Of a stretch of 64,000 nt of DNA, positions 1 through 64,000 are shown in pieces. The DNA is from Clostridiales bacterium (GTDB lineage: Bacteria; Bacillota; Clostridia; Christensenellales; Aristaeellaceae): NCBI GenBank assembly GCA_012729115.1, contig JAAYDR010000077.1, positions 1-64,000 on the forward strand, given 5' to 3'. The notes beneath the pieces were generated by a model. The model worked only from the letters and a program-made list of their open reading frames with translations. It searched no databases and had not been told where the DNA came from. Within the stretch, counting starts at the first letter, position 1, and each line of letters opens with the position of its first letter. A program made the position numbers and the translations under genes.

Positions 1-169
1 GCAGTTGTTTGAAAAACTGACGGCTTAAGGTGAAAAAAACTGAATACGGGCCCGGCCAAAGAACATAATCGCAGGCAGCGGTTCTGATTGGGATGCCAAT
101 GTTTAGGATAAAATCATGATTTCTGGATGATAATGACCCTTTAACTACGAAACGAACGCCAAATCTCAG
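1..169. other. No gene seen at left edge
   Basis: No open frame with a plausible start and no strong hairpin is visible in this short stretch. It lies downstream of a leftward terminator and is probably intergenic or the tail of a feature outside the window. Confidence 0.3.
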
Positions 170-171
170 TG

Positions 172-211
172 AAAAAAGAGGCTGTAGCAAGTTTTGTGTT
201 TTGCTACAGCC
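172..211 (-). terminator. Rho-independent terminator
   Basis: Read leftward, an 11-bp perfect stem (GGCTGTAGCAA paired with TTGCTACAGCC) is followed by TC and a run of six T. It would end transcription from the reverse-transcriptase side. Confidence 0.75.
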
Positions 212-235
212 CCTATCTGCCATACTTTCCATATG

Positions 236-382
236 TTACCGGATCAGAAAATCCTCGTAATAAACAGGCCAATTATACAGCGCCTCCGACACGCCAACCT
301 GCTTGCCTGTGCGTGCGTCGATGCGTATATAGACGTGTTTGGGGGCAAGCTCCTTGACCTTTGAATCACTGGTGATGCAGAG
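236..382 (-). pseudogene. 48-codon open stretch, possible remnant of a truncated gene
   Basis: Directly after the TAA of the reverse transcriptase, in the same frame, 48 sense codons run to a second TAA at 236-238. The stretch has no start of its own. Its composition is protein-like (motifs YIRIDARTGKQVG and YNWPVYYEDF) and the terminator follows at once. It could be the 3' end of an older gene whose body was replaced when the reverse transcriptase arrived, or a former C-terminal extension of that enzyme. I do not recognise the family, and chance remains possible. Confidence 0.35.
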
Positions 383-1897
383 TTACCACGAGGATAAGGG
401 TTTTACAAACGTAACGTTCGCGGCTTTTAGCGGTTTCCAATCGCCTTTTAGGCCAGACTTCGGTAGTGTCTCATATAGGAAGAGCCAGAACTCGTCAAAA
501 GAGTCAGTATCGTTTGCAAGTGCCTGGGCACGCTGCTTAAGTATTCTAACATCAGCAACCAATCCTTTTTCTCGGGCGTATATCACTGATAGTGTGAGAA
601 CAACGCAGTCATTGCTTTTAATGGAATTTTCTATTGTGTGTTCATCAATTTCAAATTTGTACTTGATTGCGAAGAATAATGCATAAGCAACCAGTTCGTA
701 ATTATTTGTTAAGAGGCCATTCCTATAAATTTGTTTCGCATATTCTTGAACGCAACTATGCCTCTGGCACTTTCTGCAATACTTCATGAAAACATACTCA
801 TCCATAATCGCTACCAAGTATGGATATAGCATGGAAAGATTCATAATTGTTTTCGCACAATACTCCGCAGCATTCTCAGTTAAATCTTCACCAGACAGAA
901 CCTTAATTGCATAATTAAGGATTGATGCATTTTCTTTTGATGAGTGCATTAATTCTACTGCATGATCCAGAAATGACCGTACAAGAATATAGTCTGTTTT
1001 TCCATATGATGTTTTCAACTGAAGTGAGTTAAGCTTTCGTTGCCATTGTTCCGTTACAGCTAAGGGCAATTTTGATATTTCTGTCTTTTTATGGTTTAGT
1101 GACAGATCAAATGCGCGAAGGGAGGCCCCGAGATCCGTTAAAAACTTCTGTCCCTCCTCATAACTGTCGACAAAACATGTGTAATCGTCTATTGCACGCA
1201 CAAACTGCCACTTGCAGAGTTGCTCATCTATTGCAACAAGGATTACCTCTGCTAATAAATTCGATGCATGTGGTCCAATTAGCAATCCATGAGTTTCGTC
1301 GTGTGTCATCCTACGAGTTCGATAATCTACTTGGTTGAACCATAAGGATTTGTCATTACGCTGTTGTTTGGCTACTTCTTTTGTCGCGAGAGCCCAACTC
1401 AGTGCATGCGTATACATGCTTGGAAAGCAGGACGATATATCAGCTTTCACCATGTAGCGCTTTCCAAATGAGATGTCAACTTCCGGTGATCCATCTGTGC
1501 GCCAATTGCTATAGTTCATCCGAAAGAGTTCTGGCTTACCGTACATCTTTCTGATATGAATTCTGCTTACCCGATAACTCTGGTTTTGTGTTCTTGAGAT
1601 AAAATAAGTCTGAAATGCATTCCAATGATCTCTCAGAAAGCTACATAGCAGTTGATAAGCCATTGGATTTGGGATCGCAAGAGACCTTGGAACATTAATG
1701 TTGCGCATATTTTCGTAGTGTATATACTTATGGGGCTGGTCTTGGAATTGTGTATGGGGAGATTGGCAATAATTGAAGAAACCCTCGGAGGTGAATGCAG
1801 GGGGAAGTTTTTCTGAAAAGAGTCCATGTGCTAACAGTCCACAATACAACTCATCCTTACTAATTTCTCCCATGAAATCCTTATATTGCTTCTGCAA
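383..1897 (-). CDS. Reverse transcriptase of the unknown/Abi (UG, DRT-like) group
   Basis: About 504 residues. The RT palm is visible: IPNP near the N-terminus, first catalytic Asp (D153) in KADISSCFPSMY, then GLLIGPHASNLLAEVIL, and the second Asp pair (D237-D238) in RAIDDYTCF. The usual Tyr before xDD is Ala here. The C-terminal half, after about residue 270, is a long helical region without nuclease motifs. ADIxxCFPSxYTH and GLxIGPxxS are typical of the UG/Abi reverse transcriptases, many of which are phage-defence (DRT) genes that stand alone. I chose TTG at 1897 because GGAGGG lies 7 nt upstream; the ATG at 1912 precedes that ribosome site. The gene is more AT-rich than its surroundings, which suggests transfer. 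Defence is inferred from family; the exact class is not determined. Confidence 0.8.
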   Translation of the reverse strand: MQKQYKDFMGEISKDELYCGLLAHGLFSEKLPPAFTSEGFFNYCQSPHTQFQDQPHKYIHYENMRNINVPRSLAIPNPMAYQLLCSFLRDHWNAFQTYFISRTQNQSYRVSRIHIRKMYGKPELFRMNYSNWRTDGSPEVDISFGKRYMVKADISSCFPSMYTHALSWALATKEVAKQQRNDKSLWFNQVDYRTRRMTHDETHGLLIGPHASNLLAEVILVAIDEQLCKWQFVRAIDDYTCFVDSYEEGQKFLTDLGASLRAFDLSLNHKKTEISKLPLAVTEQWQRKLNSLQLKTSYGKTDYILVRSFLDHAVELMHSSKENASILNYAIKVLSGEDLTENAAEYCAKTIMNLSMLYPYLVAIMDEYVFMKYCRKCQRHSCVQEYAKQIYRNGLLTNNYELVAYALFFAIKYKFEIDEHTIENSIKSNDCVVLTLSVIYAREKGLVADVRILKQRAQALANDTDSFDEFWLFLYETLPKSGLKGDWKPLKAANVTFVKPLSSW

Positions 1898-1979
1898 GTA
1901 TATACCCTCCATAAATTTGAGCGACCAACCGGTCGATTACAATAAAGTTCGCAATTTCATAAAATAATGGCAGAGCCAT
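1881..1979 (-). CDS. Small hydrophobic ORF overlapping the reverse transcriptase start
   Basis: A 32-codon frame starts with ATG five nt after GGAG and ends in TAA at 1881, 17 nt inside the reverse-transcriptase gene. The product is mostly hydrophobic (starts MALPLFYEIANF, ends GGYILAEAI) with one Arg and two Asp/Glu-containing patches. The overlap would allow translational coupling, so it may be a leader peptide that sets expression of the TTG-started gene, or a small partner protein. No family is recognised and it could be fortuitous. Confidence 0.4.
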   Translation of the reverse strand: MALPLFYEIANFIVIDRLVAQIYGGYILAEAI

Positions 1980-2030
1980 TGGTACTCCGTGGTCTGCCCC
2001 CGATTGTTGTGCCAAAACGAGAGTTAGGAA

Positions 2031-2047
2031 ATGCCGACTTTCGGCAT
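2031..2047. other. Perfect hairpin upstream of the reverse transcriptase
   Basis: ATGCCGA and TCGGCAT form a 7-bp stem around a 3-nt loop, about 135 nt upstream of the reverse-transcriptase start. Some defence reverse transcriptases use a structured non-coding RNA encoded beside them; whether this hairpin is part of such an RNA cannot be told from one sequence. Confidence 0.35.
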
Positions 2048-2058
2048 GAAAACCCTTG

Positions 2059-2999
2059 TTACTGCTTGGATGTATCGTAACGGATTCCGGCTTGGCTGTC
2101 AAGGGCGGCGAAGCCGTTCATTTTACCCTTGATAGTTGAGCCGGAATCCGTTATCCTCTGGCCAGCAGTACAAGGGATCAGCATTTGGGGAGCCGGTGGC
2201 TTCCCGCCTAAAGCAGAATGCGGCCTAATGGTGTTATAGTATTTCTGCCAGCGTTTGGACAGCACCTCCGCCTCCCGCAGGGATCCAAAGAGTTCTCCAT
2301 TGAGGAATTCATCCCGCATACGGGCGTTGAAGCTTTCACAATAGCCATTTTCCCAAGGGCTTCCAGGCTCAATATAGGCTGTGGTGACACTAATAGCCAG
2401 CAGCCACTTCTTCAGCGCATTCGCCGTGAATTCAGTGCCGTTATCGCTGCGAAGATACTCCGGACAGCCTCTTAGGATCATCAAATCCGCTAGCACTTCG
2501 ATAATGTCCTTTGTCCGCCAACTTCTTCGGGGAATGCAAGCCAGGCATTCATGCTCAGCTTCGTCAATGATATTGAGAAAGCGAAGCTTTCTGCCATCGA
2601 TGGTTTTATCCTCCACAAAATCATAGCTCCATACATGATTACGGTGATCAGGTCGCTATCGAATACAACTGTAGTCATTGAGCCATATTCGCTGCTTTTT
2701 GGTCTGCTTCTTGGGCAGTTGCAACCCTTCTTCCCGCCAGATCCTCTCCACGCGTTTATGATTGATGATGGTGCCCGAATTGTTCATCATGGCGGTAACC
2801 ATCCGATACCCGACACGACCATAGCTTGCAACCAATGGGATCACCTTTGCCCTGACATCATCTTCATCGGGCAATCGAATAACTTGATACCGGTAGGCAG
2901 TTCGATTGACATGCAGAACCCGACAAGCCCGTCGCTCGGTGACGTGGTGTTCCTCCACGGTATACTGGACGGCTGCCTTTCGCTTGATCGGGCTCAGAA
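2059..2999 (-). pseudogene. IS3-family transposase OrfB, interrupted by an in-frame stop
   Basis: The rve-type DDE domain is readable: Asp in LNIIDEAEHE, Asp in LRSDNGTEF, Glu in ENGYCESFNARM. The N-terminal part (HTH_21-like, ERRACRVLHVNRTAYRY, then VGYRM) is in the same frame but separated from the catalytic domain by a TAG at 2656-2658. Nothing else in the frame is broken, so a single nonsense mutation inactivated it. Entry into this frame would be by -1 frameshifting from orfA at the A AAA AAC heptamer (3000-3006), normal for IS3 elements. Confidence 0.8.
2078..2153. repeat. Long inverted repeat inside the 3' end of OrfB
   Basis: Arms 2078-2105 and 2126-2153 (28 nt each, 20-nt loop) are complementary except at four positions, all of which become G-U pairs in the transcript. 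The repeat replaces the usual OrfB C-terminus. It may be the IS end, a small inserted hairpin element or a terminator-like structure. Confidence 0.55.
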
Positions 3000-3272
3000 G
3001 TTTTTTGAGTTTTCATCCCGTAGTATTGCATTGTCTAGGCTCAGATCTGCCACCAACCGCTTAAGCCGTGCATTTTCTTTCTCAAGTTCTTTGAGACGCT
3101 TGGCATCGTCCGTTTTCATCCCGCCATATTACTTACGCCACCGATAGTAGGTTTGTTCCGTGATATCGCTTTGCCACACTGCCTCGGCGATTGTCTTGCC
3201 CTGCCCGCATAAAACCTCGATCTCCCGTAGCTTGATGATGATCTGCTCCACCGTGAATGCTTTCCTTGGCAT
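2994..3272 (-). pseudogene. IS3-family OrfA, interrupted at codon 48
   Basis: Starts MPRKAFTVEQII, an HTH_Tnp_1 domain ending TYYRWRK, then TAA at 3129-3131, then the normal continuation YGGMKTDDAKRLKELEKEN with its leucine zipper, ending at TGA 2994. The family usually has RWRKEYGGMK, so the codon after Lys has mutated to a stop. The slippery A AAA AAC near the 3' end (3000-3006) still has the phase needed for -1 shift into OrfB. Non-functional as it stands. Confidence 0.8.
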
Positions 3273-3408
3273 GGATCCCACTCCATTGCGCTCATTATAC
3301 CAGATTGACTAACTTTCAATTTGGTACAACGCTCGGGGGCAGGATCAATTGCGGGTTTGGGTGCTGTAAAGGCTAAATTGAAGTAAATAGCCCCTTTTTT
3401 GGACACAG

Positions 3409-3444
3409 AAAAAGCCCTGTATCGCTTATGATACAAGGCTTTTT
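3409..3444 (-). terminator. Terminator left of attL (original tRNA terminator)
   Basis: Leftward, AAAAAGCCTTGTAT pairs with ATACAGGGCTTTTT (one mismatch) across a 6 to 8-nt loop. It lies just beyond the tRNA-Pro fragment at attL, so before integration it would have ended the tRNA-Thr/tRNA-Pro transcript. Confidence 0.75.
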
Positions 3445-3447
3445 CAA

Positions 3448-3495
3448 TGGTCGAGGTGACAGGATTTGAACCTGCGACCTTTTGGTCCCGAACCA
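3448..3495. other. attL, left prophage attachment site
   Basis: 48 bp identical to 39476-39523. The sequence is the 3' part of tRNA-Pro (anticodon stem and loop through CCA, on the minus strand). The homology stops abruptly on both sides: the right neighbour here is phage DNA and the tRNA 5' half is missing. This is the left copy of the integration core. Confidence 0.92.
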
Positions 3496-3624
3496 TGCCT
3501 AATATTATGATGCGGTTAATTGTTGTTAATCTTGCTAGAATAACACAATTATCAATGAATTATCATGATTAACTATTAGAAAATATTCGAGGCAAAGCGA
3601 TATAACACCATGGCTTTCAATCCG

Positions 3625-3647
3625 GTTTTCCCCACGTTTTCCCCACG
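3625..3647 (+). repeat. Tandem GTTTTCCCCACG repeats, left arm
   Basis: Two abutting copies of GTTTTCCCCACG, 130 bp from the attL core. Similar TTTTCCCC boxes occur 55-100 bp from the core at attR (39376-39421). In the excised circle both groups flank the core, as expected for arm-type sites of the integrase or an excisionase. Confidence 0.6.
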
Positions 3648-3701
3648 CATATCCAGTATGGTTGCGTGTCAAAAAGGAAATAAGGCATAGTAAAAAAACA
3701 A

Positions 3702-3805
3702 GTGTTACAAGTGATACAAGTGTTACTTGCACCACTTTCTTCTATTATATACTACTGTAACACTTAGCTGTTCTGACTGTAACACTTAGATTATTATGTG
3801 TTACA
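3702..3805. repeat. Cluster of TGTAACAC boxes, left arm
   Basis: Perfect copies at 3702-3709 (-), 3756-3763 (+), 3778-3785 (+) and 3798-3805 (-), with near copies at 3711 and 3720. Six further copies lie upstream of the integrase gene (37743-37857). The sharing of one motif between the attachment arm and the integrase promoter region suggests binding by one protein that controls excision and integrase expression. Confidence 0.65.
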
Positions 3806-4126
3806 GCAAAAGCACCCCCTTAAAAAAATACATACGCGCCGCCACAGTGTAAAGGACAGGCCCCCGCCGGTGTAGGGCCCCCAAAGTGACTCCAAAAAAG
3901 GATGGGGGGATGTATAAAGAATCAAAGAATGAGACCAACAAATACATCAGCGTATAGAAAAATCGCGTGGGTTTATGCCGCCGTGTTGCCCGCGCCCTTT
4001 ATGAGTGCGCCCCACATGCCATTGCCCTTGCGAGCATATGCACTATGCCGCGCCATGCCGGCAACCCACGCCTGCACGCTGCCCAGGTTGAAGCGCTTTG
4101 CACTTAAATGCATCAAAGCATAAAAA

Positions 4127-4166
4127 AAGGCTCCGCCAGTGCCCTTATCGCACTAGCGGAGCCTTT
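4127..4166 (-). terminator. Terminator of the late/lysis transcript
   Basis: A stem of about 17 bp with one mismatch (AAAGGCTCCGC.. with ..GCGGAGCCTTT) around CCTTATC, with a T run on the leftward side. It is the first strong terminator after the holin gene and marks the end of the long leftward phage transcript. Confidence 0.8.
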
Positions 4167-4328
4167 CGATTCCAAAAAAACAATCCCTTTCGGTTAGCCC
4201 ATACGCACCACCACCGCACTGGTGTTTTGCCACCTGCCAGCCCGCTTGTGGCTGCCAATGGCACATCAACACAGGCAGATGCCCGCTTGACTTCATGAAA
4301 ACCTCTTACAATCAGGCCTACCGCCCAC

Positions 4329-4520
4329 CTAGAATCCGGTTTTATCTGTGGGATTGTTCAGCACACCGAACGCCACCAGCAGCTGCAGGACAGCCACCGC
4401 CGCCGCGTTCAGGTCATTGCTGAGGCCCGTGTCGATCACGCCCAGCGTGACCAGCAGCGCCAGCAGCTGCGCTGCCACCGCAGCCCACACCACGGGAGAT
4501 TTTAACCTGTTCTGATCCAT
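4329..4520 (-). CDS. Phage holin, phi LC3-like
   Basis: 63 residues with a short charged N-terminus (MDQNRLKSPVVW) and two hydrophobic segments (AAVAAQLLALLVTLGVI and AVAVLQLLVAFGVLNN), the layout of small class II holins of Gram-positive phages. It would open the membrane so the endolysin can reach the wall. The ATG at 4520 is preferred to the upstream ATGs because AAGGAGGG lies 8 nt before it. Last gene of the lysis cassette, before the terminator. Family call is from topology, position and the NPTDKTGF tail common in these holins. Confidence 0.75.
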   Translation of the reverse strand: MDQNRLKSPVVWAAVAAQLLALLVTLGVIDTGLSNDLNAAAVAVLQLLVAFGVLNNPTDKTGF

Positions 4521-4534
4521 GTCCATGCCCTCCT

Positions 4535-4852
4535 TCATCTTCGTGTTGTCAGATACTGATCGATCGCATCAGAGGCCTCTGTCAGCTTGTCCACGCTGTT
4601 GCCTGTGCGCTCGTGCCAGATGAGCGCCTTGACGCCCTTGATCAGGGCCACCTGCCCGTCGGTCAGAGAGTCAATGCGCTTGTTATCGTTGTCCAGCATG
4701 CGGTCGTGGCAGTCCAGGCGCGCATCCACTGTCAGGCCAGGCTTGCGCCAGGCCTTTATGTTATCAGCCACCTTGCTGACCAGGTTGAACAGCTCCATGA
4801 TGCCGACCAGCGCCACCACAACGCCCAATGGATTCTTAGCAAACTCCTCCAT
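4535..4852 (-). CDS. Lysis-cassette membrane protein
   Basis: 105 residues. A hydrophobic N-terminal segment (VVVALVGIMELFNLVSKVA) is followed by a helical, charged region and a C-terminal motif NSVDKLTEASDAIDQYL that recurs in small proteins beside phage lysis genes of Clostridia. It has a good AGGAGA ribosome site. It may be a holin partner or lysis regulator in the membrane. Function is inferred from position between endolysin and holin; no enzymatic motif is seen. Confidence 0.7.
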   Translation of the reverse strand: MEEFAKNPLGVVVALVGIMELFNLVSKVADNIKAWRKPGLTVDARLDCHDRMLDNDNKRIDSLTDGQVALIKGVKALIWHERTGNSVDKLTEASDAIDQYLTTRR

Positions 4853-4869
4853 AGCATCTCTCCTTTGTG

Positions 4870-5019
4870 CTAAAGGCGGCCCAGGCCGCCGTCCTCGACG
4901 CCGGTCAACCGTTCGCTTATCATCGCCAGCAGCCTCTCCAGATCCCGGATCCGCCGGAGCAGCGCGGCATACTGTGTGGCGCGGATCAGCACCCTGGCAC
5001 TCCTTCGCTTGCGCCTCAT
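4870..5019 (-). CDS. Small basic coiled-coil protein of the lysis cassette
   Basis: 49 residues beginning MRRKRRSARV, with a leucine-rich heptad region (YAALLRRIRDLERLLAMISERL). It starts 5 nt after the endolysin stop. The highly basic N-terminus followed by an amphipathic helix is seen in small phage lysis-region proteins, but I do not recognise a family. Confidence 0.5.
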   Translation of the reverse strand: MRRKRRSARVLIRATQYAALLRRIRDLERLLAMISERLTGVEDGGLGRL

Positions 5020-5023
5020 GCTA

Positions 5024-5827
5024 TCACCCCACGTTCTTGGCCACTTCCACACGCGGGCAGGCCTTCTGGATCACGTCGCGCTCGGCAGCGGTGGCATCCA
5101 GCAGCTGCACGGTGTAGGTGTCCTGGTCGCCCAGGTCTCCCTCGATGGCCAGAAACTTCCTCATCATGAATCCGCTATGGCCGCTGTCGTCCATCACCGC
5201 TGCCCACTCATTGCCCTGCTCAGTGATCTGCAGCTGCTCTCCAAGAGGCACGTTGCGGATGGTGGCCGAAGTAGTGGACGCGTACCGGCGCATGCGCACC
5301 GTACCGCCGCTGTTGGCCACCACCGTGGCGGTGATCACCTCGATGGCTTCATGCAGGCCCTTGGGTACGGTATAGTGGGTCCACACCCGGCTCTCCAGTT
5401 TGCTCTGGATCACACCTTCCCGGCTCCCCCGGGCGTCGATCACCGTACCGTCCCCCAGGTAGATGCCCGTGTGCTGCATCACGGTGCCGGTTTTGTTGTA
5501 GTACAGCACGCAGGGCCGGTCCTTGGGCATCTGGTCGATGGTGCCCTTTTCCTCCCAATAGTCGCCCTTCCACTGGCTGGTGGCTCCGCTGCAGATATTG
5601 ATTCCCGCAGCCCGCAGGCAGGCCCGCACCAGAGTGGCGCAGTCATAGATCCGTTTGCCGATCCACTTGGGGCAGATCTCCATGAGGTTGGGTTGGTCTG
5701 GGTACAGCTTAGCCAGCTGGTTCAGCACCGCCTGGGTACAGATCTGCCCGGTCGCGCCCCAGGCATAGCCGCAGCCCACCAAGGCCTTGGCATTCGTCAC
5801 CATCATTTCAGCTCGAGTTGCCATCAT
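5024..5827 (-). CDS. Endolysin: NlpC/P60-like peptidase with SH3 domain
   Basis: 267 residues. The N-terminal catalytic domain has the NlpC/P60 order: Cys in KRIYDCATLVRACLRAAG, His in MQHTGIYLGDG, and the polar residue context VIDARG. A bacterial SH3 domain follows (about 165-230: VRMRRYASTTSATIRNVPLGEQLQI...GFMMRKFLAIEG), likely for wall binding. There is no signal peptide, so release depends on the holin. ATG at 5827 has GGGAGG five nt upstream; a second ATG follows directly. It is the first large gene of the lysis cassette and overlaps the upstream small membrane gene by 20 bp. Confidence 0.88.
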   Translation of the reverse strand: MMATRAEMMVTNAKALVGCGYAWGATGQICTQAVLNQLAKLYPDQPNLMEICPKWIGKRIYDCATLVRACLRAAGINICSGATSQWKGDYWEEKGTIDQMPKDRPCVLYYNKTGTVMQHTGIYLGDGTVIDARGSREGVIQSKLESRVWTHYTVPKGLHEAIEVITATVVANSGGTVRMRRYASTTSATIRNVPLGEQLQITEQGNEWAAVMDDSGHSGFMMRKFLAIEGDLGDQDTYTVQLLDATAAERDVIQKACPRVEVAKNVG

Positions 5828-5963
5828 CTTCGCCTCCCTTGTTTTTCATGTATTCCTCAAACAGGCGCTTGTCCCGCCGGTCTGCATCGCCGCCCACCAC
5901 CAGGCAGCACCAGACAATGAAGGCGTTCGCGCACGCAAGCAGACCCAGAAAAACCCAAAGCAC
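5808..5963 (-). CDS. 51-residue single-span membrane protein
   Basis: GTG start after a GGGGGTGAG ribosome site. The first 24 residues are strongly hydrophobic with three Cys (MLWVFLGLLACANAF then IVWCCLVVGG), followed by a charged tail (DADRRDKRLFEEYMKNK). The stop lies inside the endolysin start region, so the two are translationally coupled. The location just before the endolysin suggests a lysis accessory (pinholin- or antiholin-like) role, but that is only inference. Confidence 0.55.
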   Translation of the reverse strand: MLWVFLGLLACANAFIVWCCLVVGGDADRRDKRLFEEYMKNKGGEDDGNSS

Positions 5964-5980
5964 CCGTACTCACCCCCTTC

Positions 5981-6220
5981 TTACAGCCCGTCAGCCACAG
6001 CTTCCGCCCACCAGCTTTCAAACCGTTGCCGCATATCGCCCTCCAGGTCTGGCGTGTGATGCACGCCTGGCAGCACTCTCATGTCCACGTCATATCTCCA
6101 TTGGCCTTCCGGCGTCTGGTATGCATCGATCTGACGGCACAGCCAGATGTTTACAAGCCCGCTCACCCCGTGCTCTATGGTGTAGGCCGGCGGCATGCAT
6201 GCCAGGTTGCGGAGTACCAT
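5981..6220 (-). CDS. Conserved-type small phage protein, function unknown
   Basis: 79 residues with no signal peptide or membrane segment. It is rich in aromatic residues near the C-terminus (RFESWWAEAVADGL). It starts 3 nt after the preceding stop and has codon use like its neighbours, so it is probably real. The position between the tail-fibre chaperone-like gene and the lysis cassette hints at a tail or fibre accessory role. Confidence 0.6.
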   Translation of the reverse strand: MVLRNLACMPPAYTIEHGVSGLVNIWLCRQIDAYQTPEGQWRYDVDMRVLPGVHHTPDLEGDMRQRFESWWAEAVADGL

Positions 6221-6223
6221 CTG

Positions 6224-6661
6224 TCAGTCGCCTCCTGGTCCCGGCGCCACAGGCCACTCCACGGCCCAAGGAAAGCCCTCCTGCTGCGGCACGTCGCGCA
6301 GTGCCTGGCGGTAAGCGGCCCACTGGGTGCGCGCTTCCTCGCTGGTTGGGAAATCGGCGATCTGTGTGCAGTCGCAGCCGGCCAGCAGCCTGTCCCGCTC
6401 TGCCCGCACCTCGGCGGCCAACCTGGCGGCCTCTATAGCCCTGGCGTGCTCCACCCATCGCTGGAGCGCACCCCATACCCGGTTCTCCAGGTCGCTTTGC
6501 CACTGTGTTTCCATGGTGTAGCGGTCATAGGTGTAGACTGGCCCGGCCCCTTCGCCATCCTGGGTTTCGGTGATATTTGTGCAAAGCGATACGCAAGCGC
6601 GGCCATCATCCAGCCGCTCAATGGTGACCGCCTCCGGCCTTGTGTTGCTGGTATCCTTCAA
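6224..6661 (-). CDS. Putative tail fibre assembly chaperone
   Basis: 145 residues. The C-terminal third carries the signature of phage tail assembly chaperones of the APC type: CDCTQIADFPTSEEARTQWA, then YRQALRDVPQQEGFP and a Pro-rich end (VEWPVAPGP). The central part is helical and Arg/Glu rich. Such proteins usually help fold or attach the fibre encoded upstream, here the DGR-diversified fibre, with the retroelement lying between the two genes. Confidence 0.7.
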   Translation of the reverse strand: MKDTSNTRPEAVTIERLDDGRACVSLCTNITETQDGEGAGPVYTYDRYTMETQWQSDLENRVWGALQRWVEHARAIEAARLAAEVRAERDRLLAGCDCTQIADFPTSEEARTQWAAYRQALRDVPQQEGFPWAVEWPVAPGPGGD

Positions 6662-6663
6662 AC

Positions 6664-6930
6664 CTATCCCTCCTTGCTTTTCTTGCTTGTTCCTGCGCCG
6701 ATCTCCCGCTTGACCGCCTCCACGTCAATGCAGGGCGTGATATATCGCTCGGTGAACCGCTTATGATTGCAATGCTTAGCCCACCCGATCCGCGACATAA
6801 CGCTTTGCAGGCATTGCAGCGGCACCTCCCGGCCCTGCCGCTTCAGCTTGTTAATCTTCCGCGCCTGCCTCCTGCATCCCAGGAAGATGTTGTCGCGCAG
6901 AACCGTTACCGTGTGATACTTTGCCTTCAC
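6664..6930 (-). CDS. C-terminal (thumb) part of the DGR reverse transcriptase, separate ORF
   Basis: 88 codons from a GTG one nt after the stop of the reverse-transcriptase ORF, in the +1 frame. The product has the C-terminal features of phage DGR reverse transcriptases: VLRDNIFLGCRRQARKI, then SVMSRIGWAKHCNHKRF and ERYITP. The upstream ORF ends at GYKFYK, where this segment should continue. Reading AAA, skipping one T, then GAT GTG would fuse the two. It is therefore a displaced half of one enzyme through frameshift mutation, programmed frameshift or reinitiation. It is not an Avd homologue, and no avd gene was found. Confidence 0.75.
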   Translation of the reverse strand: MKAKYHTVTVLRDNIFLGCRRQARKINKLKRQGREVPLQCLQSVMSRIGWAKHCNHKRFTERYITPCIDVEAVKREIGAGTSKKSKEG

Positions 6931-6931
6931 A

Positions 6932-7903
6932 TCATTTCACTCGCATTTTGTAGAATTTGTAGCCGCCCATATCGACGGGATATGTGCCCGCCCGGCACTT
7001 GCGCTTGCCATCGCTGCCCACGATCAGCTCCCCGATCTCCTTGATTTCCCATGTTTCTTTGACCGATAGCCCCAGCTCGTCGCGGAGGTATGCAATGATG
7101 GCTCGGACCGCCTTTTCCAGGTCGCGCCTGCTGCTGCCGATCAGCAGCATGTCGTCCATGTAGCGGACGTAATGCTTAACAAAGGACACGCGCTTGCCGC
7201 GCCGTGTCTTATATAGGCCCTGCACAATGTAGTGATCAAGCCCTTGTAAATGGTAGTTCGCAAGCCATGGGCTGATATAGAAGCCCACCGGCATGCCCGG
7301 CCCGGATGTGTCCAGTATTCTGCGGATTAAATTCAAAATGGGCCGGTCAGCTATGACGCGCTCCAGCTGCCGCATCAGCAGGTCGATGTTTATGTTTTCG
7401 TAAAACTTGCGAATATCGAGCTTCACAAAATACTTCACATCAGGCTCGCGTATCCACTTTTGGATGGACTGCCTGACCAGCTTCAGCCCGCGCCCTGGCA
7501 GGCTGCCGCAGCAGAACGCATACATACCGCGCATAAGGGCGGCCTTGATCGTATTGATCAAAGCCCAATGCGCGATATGATCATCAAATGTGGCCTTGGC
7601 AATATTGCGGATTTTCCCGTTGGGCATCCGGCGCGTGGAGCGCTGGGGAGGGTGCGGCTGCCATTCTCCGCTCTTGACCTTGCGGGACATCACCGCCGCG
7701 TACTGGCGCACCTTCTCTGGTACAACCTGGTTGCTGTACTCCTTTTGCGCTCCCTTGTTGGCTGCTGTGTCTGTGGCAATCTCTCGGCACAGCAGCCGTC
7801 GCATTGCGTAGCCTCTGCGCTTGCCCTTTATGCCGTCGTAGGTCGCGGCGTAGAAGGTGGCTTCGGCGCAGAATGTATTCCAAAGGTCCTTGAACCTTTT
7901 CAT
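6932..7903 (-). CDS. DGR reverse transcriptase, N-terminal and catalytic part
   Basis: 323 residues. Group-II-intron/DGR-type RT motifs in order: LPGRGLKLVRQSIQKW, catalytic D163 in KLDIRKFYENI, GMPVGFYISPWLANYHL, and YMDD (D250, D251) in VRYMDDMLLIGSS. It makes cDNA from the template-repeat RNA with errors at adenines and so rewrites the variable repeat of the fibre gene upstream. DGR enzymes normally have SQ in the GxxxSQ motif; here it is SP. The ORF stops at 6932 before the thumb region, which continues in the next ORF. ATG at 7903 follows GTGAGGAT. It lies directly downstream of the template repeat, the usual DGR order. Confidence 0.92.
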   Translation of the reverse strand: MKRFKDLWNTFCAEATFYAATYDGIKGKRRGYAMRRLLCREIATDTAANKGAQKEYSNQVVPEKVRQYAAVMSRKVKSGEWQPHPPQRSTRRMPNGKIRNIAKATFDDHIAHWALINTIKAALMRGMYAFCCGSLPGRGLKLVRQSIQKWIREPDVKYFVKLDIRKFYENINIDLLMRQLERVIADRPILNLIRRILDTSGPGMPVGFYISPWLANYHLQGLDHYIVQGLYKTRRGKRVSFVKHYVRYMDDMLLIGSSRRDLEKAVRAIIAYLRDELGLSVKETWEIKEIGELIVGSDGKRKCRAGTYPVDMGGYKFYKMRVK

Positions 7904-8300
7904 GGCTTTTTATCCTCACGGCTCCCATACAAGCATGTCGCGGATTGCCCACGCGACGGGCCTGCTTTCGAGGCAGTACGCCCTACCAAGCCGCTCCAGT
8001 CGGATGATTTCAGTCCTTTCAGACCACGGAAAAGGACACGCCGGTCTATGTCGGTGGATATGAGAAACCATCAGCGGGGTCCGCTTTCGCGTCCCGCCGA
8101 TGGATGACCGGAGAGGTTGGATAAAATGCCCCGCGCCATAGTTCGCGTTCGCGTTGGAAGGCGCGTTGTTCGCGTTGCGGTACCACGGCCCGGCGTTCGA
8201 GCCGTTGTTCCAGTTGCCTCCCACGCGCACGGCACGCACCACGTTCGAGTTGACGAGGTAGGCGGCCAGACGCTGGCCCAGCGGAGCGCGTGTCCAGTCC
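7904..8300 (-). ncRNA. Predicted template-repeat (TR) RNA region of the DGR
   Basis: The interval between the fibre gene and the reverse transcriptase holds the template repeat plus about 220 bp with no ribosome-bound gene. In known DGRs the RNA spanning the TR and the spacer to the reverse transcriptase is the template and primer for mutagenic cDNA synthesis. The exact ends are not visible. An open frame crossing it is taken as a by-product of the protein-like TR. Confidence 0.55.
8128..8264 (-). repeat. DGR template repeat (TR)
   Basis: 137 bp matching 8376-8512 (the variable repeat) except at 10 positions. On the coding strand every difference is an adenine in this copy and another base in the VR. 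The TR is rich in AAC codons when read in the fibre frame (about a dozen Asn), the classic design in which A-mutagenesis reaches many amino acids without making stops. Confidence 0.96.
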
Positions 8301-8323
8301 CGTTTAGGCTCATTGGGTTAGAA

Positions 8324-8360
8324 GGGGGTGCGCCCCCTCGCGGCTACGCCGCACACCCCC
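8324..8360 (-). other. GC-rich hairpin beside the variable repeat
   Basis: GGGGGTG (8324-8330) pairs with CACCCCC (8354-8360), and inside it GCGGC-TAC-GCCGC forms a second stem. It lies 15 bp beyond the VR and contains the fibre stop codon. Known DGRs need a hairpin or cruciform just downstream of the VR for efficient target recognition; this is a good candidate for that element. Confidence 0.7.
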
Positions 8361-10449
8361 GCCTGGAAAAGTAAAGCCCCGCGCCATAGTTCGCGTTCGC
8401 GATGGAAGGCGCGGAGTTCGCGATGCGGGACCACGGCCCGGCGGTCGAGCCGTAGCTCCAGGAGCCTCCCACGCGCACGGCACGCACCACGTTCGAGTTG
8501 ACGAGGTAGGCGTAGTCCGCGAAGAAAGTGCTGGCCGATCCGCCCGCTGTAAGCGTCGGTATCCAGATTTCAGGGTGATCCGGGTCCGGCGTCATTTCCT
8601 TGATGTAGCCGTCCGCGTAGCGGTCTGGCGGTGTTTCCGTGTCCAGCAGCACCCAGCCCTTGTCATTCAGCGCTGCGGCGGTGGACGGGTTGGCGATTGC
8701 CACGCCCATGTAGGCGTCGAGCTTCGGCAGGTGATACCACTGGAGCTTGTAGGTATCGGCGGCCACCTCGACGCGCACATCCATCAAGTCCTGGCAGGTC
8801 ATCATCTGATTGCCCCATGGGTTTTCACGCCACCGGTAGCGGCACGGATACCGGCCATCGCTGTTGCTGACGGGCGATCCGCTTGGCGTCAGCACGCCCG
8901 CGCATGCGCCGGTGTTGTATGGCCGATTGTTGATAGTCGGCGCGGTGACCGTGGTGATGTCCTTCGCCCCTGGGTAGGGGGCAAGGGTGATGAGGCGGTG
9001 GGTGCCGGAGGCATTCGGCGTGCCGTCCGGGTCGCAGGGCTCTATGCTCTGGATTGCGTGGGACGCCTTCGCAGCTTCGCTGTATGTCGTGTTGATGTAC
9101 ACATTCTGGCCAGCCCGGTGATATCCGCCGATGGTCGCGGTAACAACGATGTGGGTGCTGTCAATCACGCTGTCCACCGCGTCGGCGGCATAGCGTCCGG
9201 ACGTGAAGCCTGCCATGATGCTCTGCAGGTTCGTGGTAGCAAACTCTACCATCGCCAATAAGGTCTCGTAGTGAGATACTGCGATGGGCATCATGGACGC
9301 ATAGGCGCCGGCGTCGCCGTTGTAGCTTCGGCAGCTTGTCCACAGGCCGGACCAGTGGCCGCATTCATTGCGCAGGCCGGGAAGGCTCACGGCTTTTCCG
9401 TCCGTGTTCAGCGCGAGCGCGTAGCAAGGCAGATCCACATAGTCCAGCTCGTTGCCGTCCTCGTCGAAAAACAGTGGGTGCAGGCTCCACCCTGGCTGAT
9501 GGTATGCCGACACTCCAACTATCCCTGCTGCCATGTCCTGGTAGTAGTATGTTTTGTAGCACCTTACGGCCACATAGTCGCCCATGGACCCATCCTCGGC
9601 GTAGTCGGCGTCTCCATACCAGGAAGCGGGCGTCACATAGGTCTTTCCGTCCGCGACCGTGACGCTCCCCACAAACTTGCGCCGGTTGAAGGGCGGCAGG
9701 TTGTCAAAGTCATTCACAGCCGTGGCGCTGTCCGTGCCCACGGCCGCCACAAGGCCTTTAGCGTCCCATAGGCGTTTCAAAGTAGGCGAGCTTCCGCCCA
9801 CGCCAGAAGCGCCGTACTTCGGTGCCTCAATGGATCCGATGTACTCACCAGGGACCCTCCCCTGGGCGTCCAGCGGACAGATTCCATTGGCAACCCCCTT
9901 CTGGGCGTTGATGGCAGCCGGCACGCTCGCCGCCGCACTATTCGCGGCCGTGGCCGCCTCTCCGGCCGCCCCCGCTGCCGCGTTCGCCCCCGCCGTGGCC
10001 TCCTCGCAGGCCGCAATCTGGGCCAGCAGCGTCTCCAGGTCCGGCACCACATGCTCCGGATCCACCACGGCTCCGCTGGGCTCCTTCTCCACCCGGGCCA
10101 CCATAGTGCCCAGGGTAACGGTCTCGGTGGCGTCCGGGCTGCTCAGGCGCATCACGCACAGCAGCGGGCCGGGTTTGGCATAGCACTCGCTTTTGAGGCG
10201 CACGCTGGCCACGTTCCCGCTGAGAGTGCCGTCCACCGGTACATAGCTCTCGGAGGCGCCCCCCCCCCGTTGGAAATAGCCCCGCACCGTGCCGGCCAGC
10301 TCTACGGCCTGGCCATGCCGGAATACAGCGATCTCCCAGGTGTGGGCATTCTTGTCGCCCTGCATCATCAGGGCCGTGGGCAGGATCCGCGGCTGCACAT
10401 AGCCGCTGTCCAGGTCAATCCGCTGCCGGATGGTCCAAGTGTTGCTCAA
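8344..10449 (-). CDS. DGR-diversified tail fibre / receptor-binding protein
   Basis: About 701 residues. The first 125 residues resemble a BppU-like baseplate-anchoring domain (starting SNTWTIRQRIDL). An Ala-rich helical linker follows (about 150-190), then a long body ending in a C-type-lectin-like formylglycine/DUF1566-type domain (SWYGDADYAEDGSMGDY.., RYRWRENPWGNQMM..). The last 45 residues are the variable repeat, with diversified positions in SWSYGSTAGPWSRIANSAP. It presumably binds the host surface. The start is the TTG at 10449, overlapping the previous stop as TTGA and preceded by AAAGGAGG; the upstream ATG would put 33 extra nt inside the previous gene. The N-terminal domain assignment is moderate; the DGR assignment is firm. 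Confidence 0.88.
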   Translation of the reverse strand: MSNTWTIRQRIDLDSGYVQPRILPTALMMQGDKNAHTWEIAVFRHGQAVELAGTVRGYFQRGGGASESYVPVDGTLSGNVASVRLKSECYAKPGPLLCVMRLSSPDATETVTLGTMVARVEKEPSGAVVDPEHVVPDLETLLAQIAACEEATAGANAAAGAAGEAATAANSAAASVPAAINAQKGVANGICPLDAQGRVPGEYIGSIEAPKYGASGVGGSSPTLKRLWDAKGLVAAVGTDSATAVNDFDNLPPFNRRKFVGSVTVADGKTYVTPASWYGDADYAEDGSMGDYVAVRCYKTYYYQDMAAGIVGVSAYHQPGWSLHPLFFDEDGNELDYVDLPCYALALNTDGKAVSLPGLRNECGHWSGLWTSCRSYNGDAGAYASMMPIAVSHYETLLAMVEFATTNLQSIMAGFTSGRYAADAVDSVIDSTHIVVTATIGGYHRAGQNVYINTTYSEAAKASHAIQSIEPCDPDGTPNASGTHRLITLAPYPGAKDITTVTAPTINNRPYNTGACAGVLTPSGSPVSNSDGRYPCRYRWRENPWGNQMMTCQDLMDVRVEVAADTYKLQWYHLPKLDAYMGVAIANPSTAAALNDKGWVLLDTETPPDRYADGYIKEMTPDPDHPEIWIPTLTAGGSASTFFADYAYLVNSNVVRAVRVGGSWSYGSTAGPWSRIANSAPSIANANYGAGLYFSRRGCAA
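8376..8512 (-). repeat. DGR variable repeat (VR)
   Basis: 137 bp at the 3' end of the fibre gene, 90 % or more identical to the TR. Ten substitutions change eight codons (for example AAC to TCC, AGC, TAC, ACC, ATC; TAC to TCC), all at TR adenines. Outside those positions there is no divergence, so the last retrohoming event was recent. Homology ends with GGCGCGGGGC, the likely initiation-of-mutagenic-homology end. Confidence 0.96.
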
Positions 10450-12896
10450 AAGTCTCCGCCTCCTTTGGATTGCACAAAGCATTGCACGTATACGCTTACC
10501 ACCGCCCGGGTGGCCTTGTCCGGGGTCAAAACGACCTCGTGCCAGTCCCCGCGCTTGATCTTTCCGTTGGCGTCCTTGCTCAGCAGCGCCGTGATGTCCA
10601 TCTCCGTCTTGGCGTCTGTGATCGGATCCGGGTAGACGGTCCCATCCACCTCCAGGGTGAAGCTGGCGGCCGTGGTGCCCTCAAAGATCCCGTACACCAG
10701 GTTATGTGCATGATCCCCCAGGGTCACGTTGTGGGAATGGCTCCCCAGGCTCACGCTGTGGGTGTGGGGCGGCAGGGTCAGGGTTAGTTCCGGGATGGTC
10801 ATGGACACATACACGTCATGGTAATGCCCCATCCCATGGGTATGGGCCGCCCCCGCATGCCGGTGGGAGAAAGAGTGGGAATGCCCGCCGATGCTGTGGA
10901 CATGCGCCGCCCCTGTATGCCGGTGGGAGAAAGCGTGGGAATGCCCGCCGATGCTGTGGGTATGGCTGGGGATGCTGTGGGTGTGGCTGTCTCCCGCGTG
11001 CCGGTGGGAGAAAGCGTGGGAGTGCCCGCCGATGCTGTGGGTATGGCTGCCAACGGTATGGCTGTGGCTCGTGTTGTCGGACTCGCCGCAGCTGGGCGTG
11101 GTGGCTCCCGTATAGGTGCCGGTGGTTTGCTGGTGCTGGTGGCTGCCGATCGCGTGCCGGTGGCTGGCCGTGGCGCTTCCCGTGGATCCGCTGCCAGATC
11201 CGGAGGTATAACTGTCATTGGTCGCCGTATAGGCGACAGCAGCCCCTTCCGCGTCCACAGGCGTGCCACCGATGCCGCTGCCGGCGCTGCCCGTGGATCC
11301 GTCCCCGCCGCTGCCGGTGTTGTAGCTGTTGTTGGTGGCCGTGGCATTCACGGCGGCCCCTTCCGCATCCACCGGCGTGCCGCAGATGCCGCTGCCGGCG
11401 CTGCCTGTGTCATAGCTCGCATTGGTGGCCGTCACGGTCACGGCGTTGCCCTCCGCATCCACCGGCGTGCCGCCGATGCCGCTGCCGGCGCTGTCCGTGT
11501 TTCCCTTCTGGTATCCGCTCAGCGGTTCCAGGGGCAGGCTGGTGCTGGCCGTCTGCGCCACGATCCGCTGGGGCTCTGTGAGGATGGCCTCCCCGCCGGC
11601 CTCGCTGGTGCTGGTGCCACCGCCTCCGGAGCTGGACGTGGTCTCCGTGCTCCCGCCTGCGGCCGCGCCCTTCTCATAGGCCCGGTAGGCCTCCCGCTTC
11701 AGTAGAAACTTTACAGTGTTGATCCGGTAGGCGCTCTCCGGGATAGGCACGTTGAAGGTGGCCGGGTGGCTGGGGTCACAGTTGTCCGAAAACTGGAACA
11801 CATACAGCGACGTGGCACCCTGGCTGTTCAGCTCATGGATGCCCACCCTGTCCGCCAGTTGGTTCATGCTGTCCGCGGCGTCCTTGAGCGCGTTGGCAAT
11901 GGTGATCTCGATGTCCTGGGGCTTGTCCCGCACGCCCTTCTTGGCCACGGTCACGATCCGCGCCTGGAAGGAGATCCCGTGCTCCCCGTCCATCACCTGG
12001 GCCAGCTTGCCGGGCATGTAGTTGTCCCAGCGCTGGCCGGTCATGGCGTACAGATCCACCGCGGCGGCCTTGTAGGCAATATAGGGGTTCTTGTACCTCT
12101 CCAGCACGGCCATGCCCCGCTGCTTCAGCGTGGCGGCGTCCTGGATGGTGGTGTCCGCAAAGATGGAGCATTTCACGCCCCACGTGGAGATGGTGTCCGC
12201 GTCGATGTAGGGGAGACCGCCGTTCACCTTGGTGATGTTCAGCTGATTCACGCCTTCGCCGTATCCAAGGCAGTACATCCGGGTCACCATCTGGGTGGCG
12301 TCCATAGACTTTTCAATCTGCAGCAGATTGCGCATGTAGTGGATGCCGCAGCCGGCAGAACTGTCCGCCCGGCGCAGGTTGGCCGTCCAGGGCGTGGTGC
12401 TTGTGTCCCATTCCCAGGTGTAGTCCTCCACCAGCACGGCGCTCACGCTCATCAGGGCTGCCAGCAGCGTGCAGTTCTCCAGGTGGTAGGCAAACTGGTC
12501 ATGGAACTCGCATACCCCCAGCTGCCACCGGGGAACCGTCTGGTGGCCCAGGATGTATTCCAGCACATCCTCCGTGTAGATGCCATCCCCGCCGATCTCA
12601 TGGGCCGTAAAAAGCACGTCGTCTACCAGGGTGGCGGTCACGTGTTCTAAGTCGTATTCGCTCCATCCATCCGGCTGGTGCTGGGGCATGCCGATGATCC
12701 GGTACAGCCCCACGTCCCGCGCCCCGTCGTCAATGTGCACATAGTTGTTCGGCTCGCAAAACGCATGCTTGGGGTCGCTGGTGGGCAGTTGGAAGCTGCC
12801 GGTCCACAGGTCATTATGCTTCAGCTCATACCCGATGGCGTCAGCGTTCTCCAGGATTGCAAGCAGGCGCAGATCCTGGCCGTACACCTTCAGCAT
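10446..12896 (-). CDS. Tail-associated (Tal-like) protein with His-rich fibre region
   Basis: 816 residues. Residues 1 to about 345 form a prophage tail hub/Tal-like domain (VYGQDLRLLAILENADAIG.., siphophage minor structural type). A spacer rich in Gly, Ser and Thr follows with three copies of a GTPVDAEG..TATN repeat, then a region of about 150 residues containing 18 His-x-His motifs (SHTHSIGGHSHAFSHRH type), and a short C-terminal fold. HxH arrays bind metal along the axis of trimeric phage fibres such as the tip of T4 gp37, so a metal-stabilised needle is likely. No peptidase motif is evident. It lies between Dit and the variable fibre, the expected baseplate position. Confidence 0.8.
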   Translation of the reverse strand: MLKVYGQDLRLLAILENADAIGYELKHNDLWTGSFQLPTSDPKHAFCEPNNYVHIDDGARDVGLYRIIGMPQHQPDGWSEYDLEHVTATLVDDVLFTAHEIGGDGIYTEDVLEYILGHQTVPRWQLGVCEFHDQFAYHLENCTLLAALMSVSAVLVEDYTWEWDTSTTPWTANLRRADSSAGCGIHYMRNLLQIEKSMDATQMVTRMYCLGYGEGVNQLNITKVNGGLPYIDADTISTWGVKCSIFADTTIQDAATLKQRGMAVLERYKNPYIAYKAAAVDLYAMTGQRWDNYMPGKLAQVMDGEHGISFQARIVTVAKKGVRDKPQDIEITIANALKDAADSMNQLADRVGIHELNSQGATSLYVFQFSDNCDPSHPATFNVPIPESAYRINTVKFLLKREAYRAYEKGAAAGGSTETTSSSGGGGTSTSEAGGEAILTEPQRIVAQTASTSLPLEPLSGYQKGNTDSAGSGIGGTPVDAEGNAVTVTATNASYDTGSAGSGICGTPVDAEGAAVNATATNNSYNTGSGGDGSTGSAGSGIGGTPVDAEGAAVAYTATNDSYTSGSGSGSTGSATASHRHAIGSHQHQQTTGTYTGATTPSCGESDNTSHSHTVGSHTHSIGGHSHAFSHRHAGDSHTHSIPSHTHSIGGHSHAFSHRHTGAAHVHSIGGHSHSFSHRHAGAAHTHGMGHYHDVYVSMTIPELTLTLPPHTHSVSLGSHSHNVTLGDHAHNLVYGIFEGTTAASFTLEVDGTVYPDPITDAKTEMDITALLSKDANGKIKRGDWHEVVLTPDKATRAVVSVYVQCFVQSKGGGDF

Positions 12897-13071
12897 CCAT
12901 TCTCACCCCTTCGCCCCGCTGCGCCGCCTGGCTCAGCACCTCCACGGCGCTGTACAGTTCCCGCCCAATGTACACGGCTGCACATTCTGCCTCCATCCGC
13001 CAGCTGCAATCCAGGCGGCAGCGCTTGTGGGTCAGCGGGCAGAATGCCGCCGTTTTCTCTCGTCCGTTCAT
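12841..13071 (-). CDS. Small Cys-rich tail-region protein
   Basis: 76 residues; ATG follows the Dit stop directly. Four to five Cys in FCPLTHKRCRLDCSWRMEAEC suggest a metal-binding or disulfide knuckle, and the remainder is helical. Its 3' end overlaps the start of the Tal-like gene by 56 bp. Similar short CPxxxxxCxxDC proteins occur between Dit and Tal in clostridial siphophages. Role unknown. Confidence 0.6.
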   Translation of the reverse strand: MNGREKTAAFCPLTHKRCRLDCSWRMEAECAAVYIGRELYSAVEVLSQAAQRGEGVRMDAEGVRPGSAPACNPGER

Positions 13072-13860
13072 TCAGATCCACCTTCCTGTGGCCCGGGCGG
13101 TCACGGCCGCCTGGGCGGTCCCGGTGTCAAAGGTGCCGGCCACGGTCACGCTGCAGGCCCGCTCTGCCACCAGATGGTCAAAGCGCGTGGCATAGGGGAG
13201 GGCGCTGTCGTCGCCCACCATCGCGCCAATGGGTGCCTCCATGTTGATCTCCAGGGTTTCTCCGGCGGCCACGGCCATGCCGGCCAGCACCACCTGGCGG
13301 CTGCCCACGGTCACCGTCACACCGGTCAGGTCCGCCTCCCCGGTGTTTTTGAGGGTCAGGCTCACCGGCGCAGGCTCTCCCGTGCGCAGCGGCAGCGCCA
13401 GCACCGTGTCTGCCCCTGCGGTCAGTGTCCCGCTGGCTATGTCCGGCCACAGGTTGTAGGCGAAGGGCTGGCAGCGGAACCCGATGGAAATGCCACCGTC
13501 CGGCCAGCTGCTCTGGCTGAAGGTAATGCCGTCCTCCACTTCCGCCAGCAGGTACCGGTCGGGCTCATAGTCCCAGATCAGACGCCTGCGGCCCACCTTC
13601 AGCCAGGCGGCAATTTCCCGGTAGATCCGCAGAGCCTCCGCTTCCGTGGGCGGGGTGTGCATCAGGTACAGGCTGCCCTTGTGGGTCATCACCTGGTGGA
13701 CGCGCCGGTCGCCAAAGAGTACGTCCCCGTCCCCGCCGCCGATCTCAAAAGCGGAAAAGACGCTTTCCGGGCTCACAGGCCGAGATTTGGCGTAGATGTA
13801 CACGCAGTCAAAGTCCCGCAGGCAGTGCTTCCCGTCAAAGGCGAAGTTGCACTCCATCAT
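13072..13860 (-). CDS. Distal tail protein (Dit)
   Basis: 262 residues following the tape measure gene. The N-terminal half has the Dit/SPP1 gp19.1-like pattern (FAFDGKHCLRDFDCVYIY, FEIGGGDGDVLFGDRRV, RIYREIAAWL), and the C-terminal half is a beta-rich domain with PVSLTLKNTGEADLTG. It forms the hexameric ring joining the tail tube to the baseplate hub. GGAGGG precedes the ATG. Confidence rests on order (tape measure, Dit, Tal) and the N-terminal pattern. Confidence 0.82.
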   Translation of the reverse strand: MMECNFAFDGKHCLRDFDCVYIYAKSRPVSPESVFSAFEIGGGDGDVLFGDRRVHQVMTHKGSLYLMHTPPTEAEALRIYREIAAWLKVGRRRLIWDYEPDRYLLAEVEDGITFSQSSWPDGGISIGFRCQPFAYNLWPDIASGTLTAGADTVLALPLRTGEPAPVSLTLKNTGEADLTGVTVTVGSRQVVLAGMAVAAGETLEINMEAPIGAMVGDDSALPYATRFDHLVAERACSVTVAGTFDTGTAQAAVTARATGRWI

Positions 13861-13872
13861 CCGATACCCTCC

Positions 13873-16800
13873 TTACACAAACACCATGCGGCTGTTCCGT
13901 CCGCTCATGCTCTTGGCGGATCTCCGTCGGGTGGCTTGGCTGATATTGGGCTCCAGCGCTGTCCCGAAGGCGTGCCCGTCCAGGCCAATCACCGCCGTTC
14001 CAAGGCCTCGCCTCTGCATGGCGTCCGCCAGTTCATCCCCCAGGCGCTCATAATCCAGCACGAAGGCGCTGCTGCCGGTCCCCGCTTCCGCGGCGGCCCG
14101 GCTGAGGCTCTGGGCGGCGCTTACCACTTGCCGTGTGTTGTTCTCAATGCCTAGTGCGAATCCTGTAGCATAGAACCGGCCCGCTTCCTCCATCACCCGG
14201 CTGGGGCTGGCGATGCCCAGCACCTCCCGGGCGGCGTTGTAGGCGGCCAGAGCGGCGGCCCGGGCCGCAGCCTCAATTCGGCTGCTGCCGTTGCGGATAC
14301 CCCGCACCATGCCGTCTGCAATGGCGTCCCCCACGGCCTGGAAGCGGGTAGCGCTGCTGCCCCCAATGGCGCTCCACAGGGCCGTCAGGGCATCGCTGCC
14401 CAGGCTGGCTGCATTGCCGCGTACCGTGGGCAGGCCCTGGCTGATGCCTGTGGCCACGCCTCCGGAGAAGGCCGCGCCGATGGTCCGCCCGCTTGGGGCG
14501 TTCATCCTTCCGGAGGCGGCGTCCACGCCTGCCTGGGCTGTATCCCTGGCGGCTGTCTCTATGTCGCTTTCCGCGTCCTCAATGGCTGTGATCGCCGCGC
14601 CGATCCAGTCCGCGCCTAGGGTGCTGCCCGCGTCGGTGGTCATCAGGGCGGCAGCGGCCGCCAGGGCGCTCCCGCAGGCAGCCTCCACGGCCGCGTTCAC
14701 GGTGGTTTCCCCGCCGGAGATGCCGGCGGCCATCCGCTCCATGGCAGCCTGGTAGGCTGCATTGGCCACGGCGGTCAGGGCGTTCGCAACTGCTTCCCTG
14801 TTGTCCTCGCTGCTTTCAATCCCGTCGGCAATGGCCTTGCGCACATAGCCGCCCAGCTCCTTGAACTTGGTGGCACTGGTTCCGCCCAGGCCCAGCACGC
14901 CCGTGGATTGCACCCCAAAGGCGGTGCCCAGGGCCGCGATCACCGCGTCATACACCTTGCCCGCAGCGCCGCCAAATGCGTCGGCTTTGGTCTCGTCCAG
15001 ACCGTCCCGCACGCCTGCCACCAGGTGCTTGCCATAGTCCCTGGTTTTCCAGCTGGTGCCGTTGGCGATGCCCATTTCGTTCATCATGGTCCACAGCACG
15101 TTTTTGGACACGTTGCGCACCGCCTGGTCCAGGGTGCCCTCGTTCTCGGTGATGCCGCTCTGCATGCCGGTCATGATGTCCTTGCCGGCGTTCTTGGCTT
15201 CCTTGCTTTCCTCGCTTTGGGTCCCGAAGCCAAAGATGCTCTTGATGGCCTCCCAGATCTTCCCGAAGATCTTCTTTACCGTTTCGCAGACGGCATCCAC
15301 TGCCGAAGCAAACCCGTCCAGCAGCCCCTGCAGGATAAACCCGGCCGCGCTTTGGGCTTCCGTGGAAGGGGAGGCAATGCCGAACACGCCCAGGATGGCC
15401 TGCCAGATGTTGCCGAAGATGGTGGTGATGCTGCTCAGCAGCGCGCTCACAGCGCTGCCCAGCCCGTCCACCAGGCCCTGAATCAGGTTCGTGCCCAGGG
15501 TGAGCCAGTCCACGGCAGCCAGGCCGTCCCAGATGGCCTGCACAATTTCCGGCAGCCGGGCGGCCAGGTCCGGAATGGCTCCCACCAGGGCTGTGGCAAA
15601 CTCCACGATCAGCGTAGCCGCCATGGTGATCAGCTCCGGCAGGTTGGCCGTGATGCCGTCCACAATGCCCGTCACGATGGACAGGCAGCTCTCGGCCAGT
15701 CCGGACACATTGGCCGTCAGGTTGGCGGCCAGGTAGGTGATCAGCTGGGTGGCCATGGCCGCGATAGGCTCCGCATTGGCCGCCACCGTGTCCAGCACGC
15801 TTTGCAGCAGCCCAAAGGCCGCGGGGATGATGGTCTCCGCCAGCTCCGGCAGCGCTACGCTAACGCCGGCCACCAGCTCTGCAAGGCCCTGCTGCACCGA
15901 GGGCAGCGCGTTGGTGATCTCCGTGGACAGATTGGCCAGGCCCTCCGTCAGGGAGGCGGTGAAGCCCAGCACGATTTCTCCAACCTCCCCCGGCTGCAGC
16001 CCGTCCTTCAGAGCCGTGCTCAGCTCTCCCAGGGAAGCGGTGGCGGCATCCGCCAGGGGCTGGAATGCAGGCACCAGCAGCAGCCCGATGGTGTTGCTCA
16101 ATCCTTCCGCCACGGCGTTCATCCGTTGCATGCTGTCGTCAAATCCGCCCAGGGTGGCCAACTGCTTGTCGCTGAACACCGTGCCCAGCTTCTGGGCTTC
16201 CTCGCCCAGGGCCTTCACGGCGTCCCCTCCGGCCAGAATCAGCGGGTTCAGGTCCTGGGCGCTTTTCCCAAACAGGTCCATAGCGATAGCGTCCCGCTGG
16301 GCCTCGTTGGTGATGCCGCCCAGGGCCGTGATGCAGTCCGCAAACACATCCTCGCTATCCCGCAGGTTCCCGTTGCTGTCGGTGATGCTCACCCCCAGGG
16401 CGGCAAACTTCTCCTTGGCCGAGTCGCTGCCGCTTCCCGCGTCGCCCATGGCCCGGACCATCCGGGCCATGCTGCCGGTGATGGTATCCACCGAGGTGTC
16501 CATGAAGTTGCTGGCAAAGGTCCATTTCTGCAGCTGATCCGCCGCAATGCCGGTCTGCTGGCTCTGGGTCAGCACATTGTCCGCCATGGCTCCCGCGCTC
16601 TTGGCCAGCTCATAGCCCTTTTCCGCGGCCTGTCCGGCCCATTGGGCGATCTGTTTCAGCCCGTTCCACGCTCCCTGCAGAGCGGCCAGAAAGCCAGCCC
16701 CCAGGGCGCCGGCGGCGCTTTTCAGCCCTTCCACCAGCTTGTCCCGCAGTGCCCCGGCCACGTCGCCCAGGCTCACTTCCATCTCGTCCAGCTTGCCGCT

Positions 16801-17160
16801 CACGGCGTCCAGCTGGCCCTCGGTGGCAATCTGCTCCGCCAGGGCGGCGTTCAAGGCCTTTTCCAGGTTGCGGGTTTCGTCTGCGTTTTCGCCGTACTTC
16901 TCCCGGCACTTGTCCAGCATCTCGGACAGGGTTCCGGTCTTTTCCCTTTGCAGGTCGTACTGGACAGCCAGTTCCTCATAACGCTGGCGCAGGTTGCCCA
17001 CGGTCTCGCCCTGGGCCTTCATCTCCGCGCTGGTCACGCTCATCTCGCTTTTCAGCGAGGCCATCCGCTGGGCTATGGAGCTCAGCGCCGCTTTGTACTC
17101 CTGCTCTCCGTCAATGCCGATCCGGGCGCGCAGCTTCGGCCCGCCTCCGCCTTTTGCCAT
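13873..17160 (-). CDS. Tail tape measure protein
   Basis: 1095 residues, the longest phage gene, placed after the frameshifted tail chaperones. The N-terminus is a coiled coil (about 25-130), followed by hydrophobic membrane-active stretches (LPELAETIIPAAFGLLQSVL.., repeated PEL/AAT helices at about 380-560) and Ala/Gly-rich amphipathic repeats (AIGGS/AALG..F..) towards the C-terminus. It sets tail length and helps genome entry. By the usual ratio of about 1.5 Angstrom per residue it predicts a tail in the 150-nm range. No lytic domain is seen. Confidence 0.9.
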   Translation of the reverse strand: MAKGGGGPKLRARIGIDGEQEYKAALSSIAQRMASLKSEMSVTSAEMKAQGETVGNLRQRYEELAVQYDLQREKTGTLSEMLDKCREKYGENADETRNLEKALNAALAEQIATEGQLDAVSGKLDEMEVSLGDVAGALRDKLVEGLKSAAGALGAGFLAALQGAWNGLKQIAQWAGQAAEKGYELAKSAGAMADNVLTQSQQTGIAADQLQKWTFASNFMDTSVDTITGSMARMVRAMGDAGSGSDSAKEKFAALGVSITDSNGNLRDSEDVFADCITALGGITNEAQRDAIAMDLFGKSAQDLNPLILAGGDAVKALGEEAQKLGTVFSDKQLATLGGFDDSMQRMNAVAEGLSNTIGLLLVPAFQPLADAATASLGELSTALKDGLQPGEVGEIVLGFTASLTEGLANLSTEITNALPSVQQGLAELVAGVSVALPELAETIIPAAFGLLQSVLDTVAANAEPIAAMATQLITYLAANLTANVSGLAESCLSIVTGIVDGITANLPELITMAATLIVEFATALVGAIPDLAARLPEIVQAIWDGLAAVDWLTLGTNLIQGLVDGLGSAVSALLSSITTIFGNIWQAILGVFGIASPSTEAQSAAGFILQGLLDGFASAVDAVCETVKKIFGKIWEAIKSIFGFGTQSEESKEAKNAGKDIMTGMQSGITENEGTLDQAVRNVSKNVLWTMMNEMGIANGTSWKTRDYGKHLVAGVRDGLDETKADAFGGAAGKVYDAVIAALGTAFGVQSTGVLGLGGTSATKFKELGGYVRKAIADGIESSEDNREAVANALTAVANAAYQAAMERMAAGISGGETTVNAAVEAACGSALAAAAALMTTDAGSTLGADWIGAAITAIEDAESDIETAARDTAQAGVDAASGRMNAPSGRTIGAAFSGGVATGISQGLPTVRGNAASLGSDALTALWSAIGGSSATRFQAVGDAIADGMVRGIRNGSSRIEAAARAAALAAYNAAREVLGIASPSRVMEEAGRFYATGFALGIENNTRQVVSAAQSLSRAAAEAGTGSSAFVLDYERLGDELADAMQRRGLGTAVIGLDGHAFGTALEPNISQATRRRSAKSMSGRNSRMVFV

Positions 17161-17172
17161 GGGTTTCCCTCC

Positions 17173-17765
17173 TCACGGTCTTGGCACGTCCTCCAGGCGC
17201 AGCCGCGGCGGCCCGCCGCCGGGCTTATTGCCGCTGCCCGCCATCGCCTGCTTCATTTCCGCCTTCAGCAGCAGCACGGCTCTGGGGCTCATGTCCCAGA
17301 AGTCCCGTGCGCTGATGCCCAGGTCGAGCGCGTGGAACATCAGCCACGCCCAGGGGAAGCGCTCCCCGTCCCCGGCGTGGTCTCCCCGTTTTTTGGGTCC
17401 GCCTCCGGCAGCGACCGGGCAATGGCCTTCTGAATCACGTCGCTCATGCCGTCAATGGCGCTCACGCTGAACAGCCGGTCAAATTCCTCCCAGGTCATCT
17501 CATTGCCGCCGCCGATCAGCGCGCCGTAGTAGAGGGCCTGCAACGCCCTGTGCTTAAAATTGGCCGCTTCCTTCAGGATCAGGTAATAGCCCAGGTCCTT
17601 CCCGAAAACGTCCTCATACACGTCCTCGGCCACCCTTGTGGCCTTGTTGTTAAAGCGCAGCCTGTACCGCTGCCCTCCCAGGGAGATGAACATCTCCGGG
17701 GCGTCTAGGTCCCGCCCGCGCACGTCATGCGCCACGGGCGGCGGGTTTTTTCCGTTTTCATTCAT
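17173..17765 (-). CDS. Tail assembly chaperone, -1 frameshift extension (G-GT type)
   Basis: If ribosomes shift -1 at A AAA AAC (17388-17394), the short chaperone continues through a second frame to TGA at 17173. That frame reads RFPWAWLMFHALDLGIS then RDFWDMSPRAVLLL, the FWxMSP motif typical of the T-part of siphophage chaperones. The T frame has no start of its own and stops just before the tape measure gene. The pair is expected to bind the tape measure and recruit tail-tube protein. Family knowledge and the exact heptamer both support programmed frameshifting. Confidence 0.82.
17340..17765 (-). CDS. Tail assembly chaperone, unshifted product (G type)
   Basis: 141 residues from ATG at 17765. 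It contains a beta-rich N-terminus (MFISLGGQRYRLRFNN) and helices (ATRVAEDVYEDVFGKDLGYYLI). It ends SPGRG 16 codons after the slippery heptamer. No ribosome site lies directly before the ATG; AAGGAGG is upstream of a perfect hairpin (17773-17797) and comes into range only if the hairpin is folded. A GTG at 17786 is an alternative start. Located between major tail protein and tape measure, as usual. Confidence 0.82.
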   Translation of the reverse strand: MNENGKNPPPVAHDVRGRDLDAPEMFISLGGQRYRLRFNNKATRVAEDVYEDVFGKDLGYYLILKEAANFKHRALQALYYGALIGGGNEMTWEEFDRLFSVSAIDGMSDVIQKAIARSLPEADPKNGETTPGTGSASPGRG

Positions 17766-17797
17766 AAAAAGCGCGGCGCGGGTCACTCCCGCGCCGC
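17766..17797 (-). terminator. Hairpin with T run between major tail protein and chaperone
   Basis: GCGGCGCGGG and CCCGCGCCGC form a perfect 10-bp stem around AGTGA, followed by GC and five T immediately before the chaperone ATG. It resembles an intrinsic terminator and would lower expression of everything after the abundant tail-tube protein. It could also serve to bring the ribosome site AAGGAGG near the ATG. Confidence 0.6.
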
Positions 17798-17824
17798 TTG
17801 CCCTCCTTGATGGTTTTTGGTGGA

Positions 17825-18427
17825 TCAGGTCGTGCCGGTGGGTGTCTCATACACCGCGTCAAACCAGCCCTCGGCCACGTCCGCATCCAGGCTGCTGTAG
17901 TCCTCGTCCGCGATGGCGCACAGCAGGTTGTCGTTCAGGCGGCGGTCAAAGCTGCCCTCCACCTTGGGCGTCTGGTATTCCATTTTCTCGCCGTCGGTCT
18001 TGCCGCTTTTCTCCATCTCGTAAAACTCGCCCTTGTACAGCCACCACAGTTCCTTGTGCCCGTTGTCCCGGGTGAAGCACAGGCCCAGGGCGCACTTGGC
18101 GGGATCTCCTCTGCCGGCGACGATCTGCACGCCGTTGCTGTCGGTGGCGCGGCCAAACATCTGCGCCTGCAGGTCGGCCGAGATGTCGGCCAGGCCCAGG
18201 CTCACGTCGTAGCCGTCAATGATCTTCTTGCGGCGCAGCACTTTGTTGCTGGCGTCCAGGCGGCCCTCCCGGTAGCGGGGCTTCAGGCCGATCTCAATGC
18301 TTTGCCCCAGCACCTCCGGGGTGCCGTATACAGGCGCGGCCAGCGCCGTATCCTCGGTGGTCATGAAAGAGATATACACGTCGGCAATTCCGTAAAAATA
18401 GCCGGGCGTGGAAACGGTATCAGGCAT
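17825..18427 (-). CDS. Major tail (tube) protein
   Basis: 200 residues of the phi13-type major tail protein group: MPDTVSTPGYFYGIADVYIS, then a beta-rich body with EIGLKPRYREGRLDASNKV, YDVSLGLADISADLQAQMFG and LCFTRDNGHKELWWLYKGEF. It polymerises into the tail tube. It follows the connector genes, precedes the chaperones, and its message is bracketed by hairpins (18442-18472 upstream, 17773-17797 downstream), consistent with high and separately tuned expression. Confidence 0.85.
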   Translation of the reverse strand: MPDTVSTPGYFYGIADVYISFMTTEDTALAAPVYGTPEVLGQSIEIGLKPRYREGRLDASNKVLRRKKIIDGYDVSLGLADISADLQAQMFGRATDSNGVQIVAGRGDPAKCALGLCFTRDNGHKELWWLYKGEFYEMEKSGKTDGEKMEYQTPKVEGSFDRRLNDNLLCAIADEDYSSLDADVAEGWFDAVYETPTGTT

Positions 18428-18441
18428 GGGTTCTCCTTTCC

Positions 18442-18472
18442 GCGCACCTTCGTGCGCCGGGCCTTGCGGCCC
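18442..18472 (-). other. Two hairpins in the leader of the major tail gene
   Basis: GGGCC-GCAA-GGCCC and GCGCAC-GAAG-GTGCGC stand side by side immediately before the AAAGGAG ribosome site of the major tail gene. Both have GNRA-like or GC-closed tetraloops and so are very stable. They may protect the tail-tube message or define an RNA-processing point. Confidence 0.5.
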
Positions 18473-18476
18473 CGTA

Positions 18477-18809
18477 TTACACTTCCTGCCAGCGGCAGAT
18501 GATGGGGATGTGGTATAGCTTGGTGTCCTCCTCGTAGTTCCGCGGACCGCTGTACTGCACCGTCACGCCGGCCGCCTGCAGCGCCTGCACCACAGCCCGC
18601 AGATTGGTGTCCGGGATGGCCTCCCGGCTGAAGATGTTCACCTGCACCTGGTAGGAATAGCGGGTGGGTGCGTTGCTGCGGTAGGCATCCGGCTGGCTGC
18701 TCAGCTCCTGCCACGTCAGGTAGGTGCGCTGGGTGCCGGCGGCCGGGTGCTGCTGGGCCGGCCAGGGTAGCGGCGCAAGGGCCGCCTTGATCTTCGCGTT
18801 CACTCCCAT
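18477..18809 (-). CDS. Tail completion / minor tail protein
   Basis: 110 residues in the position of gp17/DUF3168-like tail terminator proteins, between the gp10-like protein and the major tail protein. Recognisable elements are RTYLTWQELSSQPDAYRSN, YQVQVNIFSREAI and YSGPRNYEEDTKLYHIPI. It should cap the tail tube and join it to the head. It starts 4 nt after the previous stop. Assignment is by order and overall pattern. Confidence 0.72.
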   Translation of the reverse strand: MGVNAKIKAALAPLPWPAQQHPAAGTQRTYLTWQELSSQPDAYRSNAPTRYSYQVQVNIFSREAIPDTNLRAVVQALQAAGVTVQYSGPRNYEEDTKLYHIPIICRWQEV

Positions 18810-18812
18810 GGG

Positions 18813-19211
18813 CTATTCCTCCTCGGGCAACGCAGCGGCCATGGCGGCGTTGATGGCGTCCGCGCCCCGTTCGATGGCGGGCCCCATCCAGGGATAGGCG
18901 TCCTGCTTGCTGGAGCCGTACTCCTGGACAAAGCCCACTTCCTCATTGCTTGCTTTCTTGCGCCCGTTGGGCTGGCTGCCCGCCGGGTACACGTCCACAT
19001 AGATGCCGTCCTTAAAGTTCTTTCCTGGAGGAGACATCACAAAGCTCCTTTTCAGGGCTCCGCTGCGCTCGGGTGCCGCCTCTGCCAGCAGGTTGGCGGC
19101 CACCAGGCCACCGGCCCTCACGGCCCGGATGGCCCGCTGCTCAAAGTTCGCATTTTCTTTTTCAATCTCCAGCAGGACTTCATCAAAGCCTGTCACCTCA
19201 AAAAAAGCCAT
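18813..19211 (-). CDS. HK97 gp10-like tail-component protein
   Basis: 132 residues. It has the HK97-gp10 pattern: helical N-terminus (FDEVLLEIEKENANFEQRAIR), then APERSGALKRSF and a C-terminal YGSSKQDAYPWMGPAIER. Members of this family act at the head-tail junction. ATG at 19211 is chosen because the longer frame upstream lies inside the preceding gene; the two overlap by 14 bp. Confidence 0.8.
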   Translation of the reverse strand: MAFFEVTGFDEVLLEIEKENANFEQRAIRAVRAGGLVAANLLAEAAPERSGALKRSFVMSPPGKNFKDGIYVDVYPAGSQPNGRKKASNEEVGFVQEYGSSKQDAYPWMGPAIERGADAINAAMAAALPEEE

Positions 19212-19557
19212 GGGCGCTTCCCTCGCTTTCCTCCGGCATACGCACCCGGGCTTTGATCTGGATCCAGTCCCGCCGGTAGCCCAGATGGTTGATCTGGATG
19301 ATCTCATACACCGTATCGCCAAAGAGGATCTCCATGTCATTGCGCAGGCCGTCCCGCCAGCGGATGGTGAAGGTCACCACGTGCTCCATCTGGTGGGCCG
19401 CGGCCTCAAAGAACTCGCGCCCGCTCACATCCTTGACGGCCGCCATAGCGGTCATCACCGGATAGGTGGCGCGGATGCGGTTCCCTTCCCCGTCGGTTCT
19501 GCCGGTGTCCTCCTGCCGCTGAATCACAATCCGGTGCCTCAGCTCTCCCGCGTTCAT
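19198..19557 (-). CDS. Head-tail adaptor / head closure protein (SPP1 gp16-like)
   Basis: 119 residues: MNAGELRHRIVIQRQEDT, then TAMAAVKDVSGREFFEAAA, FTIRWRDGLRNDMEILFGDTVYEI and LGYRRDWIQIKARV. This is the phage_H_T_join pattern, a beta-barrel ring that closes the filled head. It overlaps the connector gene before it as ATGA and the gp10-like gene after it. Confidence 0.88.
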   Translation of the reverse strand: MNAGELRHRIVIQRQEDTGRTDGEGNRIRATYPVMTAMAAVKDVSGREFFEAAAHQMEHVVTFTIRWRDGLRNDMEILFGDTVYEIIQINHLGYRRDWIQIKARVRMPEESEGSAHGFF

Positions 19558-19835
19558 GCTCCGGCCTCCGTTCCCTGGGCGGGCGGCGCGCTGCGCAGCT
19601 GGTGCATCAGGCTGATCACCGTGGGCGGCACCAGGTCCCGGTCCGCCTCCTGGTTGCCGCGGGTGTCGTAGTAGTGAGTGGCCAGGCGGTACACCGCCAG
19701 GTCATAGGAGCTGGAATTTTCCCTGGGGCTGACGCCTGCATCGGCCAGCCAGCTTTTGGCGGCCTCCAGCATCAGCTCCAGGGTGGGGCTGTTGTCCATC
19801 CCGCCAAAGTCCATCAGGCCTTCAATGGTCGCCAT
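19554..19835 (-). CDS. Head-tail connector (gp6-like)
   Basis: 93 residues from ATG at 19835. An all-helical protein with the gp6/phage_connect_1 pattern: LELMLEAAKSWLADAGV, then SSSYDLAVYRLATHYYDTRG and PPTVISLMHQLR. It forms the adaptor ring under the portal. The longer upstream frame is Arg-rich and lies inside the preceding small gene, so it is not used. Confidence 0.85.
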   Translation of the reverse strand: MATIEGLMDFGGMDNSPTLELMLEAAKSWLADAGVSPRENSSSYDLAVYRLATHYYDTRGNQEADRDLVPPTVISLMHQLRSAPPAQGTEAGA

Positions 19836-20007
19836 GGGTCTTGCCCTCCTTCTCGTCCTTGCCGGGCGGCCGGATTCTCTCAATCAGCTGCATGTGCTGC
19901 AGCTGCAGGGCGTCCTCCGGCGTTTCGGGATGGAACAGGCGCCCCCGTTCATAGCGGATCCCTCTCATTGTGAAACTGCGGATCACCAGGTACTCGGTGG
20001 TCGCCAT
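19822..20007 (-). CDS. Small head-region protein
   Basis: 61 residues with a good GAGGGGGG ribosome site. The pattern TTEYLVIRSFTMRGIRYERGRLF then LQHMQLIERIRPP looks like the short beta-barrel proteins found between capsid and connector genes. It overlaps the connector start by 14 bp. Function unknown. Confidence 0.6.
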   Translation of the reverse strand: MATTEYLVIRSFTMRGIRYERGRLFHPETPEDALQLQHMQLIERIRPPGKDEKEGKTHGDH

Positions 20008-20022
20008 TGGGCAGCCCCCCTC

Positions 20023-20304
20023 TCATTCTCCGGCAATGCCCTTCACGGGCACGCCATTGGCCTCGGCCTGGTCCAGCACCCCGCCGATGAAGCCCATCAC
20101 GGCAGGGGTCAGGGCGGCCCGGTTGGCCGCGCACAACGCCGGATCCGCCACGTCGATGTGGATGCTTATGCCCTGGTTGCCCCGCAGGTTGGCGGTGCAG
20201 TGGGCCACATTCACCCGCTGCCCGTTCTCCAGGGCCAGGTACAGCGGCATACTGGGGTTCTGATAGGTGGGAGCCAGCACCGATACGGCTTGCTGCTTGC
20301 TCAT
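20023..20304 (-). CDS. Small head-region protein, function unknown
   Basis: 93 residues. A beta-rich first half (PLYLALENGQRVNVAHCTANLRGNQ) and a helical second half (AANRAALTPAVMGFIGGVLDQAEANGVP). It sits between the head-fibre gene and the connectors, with normal spacing and ribosome site. No family recognised; a minor capsid or connector accessory is plausible. Confidence 0.6.
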   Translation of the reverse strand: MSKQQAVSVLAPTYQNPSMPLYLALENGQRVNVAHCTANLRGNQGISIHIDVADPALCAANRAALTPAVMGFIGGVLDQAEANGVPVKGIAGE

Positions 20305-20316
20305 AGATCTGCCTCC

Positions 20317-20859
20317 TTACGCCGGGTCTGTATCCTCTGTAACCACCACGGCGGCGGCCTCTGTGGCCTGGGTCACGCCCTCATGGGAGGCCACGCAGTA
20401 GTAATAGGTGGTTCCGGCCGCCGTGCCGGCGGGGATGGTGTAGGAATCGCCGGTAGCGCCATCCACAGGCGTTCCGCCGGTGTTTGCGTCTGCGGCATTG
20501 GAGAACCACTGGTAGGTCATCACTCCGCCGTTGGAGATGAAAAAGGCTGCCTGCAGCTTGTCTGTTGCGGCGATGCTTCCCGCTACCAGGGCCAGGTCCT
20601 CGGGCTGCTGAATCACGGTGATCGTGGGGGCCGGGGCCATCAGCTTGGCCGCCTGCAGGCCGGCCAGCAGCTTGTTAAGCTCGGCCCGCAGCGCTGCCAC
20701 GGTGCTCACGTCGCTGCCGACATTGCTCTGGTAGGCGGCGGCAGGGATGCCCTTCATCTTCGCGGTGGGCGCAATTTCTACCGTGCCCTTGATCAGCAGC
20801 TTGCCGCCGATCACCGTCTCGCTGCCGCCCTTGCCGGTGTAGTTCTTGGTTGCGTGCAT
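20317..20859 (-). CDS. Head fibre / capsid decoration protein with Ig-like domain
   Basis: 180 residues. The N-terminal 80 residues resemble phage head-fibre proteins (GGSETVIGGKLLIKGTVEI, then a helical QSNVGSDVSTVAALRAELNKLL trimerisation-like segment). The C-terminal 100 residues are one Ig-like domain (TITVIQQPEDLALVAGS..YQWFSNAADANTGG..YTIPAGTAAGTTYYYCV). Such proteins decorate capsids and the Ig domain may stick to mucus or cell-surface sugars. It is expressed directly after the capsid gene, behind a very stable hairpin. Confidence 0.75.
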   Translation of the reverse strand: MHATKNYTGKGGSETVIGGKLLIKGTVEIAPTAKMKGIPAAAYQSNVGSDVSTVAALRAELNKLLAGLQAAKLMAPAPTITVIQQPEDLALVAGSIAATDKLQAAFFISNGGVMTYQWFSNAADANTGGTPVDGATGDSYTIPAGTAAGTTYYYCVASHEGVTQATEAAAVVVTEDTDPA

Positions 20860-20905
20860 GGGTTGCCCTCCTTTTGTTTGGGCCTTTGGCCCTCCCTCAA
20901 ATGCT

Positions 20906-20940
20906 GCGGCCGCGGAAAGCCATCTGCCTCCCGCGGCCGC
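20906..20940 (-). other. Stable stem-loop after the major capsid gene
   Basis: GCGGCCGCGG and CCGCGGCCGC form a perfect 10-bp GC stem around a 15-nt loop, 15 nt after the capsid stop and 46 nt before the head-fibre start. There is no T run, so it is more likely an mRNA-stabilising or processing element than a terminator. Confidence 0.55.
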
Positions 20941-20954
20941 GCCGGTACTGTTCC

Positions 20955-22211
20955 TTAGGTTTCAGGCACGAAGATCTCCCTGCGCACCACGGTGTCCACG
21001 TCAAACCGGCTGACGCCCAGGCGGCTGATGCCGCGCACGTCAATGCGGTTCCGGGTGAATGCCTGGCCGCCGATGTCCGTAGACACCATCTCCAGCGGCA
21101 TGCGCTCAAACAGCGTGGCGTACTGGGAGAAGTCGCCCACATAGATGGGGTAATACTCGCCCGCGCCGGGGCCCACAGCCTCCACGCGGCTTGGCAGCAG
21201 GCGGTTGCTCATCACCTTGATAGGATGGGTTTTCAGCAGCATAGGCGTGCCGCTGGCCGGGTCGGGCTGGAGCAGCGGGCGGCCCAGGCCGTCCACGATG
21301 TTGTCCAGGTAATCAAACCCGCTCTGGTTGGTCAGGATAGTGGCGGTCTGGCTGATGGCCGGATCCAGGCTCACGTTCAGCACGCTTTTCAGCTGAGCGA
21401 TGGCGTTCATGTCGTCGTCGGCAGTGATCGGGCCAGCCACCAGCAGATCCAGCACGGCCCGCAGCAGGAAGTTCTCGGTGAGCACCTGCTTCTTGCCGTA
21501 CCAACGCGCCAGGTACCCAAACAAATTGGCCGATTCATCCGCCGCCAGTTCCCGGCTTACGGGCACAATCAGGCCGTAGGTGGCCAGGCTGTAGTTTACC
21601 GGGGAAAAGGCGGGCTGGTCGTCCTCGGCGATGCCGGCCACAGGGTTCTCCCCGGCCAGCATGGTCAGGCCGGTATCCGGTGCGGTGTCCATGATGCGGG
21701 TGCCGCTGGCATAGCTCACAGACTCATAGCCAAACAGATCACGCAGCGGGTTCAGGGCCCGCATGCGCTCCCGGATCTGCCGGTCCACATCGTCTGGCAC
21801 CAGGAAGCCGCCCTCCGAGCCAGCCGGATTCCCGCCGCTTTCGGTCAGCGCGTCATAGAGCACCTTCAGGCTTTCGTCGCTGCAGGGCTGGGCGGGGTGC
21901 ACCCGGTTGCGCAGGGCTGTAGCAAAAGCACGGGCGTATTCGTTGCTTTTCAGCATGGCGGTCACGCCGGCCGGCTGCTGCTTTGCGGCGGCTGCCTGGG
22001 CCACAGGCTGCTGCTGTTGCTCCTCCTGGGTCACGGCGGCCCGGGCCAGGTTGATGCGGGCCTGCATGGCGTTGATGGTTTCGGTGTGCTGGGTCAGCTG
22101 GGCGGCGCTGGCATTGGGATCGGCCATCAGGGCGGTGCCCTTGTTCACCAGGTCCCGCATTTCGTTTTGCAAATTGCGCAGGGTGTCCTTCAGTTGGGTC
22201 AGGTTAGGCAT
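20955..22211 (-). CDS. Major capsid protein, HK97 fold
   Basis: 418 residues. A coiled-coil delta domain at 1-75 (LTQLKDTLRNLQNEMRDLV) and a Gln-rich linker would act as the internal scaffold removed by the protease. The capsid domain starts at about 110 with GGFLVPDDVDRQIRERM and contains PAFSPVNYSLATYGLIVPVS, a typical P-domain FDYLDNIVDGLGRP and a C-terminal GISRLGVSRFDVDTVVRREIFV. It follows the ClpP-like protease, the standard order in HK97-type phages. Confidence 0.92.
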   Translation of the reverse strand: MPNLTQLKDTLRNLQNEMRDLVNKGTALMADPNASAAQLTQHTETINAMQARINLARAAVTQEEQQQQPVAQAAAAKQQPAGVTAMLKSNEYARAFATALRNRVHPAQPCSDESLKVLYDALTESGGNPAGSEGGFLVPDDVDRQIRERMRALNPLRDLFGYESVSYASGTRIMDTAPDTGLTMLAGENPVAGIAEDDQPAFSPVNYSLATYGLIVPVSRELAADESANLFGYLARWYGKKQVLTENFLLRAVLDLLVAGPITADDDMNAIAQLKSVLNVSLDPAISQTATILTNQSGFDYLDNIVDGLGRPLLQPDPASGTPMLLKTHPIKVMSNRLLPSRVEAVGPGAGEYYPIYVGDFSQYATLFERMPLEMVSTDIGGQAFTRNRIDVRGISRLGVSRFDVDTVVRREIFVPET

Positions 22212-22234
22212 GATGGGTTTCCTCCTTCACAAAA

Positions 22235-23056
22235 TTACAGGGCCGCTTTGGCCTGCGCAATGGAAAGCGCAAGGGCGGCCCGCCGGGTATCATCCTTAGA
22301 ATCTGGCTTCGGCGTCTCCTGGGGCTTCGGCGTCTCCTGGGACTTCGGGGTTTCCTGGGCTTTCGGGGTCTCCGGGCTTTTCTTTTGCTGCGCGTGCAGA
22401 ATCCGGTCCATGGCGGCCTTCTGCACGTCCCGCATGGAGCACGCAAACATCGGCAGGCCGCGGAAGGCGGCGGTGTTCTTCACCTTGTCCTTGGCGGGCA
22501 CTTCCTTTTCCGTGGTGTGCACCGCGTCGATGAAGCCAAGCTCCAGGGCCTTGGCGCTGGAAAACCATGTTTCATCATCCATCATCTGCAGGATCTGCTG
22601 GTGGGGCAGGTGGGTTTTCTCCTTGTAGGCGCTGGCAATGGATTCCCGGACCTCGTCCAGCATGGCCAGGGCGCGGTTCATCTCCACCCGGTCTCCAAAG
22701 GCGATGGTGCTGGGGTTGTGAATCATCATCATCCCCACCGGCGTCATCTCCACCTGGTCGCCGGCCATGGCAATTACGCTGGCGGCGCTGGCGGCGATCC
22801 CCGTGATCCGCACGGTCACGCGGCCGGCATACTCCCGCAGCATGTCATAGATCTGCGCAGCCGCCCACACGTCCCCGCCGGGGCTGTTAATGCGCACCAC
22901 CACGTCCCCGGTGCTGCCCTCCAGCTCCGCCCGGAATGCGCAGGGCGTCACTTCGTCTCCAAACCAGCTCTCACTGGCAATCACGCCCTCAATGGCCAGC
23001 TCCCGGCTGCCGTCCGGGTCGTTCTCCAGCTGGTTCCAGGTCCAAAAATGGTTCAA
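22235..23056 (-). CDS. Head maturation protease, ClpP-like
   Basis: 273 residues. ClpP/S14 fold: RINSPGGDVWAA, nucleophile Ser93 in GIAASAASVIAMAG, His113 in MMIHNPST, and Asp within LELGFIDAVH. It trims the capsid delta domain during prohead maturation. The C-terminal 70 residues are an odd tail with four ETPKxQ-like repeats followed by a basic/Ala-rich end, which may be a scaffold-like extension. It lies between portal and capsid. Confidence 0.92.
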   Translation of the reverse strand: MNHFWTWNQLENDPDGSRELAIEGVIASESWFGDEVTPCAFRAELEGSTGDVVVRINSPGGDVWAAAQIYDMLREYAGRVTVRITGIAASAASVIAMAGDQVEMTPVGMMMIHNPSTIAFGDRVEMNRALAMLDEVRESIASAYKEKTHLPHQQILQMMDDETWFSSAKALELGFIDAVHTTEKEVPAKDKVKNTAAFRGLPMFACSMRDVQKAAMDRILHAQQKKSPETPKAQETPKSQETPKPQETPKPDSKDDTRRAALALSIAQAKAAL

Positions 23057-23073
23057 TATTCGTTCCCTCCTTC

Positions 23074-24273
23074 TCAGCGCCCGCTGTCTTTCACGGTCAT
23101 GCCCTTCAGGATCATCTCCAGCGGCAGCAGGTCGCGGGCCGCCAGCAGCTTCTCCCCGTCGGGATCCGGCGGCAGGTTGTCATCGTCCCGGGCCTCGTTG
23201 GGTGTCATCCATCCGCCGCGGATGGCCTTTGTGTGCTTGTCCGCCATGGTTTTCACGTCACCCCGCAGCAGGCTGTCCATGTTGAATCCAAAGTGGTACC
23301 CATCGGATACCTGCTCCCAGGTCAGAAGTTTGCGGTCCAGCTCGCTTTCCCACTGGCACACGATGGGAAGAACGGTCATCTGCGCCAGCTCCCGCATCTG
23401 CTGCTCGTTGTCGGTAAAGCCCTTGTCGCTGGTGTCGCCCAGCATCCGGGGCGGGATGTTGTACACGGTCGCCACCCGGTTGCGGGTCATGTTCTCCACG
23501 CCGATCACGTCGTTGTCCACAGGGGTGCGGTTCAGGGCGTTCACCGTCATTCCGCCGTCCAGCACGATGGCGCTGCGCCCGCTGTCGTTGTAGGCCTGCA
23601 GAAACTGCTTGATGATCTCGTTGCGGCGGTCAGCGTTCAGGCCGGTGTTGGGCACGGTCAGCACAATGCTGCTGTTCACGGCCTTGATCTGCTCCATGGT
23701 GTAGGTCTTGATGTCGCTGGCGTACTTGATCGTATCCCGCAGCACATCAATGGGCTTGATGCCCTTTTCGCCGTTGGCGCTGATGTTCCGGATCACCAGC
23801 ATGCTGCTGTTGTGCACCCAGAACTGGTTTGCGGTGTCCCGGGGTGTCACCCGGTACCACATCTCTGGCGCGCCGTCCTGGTCGGTCACCCGCACCGGCG
23901 TCACACACCCGGCCTCCAGGATGTCCAGCCGATCCACGCCGCCGGCCATGGTGGGCACCACCAGCGCGTAGGCGTTGCCCTCATTGCCCACCAGCGCCTG
24001 CATGGTCAGCCGGAACCAGTAGCTGGTCATCCAGGGGTTGGGGCTGAAGCTCACCAGCTTTTCCAGCGGGTGATCCTTCTGCAGCTCCCGGCCCTTGTAC
24101 AGATGCAGCGGCAGGCAGCTGAAGGTGTTGGCCACCCGGCTCACGGCCGCATAAATGGCCTCGCTGGCCGTCATGTACCGGTCCGCCCGGGTCTGGTATA
24201 CGCTGGTCTGCACCCCGGTGGGCTCGTCCCTGGCCTGGCCTGTTTTCCGTTGCAGCCGTTTGAATAGCGGCAT
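23074..24273 (-). CDS. Portal protein, HK97 family
   Basis: 399 residues from ATG at 24273. Pattern of Phage_portal: ASEAIYAAVSRVANTFSCLPLHLYKG, NPWMTSYWFRLTMQALVGNEGNAYALVV, YRVTPRD, GIKPIDVLRDTIKYA and MLGDTSDKGFTDNEQQMRELAQMTVLPI. It forms the dodecameric DNA channel at one capsid vertex. It is placed between large terminase and protease. The ATG at 24291 would lengthen it by six residues and is less well spaced from a ribosome site. Confidence 0.93.
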   Translation of the reverse strand: MPLFKRLQRKTGQARDEPTGVQTSVYQTRADRYMTASEAIYAAVSRVANTFSCLPLHLYKGRELQKDHPLEKLVSFSPNPWMTSYWFRLTMQALVGNEGNAYALVVPTMAGGVDRLDILEAGCVTPVRVTDQDGAPEMWYRVTPRDTANQFWVHNSSMLVIRNISANGEKGIKPIDVLRDTIKYASDIKTYTMEQIKAVNSSIVLTVPNTGLNADRRNEIIKQFLQAYNDSGRSAIVLDGGMTVNALNRTPVDNDVIGVENMTRNRVATVYNIPPRMLGDTSDKGFTDNEQQMRELAQMTVLPIVCQWESELDRKLLTWEQVSDGYHFGFNMDSLLRGDVKTMADKHTKAIRGGWMTPNEARDDDNLPPDPDGEKLLAARDLLPLEMILKGMTVKDSGR

Positions 24274-24322
24274 GTTTTCCACTCCCTCCAAAAACGGAAA
24301 AGCGCCGGCATGGGCGCTTTTG

Positions 24323-26035
24323 CTAGAATCTGAATACGGTCACATTGGCGGGCACCGTGTCCCCGCACACCGGGGCCTTCTGCATGGATACCGCGTGTGC
24401 GTCCAGAAAGGCCATAAATCCGTCGATCTTCCGGTAGCGGTTGCGCTTCACCGGCATCCAGTTTTCCTTATCCCGGTCCCGGTAATCGTTGCGCAGGCGC
24501 ACATTGTGGAAGTACCAGCGAAGCATGGGGTCGTTGTTGGTGATAAGCCGCCCGTCCAGCAGGATCTCCCGCACGTCCTTCATGGGGTCGTTCAGTGTCA
24601 GCGGCCCCTGGCGCACGATCTGGCAGTTGAAGCCCGCGCCCTCCAGCATGCGGGTCAGCCATACGGCATTGGCCGGGTCATAGCCGATGGAGATGATCTC
24701 ATACTTTTTGCCCTGCTCCTGAAACCACTGGTACACCACATCCTGGGGAATGTAATCCCCCTCGCAGATGGTCAGCAGCCCCTGCAGCGCCCATTCGTAA
24801 TAGGGGATCTTCTCGTTGTCCATCTCCACCTTCCGCTTGGGCACCCAGCTGTGATGGAGCACAAAGAGGTCCCCGTTGTCCAGGGGAAACTCCAGCGCGG
24901 CCGCGGTGAAGTCCTCCCGGGAGCTCAGGTCATACCCGCCGTAGCAGGCGCGGCCGGCCAGGCTCTCCAGGTCCACCTGCTTGCGGTTGCGGTTCAGCAC
25001 GCTGATGTCCACAAAGCTGGCATCGCTTACGTCCGCCATCACGTTCAGCTGCTTGCAGATAAAGTCCGCCCGCTCCTGGGGCACGTTCTTGCAGCGCTCC
25101 CAGTCGCTTTTCAGCTTCTCCAGGTTCAGCAGCACGCCCATGCTTGGGTTGGCCTTTACCCAGCAGCTGCTGTCATCCACATTGTCGGTGCTGTCCAGCT
25201 CGCAGATGAAGCTGAACAGCTGATCCGACACGCTGGCCGGCAGCATGCCGTCCTGCATGGCGTCGGAAAACAGGGCGTAGTAGTCCATCAGCGGGCCTTC
25301 AATCACCGTGCCCATGGTGGTGATGTACAGCGCCAGGGGCTGGCTGCGCTTGTTCATGCCCCGCTTGATGACGTTGATCAGCTTGTAGTCCCTGTACTCA
25401 TGGATCTCGTCAAAGATCCCCATGTGCGGGCTCAGGCCGTCCAGCTTGTGGCTGTCGCTGGCCCGGTGCTGGATGCTGCTGTTGGTTTTGTCATAGGTGA
25501 TGCTGCTTCGGGTCACGTTGAAGCGATTGGCCAGGAATGGGCTGGCCAGGATCTGCCGGGAGCACTCACCGAAAATAATGTTGGCCTGATCCTTGCTGTT
25601 TGCCAGCAGGTAGATGTCCGCGCCCCTTTCTCCGTCCTTGCTGGCCCCAAAGGTGGAATTGCCGGCCATCAGGGTGCTTTTGCCGTTGCCGCGCCCCACC
25701 AGGATCAGGGCTTCCCGGAAGCGGCGCAGGCCTGTGCGCTTGTCCACCCATCCGTAGATATTGCCCTCCACAAAGCACTGCCAGGGCATCAGCTCCATGG
25801 CCTGGTAGTTGCCCTTTGTGGGCGTTAAAAAGCGCTCCATGAACTCAATGGGCCGTACGGCCAGCCGTTCATCAAAGCGCCAGGGGTGCTCCGGGTTTTT
25901 TGATTTCTCAATGTCCAGCAGGAACCGGCTGCAGGACGCGCGCACTTTTTCACAGGCGATCAGCCGCCCCTGGGTCACGTCCTGCGCATAGCCGTAAATC
26001 TTGGACAGCGCGTCAGCTGTCCGGGAAGGCGTCAA
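24323..26035 (-). CDS. Terminase large subunit
   Basis: 570 residues of the Terminase_1/YmfN-like type. ATPase: Walker A LVGRGNGKST (about residue 115), Walker B MGIFDEIHE (about 207), and TTMG coupling motif. Nuclease: GGYDLSSREDFTAAAL (first acidic residue), GYDPANAVWLT, and a C-terminal KIDGFMAFLDA. It cuts concatemers and pumps DNA into the prohead. It likely starts at the TTG at 26035, six nt after GGAGGACGAG and 23 bp inside the small-subunit gene; no ATG is available near the N-terminal homology. Confidence 0.93.
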   Translation of the reverse strand: MTPSRTADALSKIYGYAQDVTQGRLIACEKVRASCSRFLLDIEKSKNPEHPWRFDERLAVRPIEFMERFLTPTKGNYQAMELMPWQCFVEGNIYGWVDKRTGLRRFREALILVGRGNGKSTLMAGNSTFGASKDGERGADIYLLANSKDQANIIFGECSRQILASPFLANRFNVTRSSITYDKTNSSIQHRASDSHKLDGLSPHMGIFDEIHEYRDYKLINVIKRGMNKRSQPLALYITTMGTVIEGPLMDYYALFSDAMQDGMLPASVSDQLFSFICELDSTDNVDDSSCWVKANPSMGVLLNLEKLKSDWERCKNVPQERADFICKQLNVMADVSDASFVDISVLNRNRKQVDLESLAGRACYGGYDLSSREDFTAAALEFPLDNGDLFVLHHSWVPKRKVEMDNEKIPYYEWALQGLLTICEGDYIPQDVVYQWFQEQGKKYEIISIGYDPANAVWLTRMLEGAGFNCQIVRQGPLTLNDPMKDVREILLDGRLITNNDPMLRWYFHNVRLRNDYRDRDKENWMPVKRNRYRKIDGFMAFLDAHAVSMQKAPVCGDTVPANVTVFRF

Positions 26036-26414
26036 ACTCGTCCTCCGGCGTCTGGGCCGCCACCGGCTCCGGTGTATCCGGCGGCCGCTTCTGGCTGGCC
26101 GGCGTCAGCTTCAGCTCGCTCAGGTGCTTGCGCTGCTGCTCCATCAGCATGCGTGCCTGCTGGATGCTCTTGTTTTCACGCACGCCGCTTTGCCTGCCAT
26201 TGTGCCAGCTGATGGTTGCCCCGCGCTTCGCCACGTCCTCATACAGCGTCAGCTTCATTTCCTCCAGCATGGCCACGTCTCCAACGATTCCCTGGCTCAC
26301 GTCATCCATGCCGCCGGGCCGCTCCTCGCACGCCTGGCAAAGCTGGTCATACATTTGCCGGGCCTGTGGTTTGGAGAGCCTTGCCTTGTGTTCCTGCATC
26401 AACCGTTCGTTCAT
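26013..26414 (-). CDS. Terminase small subunit, P27 type
   Basis: 133 residues from ATG at 26414 (AGAGGTGA before it). Helical, with the P27-like pattern ALLEEMKLTLYEDVAKRGATISWHNGRQSGVRENKSIQQ seen in parts (KLTLYEDVAKRG, GVRENKSIQQARML) and an acidic Pro-rich tail. It recognises the packaging site and loads the large subunit, which is encoded in an overlapping frame. Confidence 0.88.
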   Translation of the reverse strand: MNERLMQEHKARLSKPQARQMYDQLCQACEERPGGMDDVSQGIVGDVAMLEEMKLTLYEDVAKRGATISWHNGRQSGVRENKSIQQARMLMEQQRKHLSELKLTPASQKRPPDTPEPVAAQTPEDEFDAFPDS

Positions 26415-26428
26415 GGCGTTCACCTCTG

Positions 26429-26743
26429 CTATATCTTGATCACCCGCGCTCTGGGCGTGGGCTGCGGCACTCGCGCGGGATTTCCGCCCTTTTCCGGATG
26501 CCGCCTGTTATGACAAATTTTGCACAAACTCCGCAGATTATCAATATCAAGCTCCAGATCCGGCCTTTCGCTGCGCGGAATCACGTGATGCACCACTTCC
26601 GCGTCCCGCACTCTGCCATATCCGCCGGCCTTCTTGCGCTCCATGCAGTCGCAGCACAGATAGCTGTCCGCCTGCTTCCGGGCATCGGCCAGCACCAGCC
26701 AGGCCTTGCTGTGGTAAAAGGGGTCGCTTTCCTTGTGGTACAT
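26429..26743 (-). CDS. HNH endonuclease
   Basis: 104 residues from ATG at 26743. HNH-type motif: CCDCMERK (zinc Cys pair), VVHHVIPRSERPDLELD, then NLRSLCKICHNRRH with the second Cys pair and final His. In HK97-like phages an HNH protein next to TerS-TerL is needed for cos cleavage with the terminase. The upstream 17 codons of the open frame precede the ribosome site and are not used. Confidence 0.9.
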   Translation of the reverse strand: MYHKESDPFYHSKAWLVLADARKQADSYLCCDCMERKKAGGYGRVRDAEVVHHVIPRSERPDLELDIDNLRSLCKICHNRRHPEKGGNPARVPQPTPRARVIKI

Positions 26744-26930
26744 CCCGCGCCCTCCCACGAAAAAGAGCGGCCCCGGCGGGTCGCCCTTTGTCAAACTTCA
26801 CATGCTGATGGTACCACAGCCCGGGACGCGGGAGAAGGGCCTCTGGTTGTCATGTGTCGGCAGGATTGGCGCATCCGGCTGTCAGGGCCCCTGCTCCTGC
26901 CTGTTCCAGGGAAGGGACGCAAGCTCTGTG

Positions 26931-26955
26931 AAAAAGCGGGCCCACGCCCGCTTTG
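26931..26955 (-). terminator. Terminator between early regulator and packaging genes
   Basis: Leftward: AAAGCGGG..CCCGCTTT stem with a small loop and a T run, directly after the regulator stop. It separates early from late genes. About 120 nt further on, TGGTACCAT (26808-26816) is a possible extended -10 of a late promoter that the regulator could activate. Confidence 0.65.
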
Positions 26956-26961
26956 CCGTGT

Positions 26962-27426
26962 TCAGCTCGCCATGCTGTCCGCCAGGTACCAGTCGGGCAG
27001 GGCGGCCGCCACATCCTCCTTGTCGATCTCCATCGCCATGCGCACCCCGTCCGATTTCATCTTACGCACATACCCATAGCTGTACTTCATCCGCTTGGCC
27101 ACTTCGTTCAGGCTTTCGCCCTTCACATAGTACCGGTGCATTACAGAGCGCACCGTGGGCGGCAGCCGGTCAATCAGCTTACAGCTGGCGTCAATCTCCG
27201 CGCATTTCCGGGCAATGCGCTGCTGCACAGCCCTCTGCAGCCGGTCCACCTCAGCCACCAGCGTGCCCACCCGGTCCTTCTCCACGCTGCACCCACCGCC
27301 GCCGGTGCTGTCCAGCCTCGGGGACACATTGGTGGCGGCGTCCCGGTACCGCTCAATGTCCGCTTCAATCCTGCGGATGTCCTCATCCGCGGCCCTGCAT
27401 CGTTCAAATACCTCCATGGCGGTCAT
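26962..27426 (-). CDS. Late-gene transcription regulator, RinA/ArpU/DUF1492-like
   Basis: 154 residues. An N-terminal coiled coil is followed by a sigma-70 region 4-like HTH: LPPTVRSVMHRYYVKGESLNEVAKRM then YSYGYVRKMKSDGVRMAM. Proteins of this kind sit just before the terminase genes in many Gram-positive phages and turn on the late operon. A Gly-rich linker with a Cys interrupts the coiled coil. It overlaps the preceding lipoprotein gene as ATGA and is followed by a terminator, which fits its being the last early gene. Confidence 0.82.
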   Translation of the reverse strand: MTAMEVFERCRAADEDIRRIEADIERYRDAATNVSPRLDSTGGGGCSVEKDRVGTLVAEVDRLQRAVQQRIARKCAEIDASCKLIDRLPPTVRSVMHRYYVKGESLNEVAKRMKYSYGYVRKMKSDGVRMAMEIDKEDVAAALPDWYLADSMAS

Positions 27427-27593
27427 ACTTCCACCTCCGTGATATGCGCCTTGGCTTTCTCGGCCAGTGTCGCTGCAACTGCCTGCGTGTTGGCTTTGTC
27501 GGTGTAAGTCGCGTTCGGCTTAAAGCGGTCACAACTGGTCAGCAGTACCACGAGGGCTAAAAGCAGGATGCCGATGGAAAGAGCCTTTTTCAT
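27423..27593 (-). CDS. Small phage lipoprotein
   Basis: 56 residues: MKKALSIGILLLALVVLLTSC is a type II signal peptide with lipobox LTSC, so Cys21 should be lipidated after cleavage, leaving a 36-residue soluble, mostly helical tail (from CDRFKPNATYTDKAN). GGAGG lies upstream of the ATG and the stop overlaps the regulator start (ATGA). Small lysogen-expressed lipoproteins of phages often block superinfection (Ltp/Sie type), but the early-operon position makes this only a possibility. Confidence 0.7.
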   Translation of the reverse strand: MKKALSIGILLLALVVLLTSCDRFKPNATYTDKANTQAVAATLAEKAKAHITEVEV

Positions 27594-27617
27594 GGGATGT
27601 ACCTCCTTCGCATTTCT

Positions 27618-27812
27618 TCATGACAGTATCTTGTTACCATGTGGCGGCGGTGGATTCTTCACCAGATGGGTCGATCCCAAGAAGTTGATATACTTGTATC
27701 CTTTCGGCATGAGTGCGCCATGACACACAGGGCATCTCCCATTTCGCTTCAGCTTGCGGTAGTAGTACACGTTCCCGCACTCCAGGCATTCGTGTTCATA
27801 GGGCTTTTTCAC
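27618..27812 (-). CDS. Small zinc-ribbon protein
   Basis: 64 residues from a GTG overlapping the previous stop (GTGA). HECLECGNVYYYRK and GRCPVCHGAL give two CxxC knuckles 18 residues apart, a rubredoxin-like zinc ribbon. The C-terminus is short and Pro-rich. Probably a nucleic-acid or protein-binding accessory of the early operon; no specific role can be stated. Confidence 0.7.
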   Translation of the reverse strand: MKKPYEHECLECGNVYYYRKLKRNGRCPVCHGALMPKGYKYINFLGSTHLVKNPPPPHGNKILS

Positions 27813-28126
27813 ACCCTCGCCTCCCCGATCTGGGCCTTGGCCATGGCGGTCAGATAAGCCCTGCACTCCTGCGGCTTTTCAGGGGATCCGGTGACGTGGC
27901 AGCCGCCCAGCGCCCCGTTCAGCGGGCAATCGTGGCATTGGGGGATGGCGGGCAGGATAATCATACGGCCCGAGTCGATGGTGTTTTCCAGGTAGTACAG
28001 CCGCTTGGCCGCTTCCTTGAACCGGGCGGCCAGGTCCGCCCTGGCAGCCGCCTCGTCCTCATAGGGTCCGCCCATCTCCAGTGCGGGTCCGTTGGCGTGC
28101 ATCACAGTCATGCGTTTGTAACTCAT
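27809..28126 (-). CDS. Early phage protein with Cys motif, function unknown
   Basis: 105 residues from ATG at 28126 with AGGAGTG before it. Helical middle (ADLAARFKEAAKRLYYLE) and a C-terminal PQCHDCPLNGALGGCHVTG, a C-x2-C..C cluster like those of other small early proteins of clostridial phages. The longer frame upstream runs antisense-like through the DUF6273 gene and is ignored. Confidence 0.65.
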   Translation of the reverse strand: MSYKRMTVMHANGPALEMGGPYEDEAAARADLAARFKEAAKRLYYLENTIDSGRMIILPAIPQCHDCPLNGALGGCHVTGSPEKPQECRAYLTAMAKAQIGEARV

Positions 28127-28169
28127 GTTTCCACTCCTCTCTTCGCGCCTATCGGCGCGGATCATCCGA

Positions 28170-28829
28170 TTACCCGATGACGCAAGCCGCCGCCAGCCCG
28201 CTGCTGACGCTCGCGTAGTTGTTGTACAGCGCGCCGGAAGGGTTGATGTAGCGGACGTTGACGGCGTTCGACGGGTTAGGCGACCGCAGCCACCAGTAAC
28301 ATTCGTCCCCGTCCACGTCAACCTTCCGCCGCAAGCGTTGCTCTCCGCTGGCGAAAAACGCATAGGCGCGGCCCTCATCCATCACCCACTGGTTGTCCAC
28401 CGGGAAGCCGGCCTCCGAAGCCGACAGAAGGAAAATGACATCCGGGATCTCCTCCATGCGCTTGCTGTCGGCGTTGAAGGTTTCCTTGGCCACGGTCCGC
28501 AGAACGTCCCGGTCCTCGGGGGAAAAGCCGCCCAGGAACTCCTCCCGCAGCCACCGGCGCACGCTGCTGGTGGCCCACCGGTTGCACCCCCAGGGGTGAT
28601 TTTTACTGGCATCGTCGAAGCTCCGCCAGAGGGGCGGGTTGCGCATCAGCACGGTCAGGGTGTTGGCCTCCCCGGTGATGGACTGGTCCGCGTTGATGCC
28701 GATGATGTCCCATACCAGCAGCCCAAAGGCCGAGTGCTCGGTTATGAGGGACATGCCCGGCGCGGAAAGCGCGACGGCCTCCCCGTCGCGGAGCTGCCGC
28801 GCCGCCTGTGAAAAGTTGGTATACGTCAT
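28170..28829 (-). CDS. DUF6273 (C-type-lectin-like) protein
   Basis: 219 residues. Typical DUF6273 features: LVWDIIGINADQSITGE, NPPLWRSFDDASKNHPWGCNRWATSSVR-type core with RRWLREEFL, IFLLSASEAG and a C-terminal CYWWLRSPNPSNAVNVRY then GLAAACVIG. The fold is related to formylglycine-generating enzyme and to DGR target domains. Unusually it lies among early genes and not near the tail. Its 3' end has no similarity to the template repeat at 8128-8264. A short GC hairpin (CGCGCC-GATA-GGCGCG) follows the stop. It could be a moron that binds a ligand, or a fibre part with displaced gene order. Confidence 0.8.
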   Translation of the reverse strand: MTYTNFSQAARQLRDGEAVALSAPGMSLITEHSAFGLLVWDIIGINADQSITGEANTLTVLMRNPPLWRSFDDASKNHPWGCNRWATSSVRRWLREEFLGGFSPEDRDVLRTVAKETFNADSKRMEEIPDVIFLLSASEAGFPVDNQWVMDEGRAYAFFASGEQRLRRKVDVDGDECYWWLRSPNPSNAVNVRYINPSGALYNNYASVSSGLAAACVIG

Positions 28830-28850
28830 TGGTGATGCTCCTTTCTTTTG

Positions 28851-29066
28851 TCAGGCCTTCCCCTTGATCGCCTTCATGGTCTTGTAGTTGTCCCAGATCC
28901 GCACATGCTGCAAGGCCACCGCGTACTCGCAGCGCGGCAGTTCCCGGATGCTTTGTACCCCCTGCATCAGCCGCACGTCGCGGCGGATCGCGTTGGCCAC
29001 CGCCTTTTCACAGCCGGGGGCCCGGTAGGATACGCCCAGCTTCCATTGCTCATTTTCAGGTATCAT
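28851..29066 (-). CDS. Small early phage protein
   Basis: 71 residues from ATG at 29066, overlapping the preceding stop as ATGA. Mixed charged, with GCEKAVANAIRRDVRLMQG and IWDNYKTMKAIKGKA at the C-terminus. No domain recognised; codon use and coupling support a real gene. Confidence 0.6.
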   Translation of the reverse strand: MIPENEQWKLGVSYRAPGCEKAVANAIRRDVRLMQGVQSIRELPRCEYAVALQHVRIWDNYKTMKAIKGKA

Positions 29067-29482
29067 TGGTGTCCCTTTCCGCGCAATATCGGACTGTGCC
29101 ACACCCAGTGATCCTCATTGCGGCATTCTTTGCATGCGCATTCGTGCCGGCAGTCGGCACAGTCCTGATCACATCCTGGTATCGCGTCTTGGCTGTGTAC
29201 ACAGATGTCGCAGTTACCCACATGACGCAGATCCTGCATCATCCCGTGCCGCTCCAATTTCAAGGCCTGCAGTTCCTCCTGGTAGCTGTCGGCCTGTTTT
29301 TTGGTTGCATACAGGGCTGTATCCAGGCGAGCGAGCTGCATCGCTGCATCATCCATCAGCGATTCGCGGCACTCACTGGAGCTCTCATAGATGCCATACC
29401 GTGGGCAAAACTCCCCATAACAGAAGGTGGATGCCGAGCAGGCTTTTAGCGCCTTGGCAATCTCATAAATCTTCTCAGACAT
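29063..29482 (-). CDS. Cys-rich early phage protein
   Basis: 139 residues. An N-terminal CSASTFCYGEFCPRYG, a coiled-coil centre (YQEELQALKLERHGMMQDL) and a dense C-terminal cluster CDICVHS..CDQDCADCRHECACKEC. The last resembles zinc-binding modules of clostridial phage early proteins. It may bind nucleic acid or be a metal-dependent adaptor. It overlaps both neighbours by a few bases. Confidence 0.65.
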   Translation of the reverse strand: MSEKIYEIAKALKACSASTFCYGEFCPRYGIYESSSECRESLMDDAAMQLARLDTALYATKKQADSYQEELQALKLERHGMMQDLRHVGNCDICVHSQDAIPGCDQDCADCRHECACKECRNEDHWVWHSPILRGKGHQ

Positions 29483-29603
29483 TCCCGCTCACCTGCCCCC
29501 GCATCACGTCCAGGGCCTTGGCCAGCGCCTGGCCATACCGGTCCGCGCTGTCACCGCTCATCTCCGCAACGGCCTTTTTCAGCATGTAATGCTGCTTTTT
29601 CAC
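29475..29603 (-). CDS. Small early phage protein
   Basis: 42 residues from a GTG that overlaps the methylase stop (GTGA), with GGGAGGGG seven nt upstream. Single amphipathic helix region KKAVAEMSGDSADRYGQALAKAL. Too short for a family call; reality is supported by coupling and the ribosome site. Confidence 0.5.
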   Translation of the reverse strand: MKKQHYMLKKAVAEMSGDSADRYGQALAKALDVMRGQVSGNV

Positions 29604-30415
29604 GCCATCCCCTCCCATCCCAGCATCCCGCGCCGCTCCTGGGCAAGCGGATTGATCCACAGGCACTCGGTGCGCCGGGCGGCCCGTTCCGCCATGACGT
29701 CCTTGGTGGCAAGCGTCCAGCCGGACAGCATATCCCGGTATAGCTCACAGTCGTACCCGGAGAGCAGCACCATGCCGCTGTGGGCATTCAGTGCGGCAAG
29801 CAGCTCGATGTGATCCGTGTCGGTCATTTCGTGCGCATATTGGTGCCTGTTTGCTGTCCGTGTGTTGAGTACATAGGGCGGATCAGCATACACCAGGATC
29901 TGCGGGGCATTGTAGGCCTGAATAACTTCAATGGCCGGGCGGTTTTCGATCTGCGCCGACAGCAGCCTCTTGCTTGCCTGTGTGATCCTTGCTGGCATCC
30001 CCATCCATTGACGTGCGCACGAACCTCCAACTGCTTTACCACGGTGTTTCCACCCGGTTTGTTCGTCAACGCCAGATCCTATCGCCATGTTGATTTTCAC
30101 CTGTAACCGCCGCGCCATTTCCACGTCATCCGTTACAGGAGGGGCTGTCCGGCAGTATTCCAGCTCACCACGCGCCCAGGGGGTCAGTTCTACGGCACCA
30201 GCCAACTCTTGTGGTTTATCGCGCAGCACCCGGAAATACCGTACGACATCACCGTTAAGGTCGTTAATGACCTCCAACTTCGATGGCTGCTTGTTGAAAA
30301 ACACAGCCCCGCTCCCGAAGAACGGCTCCACGTACCCCACATGCGGCGGCATAAACCCGATGATCCAGTCCGCGATCCGCCACTTCGCCCCGGGGTATTT
30401 CAGGATGGGTTTCAT
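29600..30415 (-). CDS. D12-class N6-adenine DNA methylase
   Basis: 271 residues. MTaseD12 motifs: KYPGAKWRIADWI (AdoMet-binding), VEPFFGSGAVFF, EVINDLNGDVVRYFR, and catalytic DPPY in ILVYADPPYVLNTR. It methylates adenine in phage (and host) DNA, commonly to evade restriction or adjust packaging. Slightly shorter than Dam. No partner endonuclease is next to it. It overlaps the preceding gene as ATGA. Confidence 0.92.
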   Translation of the reverse strand: MKPILKYPGAKWRIADWIIGFMPPHVGYVEPFFGSGAVFFNKQPSKLEVINDLNGDVVRYFRVLRDKPQELAGAVELTPWARGELEYCRTAPPVTDDVEMARRLQVKINMAIGSGVDEQTGWKHRGKAVGGSCARQWMGMPARITQASKRLLSAQIENRPAIEVIQAYNAPQILVYADPPYVLNTRTANRHQYAHEMTDTDHIELLAALNAHSGMVLLSGYDCELYRDMLSGWTLATKDVMAERAARRTECLWINPLAQERRGMLGWEGMA

Positions 30416-30684
30416 GGTGCATCACTCCTTCGCGTGTTCCCACCGTGCCCACTGGTTGTTTTTGAGTGGGAACAGCGCAACACGTTACGACATAAGCGTT
30501 TCAGGCATGCTGTTCCCGTTGTTCCCACGTTCCCACCGGAAAGCGTCTTGGTCCCGGCGTCCTTCTCCGCCTGCTCCGGGTGCTTCAGCAGCCACTCCGT
30601 CAGCAGCTCACCCAGCACCTGCATGGCCCTGCTCGTATGTTCCTTTGCCATTCCGTCCCGGATCGCGTCCATGATATTAGCCAT
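30412..30684 (-). CDS. Early phage protein with repeat-containing 3' half
   Basis: 90 residues. The first half is helical and protein-like (ANIMDAIRDGMAKEHTSRAMQ, then LLTEWLLKHPEQAEKDA). From about residue 48 the composition changes to Gly/Thr/Arg/Cys and the DNA holds six GTTCCCAC-type boxes. The stop overlaps the methylase start (ATGA), so the frame may be real to the end, but the second half may instead be a repeat array that replaced the original coding end. Function unknown. Confidence 0.55.
   Translation of the reverse strand: MANIMDAIRDGMAKEHTSRAMQVLGELLTEWLLKHPEQAEKDAGTKTLSGGNVGTTGTACLKRLCRNVLRCSHSKTTSGHGGNTRRSDAP
30435..30536. repeat. Cluster of GTTCCCAC boxes
   Basis: GTTCCCAC or its complement GTGGGAAC occurs at about 30435, 30466 (inverted), 30520 and 30528, with one-mismatch copies at 30445 and 30512. 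Two of the boxes face each other around GTGCCCACTGG and could form a hairpin. The arrangement, one gene away from the replication helicase, resembles iterons or operator clusters. Confidence 0.5.
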
Positions 30685-30702
30685 ATAAATGCTCCTTTCG
30701 TA

Positions 30703-31098
30703 TCAAACCCCGCCCGGCGGATCCTCCTCCACCTCCAGCCAGGCCGGCATCTCCACCAGATAGCTCCCCAGAGCCCAGCCATGCCCACGGGACGTTCGGA
30801 GTTTGACCCATCCGCCGTCCTCTGTCAGGACCGTTACAAAGCTGCCAGCCTCCAGCGTATACAGCACCGGCTCCGACGTCCCGGGGCCTTCCCGCACATT
30901 GAGGTAGCTTCCCGGCTCCACATCAACGTACCTGGTCACCTCCGCTCCGGCGCTGGCCCACACGATCATCAGCAGCCACGCCAGCAGCCCGCAGGCCACC
31001 GCCAGCAGCGCCGCACGCCCGGTATGGGGCTTGAAGTCCTGCATCAAGCGCCGGATCTCCCGCTGCTCCCGCCACCATCTGCACACCGCATAAATCAT
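30703..31098 (-). CDS. Membrane-anchored bacterial SH3 protein
   Basis: 131 residues. A basic cytoplasmic N-terminus (MIYAVCRWWREQREIRRL), a transmembrane segment at about 29-50 (AALLAVACGLLAWLLMIVW) and an extracytoplasmic SH3_3 domain (GSYLNVREGPGTSEPVLYTLEAGSFVTVL, WVKLRTSRGHGWALGSYL). It should sit on the outer face of the membrane near the wall. It is odd among replication genes. It may be a superinfection or surface-modification factor, or a regulator of lysis. Confidence 0.75.
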   Translation of the reverse strand: MIYAVCRWWREQREIRRLMQDFKPHTGRAALLAVACGLLAWLLMIVWASAGAEVTRYVDVEPGSYLNVREGPGTSEPVLYTLEAGSFVTVLTEDGGWVKLRTSRGHGWALGSYLVEMPAWLEVEEDPPGGV

Positions 31099-31119
31099 CG
31101 TCTCTCCTCCTCTCTCGTA

Positions 31120-34020
31120 TCAGAACGGCATTTCCTCGTCGTCCACCACGGTGTAATCCTGCGGCACAGGCTCCGGCGGTACCGGTCCAGGCTCCGGCGG
31201 CACCGCCCCCGCCCCCGGGTGGAGCTCCAGGCGCAGCTGCTCCTCCATGGGGTTCTCCCCGTCAATCATCCGCCTTGGGATGTACAGCACCCGCTCGGCA
31301 GGCTTCCCGACCCGCACCCGCTTCAGGGCGGTGTAGGTCACAGTGCCCGGCGGCGGGGTGATGATCCCGTCGTTGCGCATCTGCCGGTACAGGCTGCGTT
31401 CCGGCAGGGGAATGCTGTTGTCCCGCTTGCGCAGCTGCTCGCTCACCAGGGTGTAGGCGGTCTCCGGCATGATGTAGTAATACTGGGTATCCATCCAGCC
31501 CACCATGCCGCGGATTGGGTCGCCGGTGATGGTGCTGTCCGTCAGATCCCGCACGGCGGCCACGTGGCTGGTCAGCATCTCGCCCAGCGTCCGGATGAAG
31601 GCCTTGCTGGGGCGCTCCTCGGCGGCCTCCGCTGCCTGACGGCGGCTGTTGTCCAGCATCGTTTCCCAGGCATCCGCCCGGGCCTGGTCGGCCATGGCCT
31701 GGGAGATCCCGCCCTTCTCCACCATGTACCGCAGCATCATCTCAAAGCCGATCGTCAGGCAGGCCACCGCGGCGGGTGCCCGCGAGTGGGCCTTTTTGTG
31801 ATTTTCCTTCTGCACCTTGCTCCGCAGCTCCACAAAGCGCTCCCGCAGCTGATCCGGCAGCTTGTCCATCTGCGGCAGCAGCCACTCAATGTACCCGCGC
31901 ATGGCTTTGGCCAGGTAACCCCGGCGGGCGGCCTCCTGGGCGCTGGTCAGCATCTCGTCCATCACCACGTCCCCTTTTTCCGCGTTGATCAGGTAGTAGC
32001 GGGCTACGCCGCTTTCCCCGATGTCCGGGGTGCTCTCTCCGCTCAAAATGCTGACGCACCGGGGCGGCGTGTCCTCGCTCAATGTGCGGTCCGCGTTCAT
32101 CCGCTTGCGGGTGCTGCCGTCCCCAAAGGTCCGGCTGAGGGCCTGGGCCGTGGCTTCCATCTTGCGCCGCTCCTGCACGCTGTGTGTTGGGTGGTAGTCG
32201 TCCACCACGATGGGGACATCCTTCAACAGGAAGGCCTTCTTCTGGATGTGGTTGGCCGTGTCATGGAAGCTGGCCGGCAGGCTGTCAAAGGAAAAATCCC
32301 CAAAATGGGAAAGGGCCAGGGCGCTGCACACGCTCTTGCCGCAGCCCGTCTCACCTACAAGGAACACGCTGAAGGCGGGCGTGCAGCCGGCCCGCTGCAT
32401 GGGCTCCCGCAGGGGTGCCAGGTAGGCTGCGGCCAGCAGCGGAACCATCATGTGGTGGCTGGCCCTGTCCAGCAGGCTGAAGCTGCTGATCATGGCGTCA
32501 TCAAGGGAAATGGCATCAAAGTCCGCTTTGCTGTCTCCTCCGTCCAGGCGGTAGCGCTGCAGGCCGCTGCCCAGCTCCACGCTCACGTCCTCTGTCCCCA
32601 CGGCCCCGCCCTGGTACAGGAAAGCCCACTTTCCGTTGATCTTCCGCCAGCCGGTATGGGTGTACTCCGTGTAGCGCCGGGCGCATTTCTCGCCCGCGGC
32701 CGCCACCACATAGCGCAGGTAGTCCTTGGTGGTGCTGCCCGGCATGATGGTGCCGTAAAATCCCCAGTTGTCCATTACCCAGCCCATCCGGTCATAGCTC
32801 TTGCTGCTCACCGTCACCCGTGGCAGCTTCATGCCGTGCCGGCTCCATCCGTCAATCAGGATGGCGGTCTCCACGCTCACGCCGTCGTCCCGCTTCACCT
32901 CCGCCATGGGTATGCAAGCGAAATTGCACAGCTTGCGGTGGTTCTCCTGACTCTCCCACTTGCAGATGCAGCCGTCCTCCACACAGAAACCCGGGATGCT
33001 GTTCAGGGCATCCATAGCCATGTCCCGGTCCGGGTCGCCGGATCCTTCTCCGACCTCCGCGCCGTCCGCCTTTTCCAGGGCGTTCAGCGCCTCCGTGGTC
33101 AGCACCGGTTCCGCTTCCTCCAGCTGCCGCAGGATCTCCAGCCCCCGCTTTTTCTTCACAGCGGTAAATAAGTCCGTTATATCCGCCTTCTCTGGCAGAT
33201 CCACGCCGCATTTGCGCAGGTCCAGTAGCTTCACGCTGCGGCACACCGGCAGCAGCAGCCTGGCCACCTTCCGGCGGTCATAAGTGCCCGTTTCGTCAAT
33301 ATCCGGAAGGATCACCACATCCGCGCCGGCCAGGGCCTGGGTGTGCTCCTCCCGCCACTTGGTGGCCGTGCCCTTCTTGCTGGCCCCGCCCGGGTTGGTG
33401 GTGGCGGTGAAGCCCAGGGCGGCCATGTTATCGGCGTCCTTCTCGCCCTCCACCAGGTACACCGGCTTCCCGGCCTGAATGGCCGCCCGCACTTCCGGCA
33501 GCCTGTACAAGGGATGCCGCACCTGGCTGGCCTCATAGACGTACCCGTCCCGCTTGGCCTTGGGATTCTTGGGATCATGCACCCGCTGCAGAAAGGTCTT
33601 TTTCCGCGCTTCCCGGCCGTTCTCGTCCGTCTCTGTCAACTCAAAGCGACACACTTCAAAAAGCGGTTTCCCTTGTTCGTCCGTGTAGGGGTACACTTTC
33701 ACCAGCTCGCCCAGATTCTTGCGCTGCTTGGGAGCCTGCTTTTGGGCCGCGGGCTTCCGGGCCGGATCCGCGTGGCTGGCAGGATAGAGGTCCCTGGGCT
33801 GCACGTTCAGCGTGCGCAGGATGTCCTGGTTGCTGCATCCGGCCTGGCAGCAGATCTTGATCGCCCACGCGCCCCGGTTCTTCCCGCGCTCCAGCGGCCC
33901 CTCGGTCACGCACAGGCTGGCGGTCTTATCGTCATGGACCGGGCAGCGGGCCATATACTCTCCGCTGGCGTTCGGTCCGCTTTCCACGCGCAGAAGCGCC
34001 AAAAAATCGGATAATTCCAT
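31120..34020 (-). CDS. Phage replication primase-helicase (CHC2 / Toprim / DUF927-like)
   Basis: 966 residues. Zinc-finger primase start (C26 and H29 in RCPVHDDKTASL, C57-C62 in ICCQAGCSNQDIL), Toprim at about 180-260 (VYLVEGEKDADNMAALG and VVILPDIDETG), a DUF927-like middle, and an SF3/AAA-type ATPase with Walker A VGETGCGKS near residue 558 and an acidic Walker B (VPIVVDDYHP). It primes and unwinds DNA in phage replication and is the only large replication gene, so DNA polymerase must come from the host. A Pro-rich tail (GPVPPEPVPQD) ends the protein. Confidence 0.88.
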   Translation of the reverse strand: MELSDFLALLRVESGPNASGEYMARCPVHDDKTASLCVTEGPLERGKNRGAWAIKICCQAGCSNQDILRTLNVQPRDLYPASHADPARKPAAQKQAPKQRKNLGELVKVYPYTDEQGKPLFEVCRFELTETDENGREARKKTFLQRVHDPKNPKAKRDGYVYEASQVRHPLYRLPEVRAAIQAGKPVYLVEGEKDADNMAALGFTATTNPGGASKKGTATKWREEHTQALAGADVVILPDIDETGTYDRRKVARLLLPVCRSVKLLDLRKCGVDLPEKADITDLFTAVKKKRGLEILRQLEEAEPVLTTEALNALEKADGAEVGEGSGDPDRDMAMDALNSIPGFCVEDGCICKWESQENHRKLCNFACIPMAEVKRDDGVSVETAILIDGWSRHGMKLPRVTVSSKSYDRMGWVMDNWGFYGTIMPGSTTKDYLRYVVAAAGEKCARRYTEYTHTGWRKINGKWAFLYQGGAVGTEDVSVELGSGLQRYRLDGGDSKADFDAISLDDAMISSFSLLDRASHHMMVPLLAAAYLAPLREPMQRAGCTPAFSVFLVGETGCGKSVCSALALSHFGDFSFDSLPASFHDTANHIQKKAFLLKDVPIVVDDYHPTHSVQERRKMEATAQALSRTFGDGSTRKRMNADRTLSEDTPPRCVSILSGESTPDIGESGVARYYLINAEKGDVVMDEMLTSAQEAARRGYLAKAMRGYIEWLLPQMDKLPDQLRERFVELRSKVQKENHKKAHSRAPAAVACLTIGFEMMLRYMVEKGGISQAMADQARADAWETMLDNSRRQAAEAAEERPSKAFIRTLGEMLTSHVAAVRDLTDSTITGDPIRGMVGWMDTQYYYIMPETAYTLVSEQLRKRDNSIPLPERSLYRQMRNDGIITPPPGTVTYTALKRVRVGKPAERVLYIPRRMIDGENPMEEQLRLELHPGAGAVPPEPGPVPPEPVPQDYTVVDDEEMPF

Positions 34021-34035
34021 TTCCCGGCGCCCCCT

Positions 34036-34383
34036 TTATTCTTCATCGGTAGCTTCCGCGTTCATCCTGTCCGCAATGGCGGCGATCACCTGATTGGCCT
34101 GAAACATCCATTTGCCGTTCAGCTTGGTGGCGGGGATCCATCCGGCCTTGGCTCCGCTGCGAAGGGTGGAGATCTTCAGCCCCGTCAGCTCGCTCACCTG
34201 CTCCACCGTCAGGCCCCGGGCCGCCTGCTCCCGCCGCAGGATCTCCTGCAGCAGGTCGGCGTCCACCATCATGCGGCTGCCCAGGCGCAGGCAGGGGTAG
34301 CGCCCCGTCTTGATCCCGTTGCGGATCAGCTGCGCCGAGATGCCCAGCGCCTGCGCTGCCTCGTTCGTGGTCATCATCTTCAT
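34036..34383 (-). CDS. Protein with two excisionase/MerR-like HTH modules
   Basis: 115 residues from ATG at 34383. Two winged-helix HTH units in tandem: TTNEAAQALGISAQLIRNGIKTGRYPCLRLGSR seen as NEAAQALGISAQLIRNGIK, and VEQVSELTGLKISTLRSGAK followed by GWIPATKLNGKW. The HTH_17 fold is that of excisionases and phage regulators. It could act as Xis or as an early repressor. It lies at the head of the replication genes. Confidence 0.75.
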   Translation of the reverse strand: MKMMTTNEAAQALGISAQLIRNGIKTGRYPCLRLGSRMMVDADLLQEILRREQAARGLTVEQVSELTGLKISTLRSGAKAGWIPATKLNGKWMFQANQVIAAIADRMNAEATDEE

Positions 34384-34390
34384 GGCCGGT

Positions 34391-34873
34391 TCACGCCTCC
34401 CTTCTGCCCAGATCATCCATGGCATCCAGGGTCTGCTGCATCAGGCCGCGGATCTCCACCGCCCGGGCCCGGATGCCCGCCAGGGCCTCCCGCTCGTCGG
34501 CGCTCACAGATCCGTCCCGCAGCAGCTCCGCAAAGCCCCATGCCGTGGCCTCCATGTCCCGGAATGCCAGCAGCCAGCCCATGGCGCTCTGCTGCAGCGT
34601 TCGGGTGCACGCCTCCTCCTGGCCGTAGCAGTGGGTGAGGATGGGGCAGCACTCCCGCACATGCCGGGCGCGCAGCCAGGGCGTGCCATAGGCCTCAATC
34701 ATCCGCTGCACCACCGCACAGGGAGGCATGGTCTTGCCGGTCTCATAGTCGGCCAGGCTGTCCACGCTGCAGAACACGGCCTCCGCCGCTCGCTCGCGGC
34801 TGCTGAAAATGGGATTCCTGGCCGCCGCGTCCATCCGGGCCAGCCAGTAAAAATTATCGTTTCGCTTCATCAT
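34391..34873 (-). CDS. HTH (XRE-like) early regulator
   Basis: 160 residues from ATG at 34873, overlapping the previous stop as ATGATG. Residues about 20-60 form an XRE-like HTH (RAAEAVFCSVDSLADYETGK), then RARHVRECCPILTHCYG and a helical tail. Possibly a transcription regulator acting on the leftward operon. The family is widespread near phage replication modules, with no known target. Confidence 0.68.
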   Translation of the reverse strand: MMKRNDNFYWLARMDAAARNPIFSSRERAAEAVFCSVDSLADYETGKTMPPCAVVQRMIEAYGTPWLRARHVRECCPILTHCYGQEEACTRTLQQSAMGWLLAFRDMEATAWGFAELLRDGSVSADEREALAGIRARAVEIRGLMQQTLDAMDDLGRREA

Positions 34874-35319
34874 CTGCTCCTGTCTGCTTCCACAACCGGC
34901 CATGATCCACGCCATTCCCACTTGCACTCCCCGACGATCTCGTCTGTTTCATCGTCGAATCGCAGGAGCTCACAATCGTCGGTGCTCCCAAGCGGTGGCT
35001 TTCCAACCGAGTGCTTACACAAGCTGCACGCCCAATCTGTACAGTTATCCCCTCCATGCTCGCAGAGTTTTTGAAGGTCTCGCATTACCGCTTCCGCCCG
35101 CTTCTTCTCTGCCTCGCACTGGGCCTGAAATTCAGCGGCAACGGTGCGCCATTCATCGGCCCGCGCCTGTTGGGCATCCCGCTCCTGGATCAGGCCCCGC
35201 ACCTCAGCGGCCACTCCATCCATCACATCGCGGAAAGCCTGAGCTTTTAGATTTTCACCGCTAGCATGCAGGGCCCAGTACGCTTCCTGTACTGCCTTCC
35301 CGAAGCTCTCATCCATCAC
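34870..35319 (-). CDS. Early phage protein with Cys/His motif
   Basis: 149 residues. A long amphipathic coiled coil in the middle (ERDAQQARADEWRTVAAEFQ.., up to about residue 90) and a C-terminal CEHGGDNCTDWACSLCKHS cluster likely to bind zinc. Ends WEWRGSWPVVEADRSR. Role unknown. Confidence 0.62.
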   Translation of the reverse strand: MMDESFGKAVQEAYWALHASGENLKAQAFRDVMDGVAAEVRGLIQERDAQQARADEWRTVAAEFQAQCEAEKKRAEAVMRDLQKLCEHGGDNCTDWACSLCKHSVGKPPLGSTDDCELLRFDDETDEIVGECKWEWRGSWPVVEADRSR

Positions 35320-35328
35320 TGATCCCTC

Positions 35329-35649
35329 CTACCTGTCCCATTTCCTGTCAAGCACCCTGCGCCTGTCCCCGTTAGGCGTGTAGCTGCACCCTTCCCGACC
35401 CGGGCAGCCGGCGCATCCCCTGGGCCTGGCCTTGTTCCTGACCTCCCTGGCCTTGGCGGCATCTCTTTGCTGCCTGTCAATGGCCATCTCCAGCCAGGGC
35501 AGGCGCGTGCGCCCGGTTCCCTGCAGGTGGCAGCGGTACGCTTCCTTCAGCCTGCGCAGCTGCTCCATCTCCACGTGATGGATATAGCAGGGCAAGCGCC
35601 CTGCTTTTTCTTCCACAGCTCGTTGCTCCTCCATCCCGGCGTGCTGCAT
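35329..35649 (-). CDS. Early phage protein with C-terminal Cys cluster
   Basis: 106 residues from ATG at 35649, chosen because GGGAGGGAG lies just upstream; the longer GTG start at 35706 would run through the previous gene. Helical middle (VEMEQLRRLKEAYRCHL, IDRQQRDAAKAREVRNK) and RGCAGCPGREGCSYTPNG near the end. Likely metal-binding; function unknown. Confidence 0.62.
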   Translation of the reverse strand: MQHAGMEEQRAVEEKAGRLPCYIHHVEMEQLRRLKEAYRCHLQGTGRTRLPWLEMAIDRQQRDAAKAREVRNKARPRGCAGCPGREGCSYTPNGDRRRVLDRKWDR

Positions 35650-35669
35650 GGTTTCTCCCTCCCGCTGCG

Positions 35670-36175
35670 TTACTGGCACGTCTGGTACAGCTCGCCGTTT
35701 TTCCACAGCCAGGCCATATGCGCGCAGTCAAGCGAATAAACTGGTAATCCGTGGCCTCGTAGTAGGGGACCCCAACGATCCGGATCTGGCTGGCCTCAAA
35801 GCCAAACTCCCGGTTGACGGCCATGATCGCCTCCTCCCAGTTCGCCTCCTGGGAGCAGTTGTTTACTTCCCACCGATTCCCATGTGGACCCACCTGGTAC
35901 GCAAGGATGGCCTCCGGCTTGTCCAGGCACCAGCCGTACCGGGCGTACATGTACACATCCCAGGCCTTCAGTTTCCCGGCCTCCACCAATGCCTCCAGCT
36001 TCCGGTATACTTTCCGGGTAGTCTCCTCGTTGTCATCAGCCTCCGCCATGAAATCCTGTTCTGTGATCAAAATGCCGTTCTCGCTTCTCGCCATCCGATC
36101 AAAGGCCGCCATAAATTCATCGTACGTGTCAAACTCCCAGCCCCGGTCCTCGTTGAATTTCTCAATGTCTGCCAT
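35670..36175 (-). CDS. First gene of the leftward operon, frameshifted near its end
   Basis: The start ATG 36175 follows GGGAGAC. The product begins MADIEKFNEDRGWEFDTYDEF and is acidic and aromatic, without a recognised domain. After IRL (near 35730) the zero frame turns into an Arg/Ala/Cys-rich out-of-frame tail that runs to 35477 inside the next gene. A one-base change restores a sensible end, DCAHMAWLWKNGELYQTCQ, stopping at 35670. I therefore end the gene there and mark a probable single-base deletion at 35726-35734. It may reduce to a sequencing error. Confidence 0.6.
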
Positions 36176-36308
36176 GTTTTTGTCTCCCTTCCCGCATCCC
36201 TGGCGCTGTGTCCGGGATGCAATTCCGTTTTTTGTGATGAGATCTCGTACTGATTGCCATGGCGCAGTGGCGTCGGATGAAATATCCTGAATTTGGAAAT
36301 TGTGGTAC

Positions 36309-36344
36309 TGTGGAAAGTATACTCCACAATGTGCGGAATGTAAA
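36309..36344 (-). promoter_or_regulatory. Leftward early promoter with palindromic operator
   Basis: On the minus strand TTTACA (36339-36344), a 17-bp spacer and TATACT (36316-36321) make a strong sigma-A promoter pointing at the early genes. The -10 lies inside the palindrome TGTGGA-N8-TCCACA (36309-36328), and a further TTGTGG half-site at 36300 pairs with CCACAA at 36324. The repressor encoded just to the right is the obvious ligand. Confidence 0.75.
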
Positions 36345-36438
36345 CACCAAAATGACACAATTCACAAATTAATGGAATCATGATGCGCTCTATTTCAAAG
36401 CAATGTACAATATTAAAAACAGCAAAGGAGGAGAAGCG

Positions 36439-36951
36439 GTGGACATATTGAGCACCAGGCTGCGAGATCTGCGTACAAATAAAGACCTGAAACAAAGCCA
36501 AGTCGCTGACGCGCTTTCCATTGGACGCTCAACCATGTCGAATTATGAGAACGGGCGGGATATACCGCCGGAAATGATCGCAAAATACGCGGACTTCTTC
36601 AAAGTATCCGCTGACTATCTGCTCGGTCTTACAAACGAGCCGCTTCCCAAGAATGCCGATACCGTAAAGCCCTTCCAAAAACTCTCCGTCGCAGATCCCT
36701 ATGCCTTCACCCTGTCCGACGTGCTGGAATTGGTGGACGCCTTCACGGAATACTACCAGGCCGGCGCGCCCGCGGGCGAAGCGCCCATGCGCTGCATGCG
36801 CCGCGTCATGGACGCTATGTGCAAAGTGCTTTCTTCCGCAAGCCGCCACAACATCGCCCAGCTGCTGCTGGCTGTCAATGAGTTGGCTTCCTGCTGCCTG
36901 CAGGGAAACGATATGCTCAAAACCTATCTACTGAAGGAGGAGCCCAAATGA
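36439..36951 (+). CDS. Phage repressor, XRE-type HTH
   Basis: 170 residues. HTH_3 at about 5-62: LSTRLRDLRTNKDLKQSQVA, DALSIGRSTMSNYENGRDIP and FFKVSADYLLGLT, followed by a helical C-terminal region without the S24 peptidase motif, so it is not an auto-cleaved LexA-type repressor. Start GTG at 36439 follows AAAGGAGGAGAAGC; the upstream ATG at 36403 precedes that site. It transcribes divergently from the early genes, over the operator region, and overlaps the next gene as ATGA. Confidence 0.85.
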   Translation: MDILSTRLRDLRTNKDLKQSQVADALSIGRSTMSNYENGRDIPPEMIAKYADFFKVSADYLLGLTNEPLPKNADTVKPFQKLSVADPYAFTLSDVLELVDAFTEYYQAGAPAGEAPMRCMRRVMDAMCKVLSSASRHNIAQLLLAVNELASCCLQGNDMLKTYLLKEEPK

Positions 36952-37679
36952 AAAAGCTGCTTGCCCTGGCACTTGCCCTGGTGCTCGTCACCTTCTCCGC
37001 CGCGGCGGACACCCTTAGTCTTGACCTGGAGACCGCTACCCTGGACGAGCTCCAGGCCGCCCAGTCCATCCTCTCCCAGCGGATCAGCAAGCTGCGCGCC
37101 GCAGCGGCCCCCGCCGGCGAGACCATCACCCTCTCCGGAAGCGGCACCTCCATCCTGTCCGGCGTGGAGGTCGTCCAGATCCCGGCCCGCGTCACCATAC
37201 AGGGTGCCGTCAAGGTCACCCTCACCGGCGGCAAGCTTGACCGCACATTCAACTCCTGGGCGGATGAAGAAGGCTCCTGCGAAGTGCTCACGGAAGCCGG
37301 AACCTTTGACGCGCTGGTGGAAGGCAAGGGGGAGTGGACCCTCGCTATTGAGCCCCTGAAGGAAGGCGGCACCATCGAACTGTCCGGCGTCGGACCCTAT
37401 GTTTCGGACTTCTTCCCGCTCTCCGCCGCCACCATCGTGCATGTCGTCATGGACGCCTCCGCCTCGGATGCCTGGTCTGCTTCCTTGTATCTGCATATGG
37501 GCCATCAGTACAGCAACATCGAGGCCTGGGACGAGGAGCTGGTCACCGGTGACGGCCTGTTCTCCGCCCCGCTGAAACTTGAAGGCGATGGCATCGTCAA
37601 GCCCGTCGGTGACCGGACCCAATACTATTGGATTGTGGACGTGCCGGCAGGCGCTGAATGGTCCATCACCGTAAAGTGA
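36948..37679 (+). CDS. Secreted protein of the lysogeny operon
   Basis: 243 residues with a clear signal peptide (MKKLLALALALVLVTFSAAA, cleavage after about 20). The mature part begins with a short coiled coil (LDELQAAQSILSQRISKL) and then is beta-rich (GETITLSGSGTSILSG.., TLTGGKLDRTFNSW..). It overlaps the repressor stop by four bases, so it should be made in lysogens. It is a good candidate for lysogenic conversion: it may alter the cell surface, bind host molecules or exclude other phages. No known family recognised. Confidence 0.75.
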   Translation: MKKLLALALALVLVTFSAAADTLSLDLETATLDELQAAQSILSQRISKLRAAAAPAGETITLSGSGTSILSGVEVVQIPARVTIQGAVKVTLTGGKLDRTFNSWADEEGSCEVLTEAGTFDALVEGKGEWTLAIEPLKEGGTIELSGVGPYVSDFFPLSAATIVHVVMDASASDAWSASLYLHMGHQYSNIEAWDEELVTGDGLFSAPLKLEGDGIVKPVGDRTQYYWIVDVPAGAEWSITVK

Positions 37680-37686
37680 CCTCCGC

Positions 37687-37715
37687 CCGCCCGGCCTCAG
37701 CTGGGCGGGTTTTTT
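37687..37715 (+). terminator. Terminator of the lysogeny operon
   Basis: CCCGCC..GGCGGG stem with a loop CGGCCTCAGCTG and seven T, immediately after the secreted-protein stop. It ends the repressor transcript before the integrase region. Confidence 0.8.
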
Positions 37716-37742
37716 TCTGCCCAAAATCCCCATAATATCCCC

Positions 37743-37857
37743 TGTAACACTTCCATGGGGTCCCTGTAACACCATGTAACACGTGTGGTGTTACAGGTAA
37801 AAGCCTTATTCCTTAAGGCTTTCAGCATTAAAAAACGGCCCTGTAACACTGTAACAC
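37743..37857. repeat. TGTAACAC boxes upstream of the integrase
   Basis: Six copies: 37743-37750, 37765-37772, 37775-37782, 37788-37795 (inverted), 37842-37849 and 37850-37857. Between them a 9-bp hairpin (AAAGCCTTA with TAAGGCTTT, about 37799-37822) resembles a terminator. The same box clusters at 3702-3805. It may be the operator or arm-site for a protein that couples integrase expression to excision. Confidence 0.65.
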
Positions 37858-37904
37858 TTAAATTTCACATATACCCCATGCTGGGGAATTTATAGGAGGC
37901 ACAC

Positions 37905-39242
37905 ATGGCCACCATCGAGCACCGCAGCCCCTACACCTGGCGGGTTGGCGTCCGGGTGAAGCAGCCGGACGGCACCTTTGACTGGGTGCGCCACAGGATC
38001 CGATTTCCGGAAGGAACAAGCCTGGCGGTCATGGAGAAGCGCGTCCAGCTGGAAGCCGCCCAGCTGGAGCTGGCGCTGGAGGACGGATCCCTCCAGCAGC
38101 GCCAGGAGCACACCGTGGCCACTTTCGCGCCCGTCTGGTTGGAAGAATATGTCCGACCAAACTGCTCTGAAAACTATCTCAAAACTGTCCGGCATATGCT
38201 GGACAAGCACATCATTCCCTCCCTTGGCGAGATCCAGTTGTCCAAACTCACGCCCCTCACCATCGAAAAATTCCTCAACCTGCTGCGCCGCACCCCCAAG
38301 GAAAGCACCGCTCTGCCGCCGGAGCAGCGCAAGCGCAAGCCCACGGAAGCGGAGATCCAGCACTATCACGCGCGGGTCTCAAAGCAGGCCACGGATCCCA
38401 CGCTGCTCAGCGAGCACACCGTCCTGCATTATTACAACTGCCTCAACAGCATGCTGGAGCGCGCCGTGGCTTGGAAGATACTGGCCGAGAATCCCATGGA
38501 GACCGTCACACGCCCCCGGTTCAAGCGCAAAAAAATGAAGTTCCTGGACGATGATCAGGCGCTGGAGCTCCTGCGCCGCCTCTCCGGCGAGGAGGACATG
38601 TCCTTCCGCGCCGCCGTCCTCCTGGCCCTCACCTGCGGCCTGCGCCTGGGCGAAGTCGGCGGCCTCCTGTTTTCCGATGTGGATTTCAAGGCCGGCACCA
38701 TCGACATCAGCCGCGCCTACAAATACACCCCGGAGGACGGCAATTTCTATGGGGATCCCAAGTCCGATGAAGGAGCGCGCCTGATCTCGCTGCCCCTGGC
38801 TCTGCTGGTGCTGCTGGACGAGACGCGCAAATACCAGGCGGAAGTTGCGTCCCGCCTGGGCGATCGCTGGCGCGGTACCGGCCTCATCGTTTGCGGCTGG
38901 GACGGTTCCCCGCTGCACCACGACACGCCCAGCAAGCAATGGCGCAAGTTCGCAGACCGCAACGGGTTCCTGAAGGTCCGCTTCCATGACCTGCGCCATA
39001 CGCACGCCACCTTGCTGCTCTCTAGCAACATCGACGCCGTGGCCGTGGCCAGCCGCATGGGCCACAGCGATGCCGAAACCACCCTCCGTGAGTATGCCCA
39101 CGCCCTGCGCAAGCGGGACGTGGCTGCCGCCGAGGTGATGCAGCGGCTCTTTGGCGCCGCCGGCACCGATGCCCCCGACGTTCATCGCCTGCAGACGCTG
39201 CATCCCGCCATCGTCCAGCAGGACGTGAAGCCATCAAAATAA
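37905..39242 (+). CDS. int: Tyrosine-type phage integrase
   Basis: 445 residues. An arm-binding N-terminal domain (YTWRVGVRVKQPDGTFDWVR), SAM-like core-binding domain (VRPNCSENYLKTVRHML..), and catalytic domain with Arg247 (LTCGLRLGEVGG), His361-x-x-Arg364 (FHDLRHTHATLLL), His in MGHSDAETTL and the nucleophile Tyr397 (REYAH). It inserts the phage at tRNA-Pro. Strong ribosome site TAGGAGG; a small hairpin CCCCA-TGC-TGGGG sits just before it. It is the last phage gene before attR, 230 bp from the core. Confidence 0.95.
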   Translation: MATIEHRSPYTWRVGVRVKQPDGTFDWVRHRIRFPEGTSLAVMEKRVQLEAAQLELALEDGSLQQRQEHTVATFAPVWLEEYVRPNCSENYLKTVRHMLDKHIIPSLGEIQLSKLTPLTIEKFLNLLRRTPKESTALPPEQRKRKPTEAEIQHYHARVSKQATDPTLLSEHTVLHYYNCLNSMLERAVAWKILAENPMETVTRPRFKRKKMKFLDDDQALELLRRLSGEEDMSFRAAVLLALTCGLRLGEVGGLLFSDVDFKAGTIDISRAYKYTPEDGNFYGDPKSDEGARLISLPLALLVLLDETRKYQAEVASRLGDRWRGTGLIVCGWDGSPLHHDTPSKQWRKFADRNGFLKVRFHDLRHTHATLLLSSNIDAVAVASRMGHSDAETTLREYAHALRKRDVAAAEVMQRLFGAAGTDAPDVHRLQTLHPAIVQQDVKPSK

Positions 39243-39475
39243 TCCCGCGCGCTCCGGATCCGCTCCGTCGCCACAGCCAGCACCACATCCAGGCCGGCTC
39301 CTTCCTGGCAGCAGATCTGCCAATGCACCGACGAAAAGAAAAAAAGCGGCCGCGCGCAAAGCATGGCCGCTATCATTTTCCCCAAAGTTCCCCACGGTTT
39401 TCCCCAATGCCCATTTTCCCCGCTAACAAAAAGAAAAAGCCTTGCGAGGAATCCTTTCCCCACAAGGCTTTGACG
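39243..39475. other. Right prophage arm
   Basis: No gene is visible. It holds TTTTCCCC boxes at 39376-39383, 39398-39405 and 39414-39421 (with GTTCCCCACG at 39387) and the terminator at 39431-39472. It forms the other attP arm in the excised phage. Confidence 0.6.
39431..39472 (-). terminator. Phage-borne terminator behind tRNA-Pro
   Basis: Leftward AAAGCCTTG..CAAGGCTTT stem with additional GGGGA/TCCTC pairing and a T-rich run. It directly follows the tRNA 3' end at attR. It replaces the original tRNA terminator now found left of attL, and both have the same GCCTTG/CAAGGC stem. Confidence 0.75.
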
Positions 39476-39523
39476 TGGTCGAGGTGACAGGATTTGAACC
39501 TGCGACCTTTTGGTCCCGAACCA
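39476..39523. other. attR, right prophage attachment site
   Basis: 48 bp identical to 3448-3495, forming the 3' part of the intact tRNA-Pro gene. The phage thus carries a copy of the tRNA 3' half, so the tRNA stays functional after integration. Confidence 0.92.
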
Positions 39524-39552
39524 AACGCGCTACCAAACTGCGCTACACCTCG
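39476..39552 (-). tRNA. tRNA-Pro (CGG)
   Basis: 77 nt with encoded CCA. The acceptor stem is CGAGGTG/CACCTCG, anticodon loop TTCGGGA gives CGG, the D-arm has AGCGCAGTTTGGTAGCGC and the T-arm GGTTCAAATCC. It is the integration site: the 3' 48 nt are duplicated at attL. Confidence 0.97.
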
Positions 39553-39562
39553 AGAAAAATAC

Positions 39563-39638
39563 TGGAGCCAATAAAGGGACTCGAACCCTTGACCTGCGGT
39601 TTACGAAACCGCTGCTCTACCGACTGAGCTATATTGGC
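39563..39638 (-). tRNA. tRNA-Thr (CGT)
   Basis: 76 nt with encoded CCA. Acceptor stem GCCAATA/TATTGGC, anticodon loop TTCGTAA gives CGT, and a standard T-arm (GGGTTCGAGTCCC). It lies 10 nt upstream of tRNA-Pro and is probably co-transcribed with it. Confidence 0.97.
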
Positions 39639-39747
39639 GCGTCAGCGAAGCATATTATAACAAACCTCGGCAGCTTTGTCCAGCACTTTTCCTCTCCTTT
39701 GCCCAGATCATCGGTTGCAAAAGTGGAAAGGCAAAACCTCCTGTTTC

Positions 39748-40623
39748 TCACCGCCTGGCTGTCACTCGCTCCCGCACTCCATCCAAAAACAGCCCCGCAA
39801 TATCAATATCGCTCACCTGGTACAGCATCCGGCTGCCCACCACGTCCTCCACCTCGCTGAGTACGGGGCCGTCCTCATGATAGAGAAAATCAATCCCCGC
39901 AAAGGCCAGGGGAGCGCCCGCCTTTTCAAAACGCTCCATCACGCTTTCCGCCAGAGCTTTTTCCTCGGGGGTGAGGCTGTGCAGGGTTACATGGCCGCCC
40001 TTCTTGTAATTGCTCAAAAAGCCGTCCTCCGCCCTGCGAAGCACGGCGGCGATGATATGGCCAAACACCACGTAGACGCGCAGATCCAGCCCCGGATGGC
40101 TGGCGGCCTGCTGGCAAAGCAGGGGCTGCGGTGCAATGCGGAGGACGGCCTGCTTCCATTCCTCCTCATGATGGACAAGAAACACCCGATCCCCCCCGTG
40201 GCTGCAGGCGGGCTTCACCACCAGGGGATACTGCCCTGGGAGGGGCAATGGAAGATCCTGCCCCGGCAGGGAAAAGGAGCTTGCCAGCATGGGCAGTCCG
40301 GCCAGGAACTGATGGGTTTTGCGCTTGTCGTTGCACAGCAGGCATACCTTTGCATTGTTAAACACCGGAATGCCCATGGCTTCCAGATGCGCGCTGATAA
40401 AGCTGCTTCTCTGGCGGGAGAGCACGGCGTCGGGCAGGCGGTCATCCCCCGGTATCCGGGCGTAGGGCTTGCCTGCAGGACCAATCCCCAGGGACAGCCT
40501 GGAGGTGACTACAGGCACAACCTCAAGGCCCCGCTTTTGCCCTTCCACCTTCAGGTGGGCCGCAAAGTCAAGGTTCTGCAGATAGTCCTGTTCATCGTAG
40601 AGCAGCCAGCACAGTGCATCCAT
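39748..40623 (-). CDS. RimK-like ATP-grasp protein (second of a tandem pair)
   Basis: 291 residues. A pre-ATP-grasp region (SRQRSSFISAHLEAMGIPVFNNAKVCLLCNDKRKTHQFL) is followed by the ATP-grasp: PLVVKPACSHGGDRVFLV (ATP lysine and loop), DLRVYVVFGHIIAAVLRR, FAGIDFLYHEDGPVLSEVEDVVGSRM (metal-binding Glu). It would join an amino acid or peptide to a carboxylate, but the substrate is unknown. It starts 3 nt after the upstream paralogue and ends 110 nt before the tRNA pair. Confidence 0.85.
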   Translation of the reverse strand: MDALCWLLYDEQDYLQNLDFAAHLKVEGQKRGLEVVPVVTSRLSLGIGPAGKPYARIPGDDRLPDAVLSRQRSSFISAHLEAMGIPVFNNAKVCLLCNDKRKTHQFLAGLPMLASSFSLPGQDLPLPLPGQYPLVVKPACSHGGDRVFLVHHEEEWKQAVLRIAPQPLLCQQAASHPGLDLRVYVVFGHIIAAVLRRAEDGFLSNYKKGGHVTLHSLTPEEKALAESVMERFEKAGAPLAFAGIDFLYHEDGPVLSEVEDVVGSRMLYQVSDIDIAGLFLDGVRERVTARR

Positions 40624-40626
40624 GCG

Positions 40627-41499
40627 TTATTTCACCACCTGGGCAATGTGTCGCAGGATTTCCGTGGCCATGTTGACGCCGGTACAGGCCAGAGTGGTCT
40701 TGAAGTGGGCGTTGCTGTTCACTTCGCACAGCAGAGGACCGTCCTTTCCAAAGAGCACGTCCACTCCCCCAAAGGCAAGGCCCAAGGCATGAGCGGCATT
40801 CAGGGCCAGGGAGGCCTCCTGCGGGGTGGGGGTGTAGGGCTCCATGGAGCCGCCCAGGGTCAGGTTGCTGCGGAAATCCCCGCCGGAGCCTTTGCGCAGG
40901 ATGGATGCCACCACCCGGCCGCCCACCACGTTGATGCGCGCATCCCGGCCATAGCTCTCCTGCACCAGGGCTTGAAACAGCATCGGCGTGCCCTGCAGGG
41001 CAAGCACCTTGCGCCGCAGTTCCTCCAGGTCGTGCATCAGATATACCTGCTGCCCAAAGGAGCCGAAGCATTCTTTTAAAACAAGGGGGAAGCCTAATCT
41101 TTGGGCGGCTTCCTCCACAAAGGCCGTGTCCGTGTATCCCACGGCGGCATAGGTCTTGGGGGCCAGAATGGTGGGGGGCATGGGGATGCCCTGGGCCTTC
41201 AGGCAAAGGTAGGTGAGGCTTTTATCGTCACAGCGCAGGATGCTCTGGGGGCTGTTAAACACCGGCAGACCCCGCTGAGTCAGCTGCAGGGCCAGGTGGA
41301 TGTCCTTGTCCCAGAACAGGCAGAAATCATAGCGGGTGGGGTCAAAGGCGGCAGTGTCAACCAGGGGGCTCAGCTCCGCGTTGGTGGCTACTGTAAGTCC
41401 CATGCCCAGGTCCCGGGCTGCTGCCAACAGGTAGCCGTAGAGGTCGTCAAACTTATTGGTGCGCAGGAAGGCATTGACCACCAAGAGTCCCTGGAGCAT
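40627..41499 (-). CDS. RimK-like ATP-grasp ligase (first of a tandem pair)
   Basis: 290 residues from ATG at 41499; the longer frame begins before the ribosome site. Order: FNSPQSILRCDDKSLTYLCL, then FPLVLKECFGSFGQQVYL (ATP-binding), LFQALVQESYGRDARINVVG, and FGGVDVLFGKDGPLLCEVNSNA (Mg ligands Glu and Asn). Closer to RimK/LysX ligases than its partner. The two probably act on the same substrate, perhaps sequentially or as a heterodimer, in making a glutamylated or otherwise amidated product. Confidence 0.87.
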   Translation of the reverse strand: MLQGLLVVNAFLRTNKFDDLYGYLLAAARDLGMGLTVATNAELSPLVDTAAFDPTRYDFCLFWDKDIHLALQLTQRGLPVFNSPQSILRCDDKSLTYLCLKAQGIPMPPTILAPKTYAAVGYTDTAFVEEAAQRLGFPLVLKECFGSFGQQVYLMHDLEELRRKVLALQGTPMLFQALVQESYGRDARINVVGGRVVASILRKGSGGDFRSNLTLGGSMEPYTPTPQEASLALNAAHALGLAFGGVDVLFGKDGPLLCEVNSNAHFKTTLACTGVNMATEILRHIAQVVK

Positions 41500-41609
41500 G
41501 CGCCCGCCACCCCTTTCCTGTGGGGATTCCCCTTGCCTGGGAATCGCGCCTAGTGTAGCATGGGGAGGGAGGCGTGTCAACGTGCCGAAAATGATGGTTG
41601 TTCATAGAT

Positions 41610-41655
41610 TGGACATAAGTTGTCCATCCCCCGTCCATGGAGATGCTGTATAATA
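41610..41655 (+). promoter_or_regulatory. Palindromic operator and -10 box before the DUF5685 gene
   Basis: TGGACA-TAAGT-TGTCCA (41610-41626) is a perfect 6-bp inverted repeat, followed 22 bp later by TATAAT (41649-41654), 50 bp upstream of the DUF5685 start. The region is divergent with the ATP-grasp pair. A proper -35 at 17 bp is not obvious, so activation by the palindrome-binding protein is possible. Confidence 0.5.
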
Positions 41656-41703
41656 GTAGGGATGTCATCGCATACGGCATCATCATGAAGAAAGGAGGTT
41701 GTC

Positions 41704-42579
41704 ATGTTTGGGTATCTGACCCTGTCCCCCGAGGGGCTCACCAGGGAGCAGCAGGAGCGCTATCAGATGTATTACTGCGGCCTGTGCCGCGCCCTTGGGG
41801 AAAGGTTTGGTCCGGCGGGCCGGGTGATTTTAAGCAATGACATGACCTTTTTGTGCATTCTCCTCACCTCTTTGTATGAGCCGGAGGATGCCGCCGGGGA
41901 TGGCCGGTGCCTGCCGCACCCTGTCCGTAAGCGGGGTTTTGTGCGCAATCAGTTTACAGACTATTGCGCAGACATGAACGTTGCCCTGGCCTACCACAAA
42001 TGTCAGGACGACTGGAAGGACGACCGCAGCCTGGCGGGCCGCATGGAGGCGGGGCTGCTGCGTAAGTCCTATGAGCAGGTTCGCCGGCGGTATCCCGACG
42101 TCTGCGAAACCATCGAGAGCTGCCTTCATGAGATTGCGCTGCTGGAAAAGAGCGGGCACATCGCGCCGGACGAGCCCGCTCAGTTGACGGCCCGCATGCT
42201 GGGGCGGATTTTCCGTCATCAGCCTGATTTTTGGGCGGATACCCTGCAGGGGATGGGGGAGGCGCTGGGGCGCTTTATCTACCTGATGGATGCCTACGAC
42301 GACCTGGACTCGGATCTCAAGCGCAAGCGGTACAACCCGCTGCGGGAAATGGCCGGGCAGGAGGATTTTGAGACCCTTTGCCAGGAGGCGCTGAGCCTGC
42401 TCATCGGCGAATGTGCCCAGGCGTTTGAACTTCTTCCGCTGGTAAAGGATGTGGACATTTTGCGCAACATCCTTTATGCTGGGGTATGGGCCAAGTATCA
42501 GATGAAGCAAAGCGCCAAAGAAAAGCAGACCGTGAGGGGCAAGGGCCGCGGGCTGACGCAGAAGGAGGGCCGGGGATGA
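41704..42579 (+). CDS. DUF5685 family protein
   Basis: 291 residues, starting [35 protein letters not shown] and [24 protein letters not shown] are hallmarks of DUF5685. The whole protein is helical, with [21 protein letters not shown] near the C-terminus that recalls isoprenoid-synthase-like metal-binding acidic motifs. It is usually encoded beside a J-domain protein, as here (4-bp overlap). AAAGGAGG precedes the ATG. Biochemical role unknown. Confidence 0.85.
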
Positions 42580-43343
42580 ACGATCCGTATCAGGTGCTGG
42601 GGGTTAGTCCCGGCGCGTCGGATGACGAAATCAAGGCGGCCTACCGCAAGCTTGCGAAAAAATATCACCCGGATTTAAACCAGGGCTCTCAGGCAGCTGA
42701 GGCCAGGATGAGGGAGATCAACCAGGCGTACACGCTGCTGATCAAGCAAAAAAACGGCAACAGCTATGGAGAGCAGAGGTACAGCCAGACCTATGGAAGC
42801 AATGGCTATGGCGGCAGCGGTTATGGCGGGTTCGGTTCCTCCGGCGGGTTTGGCGGCTGGTCCAGCTTTGGCGGATTTGAGGAGTTTTTTCGCACAGCCC
42901 AGCGGGCCTATGGCGGCCAGGGCGGGAGTGCCTACGGAAACCGGTACCGCACGGTGGAGTACACCGAAACCGCCCCCGATCTTCAATCCGCAGCCCAGGC
43001 CGTGATGTCCGGCCAATACGCCAGGGCTCTGGAATTGCTGGGGGCTGTGTCCAGCCGGCGGGCTGCCTGGTACTTTTGGAGCGCCCGAGCCAACGAAGGT
43101 CTGGGCAATCGCATCGCCGCGCTGAACGACGCCCGCCAGGCTGTCCAGCTCAATCCCAATGAGCCGGCCTTCCAGGTGTATCTCAGCCGGCTGCAATCCA
43201 CCGGGCAGGCCTACCGGCAGCAGGGCATGAGCCGGGGTTTCACCGGCACTCTTTGCGGCAATCCCTGCCTGACGCTGTGCATCGCCAACACCCTGTGCAA
43301 TTGCTGCTGCAACTGGGGACGCGGCGGATTCTTCTATTGTTAA
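42576..43343 (+). CDS. J-domain protein with Gly-rich and Cys-rich segments
   Basis: 255 residues. The J domain (1-65, HPD in KKYHPDLN) is followed by a Gly/Tyr/Phe-rich linker (about 65-130), a TPR-like helical domain ([30 protein letters not shown].., [13 protein letters not shown]) and a C-terminal [19 protein letters not shown] tail with 7 or 8 Cys. It should recruit DnaK to something; the Cys tail may bind metal. ATGA overlap with the DUF5685 gene supports a common function. Confidence 0.87.
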
Positions 43344-43388
43344 TCGGGAGGCGGAGTTTCCCATTCCCTTGAAGGAGGAACAATATCA

Positions 43389-43802
43389 ATGACTTTCTGG
43401 ATGAAAATAAAGCAGACACTTCGCTCCCTGATGAATGGCCGCCATGGGCCGGACCAGCTGAATATGGTATTGCTGTGGGTGGGCATGGCCCTGTACCTGC
43501 TGGCGGCCATTACGGGCCAGGGCCTGCTGACTCTGCTGAGCCTGGTGATTTACGGAATTTGCGTTTTCCGCATGTTCTCCCGCAACAACGCCAAGCGGTA
43601 TGAAGAGAATCGCAGATATCTGGTTTTCATAGGCCGCTACAAGACAAAATGGAAGCAGGCCAGGAATCGGTTTCGCATGCGCAAGCAGTTTACGTATTTC
43701 AAATGCCCAAGCTGCAGATCCTGGCTCAAGCTCCCCAAGGGTACGGGCGTGGTCACCGTCACCTGCGGCAAATGCCACAACAACTTTACCCAAAAAGGTT
43801 GA
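43389..43802 (+). CDS. Membrane protein with zinc-ribbon tail
   Basis: 137 residues. Two hydrophobic segments at about 27-63 (VLLWVGMALYLLAAITG and LLTLLSLVIYGICVF), a basic cytoplasmic stretch, and a C-terminal zinc ribbon FKCPSCRSWLKLPKGTG then VTCGKCHNNF (two CxxC). Third gene of the DUF5685/J-domain operon, with GAAGGAGGA before the ATG. A membrane scaffold for the operon's chaperone function is possible. Confidence 0.78.
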   Translation: MTFWMKIKQTLRSLMNGRHGPDQLNMVLLWVGMALYLLAAITGQGLLTLLSLVIYGICVFRMFSRNNAKRYEENRRYLVFIGRYKTKWKQARNRFRMRKQFTYFKCPSCRSWLKLPKGTGVVTVTCGKCHNNFTQKG

Positions 43803-43819
43803 TGCAGCCTTTCAATCAT

Positions 43820-43850
43820 GGCCGCCGGATGGATTTCCCCGGCGGCCTTT
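43820..43850 (+). terminator. Terminator of the DUF5685 operon
   Basis: GGCCGCCGG (43820-43828) pairs with CCGGCGGCC (43839-43847) and TTT follows, 18 nt after the zinc-ribbon stop. Confidence 0.75.
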
Positions 43851-43973
43851 GTAATGCATGATTTTGGAAAAGGAAACAAATTCTTCTCCCTAGGGAAGAT
43901 TCTGCCAGAGGAATACGTCATATGGGTAAGATTCCGGTTGTAACTGCCGGAAAGCAGTGGGAGGGAACGATCC

Positions 43974-46700
43974 ATGAAACGACTACTGGCAATGAGCATC
44001 GCAATGATTTTGCTGGTCGGCATGCTGGTACTACCGGCGTCGTCATTTGCGGCGACCCAGACCGGGGTGGTACACGGCGGCTGGCTACGGCTGCGTGCTC
44101 AGCCAAACTTTAATGCGTATACCATCAGCAGCTACTATACCGGCACGGTGGTCACCATTCTGGAGACACTCAGCGGCTGGTATCGCGTCACTACCCCGGA
44201 TGGCAACACGGGTTATATGTATAGCGCTTACGTGAACCTGAGCGGAGGCGGTGGAGGCGGCACCGGCACCTACCAGGTTTGGAGTGCCAACGGCCTGGGC
44301 GTGCGCATGCGCAGCGGCCCGGGTACCGGCTACCGTATTTTGGCCGTGTACAGCGTAGGAACCAGCGTGACGGTACTGCAAAAGGGTGCCTACTGGTCCT
44401 ATATCCGGGTGGGAAGCCGCACCGGGTATATGATGAACCAGTTCCTGGTGAGTGGAAGCACCCCCGTTCCCACCCCTGATGGGAACGCAACCGTGTGGAG
44501 CGCCAACGGTTATGGCGTTCGTCTGCGCACAGGTCCCGGCAAGGGATATGCCATCATCGGCGTGTACAGCGTCGGCACCACCGTGAAGGTCCTGGAACGG
44601 GGCCCTGCGGGTGGATGGGACCACATCCAGGTGGGCAGCAGGGTCGGCTATATGATGAACGAGTTCCTGCACTACTATGGCTCCACGGATGTAACCGGCG
44701 TTACCCTCAATTACAACACCCCGGTAAAGGGGAGCGAGATGAAGGCAGCGTCCATCACTCCCTATGGCGCTACCGTGAACTATCATTGGTTCGTGGACGG
44801 CACTGAAGTTTCCACCAGTTCCACTTATGTGGTCAGCGTTGCCGATGTTGGCAAGCACATCAGGCTGGTAGTGACAGGCAAGGGCTCCTATACCGGCAGC
44901 GCCAGCGTCACCTCCCAGAACGCTGTGCTGGATAGCGGCGAGATTACTTCCGTCACCCTCAACACCATGGATCCTGTGGTAAGCAATGTTCTGAAGGTGC
45001 AAGATCTGCAGCCTGTCGGCGCATCGGTTCAGTATCAGTGGTCGGTGGACGGAGTGAACAAGGGAACCGGGGCCACCTATACCGTACAATCCGCTGACCA
45101 GGGCAAGCAGATCAAGCTGGTTGTCACCGGCAAGAGCCCCTTCCATGGAACCAGTGATGTGACCACCAATCCTGTGCAAGTCACCGGCTCGTTAACGTCC
45201 GCCACCATCGTGAACGACACCAATCCGGGACTGTCGATTCCCAATGTGGGTGACAAGCTGCGCGCCACCTATGAGCCGGCATTGGCCACGGTCCGCTATG
45301 AGTGGTATGTGACCGACGGCGTCAACCGGGTCAAGGTGGGCACCGGATCCACTTACACGGTCACCAAGAATGATTACAACAGGTATGCAGGCGGATACAT
45401 CGAACTGGATGTCTATGGTACCGGCGCTTACATGAGCGTTACGGATCCCCAGACAGCTAACACTGACCCGATCAAAGATCTCCCGTTGCTGGGCTCCGTC
45501 ACACTAAACATCACCAGCCCCAAGGTTGGCAATACCATTGAAGCCACCGCCAAGCTGAAAAACGGTGTGGAGACCACAGATGTACGGTATGTCTGGTACG
45601 CGGACGGCGTGGAAATCGCCGGGGAAGTTTTGGATACGCTGACCGTGGACAGCACCCTTTTGGGCAAGGTACTGAAGGTTCAAGCCATTGGTGATAACAT
45701 TGCTTGCGCCGGAAGTGTTACCAGCGGCGGCACGACTGCCGTCAAGGGCGTCATCAATGGTGTGACCATTGACAACACCAGCCCCGAAGTGGGGGATATC
45801 ATGACGGCCATTGTTGATCCCGCAGAGGCGACAGTAACATACGCCTGGTATGGCGGAGCCGAGATTTCCACCATGAAGAAAGTTGGCGAAGGAAAGACCC
45901 ATACGGTCTCTCTGCCCGAGTACAGCAGTGGATACCGGTATTACAAGGTGAAGGCCACCGGAACGGGCGCATATTCTGGCAGCTCACTGGAAAGCACGCC
46001 CACCAGCCCGTCTGTACCTGCTCCCTTCTCTGTGATGATGGCCATGGCGGCTGAAGAAGGCCTGACGCTAGATGAGAACTTCATGCAGATCACCACGGAT
46101 GCTCCCACCGGCAGCGACGAAGGCGCAGGGGAACCCACTCCTACGGGCAGCGACGAAGGCGCAGGTGAACCCACTCCCACCGGCAGCGACGAGAGCGCAG
46201 GGGAACCCACTCCTACCGGCAGCGACGAGGGTGCGGGAGAACCCACTCCCACCGGCAGTGATGAGGGTGCAGGAGAGCCTGCTCCCACAGGTAGCGGCGA
46301 GGGAGCAGAAGAACCCACCGCCAGCGACAGTGCTGAAAGCAGGGCCTCCCTGGTCACCGATCCCACTCCCACAGAAACCTATCAGGTGTTGCTGAGCAAT
46401 CTGCATCCTGAGGTGGGTGAGGAGTTAGCGGTAACCCTGATCCCGCCCCTGGAGTCGGGCGTGATGGTCCGCTATGAATGGTACGTGGGCGGCAACCGGG
46501 TCTACGAACCCTGGACCAGCACCTATATCGTGAAGGAAACCGATGCGGGACAGCAAATCATGGTGATGGTTTTCATTGGTGATCAGTTGGAACCCGTCAC
46601 CGCCACTGCGCAGGTGGAGGAGGCAGCCAGTCTGCTGTCTCCCCCTTCCGGAGTGGATGGGGAAGCGCCGGTGCCGGATGAATGGGTAACCGGAGAGTAA
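43974..46700 (+). CDS. Large secreted SH3 and Ig-like repeat protein
   Basis: 908 residues. Signal peptide MKRLLAMSIAMILLVGMLVL..A, then three SH3_3 domains (about 30-85, 100-160, 170-230; e.g. GWLRLRAQPNFNAYTI, GVRMRSGPGTGYRIL, GVRLRTGPGKGYAII), six or so Ig-like repeats of the VxYxWYVDGxxV type (about 240-690), a low-complexity spacer of six 12-residue PTGSDEGAGEPT-like repeats, and one more Ig-like repeat. No anchor is visible at the C-terminus (ends DEWVTGE). Binding to the wall via SH3 is likely. Ig repeats suggest adhesive or structural use. Confidence 0.82.
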   Translation: MKRLLAMSIAMILLVGMLVLPASSFAATQTGVVHGGWLRLRAQPNFNAYTISSYYTGTVVTILETLSGWYRVTTPDGNTGYMYSAYVNLSGGGGGGTGTYQVWSANGLGVRMRSGPGTGYRILAVYSVGTSVTVLQKGAYWSYIRVGSRTGYMMNQFLVSGSTPVPTPDGNATVWSANGYGVRLRTGPGKGYAIIGVYSVGTTVKVLERGPAGGWDHIQVGSRVGYMMNEFLHYYGSTDVTGVTLNYNTPVKGSEMKAASITPYGATVNYHWFVDGTEVSTSSTYVVSVADVGKHIRLVVTGKGSYTGSASVTSQNAVLDSGEITSVTLNTMDPVVSNVLKVQDLQPVGASVQYQWSVDGVNKGTGATYTVQSADQGKQIKLVVTGKSPFHGTSDVTTNPVQVTGSLTSATIVNDTNPGLSIPNVGDKLRATYEPALATVRYEWYVTDGVNRVKVGTGSTYTVTKNDYNRYAGGYIELDVYGTGAYMSVTDPQTANTDPIKDLPLLGSVTLNITSPKVGNTIEATAKLKNGVETTDVRYVWYADGVEIAGEVLDTLTVDSTLLGKVLKVQAIGDNIACAGSVTSGGTTAVKGVINGVTIDNTSPEVGDIMTAIVDPAEATVTYAWYGGAEISTMKKVGEGKTHTVSLPEYSSGYRYYKVKATGTGAYSGSSLESTPTSPSVPAPFSVMMAMAAEEGLTLDENFMQITTDAPTGSDEGAGEPTPTGSDEGAGEPTPTGSDESAGEPTPTGSDEGAGEPTPTGSDEGAGEPAPTGSGEGAEEPTASDSAESRASLVTDPTPTETYQVLLSNLHPEVGEELAVTLIPPLESGVMVRYEWYVGGNRVYEPWTSTYIVKETDAGQQIMVMVFIGDQLEPVTATAQVEEAASLLSPPSGVDGEAPVPDEWVTGE
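46108..46323 (+). repeat. 36-bp tandem repeat in the large secreted protein
   Basis: Six copies of a 36-bp unit coding for TGSDEGAGEPTP with synonymous and a few amino-acid changes (S for G in copy 3, A in copy 5, degenerate copy 6). Such units expand and contract between strains. Confidence 0.85.
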
Positions 46701-46705
46701 ACAAA

Positions 46706-46731
46706 GCGCCCGTGCAAAGCTGCACGGGCGC
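46706..46731. terminator. Bidirectional terminator between convergent genes
   Basis: GCGCCCGTGCA and TGCACGGGCGC form an 11-bp perfect stem around AAGC, followed by TCTTT on the plus side. It separates the secreted protein from the convergent transketolase pair. Confidence 0.75.
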
Positions 46732-46745
46732 ATCTTTATGCATTT

Positions 46746-47675
46746 TTAGCCCCGAAGGCCCTTTGCCACCGCTTCTGCGATGCTCTGATCGTCCAGTTTG
46801 TAAGCCTTAAGCAAATGGGCGGGCTTGCCGCTCTGGCCAAACATATCCTGGACGCCCAGTTTGGTGAGCTTCACTCCATCCAGGTTGACCATGGCAGCGG
46901 CGGCGGCGTCTCCCAAGCCGCCGATAACATTGTGCTCCTCCACGGTGAAGATATGGCCCACCTTTTTGGCCAGGGCCTGTACCCCTTCCTCGTCAAAGGG
47001 CTTGAGGGTGTGGGCATTAACCACCGCCACGTTCATGCCCTGGGCAGCCAGAAGCTCGGCCGCCTTCATGCTTTCCTCCACCATTACGCCGCAACACAGC
47101 AGGGCGGCGTCGGTGCCTTCCCGCAGGACATTAATTTTGCCCAGGGTGAAGGGCATATCCATCTCGAAGATGGTCGAGGGCAGACGGGCCAGGCGGATGT
47201 ACACCGGGCCCTTGATGGCCAGAGCTGCGTCCATGCAGCGTTCGGTTTCATTGGCATCGCAGGGAACCAGCACGGTCATGTTGGGCAGGGCCCGCATGAT
47301 GGCGATATCCTCGATGGCTTGATGGCTGCCGCCATCCTCGCCCAGGGTAATTCCGGCATGGGTAAAACCAAACTTCACGTTCAGCTTGGGATAGCAAACG
47401 CCGTTGCGGATCTGGTCATAGGCGCGGCCCGCAAACACCGAGAAGGTGCTGCAAAAGGGCAGCAGTCCTACGTTACTCATGCCCGCGGCCATGTCCACCA
47501 TATTGGCCTCGGCAATGCCGCAATCAAAGAAACGGTCCGGAAACTCTTTCTTGAAATACTGGGTCATGGTGGCTCCCGCCAGATCTGCGTCCAAAACCAC
47601 CAGTTCCGGATGGGTATGCCCCAGTTTCGCCAGGTATTCTCCGTAGGCTACTCGGGTCGCTTTCTTCTCACTCAT
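46746..47675 (-). CDS. Transketolase, C-terminal subunit
   Basis: 309 residues. Pyrimidine-binding domain (ELVVLDADLAGATMT, DRFFDCGIAEANMVDMAAGM with the TPP Glu, THAGITLGEDGGSHQAIED) and C-terminal domain (VNAHTLKPFDEEG). It needs the partner encoded just upstream (3-nt gap) for a complete active site; together they move two-carbon units in the pentose phosphate pathway. Split transketolases are common in Clostridia. Confidence 0.93.
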   Translation of the reverse strand: MSEKKATRVAYGEYLAKLGHTHPELVVLDADLAGATMTQYFKKEFPDRFFDCGIAEANMVDMAAGMSNVGLLPFCSTFSVFAGRAYDQIRNGVCYPKLNVKFGFTHAGITLGEDGGSHQAIEDIAIMRALPNMTVLVPCDANETERCMDAALAIKGPVYIRLARLPSTIFEMDMPFTLGKINVLREGTDAALLCCGVMVEESMKAAELLAAQGMNVAVVNAHTLKPFDEEGVQALAKKVGHIFTVEEHNVIGGLGDAAAAAMVNLDGVKLTKLGVQDMFGQSGKPAHLLKAYKLDDQSIAEAVAKGLRG

Positions 47676-47678
47676 TGC

Positions 47679-48488
47679 TTATCCCTCCAGTTCCTGCAGG
47701 GCGCGAAGCCGCTGTTCCTCGTTGGGTGCTTTGCCATGCCATCCGGCGTCGTTCTCCATAAAGCTGATTCCCTTGCCCTTTGTGGTACGCAGGCGGATCA
47801 GCTTGGGGACACCGGGCTTGTGGGGCTGCTTCAAGGCAGCCAGCACCTGGTCATAGTCGTTCCCGTCGGGAACCTCAATGACATCCATGCCAAAGGCGGC
47901 AAACTTGGCGCTGACGTCACCCAGGCTCATCACCTCGTCGTTGCTGCCGTCAATCTGCAGACCGTTGTTGTCAAGAATCACGGTGAGGTTGTCCAGGCGG
48001 AAGTGGGCGGCGGCCATGCACGCTTCCCATACCAGGCCCTCCTGGGATTCGCCGTCCCCGATAATGGTATAAACCTTAAAGTCCTTCCCCGTAGCCTTTG
48101 CGCCCAGTGCCATGCCTACGGCAATGCTGATGCCCTGACCCAGGGAGCCGGTGGAAGCGTCTACGCCGGGGCAGCGCTTGCTGTCAGGGTGGCCCTGCAG
48201 GATGCTGCCCAATTGGCGGAAGTTTGCAAATTCAGCGGTGTCAAAATAACCTCTCTCGCCTAGCGCGGCATACAACCCAGGGGTGGCATGGCCTTTGGAG
48301 AGCACCAGGCGGTCCCGGTTTTCCATGGTTGGGTTTTTGGGGTCGATGTTCATCACATCGAAATACAGTGCTGCCAGCGTTTCCACAATGGAAAGTGAAC
48401 CACCCGGGTGTCCGCTCCCCGCAGCCGCCGTCATGTTGATGATGTCCCGGCGAAGCTGGGTGCAGAGGGCTTTGATCGCGGCATCCAT
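47679..48488 (-). CDS. Transketolase, N-terminal subunit
   Basis: 269 residues from ATG at 48488. TPP-diphosphate-binding half: MTAAAGSGHPGGSLSIVETLAALYF, SKGHATPGLYAALGERGY, GSLGQGISIAVGMALGAK, GDGESQEGLVWEAC..DNNGLQIDG (TPP motif GDG..NN). The first nine codons of the longer frame lie before the ribosome site. Confidence 0.94.
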   Translation of the reverse strand: MDAAIKALCTQLRRDIINMTAAAGSGHPGGSLSIVETLAALYFDVMNIDPKNPTMENRDRLVLSKGHATPGLYAALGERGYFDTAEFANFRQLGSILQGHPDSKRCPGVDASTGSLGQGISIAVGMALGAKATGKDFKVYTIIGDGESQEGLVWEACMAAAHFRLDNLTVILDNNGLQIDGSNDEVMSLGDVSAKFAAFGMDVIEVPDGNDYDQVLAALKQPHKPGVPKLIRLRTTKGKGISFMENDAGWHGKAPNEEQRLRALQELEG

Positions 48489-48538
48489 GATCCTGTTCCT
48501 CCGTTCGCAAAACATTTAAGAGACTTGTTCTCCATGGT

Positions 48539-48567
48539 ATGGTACCAAGACCGGCATACTTTGTCAA
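48539..48567 (-). promoter_or_regulatory. Sigma-A promoter of the transketolase pair
   Basis: TTGACA (48562-48567), 17-bp spacer, TACCAT (48539-48544) on the minus strand, 50 bp before the transketolase start. Both boxes are near consensus. Confidence 0.75.
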
Positions 48568-48590
48568 TTCCTTCATGGATTCCGCTTCGC

Positions 48591-49403
48591 TCAGTAGGTC
48601 TTGCGCTTCATGGTGGAGCGAATGCGCGGGGAGAGGTACCGGGGGATGACAGCCTCACTGTCTAAGTCCGGGGCTTTTGCGCTTGCCCGTTCACGGAAGG
48701 GCTGCGGTTCATTCACAGAAACCGGTACAGGGGGTTCTACCTCCAAGACAGGGGGTTCTACCTCCGGGACAGGGGGTTCTACCTCCGGGACAGGGGGCGG
48801 CGTCTGTGGAAGAGAAGATGGCTGCGGCCGTTGGTAGGACGTTTGGGAAAGGTCCGGCGTCAATGGAGCGGTAGCAGGAGCCGCGGTCTTATCCGGGGAC
48901 TCTGCAGGGGTGGAGTTCAGCCAGGAGTAGGGTTTCTCCGATCCATAGGCGCGATATGGGTTGGGCTGGCGCGCGAAGGATACGGGCGGGGGTGCGGCAT
49001 CTCCAATATCGGACAAGTATGCGGGCCTGCGCCGGGGATCGGGTTCCGCCGGCATCCCCCGGTCCGTGTCGTCCAGGACGGTGTAGGGATTGCGGTAGCT
49101 TATTGGGCTGGGTTCATAATACCCCTGCTCAGACCGCCGGATGGCGCTGTAGAGCAGTAGAGAACCTACCAAAACGAGGCCCGCACCTGCGCCCAGCAGC
49201 GGGCCTTGATTTCGGAGGATGAAAAGCATGGCTTGGTTGAGCCAGTTCGCCACCTGGCTTCGGCTGGGGACTTCCAGAGAACTGAGGATCAGCCGAACCT
49301 GGTCGTTGTCAATCATGGGCAGCACCAGGGCTACGAAGGCAATCAGCACGCCCATGATGCCCACACACAGGAACAGCCAGCCCATAAAGCGTTGGAATTT
49401 CAT
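48591..49403 (-). CDS. Two-span membrane protein with proline-rich tail
   Basis: 270 residues from ATG at 49403 (AAAGGA before it). Transmembrane segments at about 5-30 (GWLFLCVGIMGVLIAFVALVL) and 65-85 (GPLLGAGAGLVLVGSLLLYSAI), enclosing a 35-residue loop. The rest is a cytoplasmic or disordered Pro/Ser-rich tail with four tandem PPVPEVE-like repeats and a basic end. No family recognised. It is divergent from the vWA gene. Confidence 0.7.
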   Translation of the reverse strand: MKFQRFMGWLFLCVGIMGVLIAFVALVLPMIDNDQVRLILSSLEVPSRSQVANWLNQAMLFILRNQGPLLGAGAGLVLVGSLLLYSAIRRSEQGYYEPSPISYRNPYTVLDDTDRGMPAEPDPRRRPAYLSDIGDAAPPPVSFARQPNPYRAYGSEKPYSWLNSTPAESPDKTAAPATAPLTPDLSQTSYQRPQPSSLPQTPPPVPEVEPPVPEVEPPVLEVEPPVPVSVNEPQPFRERASAKAPDLDSEAVIPRYLSPRIRSTMKRKTY

Positions 49404-49505
49404 GGGAAGATTCCTTTCCATGCGTTGTGATTGCATCCATGCTTCCTTTCTAGATCAAGGTTCCTTTTTCCTTCCCCATATGGGTTTTTCTGCCGGGAAA
49501 GGAAG

Positions 49506-49534
49506 TTGACGGAAAACAAGGAATGTTGTATCGT
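49506..49534 (+). promoter_or_regulatory. Promoter of the vWA-PP2C-kinase operon
   Basis: TTGACG (49506-49511), 17-bp spacer, TATCGT (49529-49534), about 80 bp before the vWA start, on the plus strand. Confidence 0.55.
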
Positions 49535-49614
49535 ACTGATGGAATGGTATCATCGCGGGAGAGTTTTGTTTACACTTGCCTGGGCCCGATCGGAGGATTG
49601 GAGGGTTTGTTTTT

Positions 49615-50295
49615 ATGGAAAAATATCGCCTGACCTACAATGTGGATATGGTTTTCTGTATAGATGCCACAGGCAGCATGCGGCATGTGATTGACCTGGT
49701 GAAGCAAAACGCCCTGAGCCTCTATGAGGACATCACCAGGGCCATGGAGAAGAAGCATAAGGTCATCAGCCGGATGCGGGTGCGGGTGATTGCCTTCAGG
49801 GACTACGTGGCCGACGGCGAGGAAGCCATGCTCAGTAGCGACTTTTTCGTGCTGCCGGATCAGGCAGAAGATTTTTATGAATGTGTGAACAGCATCACCG
49901 CCAAAGGTGGCGGGGACATTCCCGAGGACGGGCTGGAGGCCCTGGCATATGCCATTAAAAGCGAATGGAGCCAGGAAGGGGTGAAGAAGCGGCACATCAT
50001 CGTCATGTGGTCGGATGCTCCCACCCATGAGTTGGGGCATGGTCGCATTGCTCCCTGGTATCCCGAGGGCATGGCCGAGGACTTTGACGAGTTGAGTCTG
50101 TGGTGGGAGGATGAGCAACTGGGCGGGTCCATGGATGAAAACGCAAAACGCCTGCTGATCTTCGCCCCTGATGCACCCCAGTGGAGCCGGATCTCCCAGG
50201 AGTGGGCCCAGGTGATCCATGTGCAGACGGTCAGTGAGGGGCTGGAGGAAGTGGAGTATCAGCAGGTGCTGGATGCCGTCTGCAACACCATTTGA
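49615..50295 (+). CDS. von Willebrand A domain protein (TerY-like)
   Basis: 226 residues, one vWA domain: MIDAS CIDATGSM (DxTxS), RVIAFRDYV and GGGDIPEDGLEAL, with IVMWSDAPTHE carrying the last metal ligand. No signal peptide, so it is intracellular. It is the first gene of a vWA-PP2C-kinase cluster, like the TerY-P triad known from comparative genomics of Ter stress systems. It may be the substrate or scaffold that the kinase phosphorylates. ATG at 49615 replaces an upstream start without ribosome site. Confidence 0.85.
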   Translation: MEKYRLTYNVDMVFCIDATGSMRHVIDLVKQNALSLYEDITRAMEKKHKVISRMRVRVIAFRDYVADGEEAMLSSDFFVLPDQAEDFYECVNSITAKGGGDIPEDGLEALAYAIKSEWSQEGVKKRHIIVMWSDAPTHELGHGRIAPWYPEGMAEDFDELSLWWEDEQLGGSMDENAKRLLIFAPDAPQWSRISQEWAQVIHVQTVSEGLEEVEYQQVLDAVCNTI

Positions 50296-50314
50296 GCCGG
50301 AGGAGTGCGCTGCC

Positions 50315-51325
50315 TTGGAAGTCTCAAAAGCGCCGGGAGATTTTCTATCCGGCCAGTCCATCTGTGTCAGCCATGCGGTCCTCCCTCAGGCCGGGGAGGA
50401 CAGCTTTTCGCTGCGGACCCATGCCCGGGGCGGTTATCTTTGCGTGGCGGACGGCTGCGGAGGCCTGGGCTCCAGGCGTTATGCCAGGATGGGGGAACGT
50501 ACAGGCGCTTATTTGGCTGCCCGCCTGGTAACCCAGGAGGTGGAGCGGCTTCACCAAAGCCTTTTCCCGCTGCCGGCCGGCAGGGAGGCGGGGCAGGCCC
50601 TGTGCGTCAGCCTGGCGGCGCTCCTCTCCAGGAAGCTTCGTGCCTTTGAAGAGGAACACAGCGGGGGGCGGCAGGTGCGGATCGTGGGCCGGATGCAACG
50701 GGCCTTGCCCACCACCCTGTGCCTGCTGCTCATGGAAAATACGGCCCGGGGCCTGGACTGCCTGTTTCTGTGGGCAGGGGATAGCCGGGGCTACCTTTTG
50801 GATTTTCAGGGGCTCCATCAGTTGACGGCGGATCATACCAGCCTGCGGGCGGACGCCATGGAGAGCCTGTACCGGGATCTTCCCCTGACCAATGTACTCA
50901 GTGCGCAGGATGCGTTTTTCATCAGCGGCAGGAGAGTGCGTGTGAAGGGGCCCTGTGTGGGGATTGTGGCCACGGACGGAGCCTTTGACTCCCTTCCCAA
51001 CCCCATGGAAATGGAATGGCTGCTGCTGTCCACCCTTCATGGGTCATCGGATCCGGAAAGCTGGAAAAGGAAGCTGCACAACCAGCTGGCCAAGATCGTC
51101 TCGGACGACTGCACCCTCCAGTTGGCCCTTTACGGATACAAACGTTTTGAGGAGCTTCGGGAGGGGATGGAGGGGCGGCGGCTCCTGCTGCAAAAGCAGT
51201 TTATCACGCCTGTACGCAGGCGCAAGGCGGATCTACCCTTTGCCCGGGAACGCTGGCTGGCTTACATGCCAACGTACGACTGGACGGAAAGGACGGCGCA
51301 GGGTGAACCGGATTGGCGGGTATGA
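50315..51325 (+). CDS. PP2C-type Ser/Thr phosphatase
   Basis: About 336 residues. PP2C motifs all present: QAGEDSFSL (motif 1 Asp), CVADGCGGLGS (DGxGG), LFLWAGDSRGYLL, GIVATDGAFDSLP and VSDDCTLQLALYG (final DDxT). A helical extension follows (KRFEELREGMEGRRLL). I favour the TTG at 50315, eight nt after GGAGGAG; ATG at 50273 would overlap the vWA gene by 23 nt without a ribosome site. It counteracts the kinase encoded next. Confidence 0.85.
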   Translation: MEVSKAPGDFLSGQSICVSHAVLPQAGEDSFSLRTHARGGYLCVADGCGGLGSRRYARMGERTGAYLAARLVTQEVERLHQSLFPLPAGREAGQALCVSLAALLSRKLRAFEEEHSGGRQVRIVGRMQRALPTTLCLLLMENTARGLDCLFLWAGDSRGYLLDFQGLHQLTADHTSLRADAMESLYRDLPLTNVLSAQDAFFISGRRVRVKGPCVGIVATDGAFDSLPNPMEMEWLLLSTLHGSSDPESWKRKLHNQLAKIVSDDCTLQLALYGYKRFEELREGMEGRRLLLQKQFITPVRRRKADLPFARERWLAYMPTYDWTERTAQGEPDWRV

Positions 51326-52223
51326 ACCTTTGACAGAAATGAAAACCGTGGGAAGCGGGAGCGCGCGGTGGTGCATTGCCCGCCGGGAATACCAGCGCTT
51401 TTTTCTCAAGGAGTTTCTATCGCCGGTCTATCCTTCTTCAGGCAGAGACACCCCTCTGACCCGCAAGCAGGTGGAACGCTGCCAGGCCTTTGAACAACGC
51501 AAGAGGCGCATGTACGCGGCCCTTTCCTGCGTCATCGGTGAAACGTTGGTGCCGGTGCTGGACTTTTTCCGCCATGAGGGGCGGTATTATGCCGTCAGCG
51601 AGGAGGTGCCCCGGCCCTATATCAGCGGGGAGGAGGCGGCAGGGCTCTCACCCAGGGAGGTTCGGCAGGTGCTTCACGAGCTGGCGGAATGCCTGAGGCG
51701 CCTGCACACCCAGGGGATCATTCACGCGGATCTCAAGCCGGAGCATCTGCTGCTCACCGGACGGGAAGGGCGATACCGCCTGCGCCTGATTGATCTGGAC
51801 AGCGGTTTCCTGGAGGAGGCGCCGCCCAGCGGGGGGGAGAACATGGAGGGGGACCCGGCCTACCTGTCGCCGGAGGTTTTTTTGCGATTGATGGGGGAGG
51901 ATGCTCCCCTGACCACCCGGCTGGATACCTTCTCCCTGGGCATTGTAATCCATCGCCTGTGGACGGGAGAGTTGCCGGCTTTTGACCTGGATAAGTATGC
52001 CTACCTCTATGAGGCGGTGCTGGCAGGAGGGGATGTGCGCCTGTCCCCCAGGCTGCCGCTGGCCTACCGGATTGCGGTGCAGCGCATGCTGCGCAGGGAT
52101 CCGCTGGAGCGGCCCTCCGATGAGGAGATTGCAGGGCTTTTTTACGCGCCTATGGGGGAGAGCGGCACAGGGATAGAGGAGGAGGGGCCGCTCAACGGCC
52201 TGAGCCGGTATTTGAAAAAATAG
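51303..52223 (+). CDS. Hanks-type Ser/Thr protein kinase
   Basis: 306 residues. Gly-loop VGSGSARWCIARR, ATP lysine in FFLKEF, catalytic loop HADLKPEHLLL, DLDSG in place of DFG, GDPAYLSPE as the APE motif and a C-lobe ending RMLRRDPLERPSDEEIAG. The substitution of DFG by DLD still keeps the metal Asp. No membrane segment, unlike PrkC. The GTG at 51303 overlaps the phosphatase by 23 bp. The vWA, phosphatase and kinase form a complete phospho-switch in one operon. Confidence 0.85.
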   Translation: MNRIGGYEPLTEMKTVGSGSARWCIARREYQRFFLKEFLSPVYPSSGRDTPLTRKQVERCQAFEQRKRRMYAALSCVIGETLVPVLDFFRHEGRYYAVSEEVPRPYISGEEAAGLSPREVRQVLHELAECLRRLHTQGIIHADLKPEHLLLTGREGRYRLRLIDLDSGFLEEAPPSGGENMEGDPAYLSPEVFLRLMGEDAPLTTRLDTFSLGIVIHRLWTGELPAFDLDKYAYLYEAVLAGGDVRLSPRLPLAYRIAVQRMLRRDPLERPSDEEIAGLFYAPMGESGTGIEEEGPLNGLSRYLKK

Positions 52224-52241
52224 ACCCTTATGAAAGATAGC

Positions 52242-52277
52242 AACAGGCGGGTTTGCCAGGCGGCAATCCCGCCTGTT
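52242..52277 (+). terminator. Terminator of the vWA-PP2C-kinase operon
   Basis: AACAGGCGGG (52242-52251) and CCCGCCTGTT (52268-52277) form a 10-bp stem; TTTG follows. It separates the operon from feoAB. Confidence 0.72.
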
Positions 52278-52384
52278 TTGCCGTGCAGAGCGGGGGGGCG
52301 GCTTCACGGCACACGCTCTACAGACCCTGCATAGGATGGGGAAAGAACTCCCGGCGATTTGCAGCGTCGGTACGAGGTGAGGAA

Positions 52385-52645
52385 ATGGAAAGACTTGTAT
52401 CCCTCAGTGGCCTCAAAACGGGGGAAAGCGCAATGATTACGGAACTTCTGGCCCAGGGAGCCATGTATGCAAGGCTGCTGGACCTGGGCTTTACCTGCGG
52501 CAGCCGGGTCTGCTGCCTCTTTTCCTCCGCCTTGGGCAATCCCCGGGCCTATTGGGTACGGGGAACGGTCATCGCTCTGCGCCACGCGGACGCCGAGCTG
52601 GTGCTCTGCGAGGCGCAGCCGGGAGAGCCGGAGGGAGAGGCATGA
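52385..52645 (+). CDS. feoA: FeoA, ferrous iron transport accessory protein
   Basis: 86 residues with the FeoA SH3-like beta-barrel pattern: LSGLKTGESAMITELLAQGAMYARLLDLGF and a C-terminal RHADAELVLCEA. It binds and stimulates FeoB. ATG at 52385 follows GAGGTGAGGA; the stop overlaps the feoB start (ATGA). Confidence 0.9.
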   Translation: MERLVSLSGLKTGESAMITELLAQGAMYARLLDLGFTCGSRVCCLFSSALGNPRAYWVRGTVIALRHADAELVLCEAQPGEPEGEA

Positions 52646-54744
52646 GGACGGATGCGGCATCAAAACCGGGCCTGCAGGTGGCGCTGTGCGGAAATCCCAA
52701 TGTGGGGAAAAGCACAGTGTTCAACGCGCTGACAGGGCTCAATCAGCATACGGGCAACTGGACGGGAAAAACGGTGGAGACTGCCCAAGGAAAGGTGCGG
52801 GGAGAAACGGCCCGATGGATCCTGACAGATTTGCCTGGTACATATTCCCTGCTAACCGGCTCCCCGGAGGAGGAACTGGCCTGTGATTTCCTGTGCTTTG
52901 GCCACCAGGATGTGGCCATCGTGGTATGCGACGCCACTTGCCTGGAGCGGAACCTGAATGTTACACTGCAGGTCATCCAGGTTATCCCCCATGTGGTGGT
53001 ATGCCTGAACCTGATGGATGAAGTCAGCCGGATGGGGGGCTCCATTGACCTGGCCGGGCTGGAGGCGCTGCTTGGGGTGCCGGTGGTATCCTGCTCGGCC
53101 AGACGAAAGCAGGGGCTTGGGGAGTTGAAGCGTCGGGTGGAGGAGATTGCGGCCCAGTCCCCCCAACACTCCAGCCGCAGCCCGCTTCTTGTTTACCCGG
53201 TGCCGGTGGAGGATGCGATGATCAGGCTGCTGCCGGCTCTGGAGAAGGCCTGGCCTGGCAATTGCGGGCTCTCTTTCCTGGCCCTCCGGCTGCTGACTGC
53301 CGGTGAGGACCAGCTTCATCGCCTGCTGGAGCAATGCGGAAGTGAGGAGCGGGGCGGACTGCAGGAGGCTGTGGCCGCCGCCCGGGAGTCCATGAGCCTG
53401 GCCGGGTACTCACCCCAGTGCGCGGGGGCCCGGGTGATCTCAGCAGGGTTTGAGGCGGCCAAGGCCCTTTGCGCCCGGGTGGTCCATAGACCCTGTGCCA
53501 ACGATGCCGGACATGATCGCAGTCTTGCCATGGACCGGCTGCTGTGCAGCAAGAGGGTGGGTATTCCCGTGATGCTGGCCTTGCTGGCCTTTGTATTCTT
53601 TTTAACCATCTCCGGAGCCAACGGACCCTCCGCCTTTTTGTCCGCGTTCTTTTCCCATCTGGAGCCCAGGCTGCTGCATTGGCTGCAGGGCCTGGCGGCC
53701 CCGGAATGGTTGCAAAGCCTGCTGATTTCCGGTGCATACCGTGTTACCACCTGGGTGGTGTCGGTGATGCTGCCACCCATGGCCATCTTCTTTCCTCTGT
53801 TTACCCTTCTGGAGGACTGGGGCTTTTTGCCGCGGGTGGCCTTTAACCTGGACCGCTGCTTTCAGGGCTGCAAGGCCTGCGGAAAACAGGCTCTGTGCAT
53901 GTGTATGGGGCTGGGCTGCAACGCGGTGGGGGTGATGGGCTGCCGAATTATCAACAGCCCCAGAGAGCGGCTCATTGCCATTGTGACCAATGCCATGATG
54001 CCTTGCAACGGAAGGTTTCCCACCTTGCTGCTGATGATGAGCCTGTTCTTCATTCCGCTGGGCGGCTGGGTGGGCACGGCCCTTGGTGCGGTGCTATTGA
54101 CAGGGGTGCTGGCTTTGAGCGTGGCGGCAACCTTGGGGAGCGCCTGGATTCTTTCCAGAACGGTTCTGAAAGGAACCCCCTCCACCTTTGCGCTGGAGCT
54201 TCCGCCCTTTCGCAGACCCAGTCTGGGGCAGGTGCTGGTCCGCTCAGTGCTGGACAGAACGCTGTTTGTCCTGGGCCGCGCGGCAGTGGTGGCCGCGCCC
54301 GCCGGGCTGGTCCTCTGGTGCCTGACCCATGGCAGCTTGGGCGGCCAGACCCTGCTGACCCATGCCGCAGGAAGTCTGGAACCTCTGGGGCGGCTTATGG
54401 GCCTGGACGGGGTGATTCTGTTGGGATTCATCCTGGGCTTTCCCGCCAATGAGATTGTGATGCCCATCATCCTCATGACCTACCTGGCCCAGGAAACGCT
54501 GGTAGAGCCCCAGAGCCTGATGACCCTTAAAATGCTGCTCACTGAGCAGGGATGGACTGTCTGGACGGCTGTAAACATGGTCTTGTTCTCCCTGTTTCAT
54601 TGGCCATGCTCCACCACCGTGCTGACCATCTATAAGGAAACCAAAAGCCTCCGCTGGACCGGTCTGGCGGTGCTGCTGCCTACGGCCATCGGCATGGGGC
54701 TTTGCATGCTGCTGACCCTGGTGAGGGGTTGGGTGGGGGGATGA
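52642..54744 (+). CDS. feoB: FeoB, ferrous iron transporter
   Basis: 700 residues. N-terminal GTPase: G1 GNPNVGKST, G2 region TGNWTGKTVE, G3 DLPGTYSL, G4 NLMDE; followed by a GDI-like helical spacer and a membrane domain with Gate motifs (FSLFHWPCSTTVLTIYKE; GLGCNAVGVMGCRII). Imports Fe(II) across the membrane. No FeoC is seen after it. The ATGA overlap with feoA shows tight coupling. Confidence 0.95.
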   Translation: MRTDAASKPGLQVALCGNPNVGKSTVFNALTGLNQHTGNWTGKTVETAQGKVRGETARWILTDLPGTYSLLTGSPEEELACDFLCFGHQDVAIVVCDATCLERNLNVTLQVIQVIPHVVVCLNLMDEVSRMGGSIDLAGLEALLGVPVVSCSARRKQGLGELKRRVEEIAAQSPQHSSRSPLLVYPVPVEDAMIRLLPALEKAWPGNCGLSFLALRLLTAGEDQLHRLLEQCGSEERGGLQEAVAAARESMSLAGYSPQCAGARVISAGFEAAKALCARVVHRPCANDAGHDRSLAMDRLLCSKRVGIPVMLALLAFVFFLTISGANGPSAFLSAFFSHLEPRLLHWLQGLAAPEWLQSLLISGAYRVTTWVVSVMLPPMAIFFPLFTLLEDWGFLPRVAFNLDRCFQGCKACGKQALCMCMGLGCNAVGVMGCRIINSPRERLIAIVTNAMMPCNGRFPTLLLMMSLFFIPLGGWVGTALGAVLLTGVLALSVAATLGSAWILSRTVLKGTPSTFALELPPFRRPSLGQVLVRSVLDRTLFVLGRAAVVAAPAGLVLWCLTHGSLGGQTLLTHAAGSLEPLGRLMGLDGVILLGFILGFPANEIVMPIILMTYLAQETLVEPQSLMTLKMLLTEQGWTVWTAVNMVLFSLFHWPCSTTVLTIYKETKSLRWTGLAVLLPTAIGMGLCMLLTLVRGWVGG

Positions 54745-54816
54745 ACGCCTGCTTGCATTGTTTTCCCTGGCGTGATACCATCAGGGGCAGGTGTCTGGCA
54801 GGGAGGAGAATGTTCC

Positions 54817-56169
54817 ATGGAGGATTTTGCCACGCTCGCGATTCAGGAACTCTTGCATCCGGAAGGCTTTGACTGCGCCTGTGGGCGGCATCACGGCACA
54901 GGGCTTCGCCATTTCATTCTGGGAAATGGCGCGCTGGAGCAATTGCCCCGGGTATTGCAGACAATGTCAATCCGTCGGCCCTTTGTGGTCAGCGATTCCC
55001 ATACCGACCCTGTGGCGGGTGAGAAGGTTCGCATGCTGCTTTTGGCCGCCGCCATCCCCTTTGCCTCCTACAGGTATCCCCCCAGACCCCATGCCATCGA
55101 GCCGGATGAAGCGGCGGTTGGGGCCTTGTGCATGGCCTTTGATCCTGCCTGTGACGCTTTGCTGGCGGTGGGCTCCGGTGTCATCAACGACTGCTGCAAG
55201 GTGGCGGCCCACGCGCTGGGGCGGCCAAGCCTGGTGGTAGCCACCGCCCCCAGCATGGACGGCTATGCCAGCGACAACGCCAGCATGATCCAAAACCGGG
55301 TGAAGGTAAGTCTTTACAACGCATGCCCTGTTGCCATCATTGCCGACACCTCCATCCTGCGCCAGGCGCCGGAGGCCATGCTTATGGCAGGTTTGGGGGA
55401 CATGCTGGCCAAGTATGTGTCCCTGTGCGAATGGCGCATTTCCCATCTGGTCACGGAAGAGTATTACTGCCCCCAGGTGGCGGCGTTGGTGCGCGGGGCC
55501 TTGTCCCGGGTTCGGGAGTATGCCCCCGGGCTGATGCGCAGGGAGGGGGCCGCCATTGACAGTGTGATGGAGGGGCTGGTCATGAGCGGCGTGGCCATGA
55601 GCTTCGCCGGGATTTCCCGCCCCGCTTCGGGGCTGGAGCATTACTTCTCCCATCTGTGGGAGATGAAAGCCCTGCGAGGCCTGGCCCAGCCCTCCTTGCA
55701 CGGAATCCAGGTAGGGGTGGGTACCTGCCTGACCCTGAAGCTCTATGAGCACATCAGGCAGCTTACGCCCAGCCGTGCCAAGGCGGAGGCCGCCATCCGG
55801 GCCTTTTCCCCTGCTGCGTGGGAGAGGGACCTGCATACCCTGTTTGGAGAGGACGCGGCCCAAAAGCTTATCGCCCAGGAAGCCGTGGAAAAGAAAAACG
55901 ATCCCCAAAAGCATGCCCTGCGCCTGCAGCGATTGCTGGAGCACTGGGAGGACATCCGGCAGATCATCCGGGAGGAGCTGCCTCCCCTTGCGGAAATTGT
56001 CACATTGATGCAGGGCCTAGGCCTGCCGCTAAAACCGGAGGATATCGGCCTTACTCCCAGGGATGCGGCGGAGGCCTTGTTGGGCTCGCGCAGCATTCGG
56101 GACAAATACCTGACCTCCTCCATGCTCTGGGACCTGGGCGAGCTGGAGGATTTTACCGCATATGTGTAA
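54817..56169 (+). CDS. sn-Glycerol-1-phosphate dehydrogenase-like (AraM/EgsA family)
   Basis: 450 residues from ATG at 54817 (GGGAGGAG before it). NAD-binding GSGVINDCCKVAAHALGRPSLVVATAPSMDGYAS; metal ligands Asp in GLGDMLAKYVSLCEW, His in GLEHYFSHLWE and His in HGIQVGVGTC. Bacterial members (AraM) make sn-glycerol-1-phosphate with Ni or Zn, otherwise an archaeal-lipid precursor. The C-terminal 100 residues extend beyond AraM. Substrate is inferred, and it stands alone. Confidence 0.82.
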   Translation: MEDFATLAIQELLHPEGFDCACGRHHGTGLRHFILGNGALEQLPRVLQTMSIRRPFVVSDSHTDPVAGEKVRMLLLAAAIPFASYRYPPRPHAIEPDEAAVGALCMAFDPACDALLAVGSGVINDCCKVAAHALGRPSLVVATAPSMDGYASDNASMIQNRVKVSLYNACPVAIIADTSILRQAPEAMLMAGLGDMLAKYVSLCEWRISHLVTEEYYCPQVAALVRGALSRVREYAPGLMRREGAAIDSVMEGLVMSGVAMSFAGISRPASGLEHYFSHLWEMKALRGLAQPSLHGIQVGVGTCLTLKLYEHIRQLTPSRAKAEAAIRAFSPAAWERDLHTLFGEDAAQKLIAQEAVEKKNDPQKHALRLQRLLEHWEDIRQIIREELPPLAEIVTLMQGLGLPLKPEDIGLTPRDAAEALLGSRSIRDKYLTSSMLWDLGELEDFTAYV

Positions 56170-56262
56170 AAGCGCGAAAACCGGCAAGAAATCGGCAAAG
56201 CGCATCGTTAGGTACGATAGCGATTCATTGATCCATGGGGATGGATACGAAGGAGGCCGTTC

Positions 56263-58137
56263 ATGACTCGGTTGACCACATCGCCCGTTCGCAGACTCGT
56301 GTCCCTTGGACTTTGCCTGCTGTTATGCATGGCGGTGCTGCCGGATTCTCCTCCCGCCGCGGCTACGCAAGCCTCCTATGCCCAAGCCGAGGCACGCTCT
56401 CAGGTGGTGCGGGTGCTGCTCAGCCGCCTGGGCGTCACCGACCGGATGGACATCGTCCTGGACGGGGTGTACAGCCTGGGGAACAAGGGCGAGGCCAGCA
56501 TGATTTTTGACCGGGGCAGCGAGCTCACGTTTCTGCAAAAGAACGGCTCCCTGTATGTGTATTATGAGGGAATGAGTTTCAACGCCGGTGCCGGACTGTA
56601 TCTGACCCGCTACCAGGGGGAAGAGGGCAAGGAAAACGGCATCCGTCTGGCCGGGCAGCCGGCTCTGTACGAAGGCGATTTGCAGTTGGACATTGATGGG
56701 GAGAATATCCGCCCCGTTTTGCACATCCACGTGGAGGATTACCTCCTGGGTGTTTTGCCTTATGAGATGAGCAACGACTTTCCCCTGGAGGCGCTCAAGG
56801 CGCAGGCGGTCACTGCTCGCACCTATGCCCTGCGCAAGCAGGCCCCCTCCAAGCCCTATGATCTGGTGGACACCACCAATGACCAGGTGTTCAAGGGCAG
56901 GCTTGAGGGATATGACCGGGCGGCCCGGGCTGTGGCGGAAACCCGTGGGCTGTGCGGTTTTTACAAGGACAAGCTGGCGGAGTGTTTTTACGGAGCCAGC
57001 AACGGCGGTCAGACCGAGTTGGTGGAGCATGTGTGGAAAGGCGGCGGCGACTATGGCTATTATGCCATGACCGACGATCCCTACGACATGCAAAACCCCG
57101 CCAGCCTGATCAAGTCCGCCACCATCCGCAAGAAGCCCGGCAAAAATGAGGTGGTCAGTTTCGGTCTCAGGGCCTTGCTGGTGAAGAATCTGGCCCAGGA
57201 ACTGGAAAAAAGGGGCTATGACCCGGCCCCGGAAAGCCTGCGGGTGGACGAGGTACACGCTGTTTCCGTGGATACCCCGGCCCATGGGGAGCCATCCCGG
57301 GTGATGACCCGGTTTCATATCACCTTTACGTATTCGGGCCGGACCCGGAGTGAGGGAGTCATCCCCGCCGGAGCAATGCATGGACCCATCGCCTCTCCCC
57401 TGGACGAGGACCAGGAGGAAGTGAGCCTCTTTGCCACCGCGGTGGTTACCCCCAGCCCCGCCCCGGCAGCAACCGCTCTGCCTGGAGACACATTGGCGCC
57501 GGTGTCCACTCCAATTCCTTCCCCCGAGCCCATCTACGGTCCCTTTGTGCCTGTGGGGGAGCCGGTAACGCTGACGCTGCCGGTGTTTCCGGATGCGAAA
57601 AACCTGCTGGCACTGGAGCTCAACCCCGGATATGACAACGAGCTGATCACCGTTGTGGAGACAAAGGACAGCTTTATCGTGCAGGCCCGCCGGTACGGTC
57701 ATGGAGTGGGCATGAGCCAGCGAGGGGCAGAGTGGATGGCCGCCTTCTACCGGAAAACCTTTATGGAAATTTTGAACTTTTACTATCCTGGCATGGAGAT
57801 CAAGCAATATCCCCAACAGGATCGCGTTATACCGGCGCTGGACCCGGAGAGGCTGGTTACCCCCGGACCTCCGCCCACGCCCACGCCGCGCCCCACCCTG
57901 ATGCCCGTAACCCACGAGGCCAGGGACGACGCATGGTTTGCGCTGGTGACCGGCATTGAAGACGACTCCACCCTGAACCTGCGTGCCGCGCCGGATCTCA
58001 GCGGAGAGGTGCTGATGCGCCTCTACAAGAACCAGCGGTTGCTGGTGGTGGAACGCTGCCCGGAGGAGGGCTGGGTGAAGGTGAAAACCGACGTGATTGA
58101 GGGCTATGTGATGGAGAAATTCCTTCAAAAGGAATAG
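56263..58137 (+). CDS. Secreted SpoIID/LytB-like protein with SH3 domain
   Basis: 624 residues. Signal peptide (RRLVSLGLCLLLCMAVL..). SpoIID domain at about 165-260 with LPYEMSNDFPLEALKAQAVTARTYAL (catalytic Glu region) and a second part near 475 (YGHGVGMSQRGAEWMAAF) separated by an unusual Pro/Thr/Ala-rich insert (about 395-430). A PTPTPRPT linker leads to a C-terminal SH3_3 (LNLRAAPDLSGEVLMRL). SpoIID enzymes are lytic transglycosylases for denuded glycan; LytB-like members work outside sporulation. It heads a run of secreted or SH3 genes. Confidence 0.85.
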   Translation: MTRLTTSPVRRLVSLGLCLLLCMAVLPDSPPAAATQASYAQAEARSQVVRVLLSRLGVTDRMDIVLDGVYSLGNKGEASMIFDRGSELTFLQKNGSLYVYYEGMSFNAGAGLYLTRYQGEEGKENGIRLAGQPALYEGDLQLDIDGENIRPVLHIHVEDYLLGVLPYEMSNDFPLEALKAQAVTARTYALRKQAPSKPYDLVDTTNDQVFKGRLEGYDRAARAVAETRGLCGFYKDKLAECFYGASNGGQTELVEHVWKGGGDYGYYAMTDDPYDMQNPASLIKSATIRKKPGKNEVVSFGLRALLVKNLAQELEKRGYDPAPESLRVDEVHAVSVDTPAHGEPSRVMTRFHITFTYSGRTRSEGVIPAGAMHGPIASPLDEDQEEVSLFATAVVTPSPAPAATALPGDTLAPVSTPIPSPEPIYGPFVPVGEPVTLTLPVFPDAKNLLALELNPGYDNELITVVETKDSFIVQARRYGHGVGMSQRGAEWMAAFYRKTFMEILNFYYPGMEIKQYPQQDRVIPALDPERLVTPGPPPTPTPRPTLMPVTHEARDDAWFALVTGIEDDSTLNLRAAPDLSGEVLMRLYKNQRLLVVERCPEEGWVKVKTDVIEGYVMEKFLQKE

Positions 58138-58250
58138 CGCACTCACAGACACAAATTATGGAAAACGGAATCCATTGTTACAGCTCGCAGAGACGCAAAC
58201 CCTTGACGTTTCTTGCGTTGCGTGGTACATTGTGTCCTGGGGGTGGTCAG

Positions 58251-59969
58251 GTGAGCGAGGGCTCATTCTCAAGGGACAACTATCATCAAGACAGTGATAA
58301 CCGGCTAAGACGGGCATCCCGCGCCCCTGAGGATGCCGAACATTTGTATACCGCCCGGTCTGTGATCGACATTGCGGAGAAGGATGGGGACCGGCTGCAC
58401 AGCTTCATGCAGGAGGATTCTCCTTCATATACCCCCAATGAGGAAGTGGGGGATGAGGACAACGGCACCACATTGGCGCAGGAGCCAACGGACTGGGAAA
58501 CGCCTGACAGCGACAACCCCTCTGTCTCTCCTCCGCCTTTTTCAGTGCCTCTTTCTGCCTATTATTGCCGCCCCTCCCACTTGCAGGACGATCCTGCGAT
58601 GATACCACCGGAGGGGGAGGCATTTGCTCCGCCTCCCAAGATGTTTCAAAACAGGGTATGGGAGGATCTCACGCAGGAAGCCGCGGTGCCTCCTGCCAAG
58701 TTGAATGTATATCAACCCCGCCAGGCTGCCTGGGCCCACACCGGACGCATGGAAGCGCAGACCTCCCCGGAGTGCCAGTATCAGGTGGAAGTGCGCAGCG
58801 AAAAAGCTCCAGCCCGGCGGCACAAACGCCGGACAGGCAGACGGATTTTGGCAGCCGTATGCGCGCTGGCGGTGCTGGCAGGCGGCGCCTATCTGAGCCG
58901 GGACTGGATTCTCCAGCAGATCGCGCTGCTGACGGGGGCAGAGCCGGTGAACGCCTATCAGCAAGGGGAAACTGGGGCCTCCCCGGTATCCGCCAAGGGC
59001 TATGACCCGGCGCCGGCCACCCGGCTGGGAAGGAAGGCCCAGCAGGGGATTGCAGCGATAAGCGGTACGCTGCAGCTGGAGCCGGTGGCGGTGACCGCCG
59101 ACAATGTGCTGGCGCGGACGCCCGTAAGTGAAGGCCTGTATGACTATTATCTGTTTGCGGGGGCCGACGGAAGGCTGCTGGGCTATTTTGATGGGCTTTC
59201 CGCCGCGGACTGCATCGCCCAGCCCAACGACATCTTTTATGTGAACCAGGCCCCCTATCTGCTCAACGAGCAGGGGAAGGCGCTGATCAGGCCGGCGGCT
59301 TATGAACAAGCCGCCGGGAAGGACGCGGTGCTGGGTCCGTTGGCAAACGGTTGGTCGGTCATCCATAACGCACAGGGGACCAGGTTCAACTATATCAACG
59401 CTCAGGGAGAAATGCTAAGCACACTTTGGTTTTGCAGGGCTTTTCCCTTCTGGGGAGACCATACGCTGGCATATGTGGACACGGGTAATCTGGCCAAGCC
59501 CCAGGAACGTTTTGCCCTGTATGTGCTATCCAAGGATGGGCGCATGGATTTCTGGCGGCATGCTGCGGATACGGATGAGGTTGTGGATACCGCCTGTGAT
59601 CTTGCGTTGCTGAGTACCGGCGAGCTGGTGCGGCTCAGCGACCGGATCACCGTGGCCGAGGTGGAGGAAGTGGCAGCATATCTGGACTGCAACGCTGTGG
59701 TGGCCAAGGAACGGGAAAGTGGGCAGTACGGACTCTTTGTCTCCGGAGAGCAGCACTACGACTTTGCCTATGAGCAAATTGCGCCTATAGCTTGCGAGAT
59801 CGAGTGGGCGCAGGGTGGGGAGGGTTCCTGGAAAAACCATGCGGTCACCGGTGCCCCCTATCCCCAGCCCCTGTCTCACTATTTCCGGCTGAAGAGGGCC
59901 CAGGGGGAGGAGCAGGTGGCACTGTCCACCACCTCCTGCTGCCCGGTGCTGATGAAGGAATCCCCGTAA
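58251..59969 (+). CDS. Membrane-anchored WG-repeat-like protein
   Basis: About 572 residues from GTG at 58251 (GGGGGTGG upstream). A disordered cytoplasmic N-terminus (about 190 residues, acidic/Pro-rich) ends in a basic RRHKRRTGRRIL, then one transmembrane segment (AAVCALAVLAGGAYLS), and an external domain of WG/KWG-like repeats (ADGRLLGYFDGLS, NEQGKALIRPAAYEQ, NAQGEMLSTLWF). Topology N-in. No enzyme motif seen. Perhaps a wall or spore-surface scaffold working with its neighbours. Confidence 0.72.
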   Translation: MSEGSFSRDNYHQDSDNRLRRASRAPEDAEHLYTARSVIDIAEKDGDRLHSFMQEDSPSYTPNEEVGDEDNGTTLAQEPTDWETPDSDNPSVSPPPFSVPLSAYYCRPSHLQDDPAMIPPEGEAFAPPPKMFQNRVWEDLTQEAAVPPAKLNVYQPRQAAWAHTGRMEAQTSPECQYQVEVRSEKAPARRHKRRTGRRILAAVCALAVLAGGAYLSRDWILQQIALLTGAEPVNAYQQGETGASPVSAKGYDPAPATRLGRKAQQGIAAISGTLQLEPVAVTADNVLARTPVSEGLYDYYLFAGADGRLLGYFDGLSAADCIAQPNDIFYVNQAPYLLNEQGKALIRPAAYEQAAGKDAVLGPLANGWSVIHNAQGTRFNYINAQGEMLSTLWFCRAFPFWGDHTLAYVDTGNLAKPQERFALYVLSKDGRMDFWRHAADTDEVVDTACDLALLSTGELVRLSDRITVAEVEEVAAYLDCNAVVAKERESGQYGLFVSGEQHYDFAYEQIAPIACEIEWAQGGEGSWKNHAVTGAPYPQPLSHYFRLKRAQGEEQVALSTTSCCPVLMKESP

Positions 59970-59990
59970 AAGGTAGGAGGCACATAGCAG

Positions 59991-61736
59991 ATGACGAAAC
60001 GCTGGATTGCGGCGGTCACGGCCCTTTTGCTGATGGGTTCATCAGTGGCTGTGGCGGAAGGAACGGTGGAAAAGCAGGAGGATTTTGCATCCAATGGCAT
60101 CATCGTCATGCACAACCGCCAGATCAAGGAAACAGAAAAGCAGAAGCTTGCCATGGACTTTCCCACCTTTGAGGGGGAGGATACGGCCCTGGCCGCCTAT
60201 CTGACCAATGTTATCACCACGCCCTTTTTGGCTTTGGCAAAAACCGGCCAGATGGCGGAGGACACAGCTTATCTGGACGGATCCAAGGATTTTATCCGCA
60301 GCGGATACTACGCTTCCCTGGATTTTGAGGGAATTTTGTCCATGGAGATGACGGTGAGCAACCGGGCTGCCGGCGAGAAGACCCAGGAGATCCTCTTCGT
60401 TTACCACATCATTGATTTGGATGGGCCAAGAGAACTGACGATATACGACCTGTTTTCCCAGGAGCCTGCGGCAGTGGACGCCGCCATCCGCCGGGAGGCA
60501 TGGAAATCTGCCCAGTCCCAAGGAGATGTGGTGGCTCATGTCACCCAGGAGAGCCAGGTGCCCATGCCCGATTCCTATTTTCTCACCAAGGATTATTTCC
60601 GCTGCATCTTTGGAGCGGGAGCCATCCGAAAAAGCGCAACACTTGTGGATATCCCCTGGGAGGAGCTGGGGCTTACCCTATCCCCGCTGCTGAACGCCGC
60701 GGCCCCGGGGGCGGTCAATCAATCGGTTCAGGGCGCTCCCCCGGAAATCAATGAGGAAGGGGAAGGGGTCTGGCAGGACGCAGCTGAGGAACCGTTCGTT
60801 CCCGCCTTCCAGGATGCGGAGATAAGCCTGGATGCAAACTTTATGCTGCCCCCCGTACAGACACCTACGCCCATGCCCGTGACCGGCACGGATGTAGACG
60901 TGGCCGATCTGCTTACCCGGGGCTTGTGGAAGCAAATGGGTACGGAGGGGGAGACCTATTATCAGTTTACCCCCGACGGCAAGCTGCTGGTAGTAAATGT
61001 GGAGGACTATTCGCTCCGGGAAGGCACGCTTGAGAGTCAGTCCCTGTCCGGTCAGGTGGTCCTGGGCGGAGACACAGCCTTTACCCTGGAAACGGAGAGC
61101 GGGCCGGTGGGGTATGTGCTCAACCGGGCGGGTGTTCCCGTTGCCCCGGAAGAATTGGTGACGCCTTCACCCACGCCTGTCCCCACACCAACCCCGGAAC
61201 CGACCGCCACACCCACGCCAACGCCTACCCCCACGCCTGTTCCCACCCTTTCTCCCTATGAGCTGGCACGGGAGCAGACACCCCGCCTGGCGGTGCTGGA
61301 GGACGCTTCCTTTGATAGACGGCAGAGTTTGAAGGTATACGGAGCGCCTTCCCTGGACGCGTACCGGGAAACCCCCTGGAGGGTGGACACGGATGAATCT
61401 GTGGGAATCTATGGGGTGGATAATGATTGGGTTTTAGTAAGCTACGAAATTTCAAGTGGTAAAAGAGGCCGCATAGGATACATTGAGAACACCACCCTGG
61501 CAAACCCCGATCAGGTAGCCATGCTGAGGCTGGGTGATATGGAACTGCCGCTGCTGAGGGATGCCGCCGCTACCGACGACCCGCTTTGGAGCAAGGGGAA
61601 GGTAACCACGCTGAAGAAGGATACCATGGTGAAGCTGCTGGCATTCCTGGACAGCGAGTGGGCCTACGTGGAAACAACGACGGAGGGCAAGGCGCGTCGC
61701 CTGTTTATCCCCCAAAACAGCCTGATCGCGGAGTAA
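59991..61736 (+). CDS. Secreted DUF3298-like protein with SH3 domain
   Basis: 581 residues. Signal peptide (MTKRWIAAVTALLLMGSSVAVA). Residues about 25-240 match the DUF3298/RsiV-like fold (LAMDFPTFEGEDTALAAYLTN.., GILSMEMTVSNRAAG, GPRELTIYDLFSQ). A Pro/Thr linker with many PTP repeats separates two C-terminal domains, one SH3-like (LKVYGAPSLDAYRETPWRV, VLVSYEISSGKRGRIGYI). It starts 22 nt after the previous gene. Sugar or lysozyme binding is known for RsiV; here there is no membrane segment. Confidence 0.75.
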   Translation: MTKRWIAAVTALLLMGSSVAVAEGTVEKQEDFASNGIIVMHNRQIKETEKQKLAMDFPTFEGEDTALAAYLTNVITTPFLALAKTGQMAEDTAYLDGSKDFIRSGYYASLDFEGILSMEMTVSNRAAGEKTQEILFVYHIIDLDGPRELTIYDLFSQEPAAVDAAIRREAWKSAQSQGDVVAHVTQESQVPMPDSYFLTKDYFRCIFGAGAIRKSATLVDIPWEELGLTLSPLLNAAAPGAVNQSVQGAPPEINEEGEGVWQDAAEEPFVPAFQDAEISLDANFMLPPVQTPTPMPVTGTDVDVADLLTRGLWKQMGTEGETYYQFTPDGKLLVVNVEDYSLREGTLESQSLSGQVVLGGDTAFTLETESGPVGYVLNRAGVPVAPEELVTPSPTPVPTPTPEPTATPTPTPTPTPVPTLSPYELAREQTPRLAVLEDASFDRRQSLKVYGAPSLDAYRETPWRVDTDESVGIYGVDNDWVLVSYEISSGKRGRIGYIENTTLANPDQVAMLRLGDMELPLLRDAAATDDPLWSKGKVTTLKKDTMVKLLAFLDSEWAYVETTTEGKARRLFIPQNSLIAE

Positions 61737-61784
61737 ACGGCCATTCATCGCGTCGGCGGGGCTGCCAAAAGAAGGAGCGACACC

Positions 61785-62891
61785 ATGGACCGCAAGGATG
61801 AGATTATCAGGCTCCAAATGGACGTGATCCAGGAGATGACCCGCAGCAATCTGCGCCGCATTTCTGATGATCTGTGGGGAACGCAGGGGCTGCGTTCTGT
61901 GTCGGGCGAGCTTCCCACCCTGCCACAGGACGAGCCGGGGCTCCTGCCCGCCCAGAAGGAGAAGGCGATGGAAGCTGCAGAGCCTGAATCCCAGGATCCC
62001 CCCCAGAGCATCGAGGAACTCAAGAAAGAGCTGAGCGAGTACATCGGTCTTGCCTCCATCAAAAAAGAGGTGGAGAGCCTCATCAATCTGGTTACGGTGC
62101 AAAAGCTTCGCAGGGAGCATGGCCTGCCTGTGGAGGATCTGTCGTTGCACATGGTGTTTTCAGGCAATCCTGGCACAGGCAAGACGATGATTGCCCGGCT
62201 GATGGCCCGCATTTATCACAGTCTGGGAATTCTATCCAAAGGTCAGCTGGTGGAGGTGGACCGCAGCGGTCTGGTGGCGGGTTATGTGGGGCAGACGGCC
62301 ATCAAGACCAGCGAGGTGATCGCCAAGGCCATGGGCGGGGTGCTGTTCATTGACGAGGCCTATGCGTTGACGACCCGGGGAGGCACCGACTATGGGCAGG
62401 AGGCGGTGGATACGCTGCTGAAGGCCATGGAGGACCACCGGGATGATTTGATTGTCATTGTGGCAGGATATACGGAGCTGATGGAAGAGTTTGTACATTC
62501 CAACCCGGGCCTGGAAAGCCGCTTTAACCGCTTTCTGTTTTTTCCGGACTATACGGTGCAGGAAATGCTGGACATCTTTGACATGCGCTGTCAAAAGAGC
62601 GGTTACCGGCTGGATGAAGATGCCCGCGGCCTGCTGCGTACCTTGCTGGCGCTGTTCAGCCTGGACGCGAAAGGCTTTGGCAATGCCCGGGGCGTTCGCA
62701 ATCTGTTTGAGCGGGCTGTGTCGGCTCAGGCCAACCGGCTGGCAGCGAGGCCGGACATCACCAGAGAGGAACTCATGCTATTGACGTCGGAGGATATCCG
62801 GGCAGCAGGAGGCGGAGAGGATGGGCAAGGGCTTCCACTGGAGTTCCCCAAGTCCGGGGAACTGCCCAAAGCCCGGGAAAACCGGGAGTAG
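61785..62891 (+). CDS. AAA+ ATPase of CbxX/CfqX (SpoVK-like) type
   Basis: 368 residues. A short helical N-terminus, then IGLASIKKEVESLINLV (CbxX signature), Walker A FSGNPGTGKTMIARLMARIY, pore region QLVEVDRSGLVAGYVGQT, Walker B GVLFIDEAYALT, and a C-terminal Arg finger zone (NPGLESRFNRFLFFPDYT, GNARGVRNLFERAV). Family members remodel Rubisco or, as SpoVK, act in sporulation. The operon position with cell-wall proteins favours the latter kind of role. Unstructured tail rich in Gly/Pro. Confidence 0.88.
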   Translation: MDRKDEIIRLQMDVIQEMTRSNLRRISDDLWGTQGLRSVSGELPTLPQDEPGLLPAQKEKAMEAAEPESQDPPQSIEELKKELSEYIGLASIKKEVESLINLVTVQKLRREHGLPVEDLSLHMVFSGNPGTGKTMIARLMARIYHSLGILSKGQLVEVDRSGLVAGYVGQTAIKTSEVIAKAMGGVLFIDEAYALTTRGGTDYGQEAVDTLLKAMEDHRDDLIVIVAGYTELMEEFVHSNPGLESRFNRFLFFPDYTVQEMLDIFDMRCQKSGYRLDEDARGLLRTLLALFSLDAKGFGNARGVRNLFERAVSAQANRLAARPDITREELMLLTSEDIRAAGGGEDGQGLPLEFPKSGELPKARENRE

Positions 62892-62939
62892 GAGAAGACT
62901 CTCCCAAAAGAATTACCGCATGTATAAAGACCGCATATG

Positions 62940-62976
62940 AAAGGCCATGAACTTCCCATCGGAAGCCATGGCCTTT
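62940..62976. terminator. Bidirectional terminator between AAA gene and P-type ATPase
   Basis: AAAGGCCATG (62940-62949) and CATGGCCTTT (62967-62976) form a 10-bp stem with a smaller CTTCC/GGAAG stem inside. It lies between convergent genes. Confidence 0.75.
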
Positions 62977-63038
62977 GCTGTATAGCTGTATATCGGATCG
63001 CCTTTGGAGAGGTCATGCGTTGGAAAAGGAACTCCCCC

Positions 63039-64000
63039 CTACCGCAAGGCCCTCATGGCGTTGAGAATGGCCAGGAGCGTGACGCCCACATCGGCGAAGA
63101 CAGCCATCCACATCGTTGCAATGCCCAGTGCGGCCAGGATCAGGATAAGGAATTTGATAGCCAGGGCAAAGAGGATGTTCTGCCGGGCAATGGACAGGGT
63201 TTTGCGGGCGATGTGGATGGCCAGGGGCAGCCTTTGGGGATTGTCGTCCATGAGCACCACGTCGGCGGCTTCCACGGCAGCGTCGCTGCCCAGAGCTCCC
63301 ATGGCGATGCCCACATCCGCACGGGTGAGCACCGGCGCGTCGTTGATGCCGTCTCCCACAAAGAGGAGTTGGCCGCCCCGGGCCTTTTCCTTAAGGAGAG
63401 CCTCCACATGCTCCACCTTCTGGGCAGGCAGAAGTCCGGCGTAGAAGCGGTCAATGCCGAGTTTTTCCGCTACATCCCGGGCCACGGCCTGGCTGTCCCC
63501 GGTGAGCATAACGCTGCGGCGGACGCCTGCCTGGGCCAGAGCCTTGACAGCCATGGCCGAGCCTTCCTTGATTTCGTCGGAAATTACGATGTGTCCCAGG
63601 TACTCCTGGTCCCGGGCTACGTGTACAACAGTGCCCACATGGGGGCAGTTCGGCAGATCCACGCCGATGGAGGTCATCAGTTTGTCATTGCCCGCGTATA
63701 TGCGCCGGCCTTCCAAAAGGGCGGATACGCCCTGACCGGCCAACTCCTGCACACCCTCCAATGCCTGGGTGTTTATTTCACCGCGGTAATGAGCGCGCAG
63801 GGAGCGGCTGATGGGATGGTCGGAATAGCTCTCTACGGTTGCGGCAATCCGCAGGAGTTCCTGCTGGCCTACTTCGTCGGGATGGACAACTGCAACCTGA
63901 AAAACACCGCGTGTCAGGGTGCCGGTTTTATCAAAGACCACGATGTCCGCCTTGGCCAGAGCCTCCAGATAGTTGCTGCCCTTGATCAAAATCCCCTGTT
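63039..64000 (-). CDS. Heavy-metal P1B-type ATPase, 3' part (cut by window end)
   Basis: About 320 residues of the C-terminal half, open to the window edge. Phosphorylation motif DKTGTLT, SDHPIS in the nucleotide domain, LTGDS, hinge GDGINDAPVLTRADVGIAMG and two final transmembrane segments (FALAIKFLILILAALG, MAVFADVGVTLLAIL). The HP dipeptide and DVGxTLL pattern place it with Zn/Cd/Pb exporters (CadA/ZntA-like) more than with copper pumps, though the CPx motif lies outside the window. Confidence 0.9.
   Translation of the reverse strand, partial: QGILIKGSNYLEALAKADIVVFDKTGTLTRGVFQVAVVHPDEVGQQELLRIAATVESYSDHPISRSLRAHYRGEINTQALEGVQELAGQGVSALLEGRRIYAGNDKLMTSIGVDLPNCPHVGTVVHVARDQEYLGHIVISDEIKEGSAMAVKALAQAGVRRSVMLTGDSQAVARDVAEKLGIDRFYAGLLPAQKVEHVEALLKEKARGGQLLFVGDGINDAPVLTRADVGIAMGALGSDAAVEAADVVLMDDNPQRLPLAIHIARKTLSIARQNILFALAIKFLILILAALGIATMWMAVFADVGVTLLAILNAMRALR

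Follow-up and report, generated by a model that had tools for sequence, protein, structure and literature searches.

A conserved split of the reverse transcriptase gene in a prophage diversity-generating retroelement

Until the study of Benler et al. (2021; PMC8008677), the reverse transcriptases (RTs) of diversity-generating retroelements (DGRs) were, according to the available part of that paper, predicted as one open reading frame (ORF). For the RT of Quimbyvirus the same text describes three overlapping frames, for which two programmed frameshifts are proposed, together with adenine-specific variation, and this is the one printed precedent for a split DGR RT that was found. The available extracts of DiGReF (PMC3521204) report DGRs with frameshift-broken RTs and repeats differing only at adenines, which were read as recent inactivation or as sequencing error, and list SP among the variants of the SQ dipeptide. 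Within full-text literature that leaves most subscription papers outside, and in which papers were judged largely by title and the start of the abstract, neither a two-ORF RT under selection like the one described here nor the CGG pattern discussed below was reported.

The DGR described here lies in a prophage within a 64,000-nt stretch (the window) of a Clostridiales bacterium (assembly GCA_012729115.1, contig JAAYDR010000077.1). With BPP-1 it shares the adenine-only pair of template repeat (TR) and variable repeat (VR) ending a tail-protein gene, the inverted repeat behind the VR and the RT fold, whereas the RT of BPP-1 is in one piece and accompanied by an Avd protein and that of the window lies in two ORFs, with no Avd found in the cassette. 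The likeness to the Quimbyvirus group extends to the phage-borne DGR with a VR in a tail-region gene, the multi-frame RT with +1 offsets, the adenine-specific VR/TR differences and the conservation as protein on both sides of the breaks; the Quimbyvirus RT, however, spans three frames with overlaps of 68-173 nt and breaks that we place at CGG, AGG or GGG codons, whereas that of the window has one break with an overlap of 5 nt, lacks such a codon and starts its second part at a GTG. The truncated-RT DGRs in the extracts of DiGReF (PMC3521204) resemble the window in the broken RT frame, the adenine-only differences and SP for SQ, but those breaks were read there as recent inactivation or error, while the split in the window is shared with a distant relative and is under selection.

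A repeat search of the window returned a single pair of 140 nt with 92% identity. The TR (8125-8264, minus strand; 29 adenines) is non-coding, and the VR (8373-8512, minus strand) lies in frame at the 3' end of the ORF at 8344-10482 (minus strand). On the minus strand, which is the coding one, the copies differ at 11 of 140 sites, touching nine codons, and all 11 are adenines in the copy at 8125-8264 (P = 5.1e-9; 2.9e-8 for 10 differences in 137 nt). The first-pass annotation had described 137 bp with ten differences in eight codons; the pair and its adenine specificity are real, and its extent needs correction, as the 137-bp version stops short of the last adenine change (A to T, three bases from the end). 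The recent retrohoming proposed there is plausible because the VR carries no change at any other base. Downstream of the TR the window and the related contig L251, described below, differ by indels of 1-2 nt that leave no reading frame kept, which places the TR outside any supported gene. The spacer between TR and RT (7904-8124, minus strand), aligned with that of L251, presumably belongs to the template RNA; a dN/dS value for its frame was discarded, as the two frames compared were out of register. Sequence and fold analysis furthermore revealed a GC-rich inverted repeat at 8324-8360 (arms 8324-8333 and 8351-8360, each 10 nt, 9 of 10 positions complementary), which begins 12 nt beyond the VR and is possibly the target hairpin, by analogy with BPP-1, for which the available extracts report that a hairpin of this kind is needed for homing (PMC3240598).

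When the rest of the window's own assembly was searched with the repeat, the sole other match (90 nt, 72% identity, E 2e-7) turned out to be part of a different DGR on contig C29. This second DGR (L006:5111-8245) has its TR at 6442-6555 and its VR at 7036-7149 with seven differences, all at adenines, and it encodes an RT with the SQ motif, a 409-aa target and a bAvd-like ORF (PF22296, 1.9e-10). Another RT, at 383-1912 (minus strand) of the window, was rejected as a DGR RT, being instead similar to the antiviral Drt4 (NF041749, 5.3e-118, 395 bits, under the 450-bit cut-off); it adjoins pieces of an IS3-type transposase (integrase core 2059-2616, HTH 2656-2958).

The target gene (8344-10482, minus strand) encodes a 712-aa protein matching phrog_5302 ('tail protein', E 1.1e-25), with a homologue in L251 that is 65% identical over the best segment. 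With the VR at its 3' end and phage genes around it, this agrees with the earlier assignment of the target as a prophage tail protein. That it is a baseplate fibre and that the DGR varies host tropism, as was also stated in that annotation, may be the case. The predicted model of residues 208-712 (pLDDT 64.1) is too weak to name the fold, and its match to the DGR variable protein 5vf4 is likewise weak (E 0.018), ranking behind unrelated hits. The prophage is temperate and siphovirus-like, as shown by PHROG matches for the large terminase (24326-26035), tape measure (13873-17160), primase (31123-34020) and integrase (37905-39242); four of the ten prophage proteins searched against PHROG had no match. 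In the neighbourhood of the cassette a tail-fibre assembly protein, a holin and tail proteins were found by PHROG, and a Prophage_tail endopeptidase and an NlpC/P60 protein by Pfam. A prophage tail endopeptidase-like protein of 816 aa (10446-12896, minus strand) contains internal repeats in which Gly, Ser, Thr and His are abundant. Searching phage records with the prophage DNA gave no match, and a search of 200 genomes of the family with the tail protein matched the window's own genome alone.

The RT that was expected behind the TR is indeed encoded there by an ORF of 323 aa, but this ORF ends before the thumb, which is encoded by a separate 88-aa ORF in another frame. Part A (6932-7903, minus strand) comprises fingers and palm with YMDD (PF00078, 7.8e-19) and ends at a TGA stop, and part B (6664-6930, minus strand) begins at a GTG in the +1 frame relative to part A. 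At the junction (6928-6934, minus strand) the stop of part A occupies 6932-6934 and the GTG 6928-6930, so the two frames share just 5 open nt. The codons at the junction are GTG AAA TGA T, with neither CGG nor AGG, and the +1 codon does not encode Gly. Both ORFs match consecutive stretches of the same profiles, i.e., positions 113-379 (part A) and 378-445 (part B, E 7e-7) of phrog_1423 as well as 97-376 and 373-455 (iE 3.7e-15) of an RT HMM built from 128 distinct intact RTs, and these matches identify the 88-aa ORF as the RT thumb, displaced by +1. As it matches the RT thumb profile, this ORF was set aside as a candidate Avd. If one-base offsets are placed hypothetically in 35 intact GC-rich RTs, overlaps of at most 8 nt arise at 0.38% of 12,772 positions and overlaps of at most 20 nt at 1.5%, with a median of 193 nt.

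In RT motif 4, SP takes the place of the SQ dipeptide in the window and in L251. Instead of the one full-length RT ORF used as a criterion for DGRs, the window has two ORFs in different frames; it stays a DGR despite the split since one full-length ORF is not required in Quimbyvirus, as described in the available part of Benler et al. (2021; PMC8008677). Structure prediction for the read-through protein of parts A and B (AlphaFold2 with 64 relatives) resulted in a model with pLDDT 91.0 and pTM 0.88, in which the break falls in a beta-hairpin turn between the strands 315-321 and 329-335. The top PDB match of this model by Foldseek is the DGR RT 8ub7 (E 1.1e-17, TM 0.88 by target length), which we take to be that of BPP-1. 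According to the model, two chains could span a break in this turn by pairing of their strands, or a single chain could accommodate it as additional residues.

The split is shared by L251, an IMG/VR contig found by a scan with the tail protein, in which the RT is divided at the same place. Identity to the window is 82% for part A and 88.6% for the thumb, and Nei-Gojobori estimates amount to dS 0.635, dN 0.094 and omega 0.149 for part A and dS 0.525, dN 0.071 and omega 0.135 for the thumb, next to an omega of 0.288 for the tail gene. Judged from this one sequence pair, both halves appear to have been kept as protein since the two lineages parted. The part-A stop of the window is absent in L251, where part A runs on to a stop whose first base lies 8 nt past that of the GTG; the frame overlap in L251 is 17 nt when measured as for the 5 nt of the window. 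The GTG and the residues following it are common to both, the two preceding codons of the part-B frame differ, and synonymous changes reach the junction on both sides; in the two sequences, the start codon of part B is thus conserved at the edge of a conserved protein. Before this GTG, the predicted pairing with the anti-Shine-Dalgarno sequence reaches a weak -4.7 in the window and a moderate -8.3 in L251, compared with -9.1 at the RT start in both and an average of -3.5 over 130 interior positions, and does not decide between a separate start and recoding. L251 carries a single copy of the repeat (L251:7932-8072), with the VR flank upstream, the TR flank downstream and the spacer between VR and TR missing, due either to recombination between the repeats or to assembly collapse; given that it has no separate TR/VR pair, its DGR may be non-functional.

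L251 escaped the first RT scan, the exact peptide patterns of which are absent from it, and further relatives may have been missed for this reason. Scans with the thumb and with the RT pair found the L251 contig alone, and the search for a near strain of the window found none, leaving L251 as the one close relative. RT searches of 200 genomes of the family (E 1e-60) and 17 genomes of the genus (1e-20) returned only the window's own genome, and a palm search of 308 family genomes returned it together with one match at 43%. Among plasmids no RT match reached 60% identity, and a 24-base pattern of the TR had 0 matches in viral contigs.

As a DGR, the locus is an ordinary member of a populous phage clade. 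The best 80 of 115 confirmed RT relatives from viral contigs and the best 80 of 254 from bacterial genomes were fetched, and 121 of these 160 loci carry an adenine-biased repeat pair (127 of 167 loci in the whole scan, six from the window's own genome). Many of the nearest loci resemble the window in the order and spacing of VR, TR and RT, and related cassettes with an intact RT leave scant room for an Avd between these elements. An HMM census of 203 distinct RTs counted 175 as a single ORF, 19 as split and nine as partial, in a sample biased by the use of split RTs as queries in some scans; with the RT of the window as query, the RT was split in five of 63 distinct full-span viral RTs and in none of 77 from the genome collection. 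An alternative count, by which about 49 relatives encode the thumb and the rest of the RT in a single ORF, was discarded in favour of this census, about a dozen of its thumb matches lying elsewhere in the ORF. In the nearest RT group, L259-L279 share the extra residues of the window before the YxDD region, and all 19 distinct full-span RTs newly found in the search for this group are single ORFs. The nearest single-ORF RTs have a short hairpin (e.g., FYRDHTEVR), whereas the window and L251 are about eleven residues longer there.

The breaks cluster at two places of the profile, at about 276-289, just before GxPxGxxxSQ, and at about 360-378, before the thumb. The RT of L010 (L010:4819-5822), counted as split, changes frame near its N-terminus outside both common places, and the break of L067, located at a T run and with a -1 (or +2) offset, may represent an error. 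Differences at adenines out of all TR/VR differences were 20/20 in L010, 17/18 in L039, 13/13 in L066, 14/15 in L067, 10/10 in L078, 16/17 in L176, 16/16 in L183, 19/19 in L185, 14/14 in L186, 13/15 in L191, 13/13 in L220, 13/13 in L245, 12/12 in L246, 19/20 in L247, 17/17 in L248 and 19/19 in L250. No VR/TR pair was seen in L251 or in L182 and L249, the RTs of which start about 330 nt or less from the end of the locus.

A distinct pattern is found in eight low-GC contigs (L066, L078, L182, L183, L185, L186, L191 and L220), where the +1 offset occurs at NNN-CGG-N and the +1 reading yields GGN, a conserved Gly; L191 has two consecutive sites of this kind. In each of the eight, the break holds the sole CGG among ORFs of at least 150 aa (715-1885 codons per contig), and three unsplit relatives have zero CGG in 1663-1820 codons. 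The pair L183-L185 gives dS 0.92 and dN 0.091 before the break and 0.70 and 0.028 after it, and the pair L066-L182 gives 1.46 and 0.215 before and 0.76 and 0.204 after, indicating purifying selection on both sides. We liken this CGG +1 break to the shift of Ty1. The break of L039 is compatible with AGG or CGG, and that of L067 does not fit. L176 (PV4-TP1) and L245-L250 are placed with Quimbyvirus by their three-frame RT and LoVEphage hits; an assignment of L176 as hankyphage-like was wrong. L176 and L245-L249 have two breaks each, placed by homology at CGG, AGG or GGG codons, and the exact shift codon in this group is not fixed because the overlaps measure 68-173 nt. In a tree of 27 RTs, split and unsplit forms interleave, the unsplit L181 being nested among split ones, and a minimum of two changes is required by well-supported branches; the split label is no more clustered on this tree than in 57 of 500 shuffles. 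The break has thus arisen or disappeared more than once, a history compatible with repeated inactivation as well as with regulation. The L078-type RTs and L220 belong to the same DGR family as the window and likewise have a +1 RT break conserved on both sides, but their break lies at CGG before the conserved Gly in low-GC phages, whereas the window has 60% GC and uses CGG freely (20 per 1000 codons) with none at the junction. The CGG mechanism was accordingly discarded for the window, whose junction has neither CGG nor AGG and whose +1 codon is not Gly.

We favour, at about even confidence, gene fission of the RT into a two-chain enzyme. In the lineage that includes the window and L251, additional sequence in the turn of the palm-thumb beta-hairpin would have shifted the thumb by +1 and placed it after a GTG codon. 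Part A would end at its stop and part B would start within a few bases at the GTG, by translational coupling or independent initiation, and the two chains would associate via the extended strands of the hairpin into a functional RT, which would copy the TR RNA with errors at adenines, the cDNA then replacing the VR of the tail-protein gene. Conditional parts of this proposal are thus the existence of two chains instead of a single recoded one, their assembly in trans, the activity of the enzyme and any effect on host binding. Fission is supported because 175 of the 203 RTs cross the break point as one ORF and the split is conserved between the window and L251, and because an overlap of 5 nt is rare among hypothetical offsets and the break falls at a predicted hairpin turn. 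It is weakened because one relative alone has this split and itself has no separate TR/VR pair, because the Shine-Dalgarno-like pairing in the window is weak and because the other DGR RTs with a split appear to be recoded and not divided. Moreover, RTs do not usually have their palm and thumb on different chains, which also counts against fission.

The main rival is that ribosomes undergo a programmed +1 frameshift where the two frames meet, AAA UGA U being one candidate site. This would yield some full-length single-chain RT, and the +1 offset with its overlap of 5 nt fits such an event, as do the conserved +1 offsets and purifying selection on both sides of the break in other phage RT clades, the good predicted fold of the read-through protein and the printed reading of Quimbyvirus (available part of PMC8008677). 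We nevertheless regard it as rather unlikely in the window, where the UGA and its preceding codon are not conserved in L251, the two share no shift-prone codon, synonymous changes occur right at the junction and the CGG or AGG before Gly of the other clades is lacking; a UGA shift like that of prfB was lowered in rank since L251 does not keep the UGA. Because the GTG is kept while the stop and the preceding codons are not, and because synonymous changes reach the junction, a start of part B at the GTG fits better than a conserved shift signal. A broken RT, caused by sequencing error or by a recent inactivating mutation in a decaying prophage, is the least probable reading: frameshifted RTs with adenine-only repeats were explained in this way in the extracts of DiGReF (PMC3521204), but L251, which comes from an independent assembly, has the same split at dS 0.5-0.6, both halves showing omega 0.13-0.15, and the thumb ORF is intact. 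This shared split and the purifying selection on both halves disfavour error and recent decay. It is also improbable that part A alone is the enzyme, or that the thumb-derived ORF is now a separate accessory protein replacing Avd. Avd or other accessory proteins are not universal among DGRs, and a Pfam search for Avd in four proteins of the cassette (ORFs 6664-6930, 5981-6220, 6224-6661 and 8344-10482) gave no match, while the second DGR of the genome has one; part B is, like Avd, a small ORF beside the RT. Its homology to the RT thumb, however, argues against this role, as does the little room for an Avd in related cassettes with an intact RT.

As a summary, the DGR itself is real and ordinary, and the conserved split of its RT is the part that the first-pass annotation had not noticed. 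Tentatively, and at somewhat less than even confidence, we propose that the lineage of the window and L251 has a two-subunit DGR RT with the thumb supplied in trans, that phages recurrently restrain or regulate their mutator by splitting or recoding its RT at set positions of the structure, and that low-GC phages reserve CGG for a single +1 site. An RT divided between palm and thumb into two chains would be unusual and is directly testable, and a shift at the only CGG of low-GC phages makes a sharp prediction on codon starvation. If this is true, live DGRs are overlooked or mislabelled by surveys that insist on a single full-length RT ORF, and what a small ORF next to an RT encodes may be the thumb of that RT rather than an Avd. 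That frame breaks recur in DGR RTs suggests translational control by phages over how much of the mutator is made.
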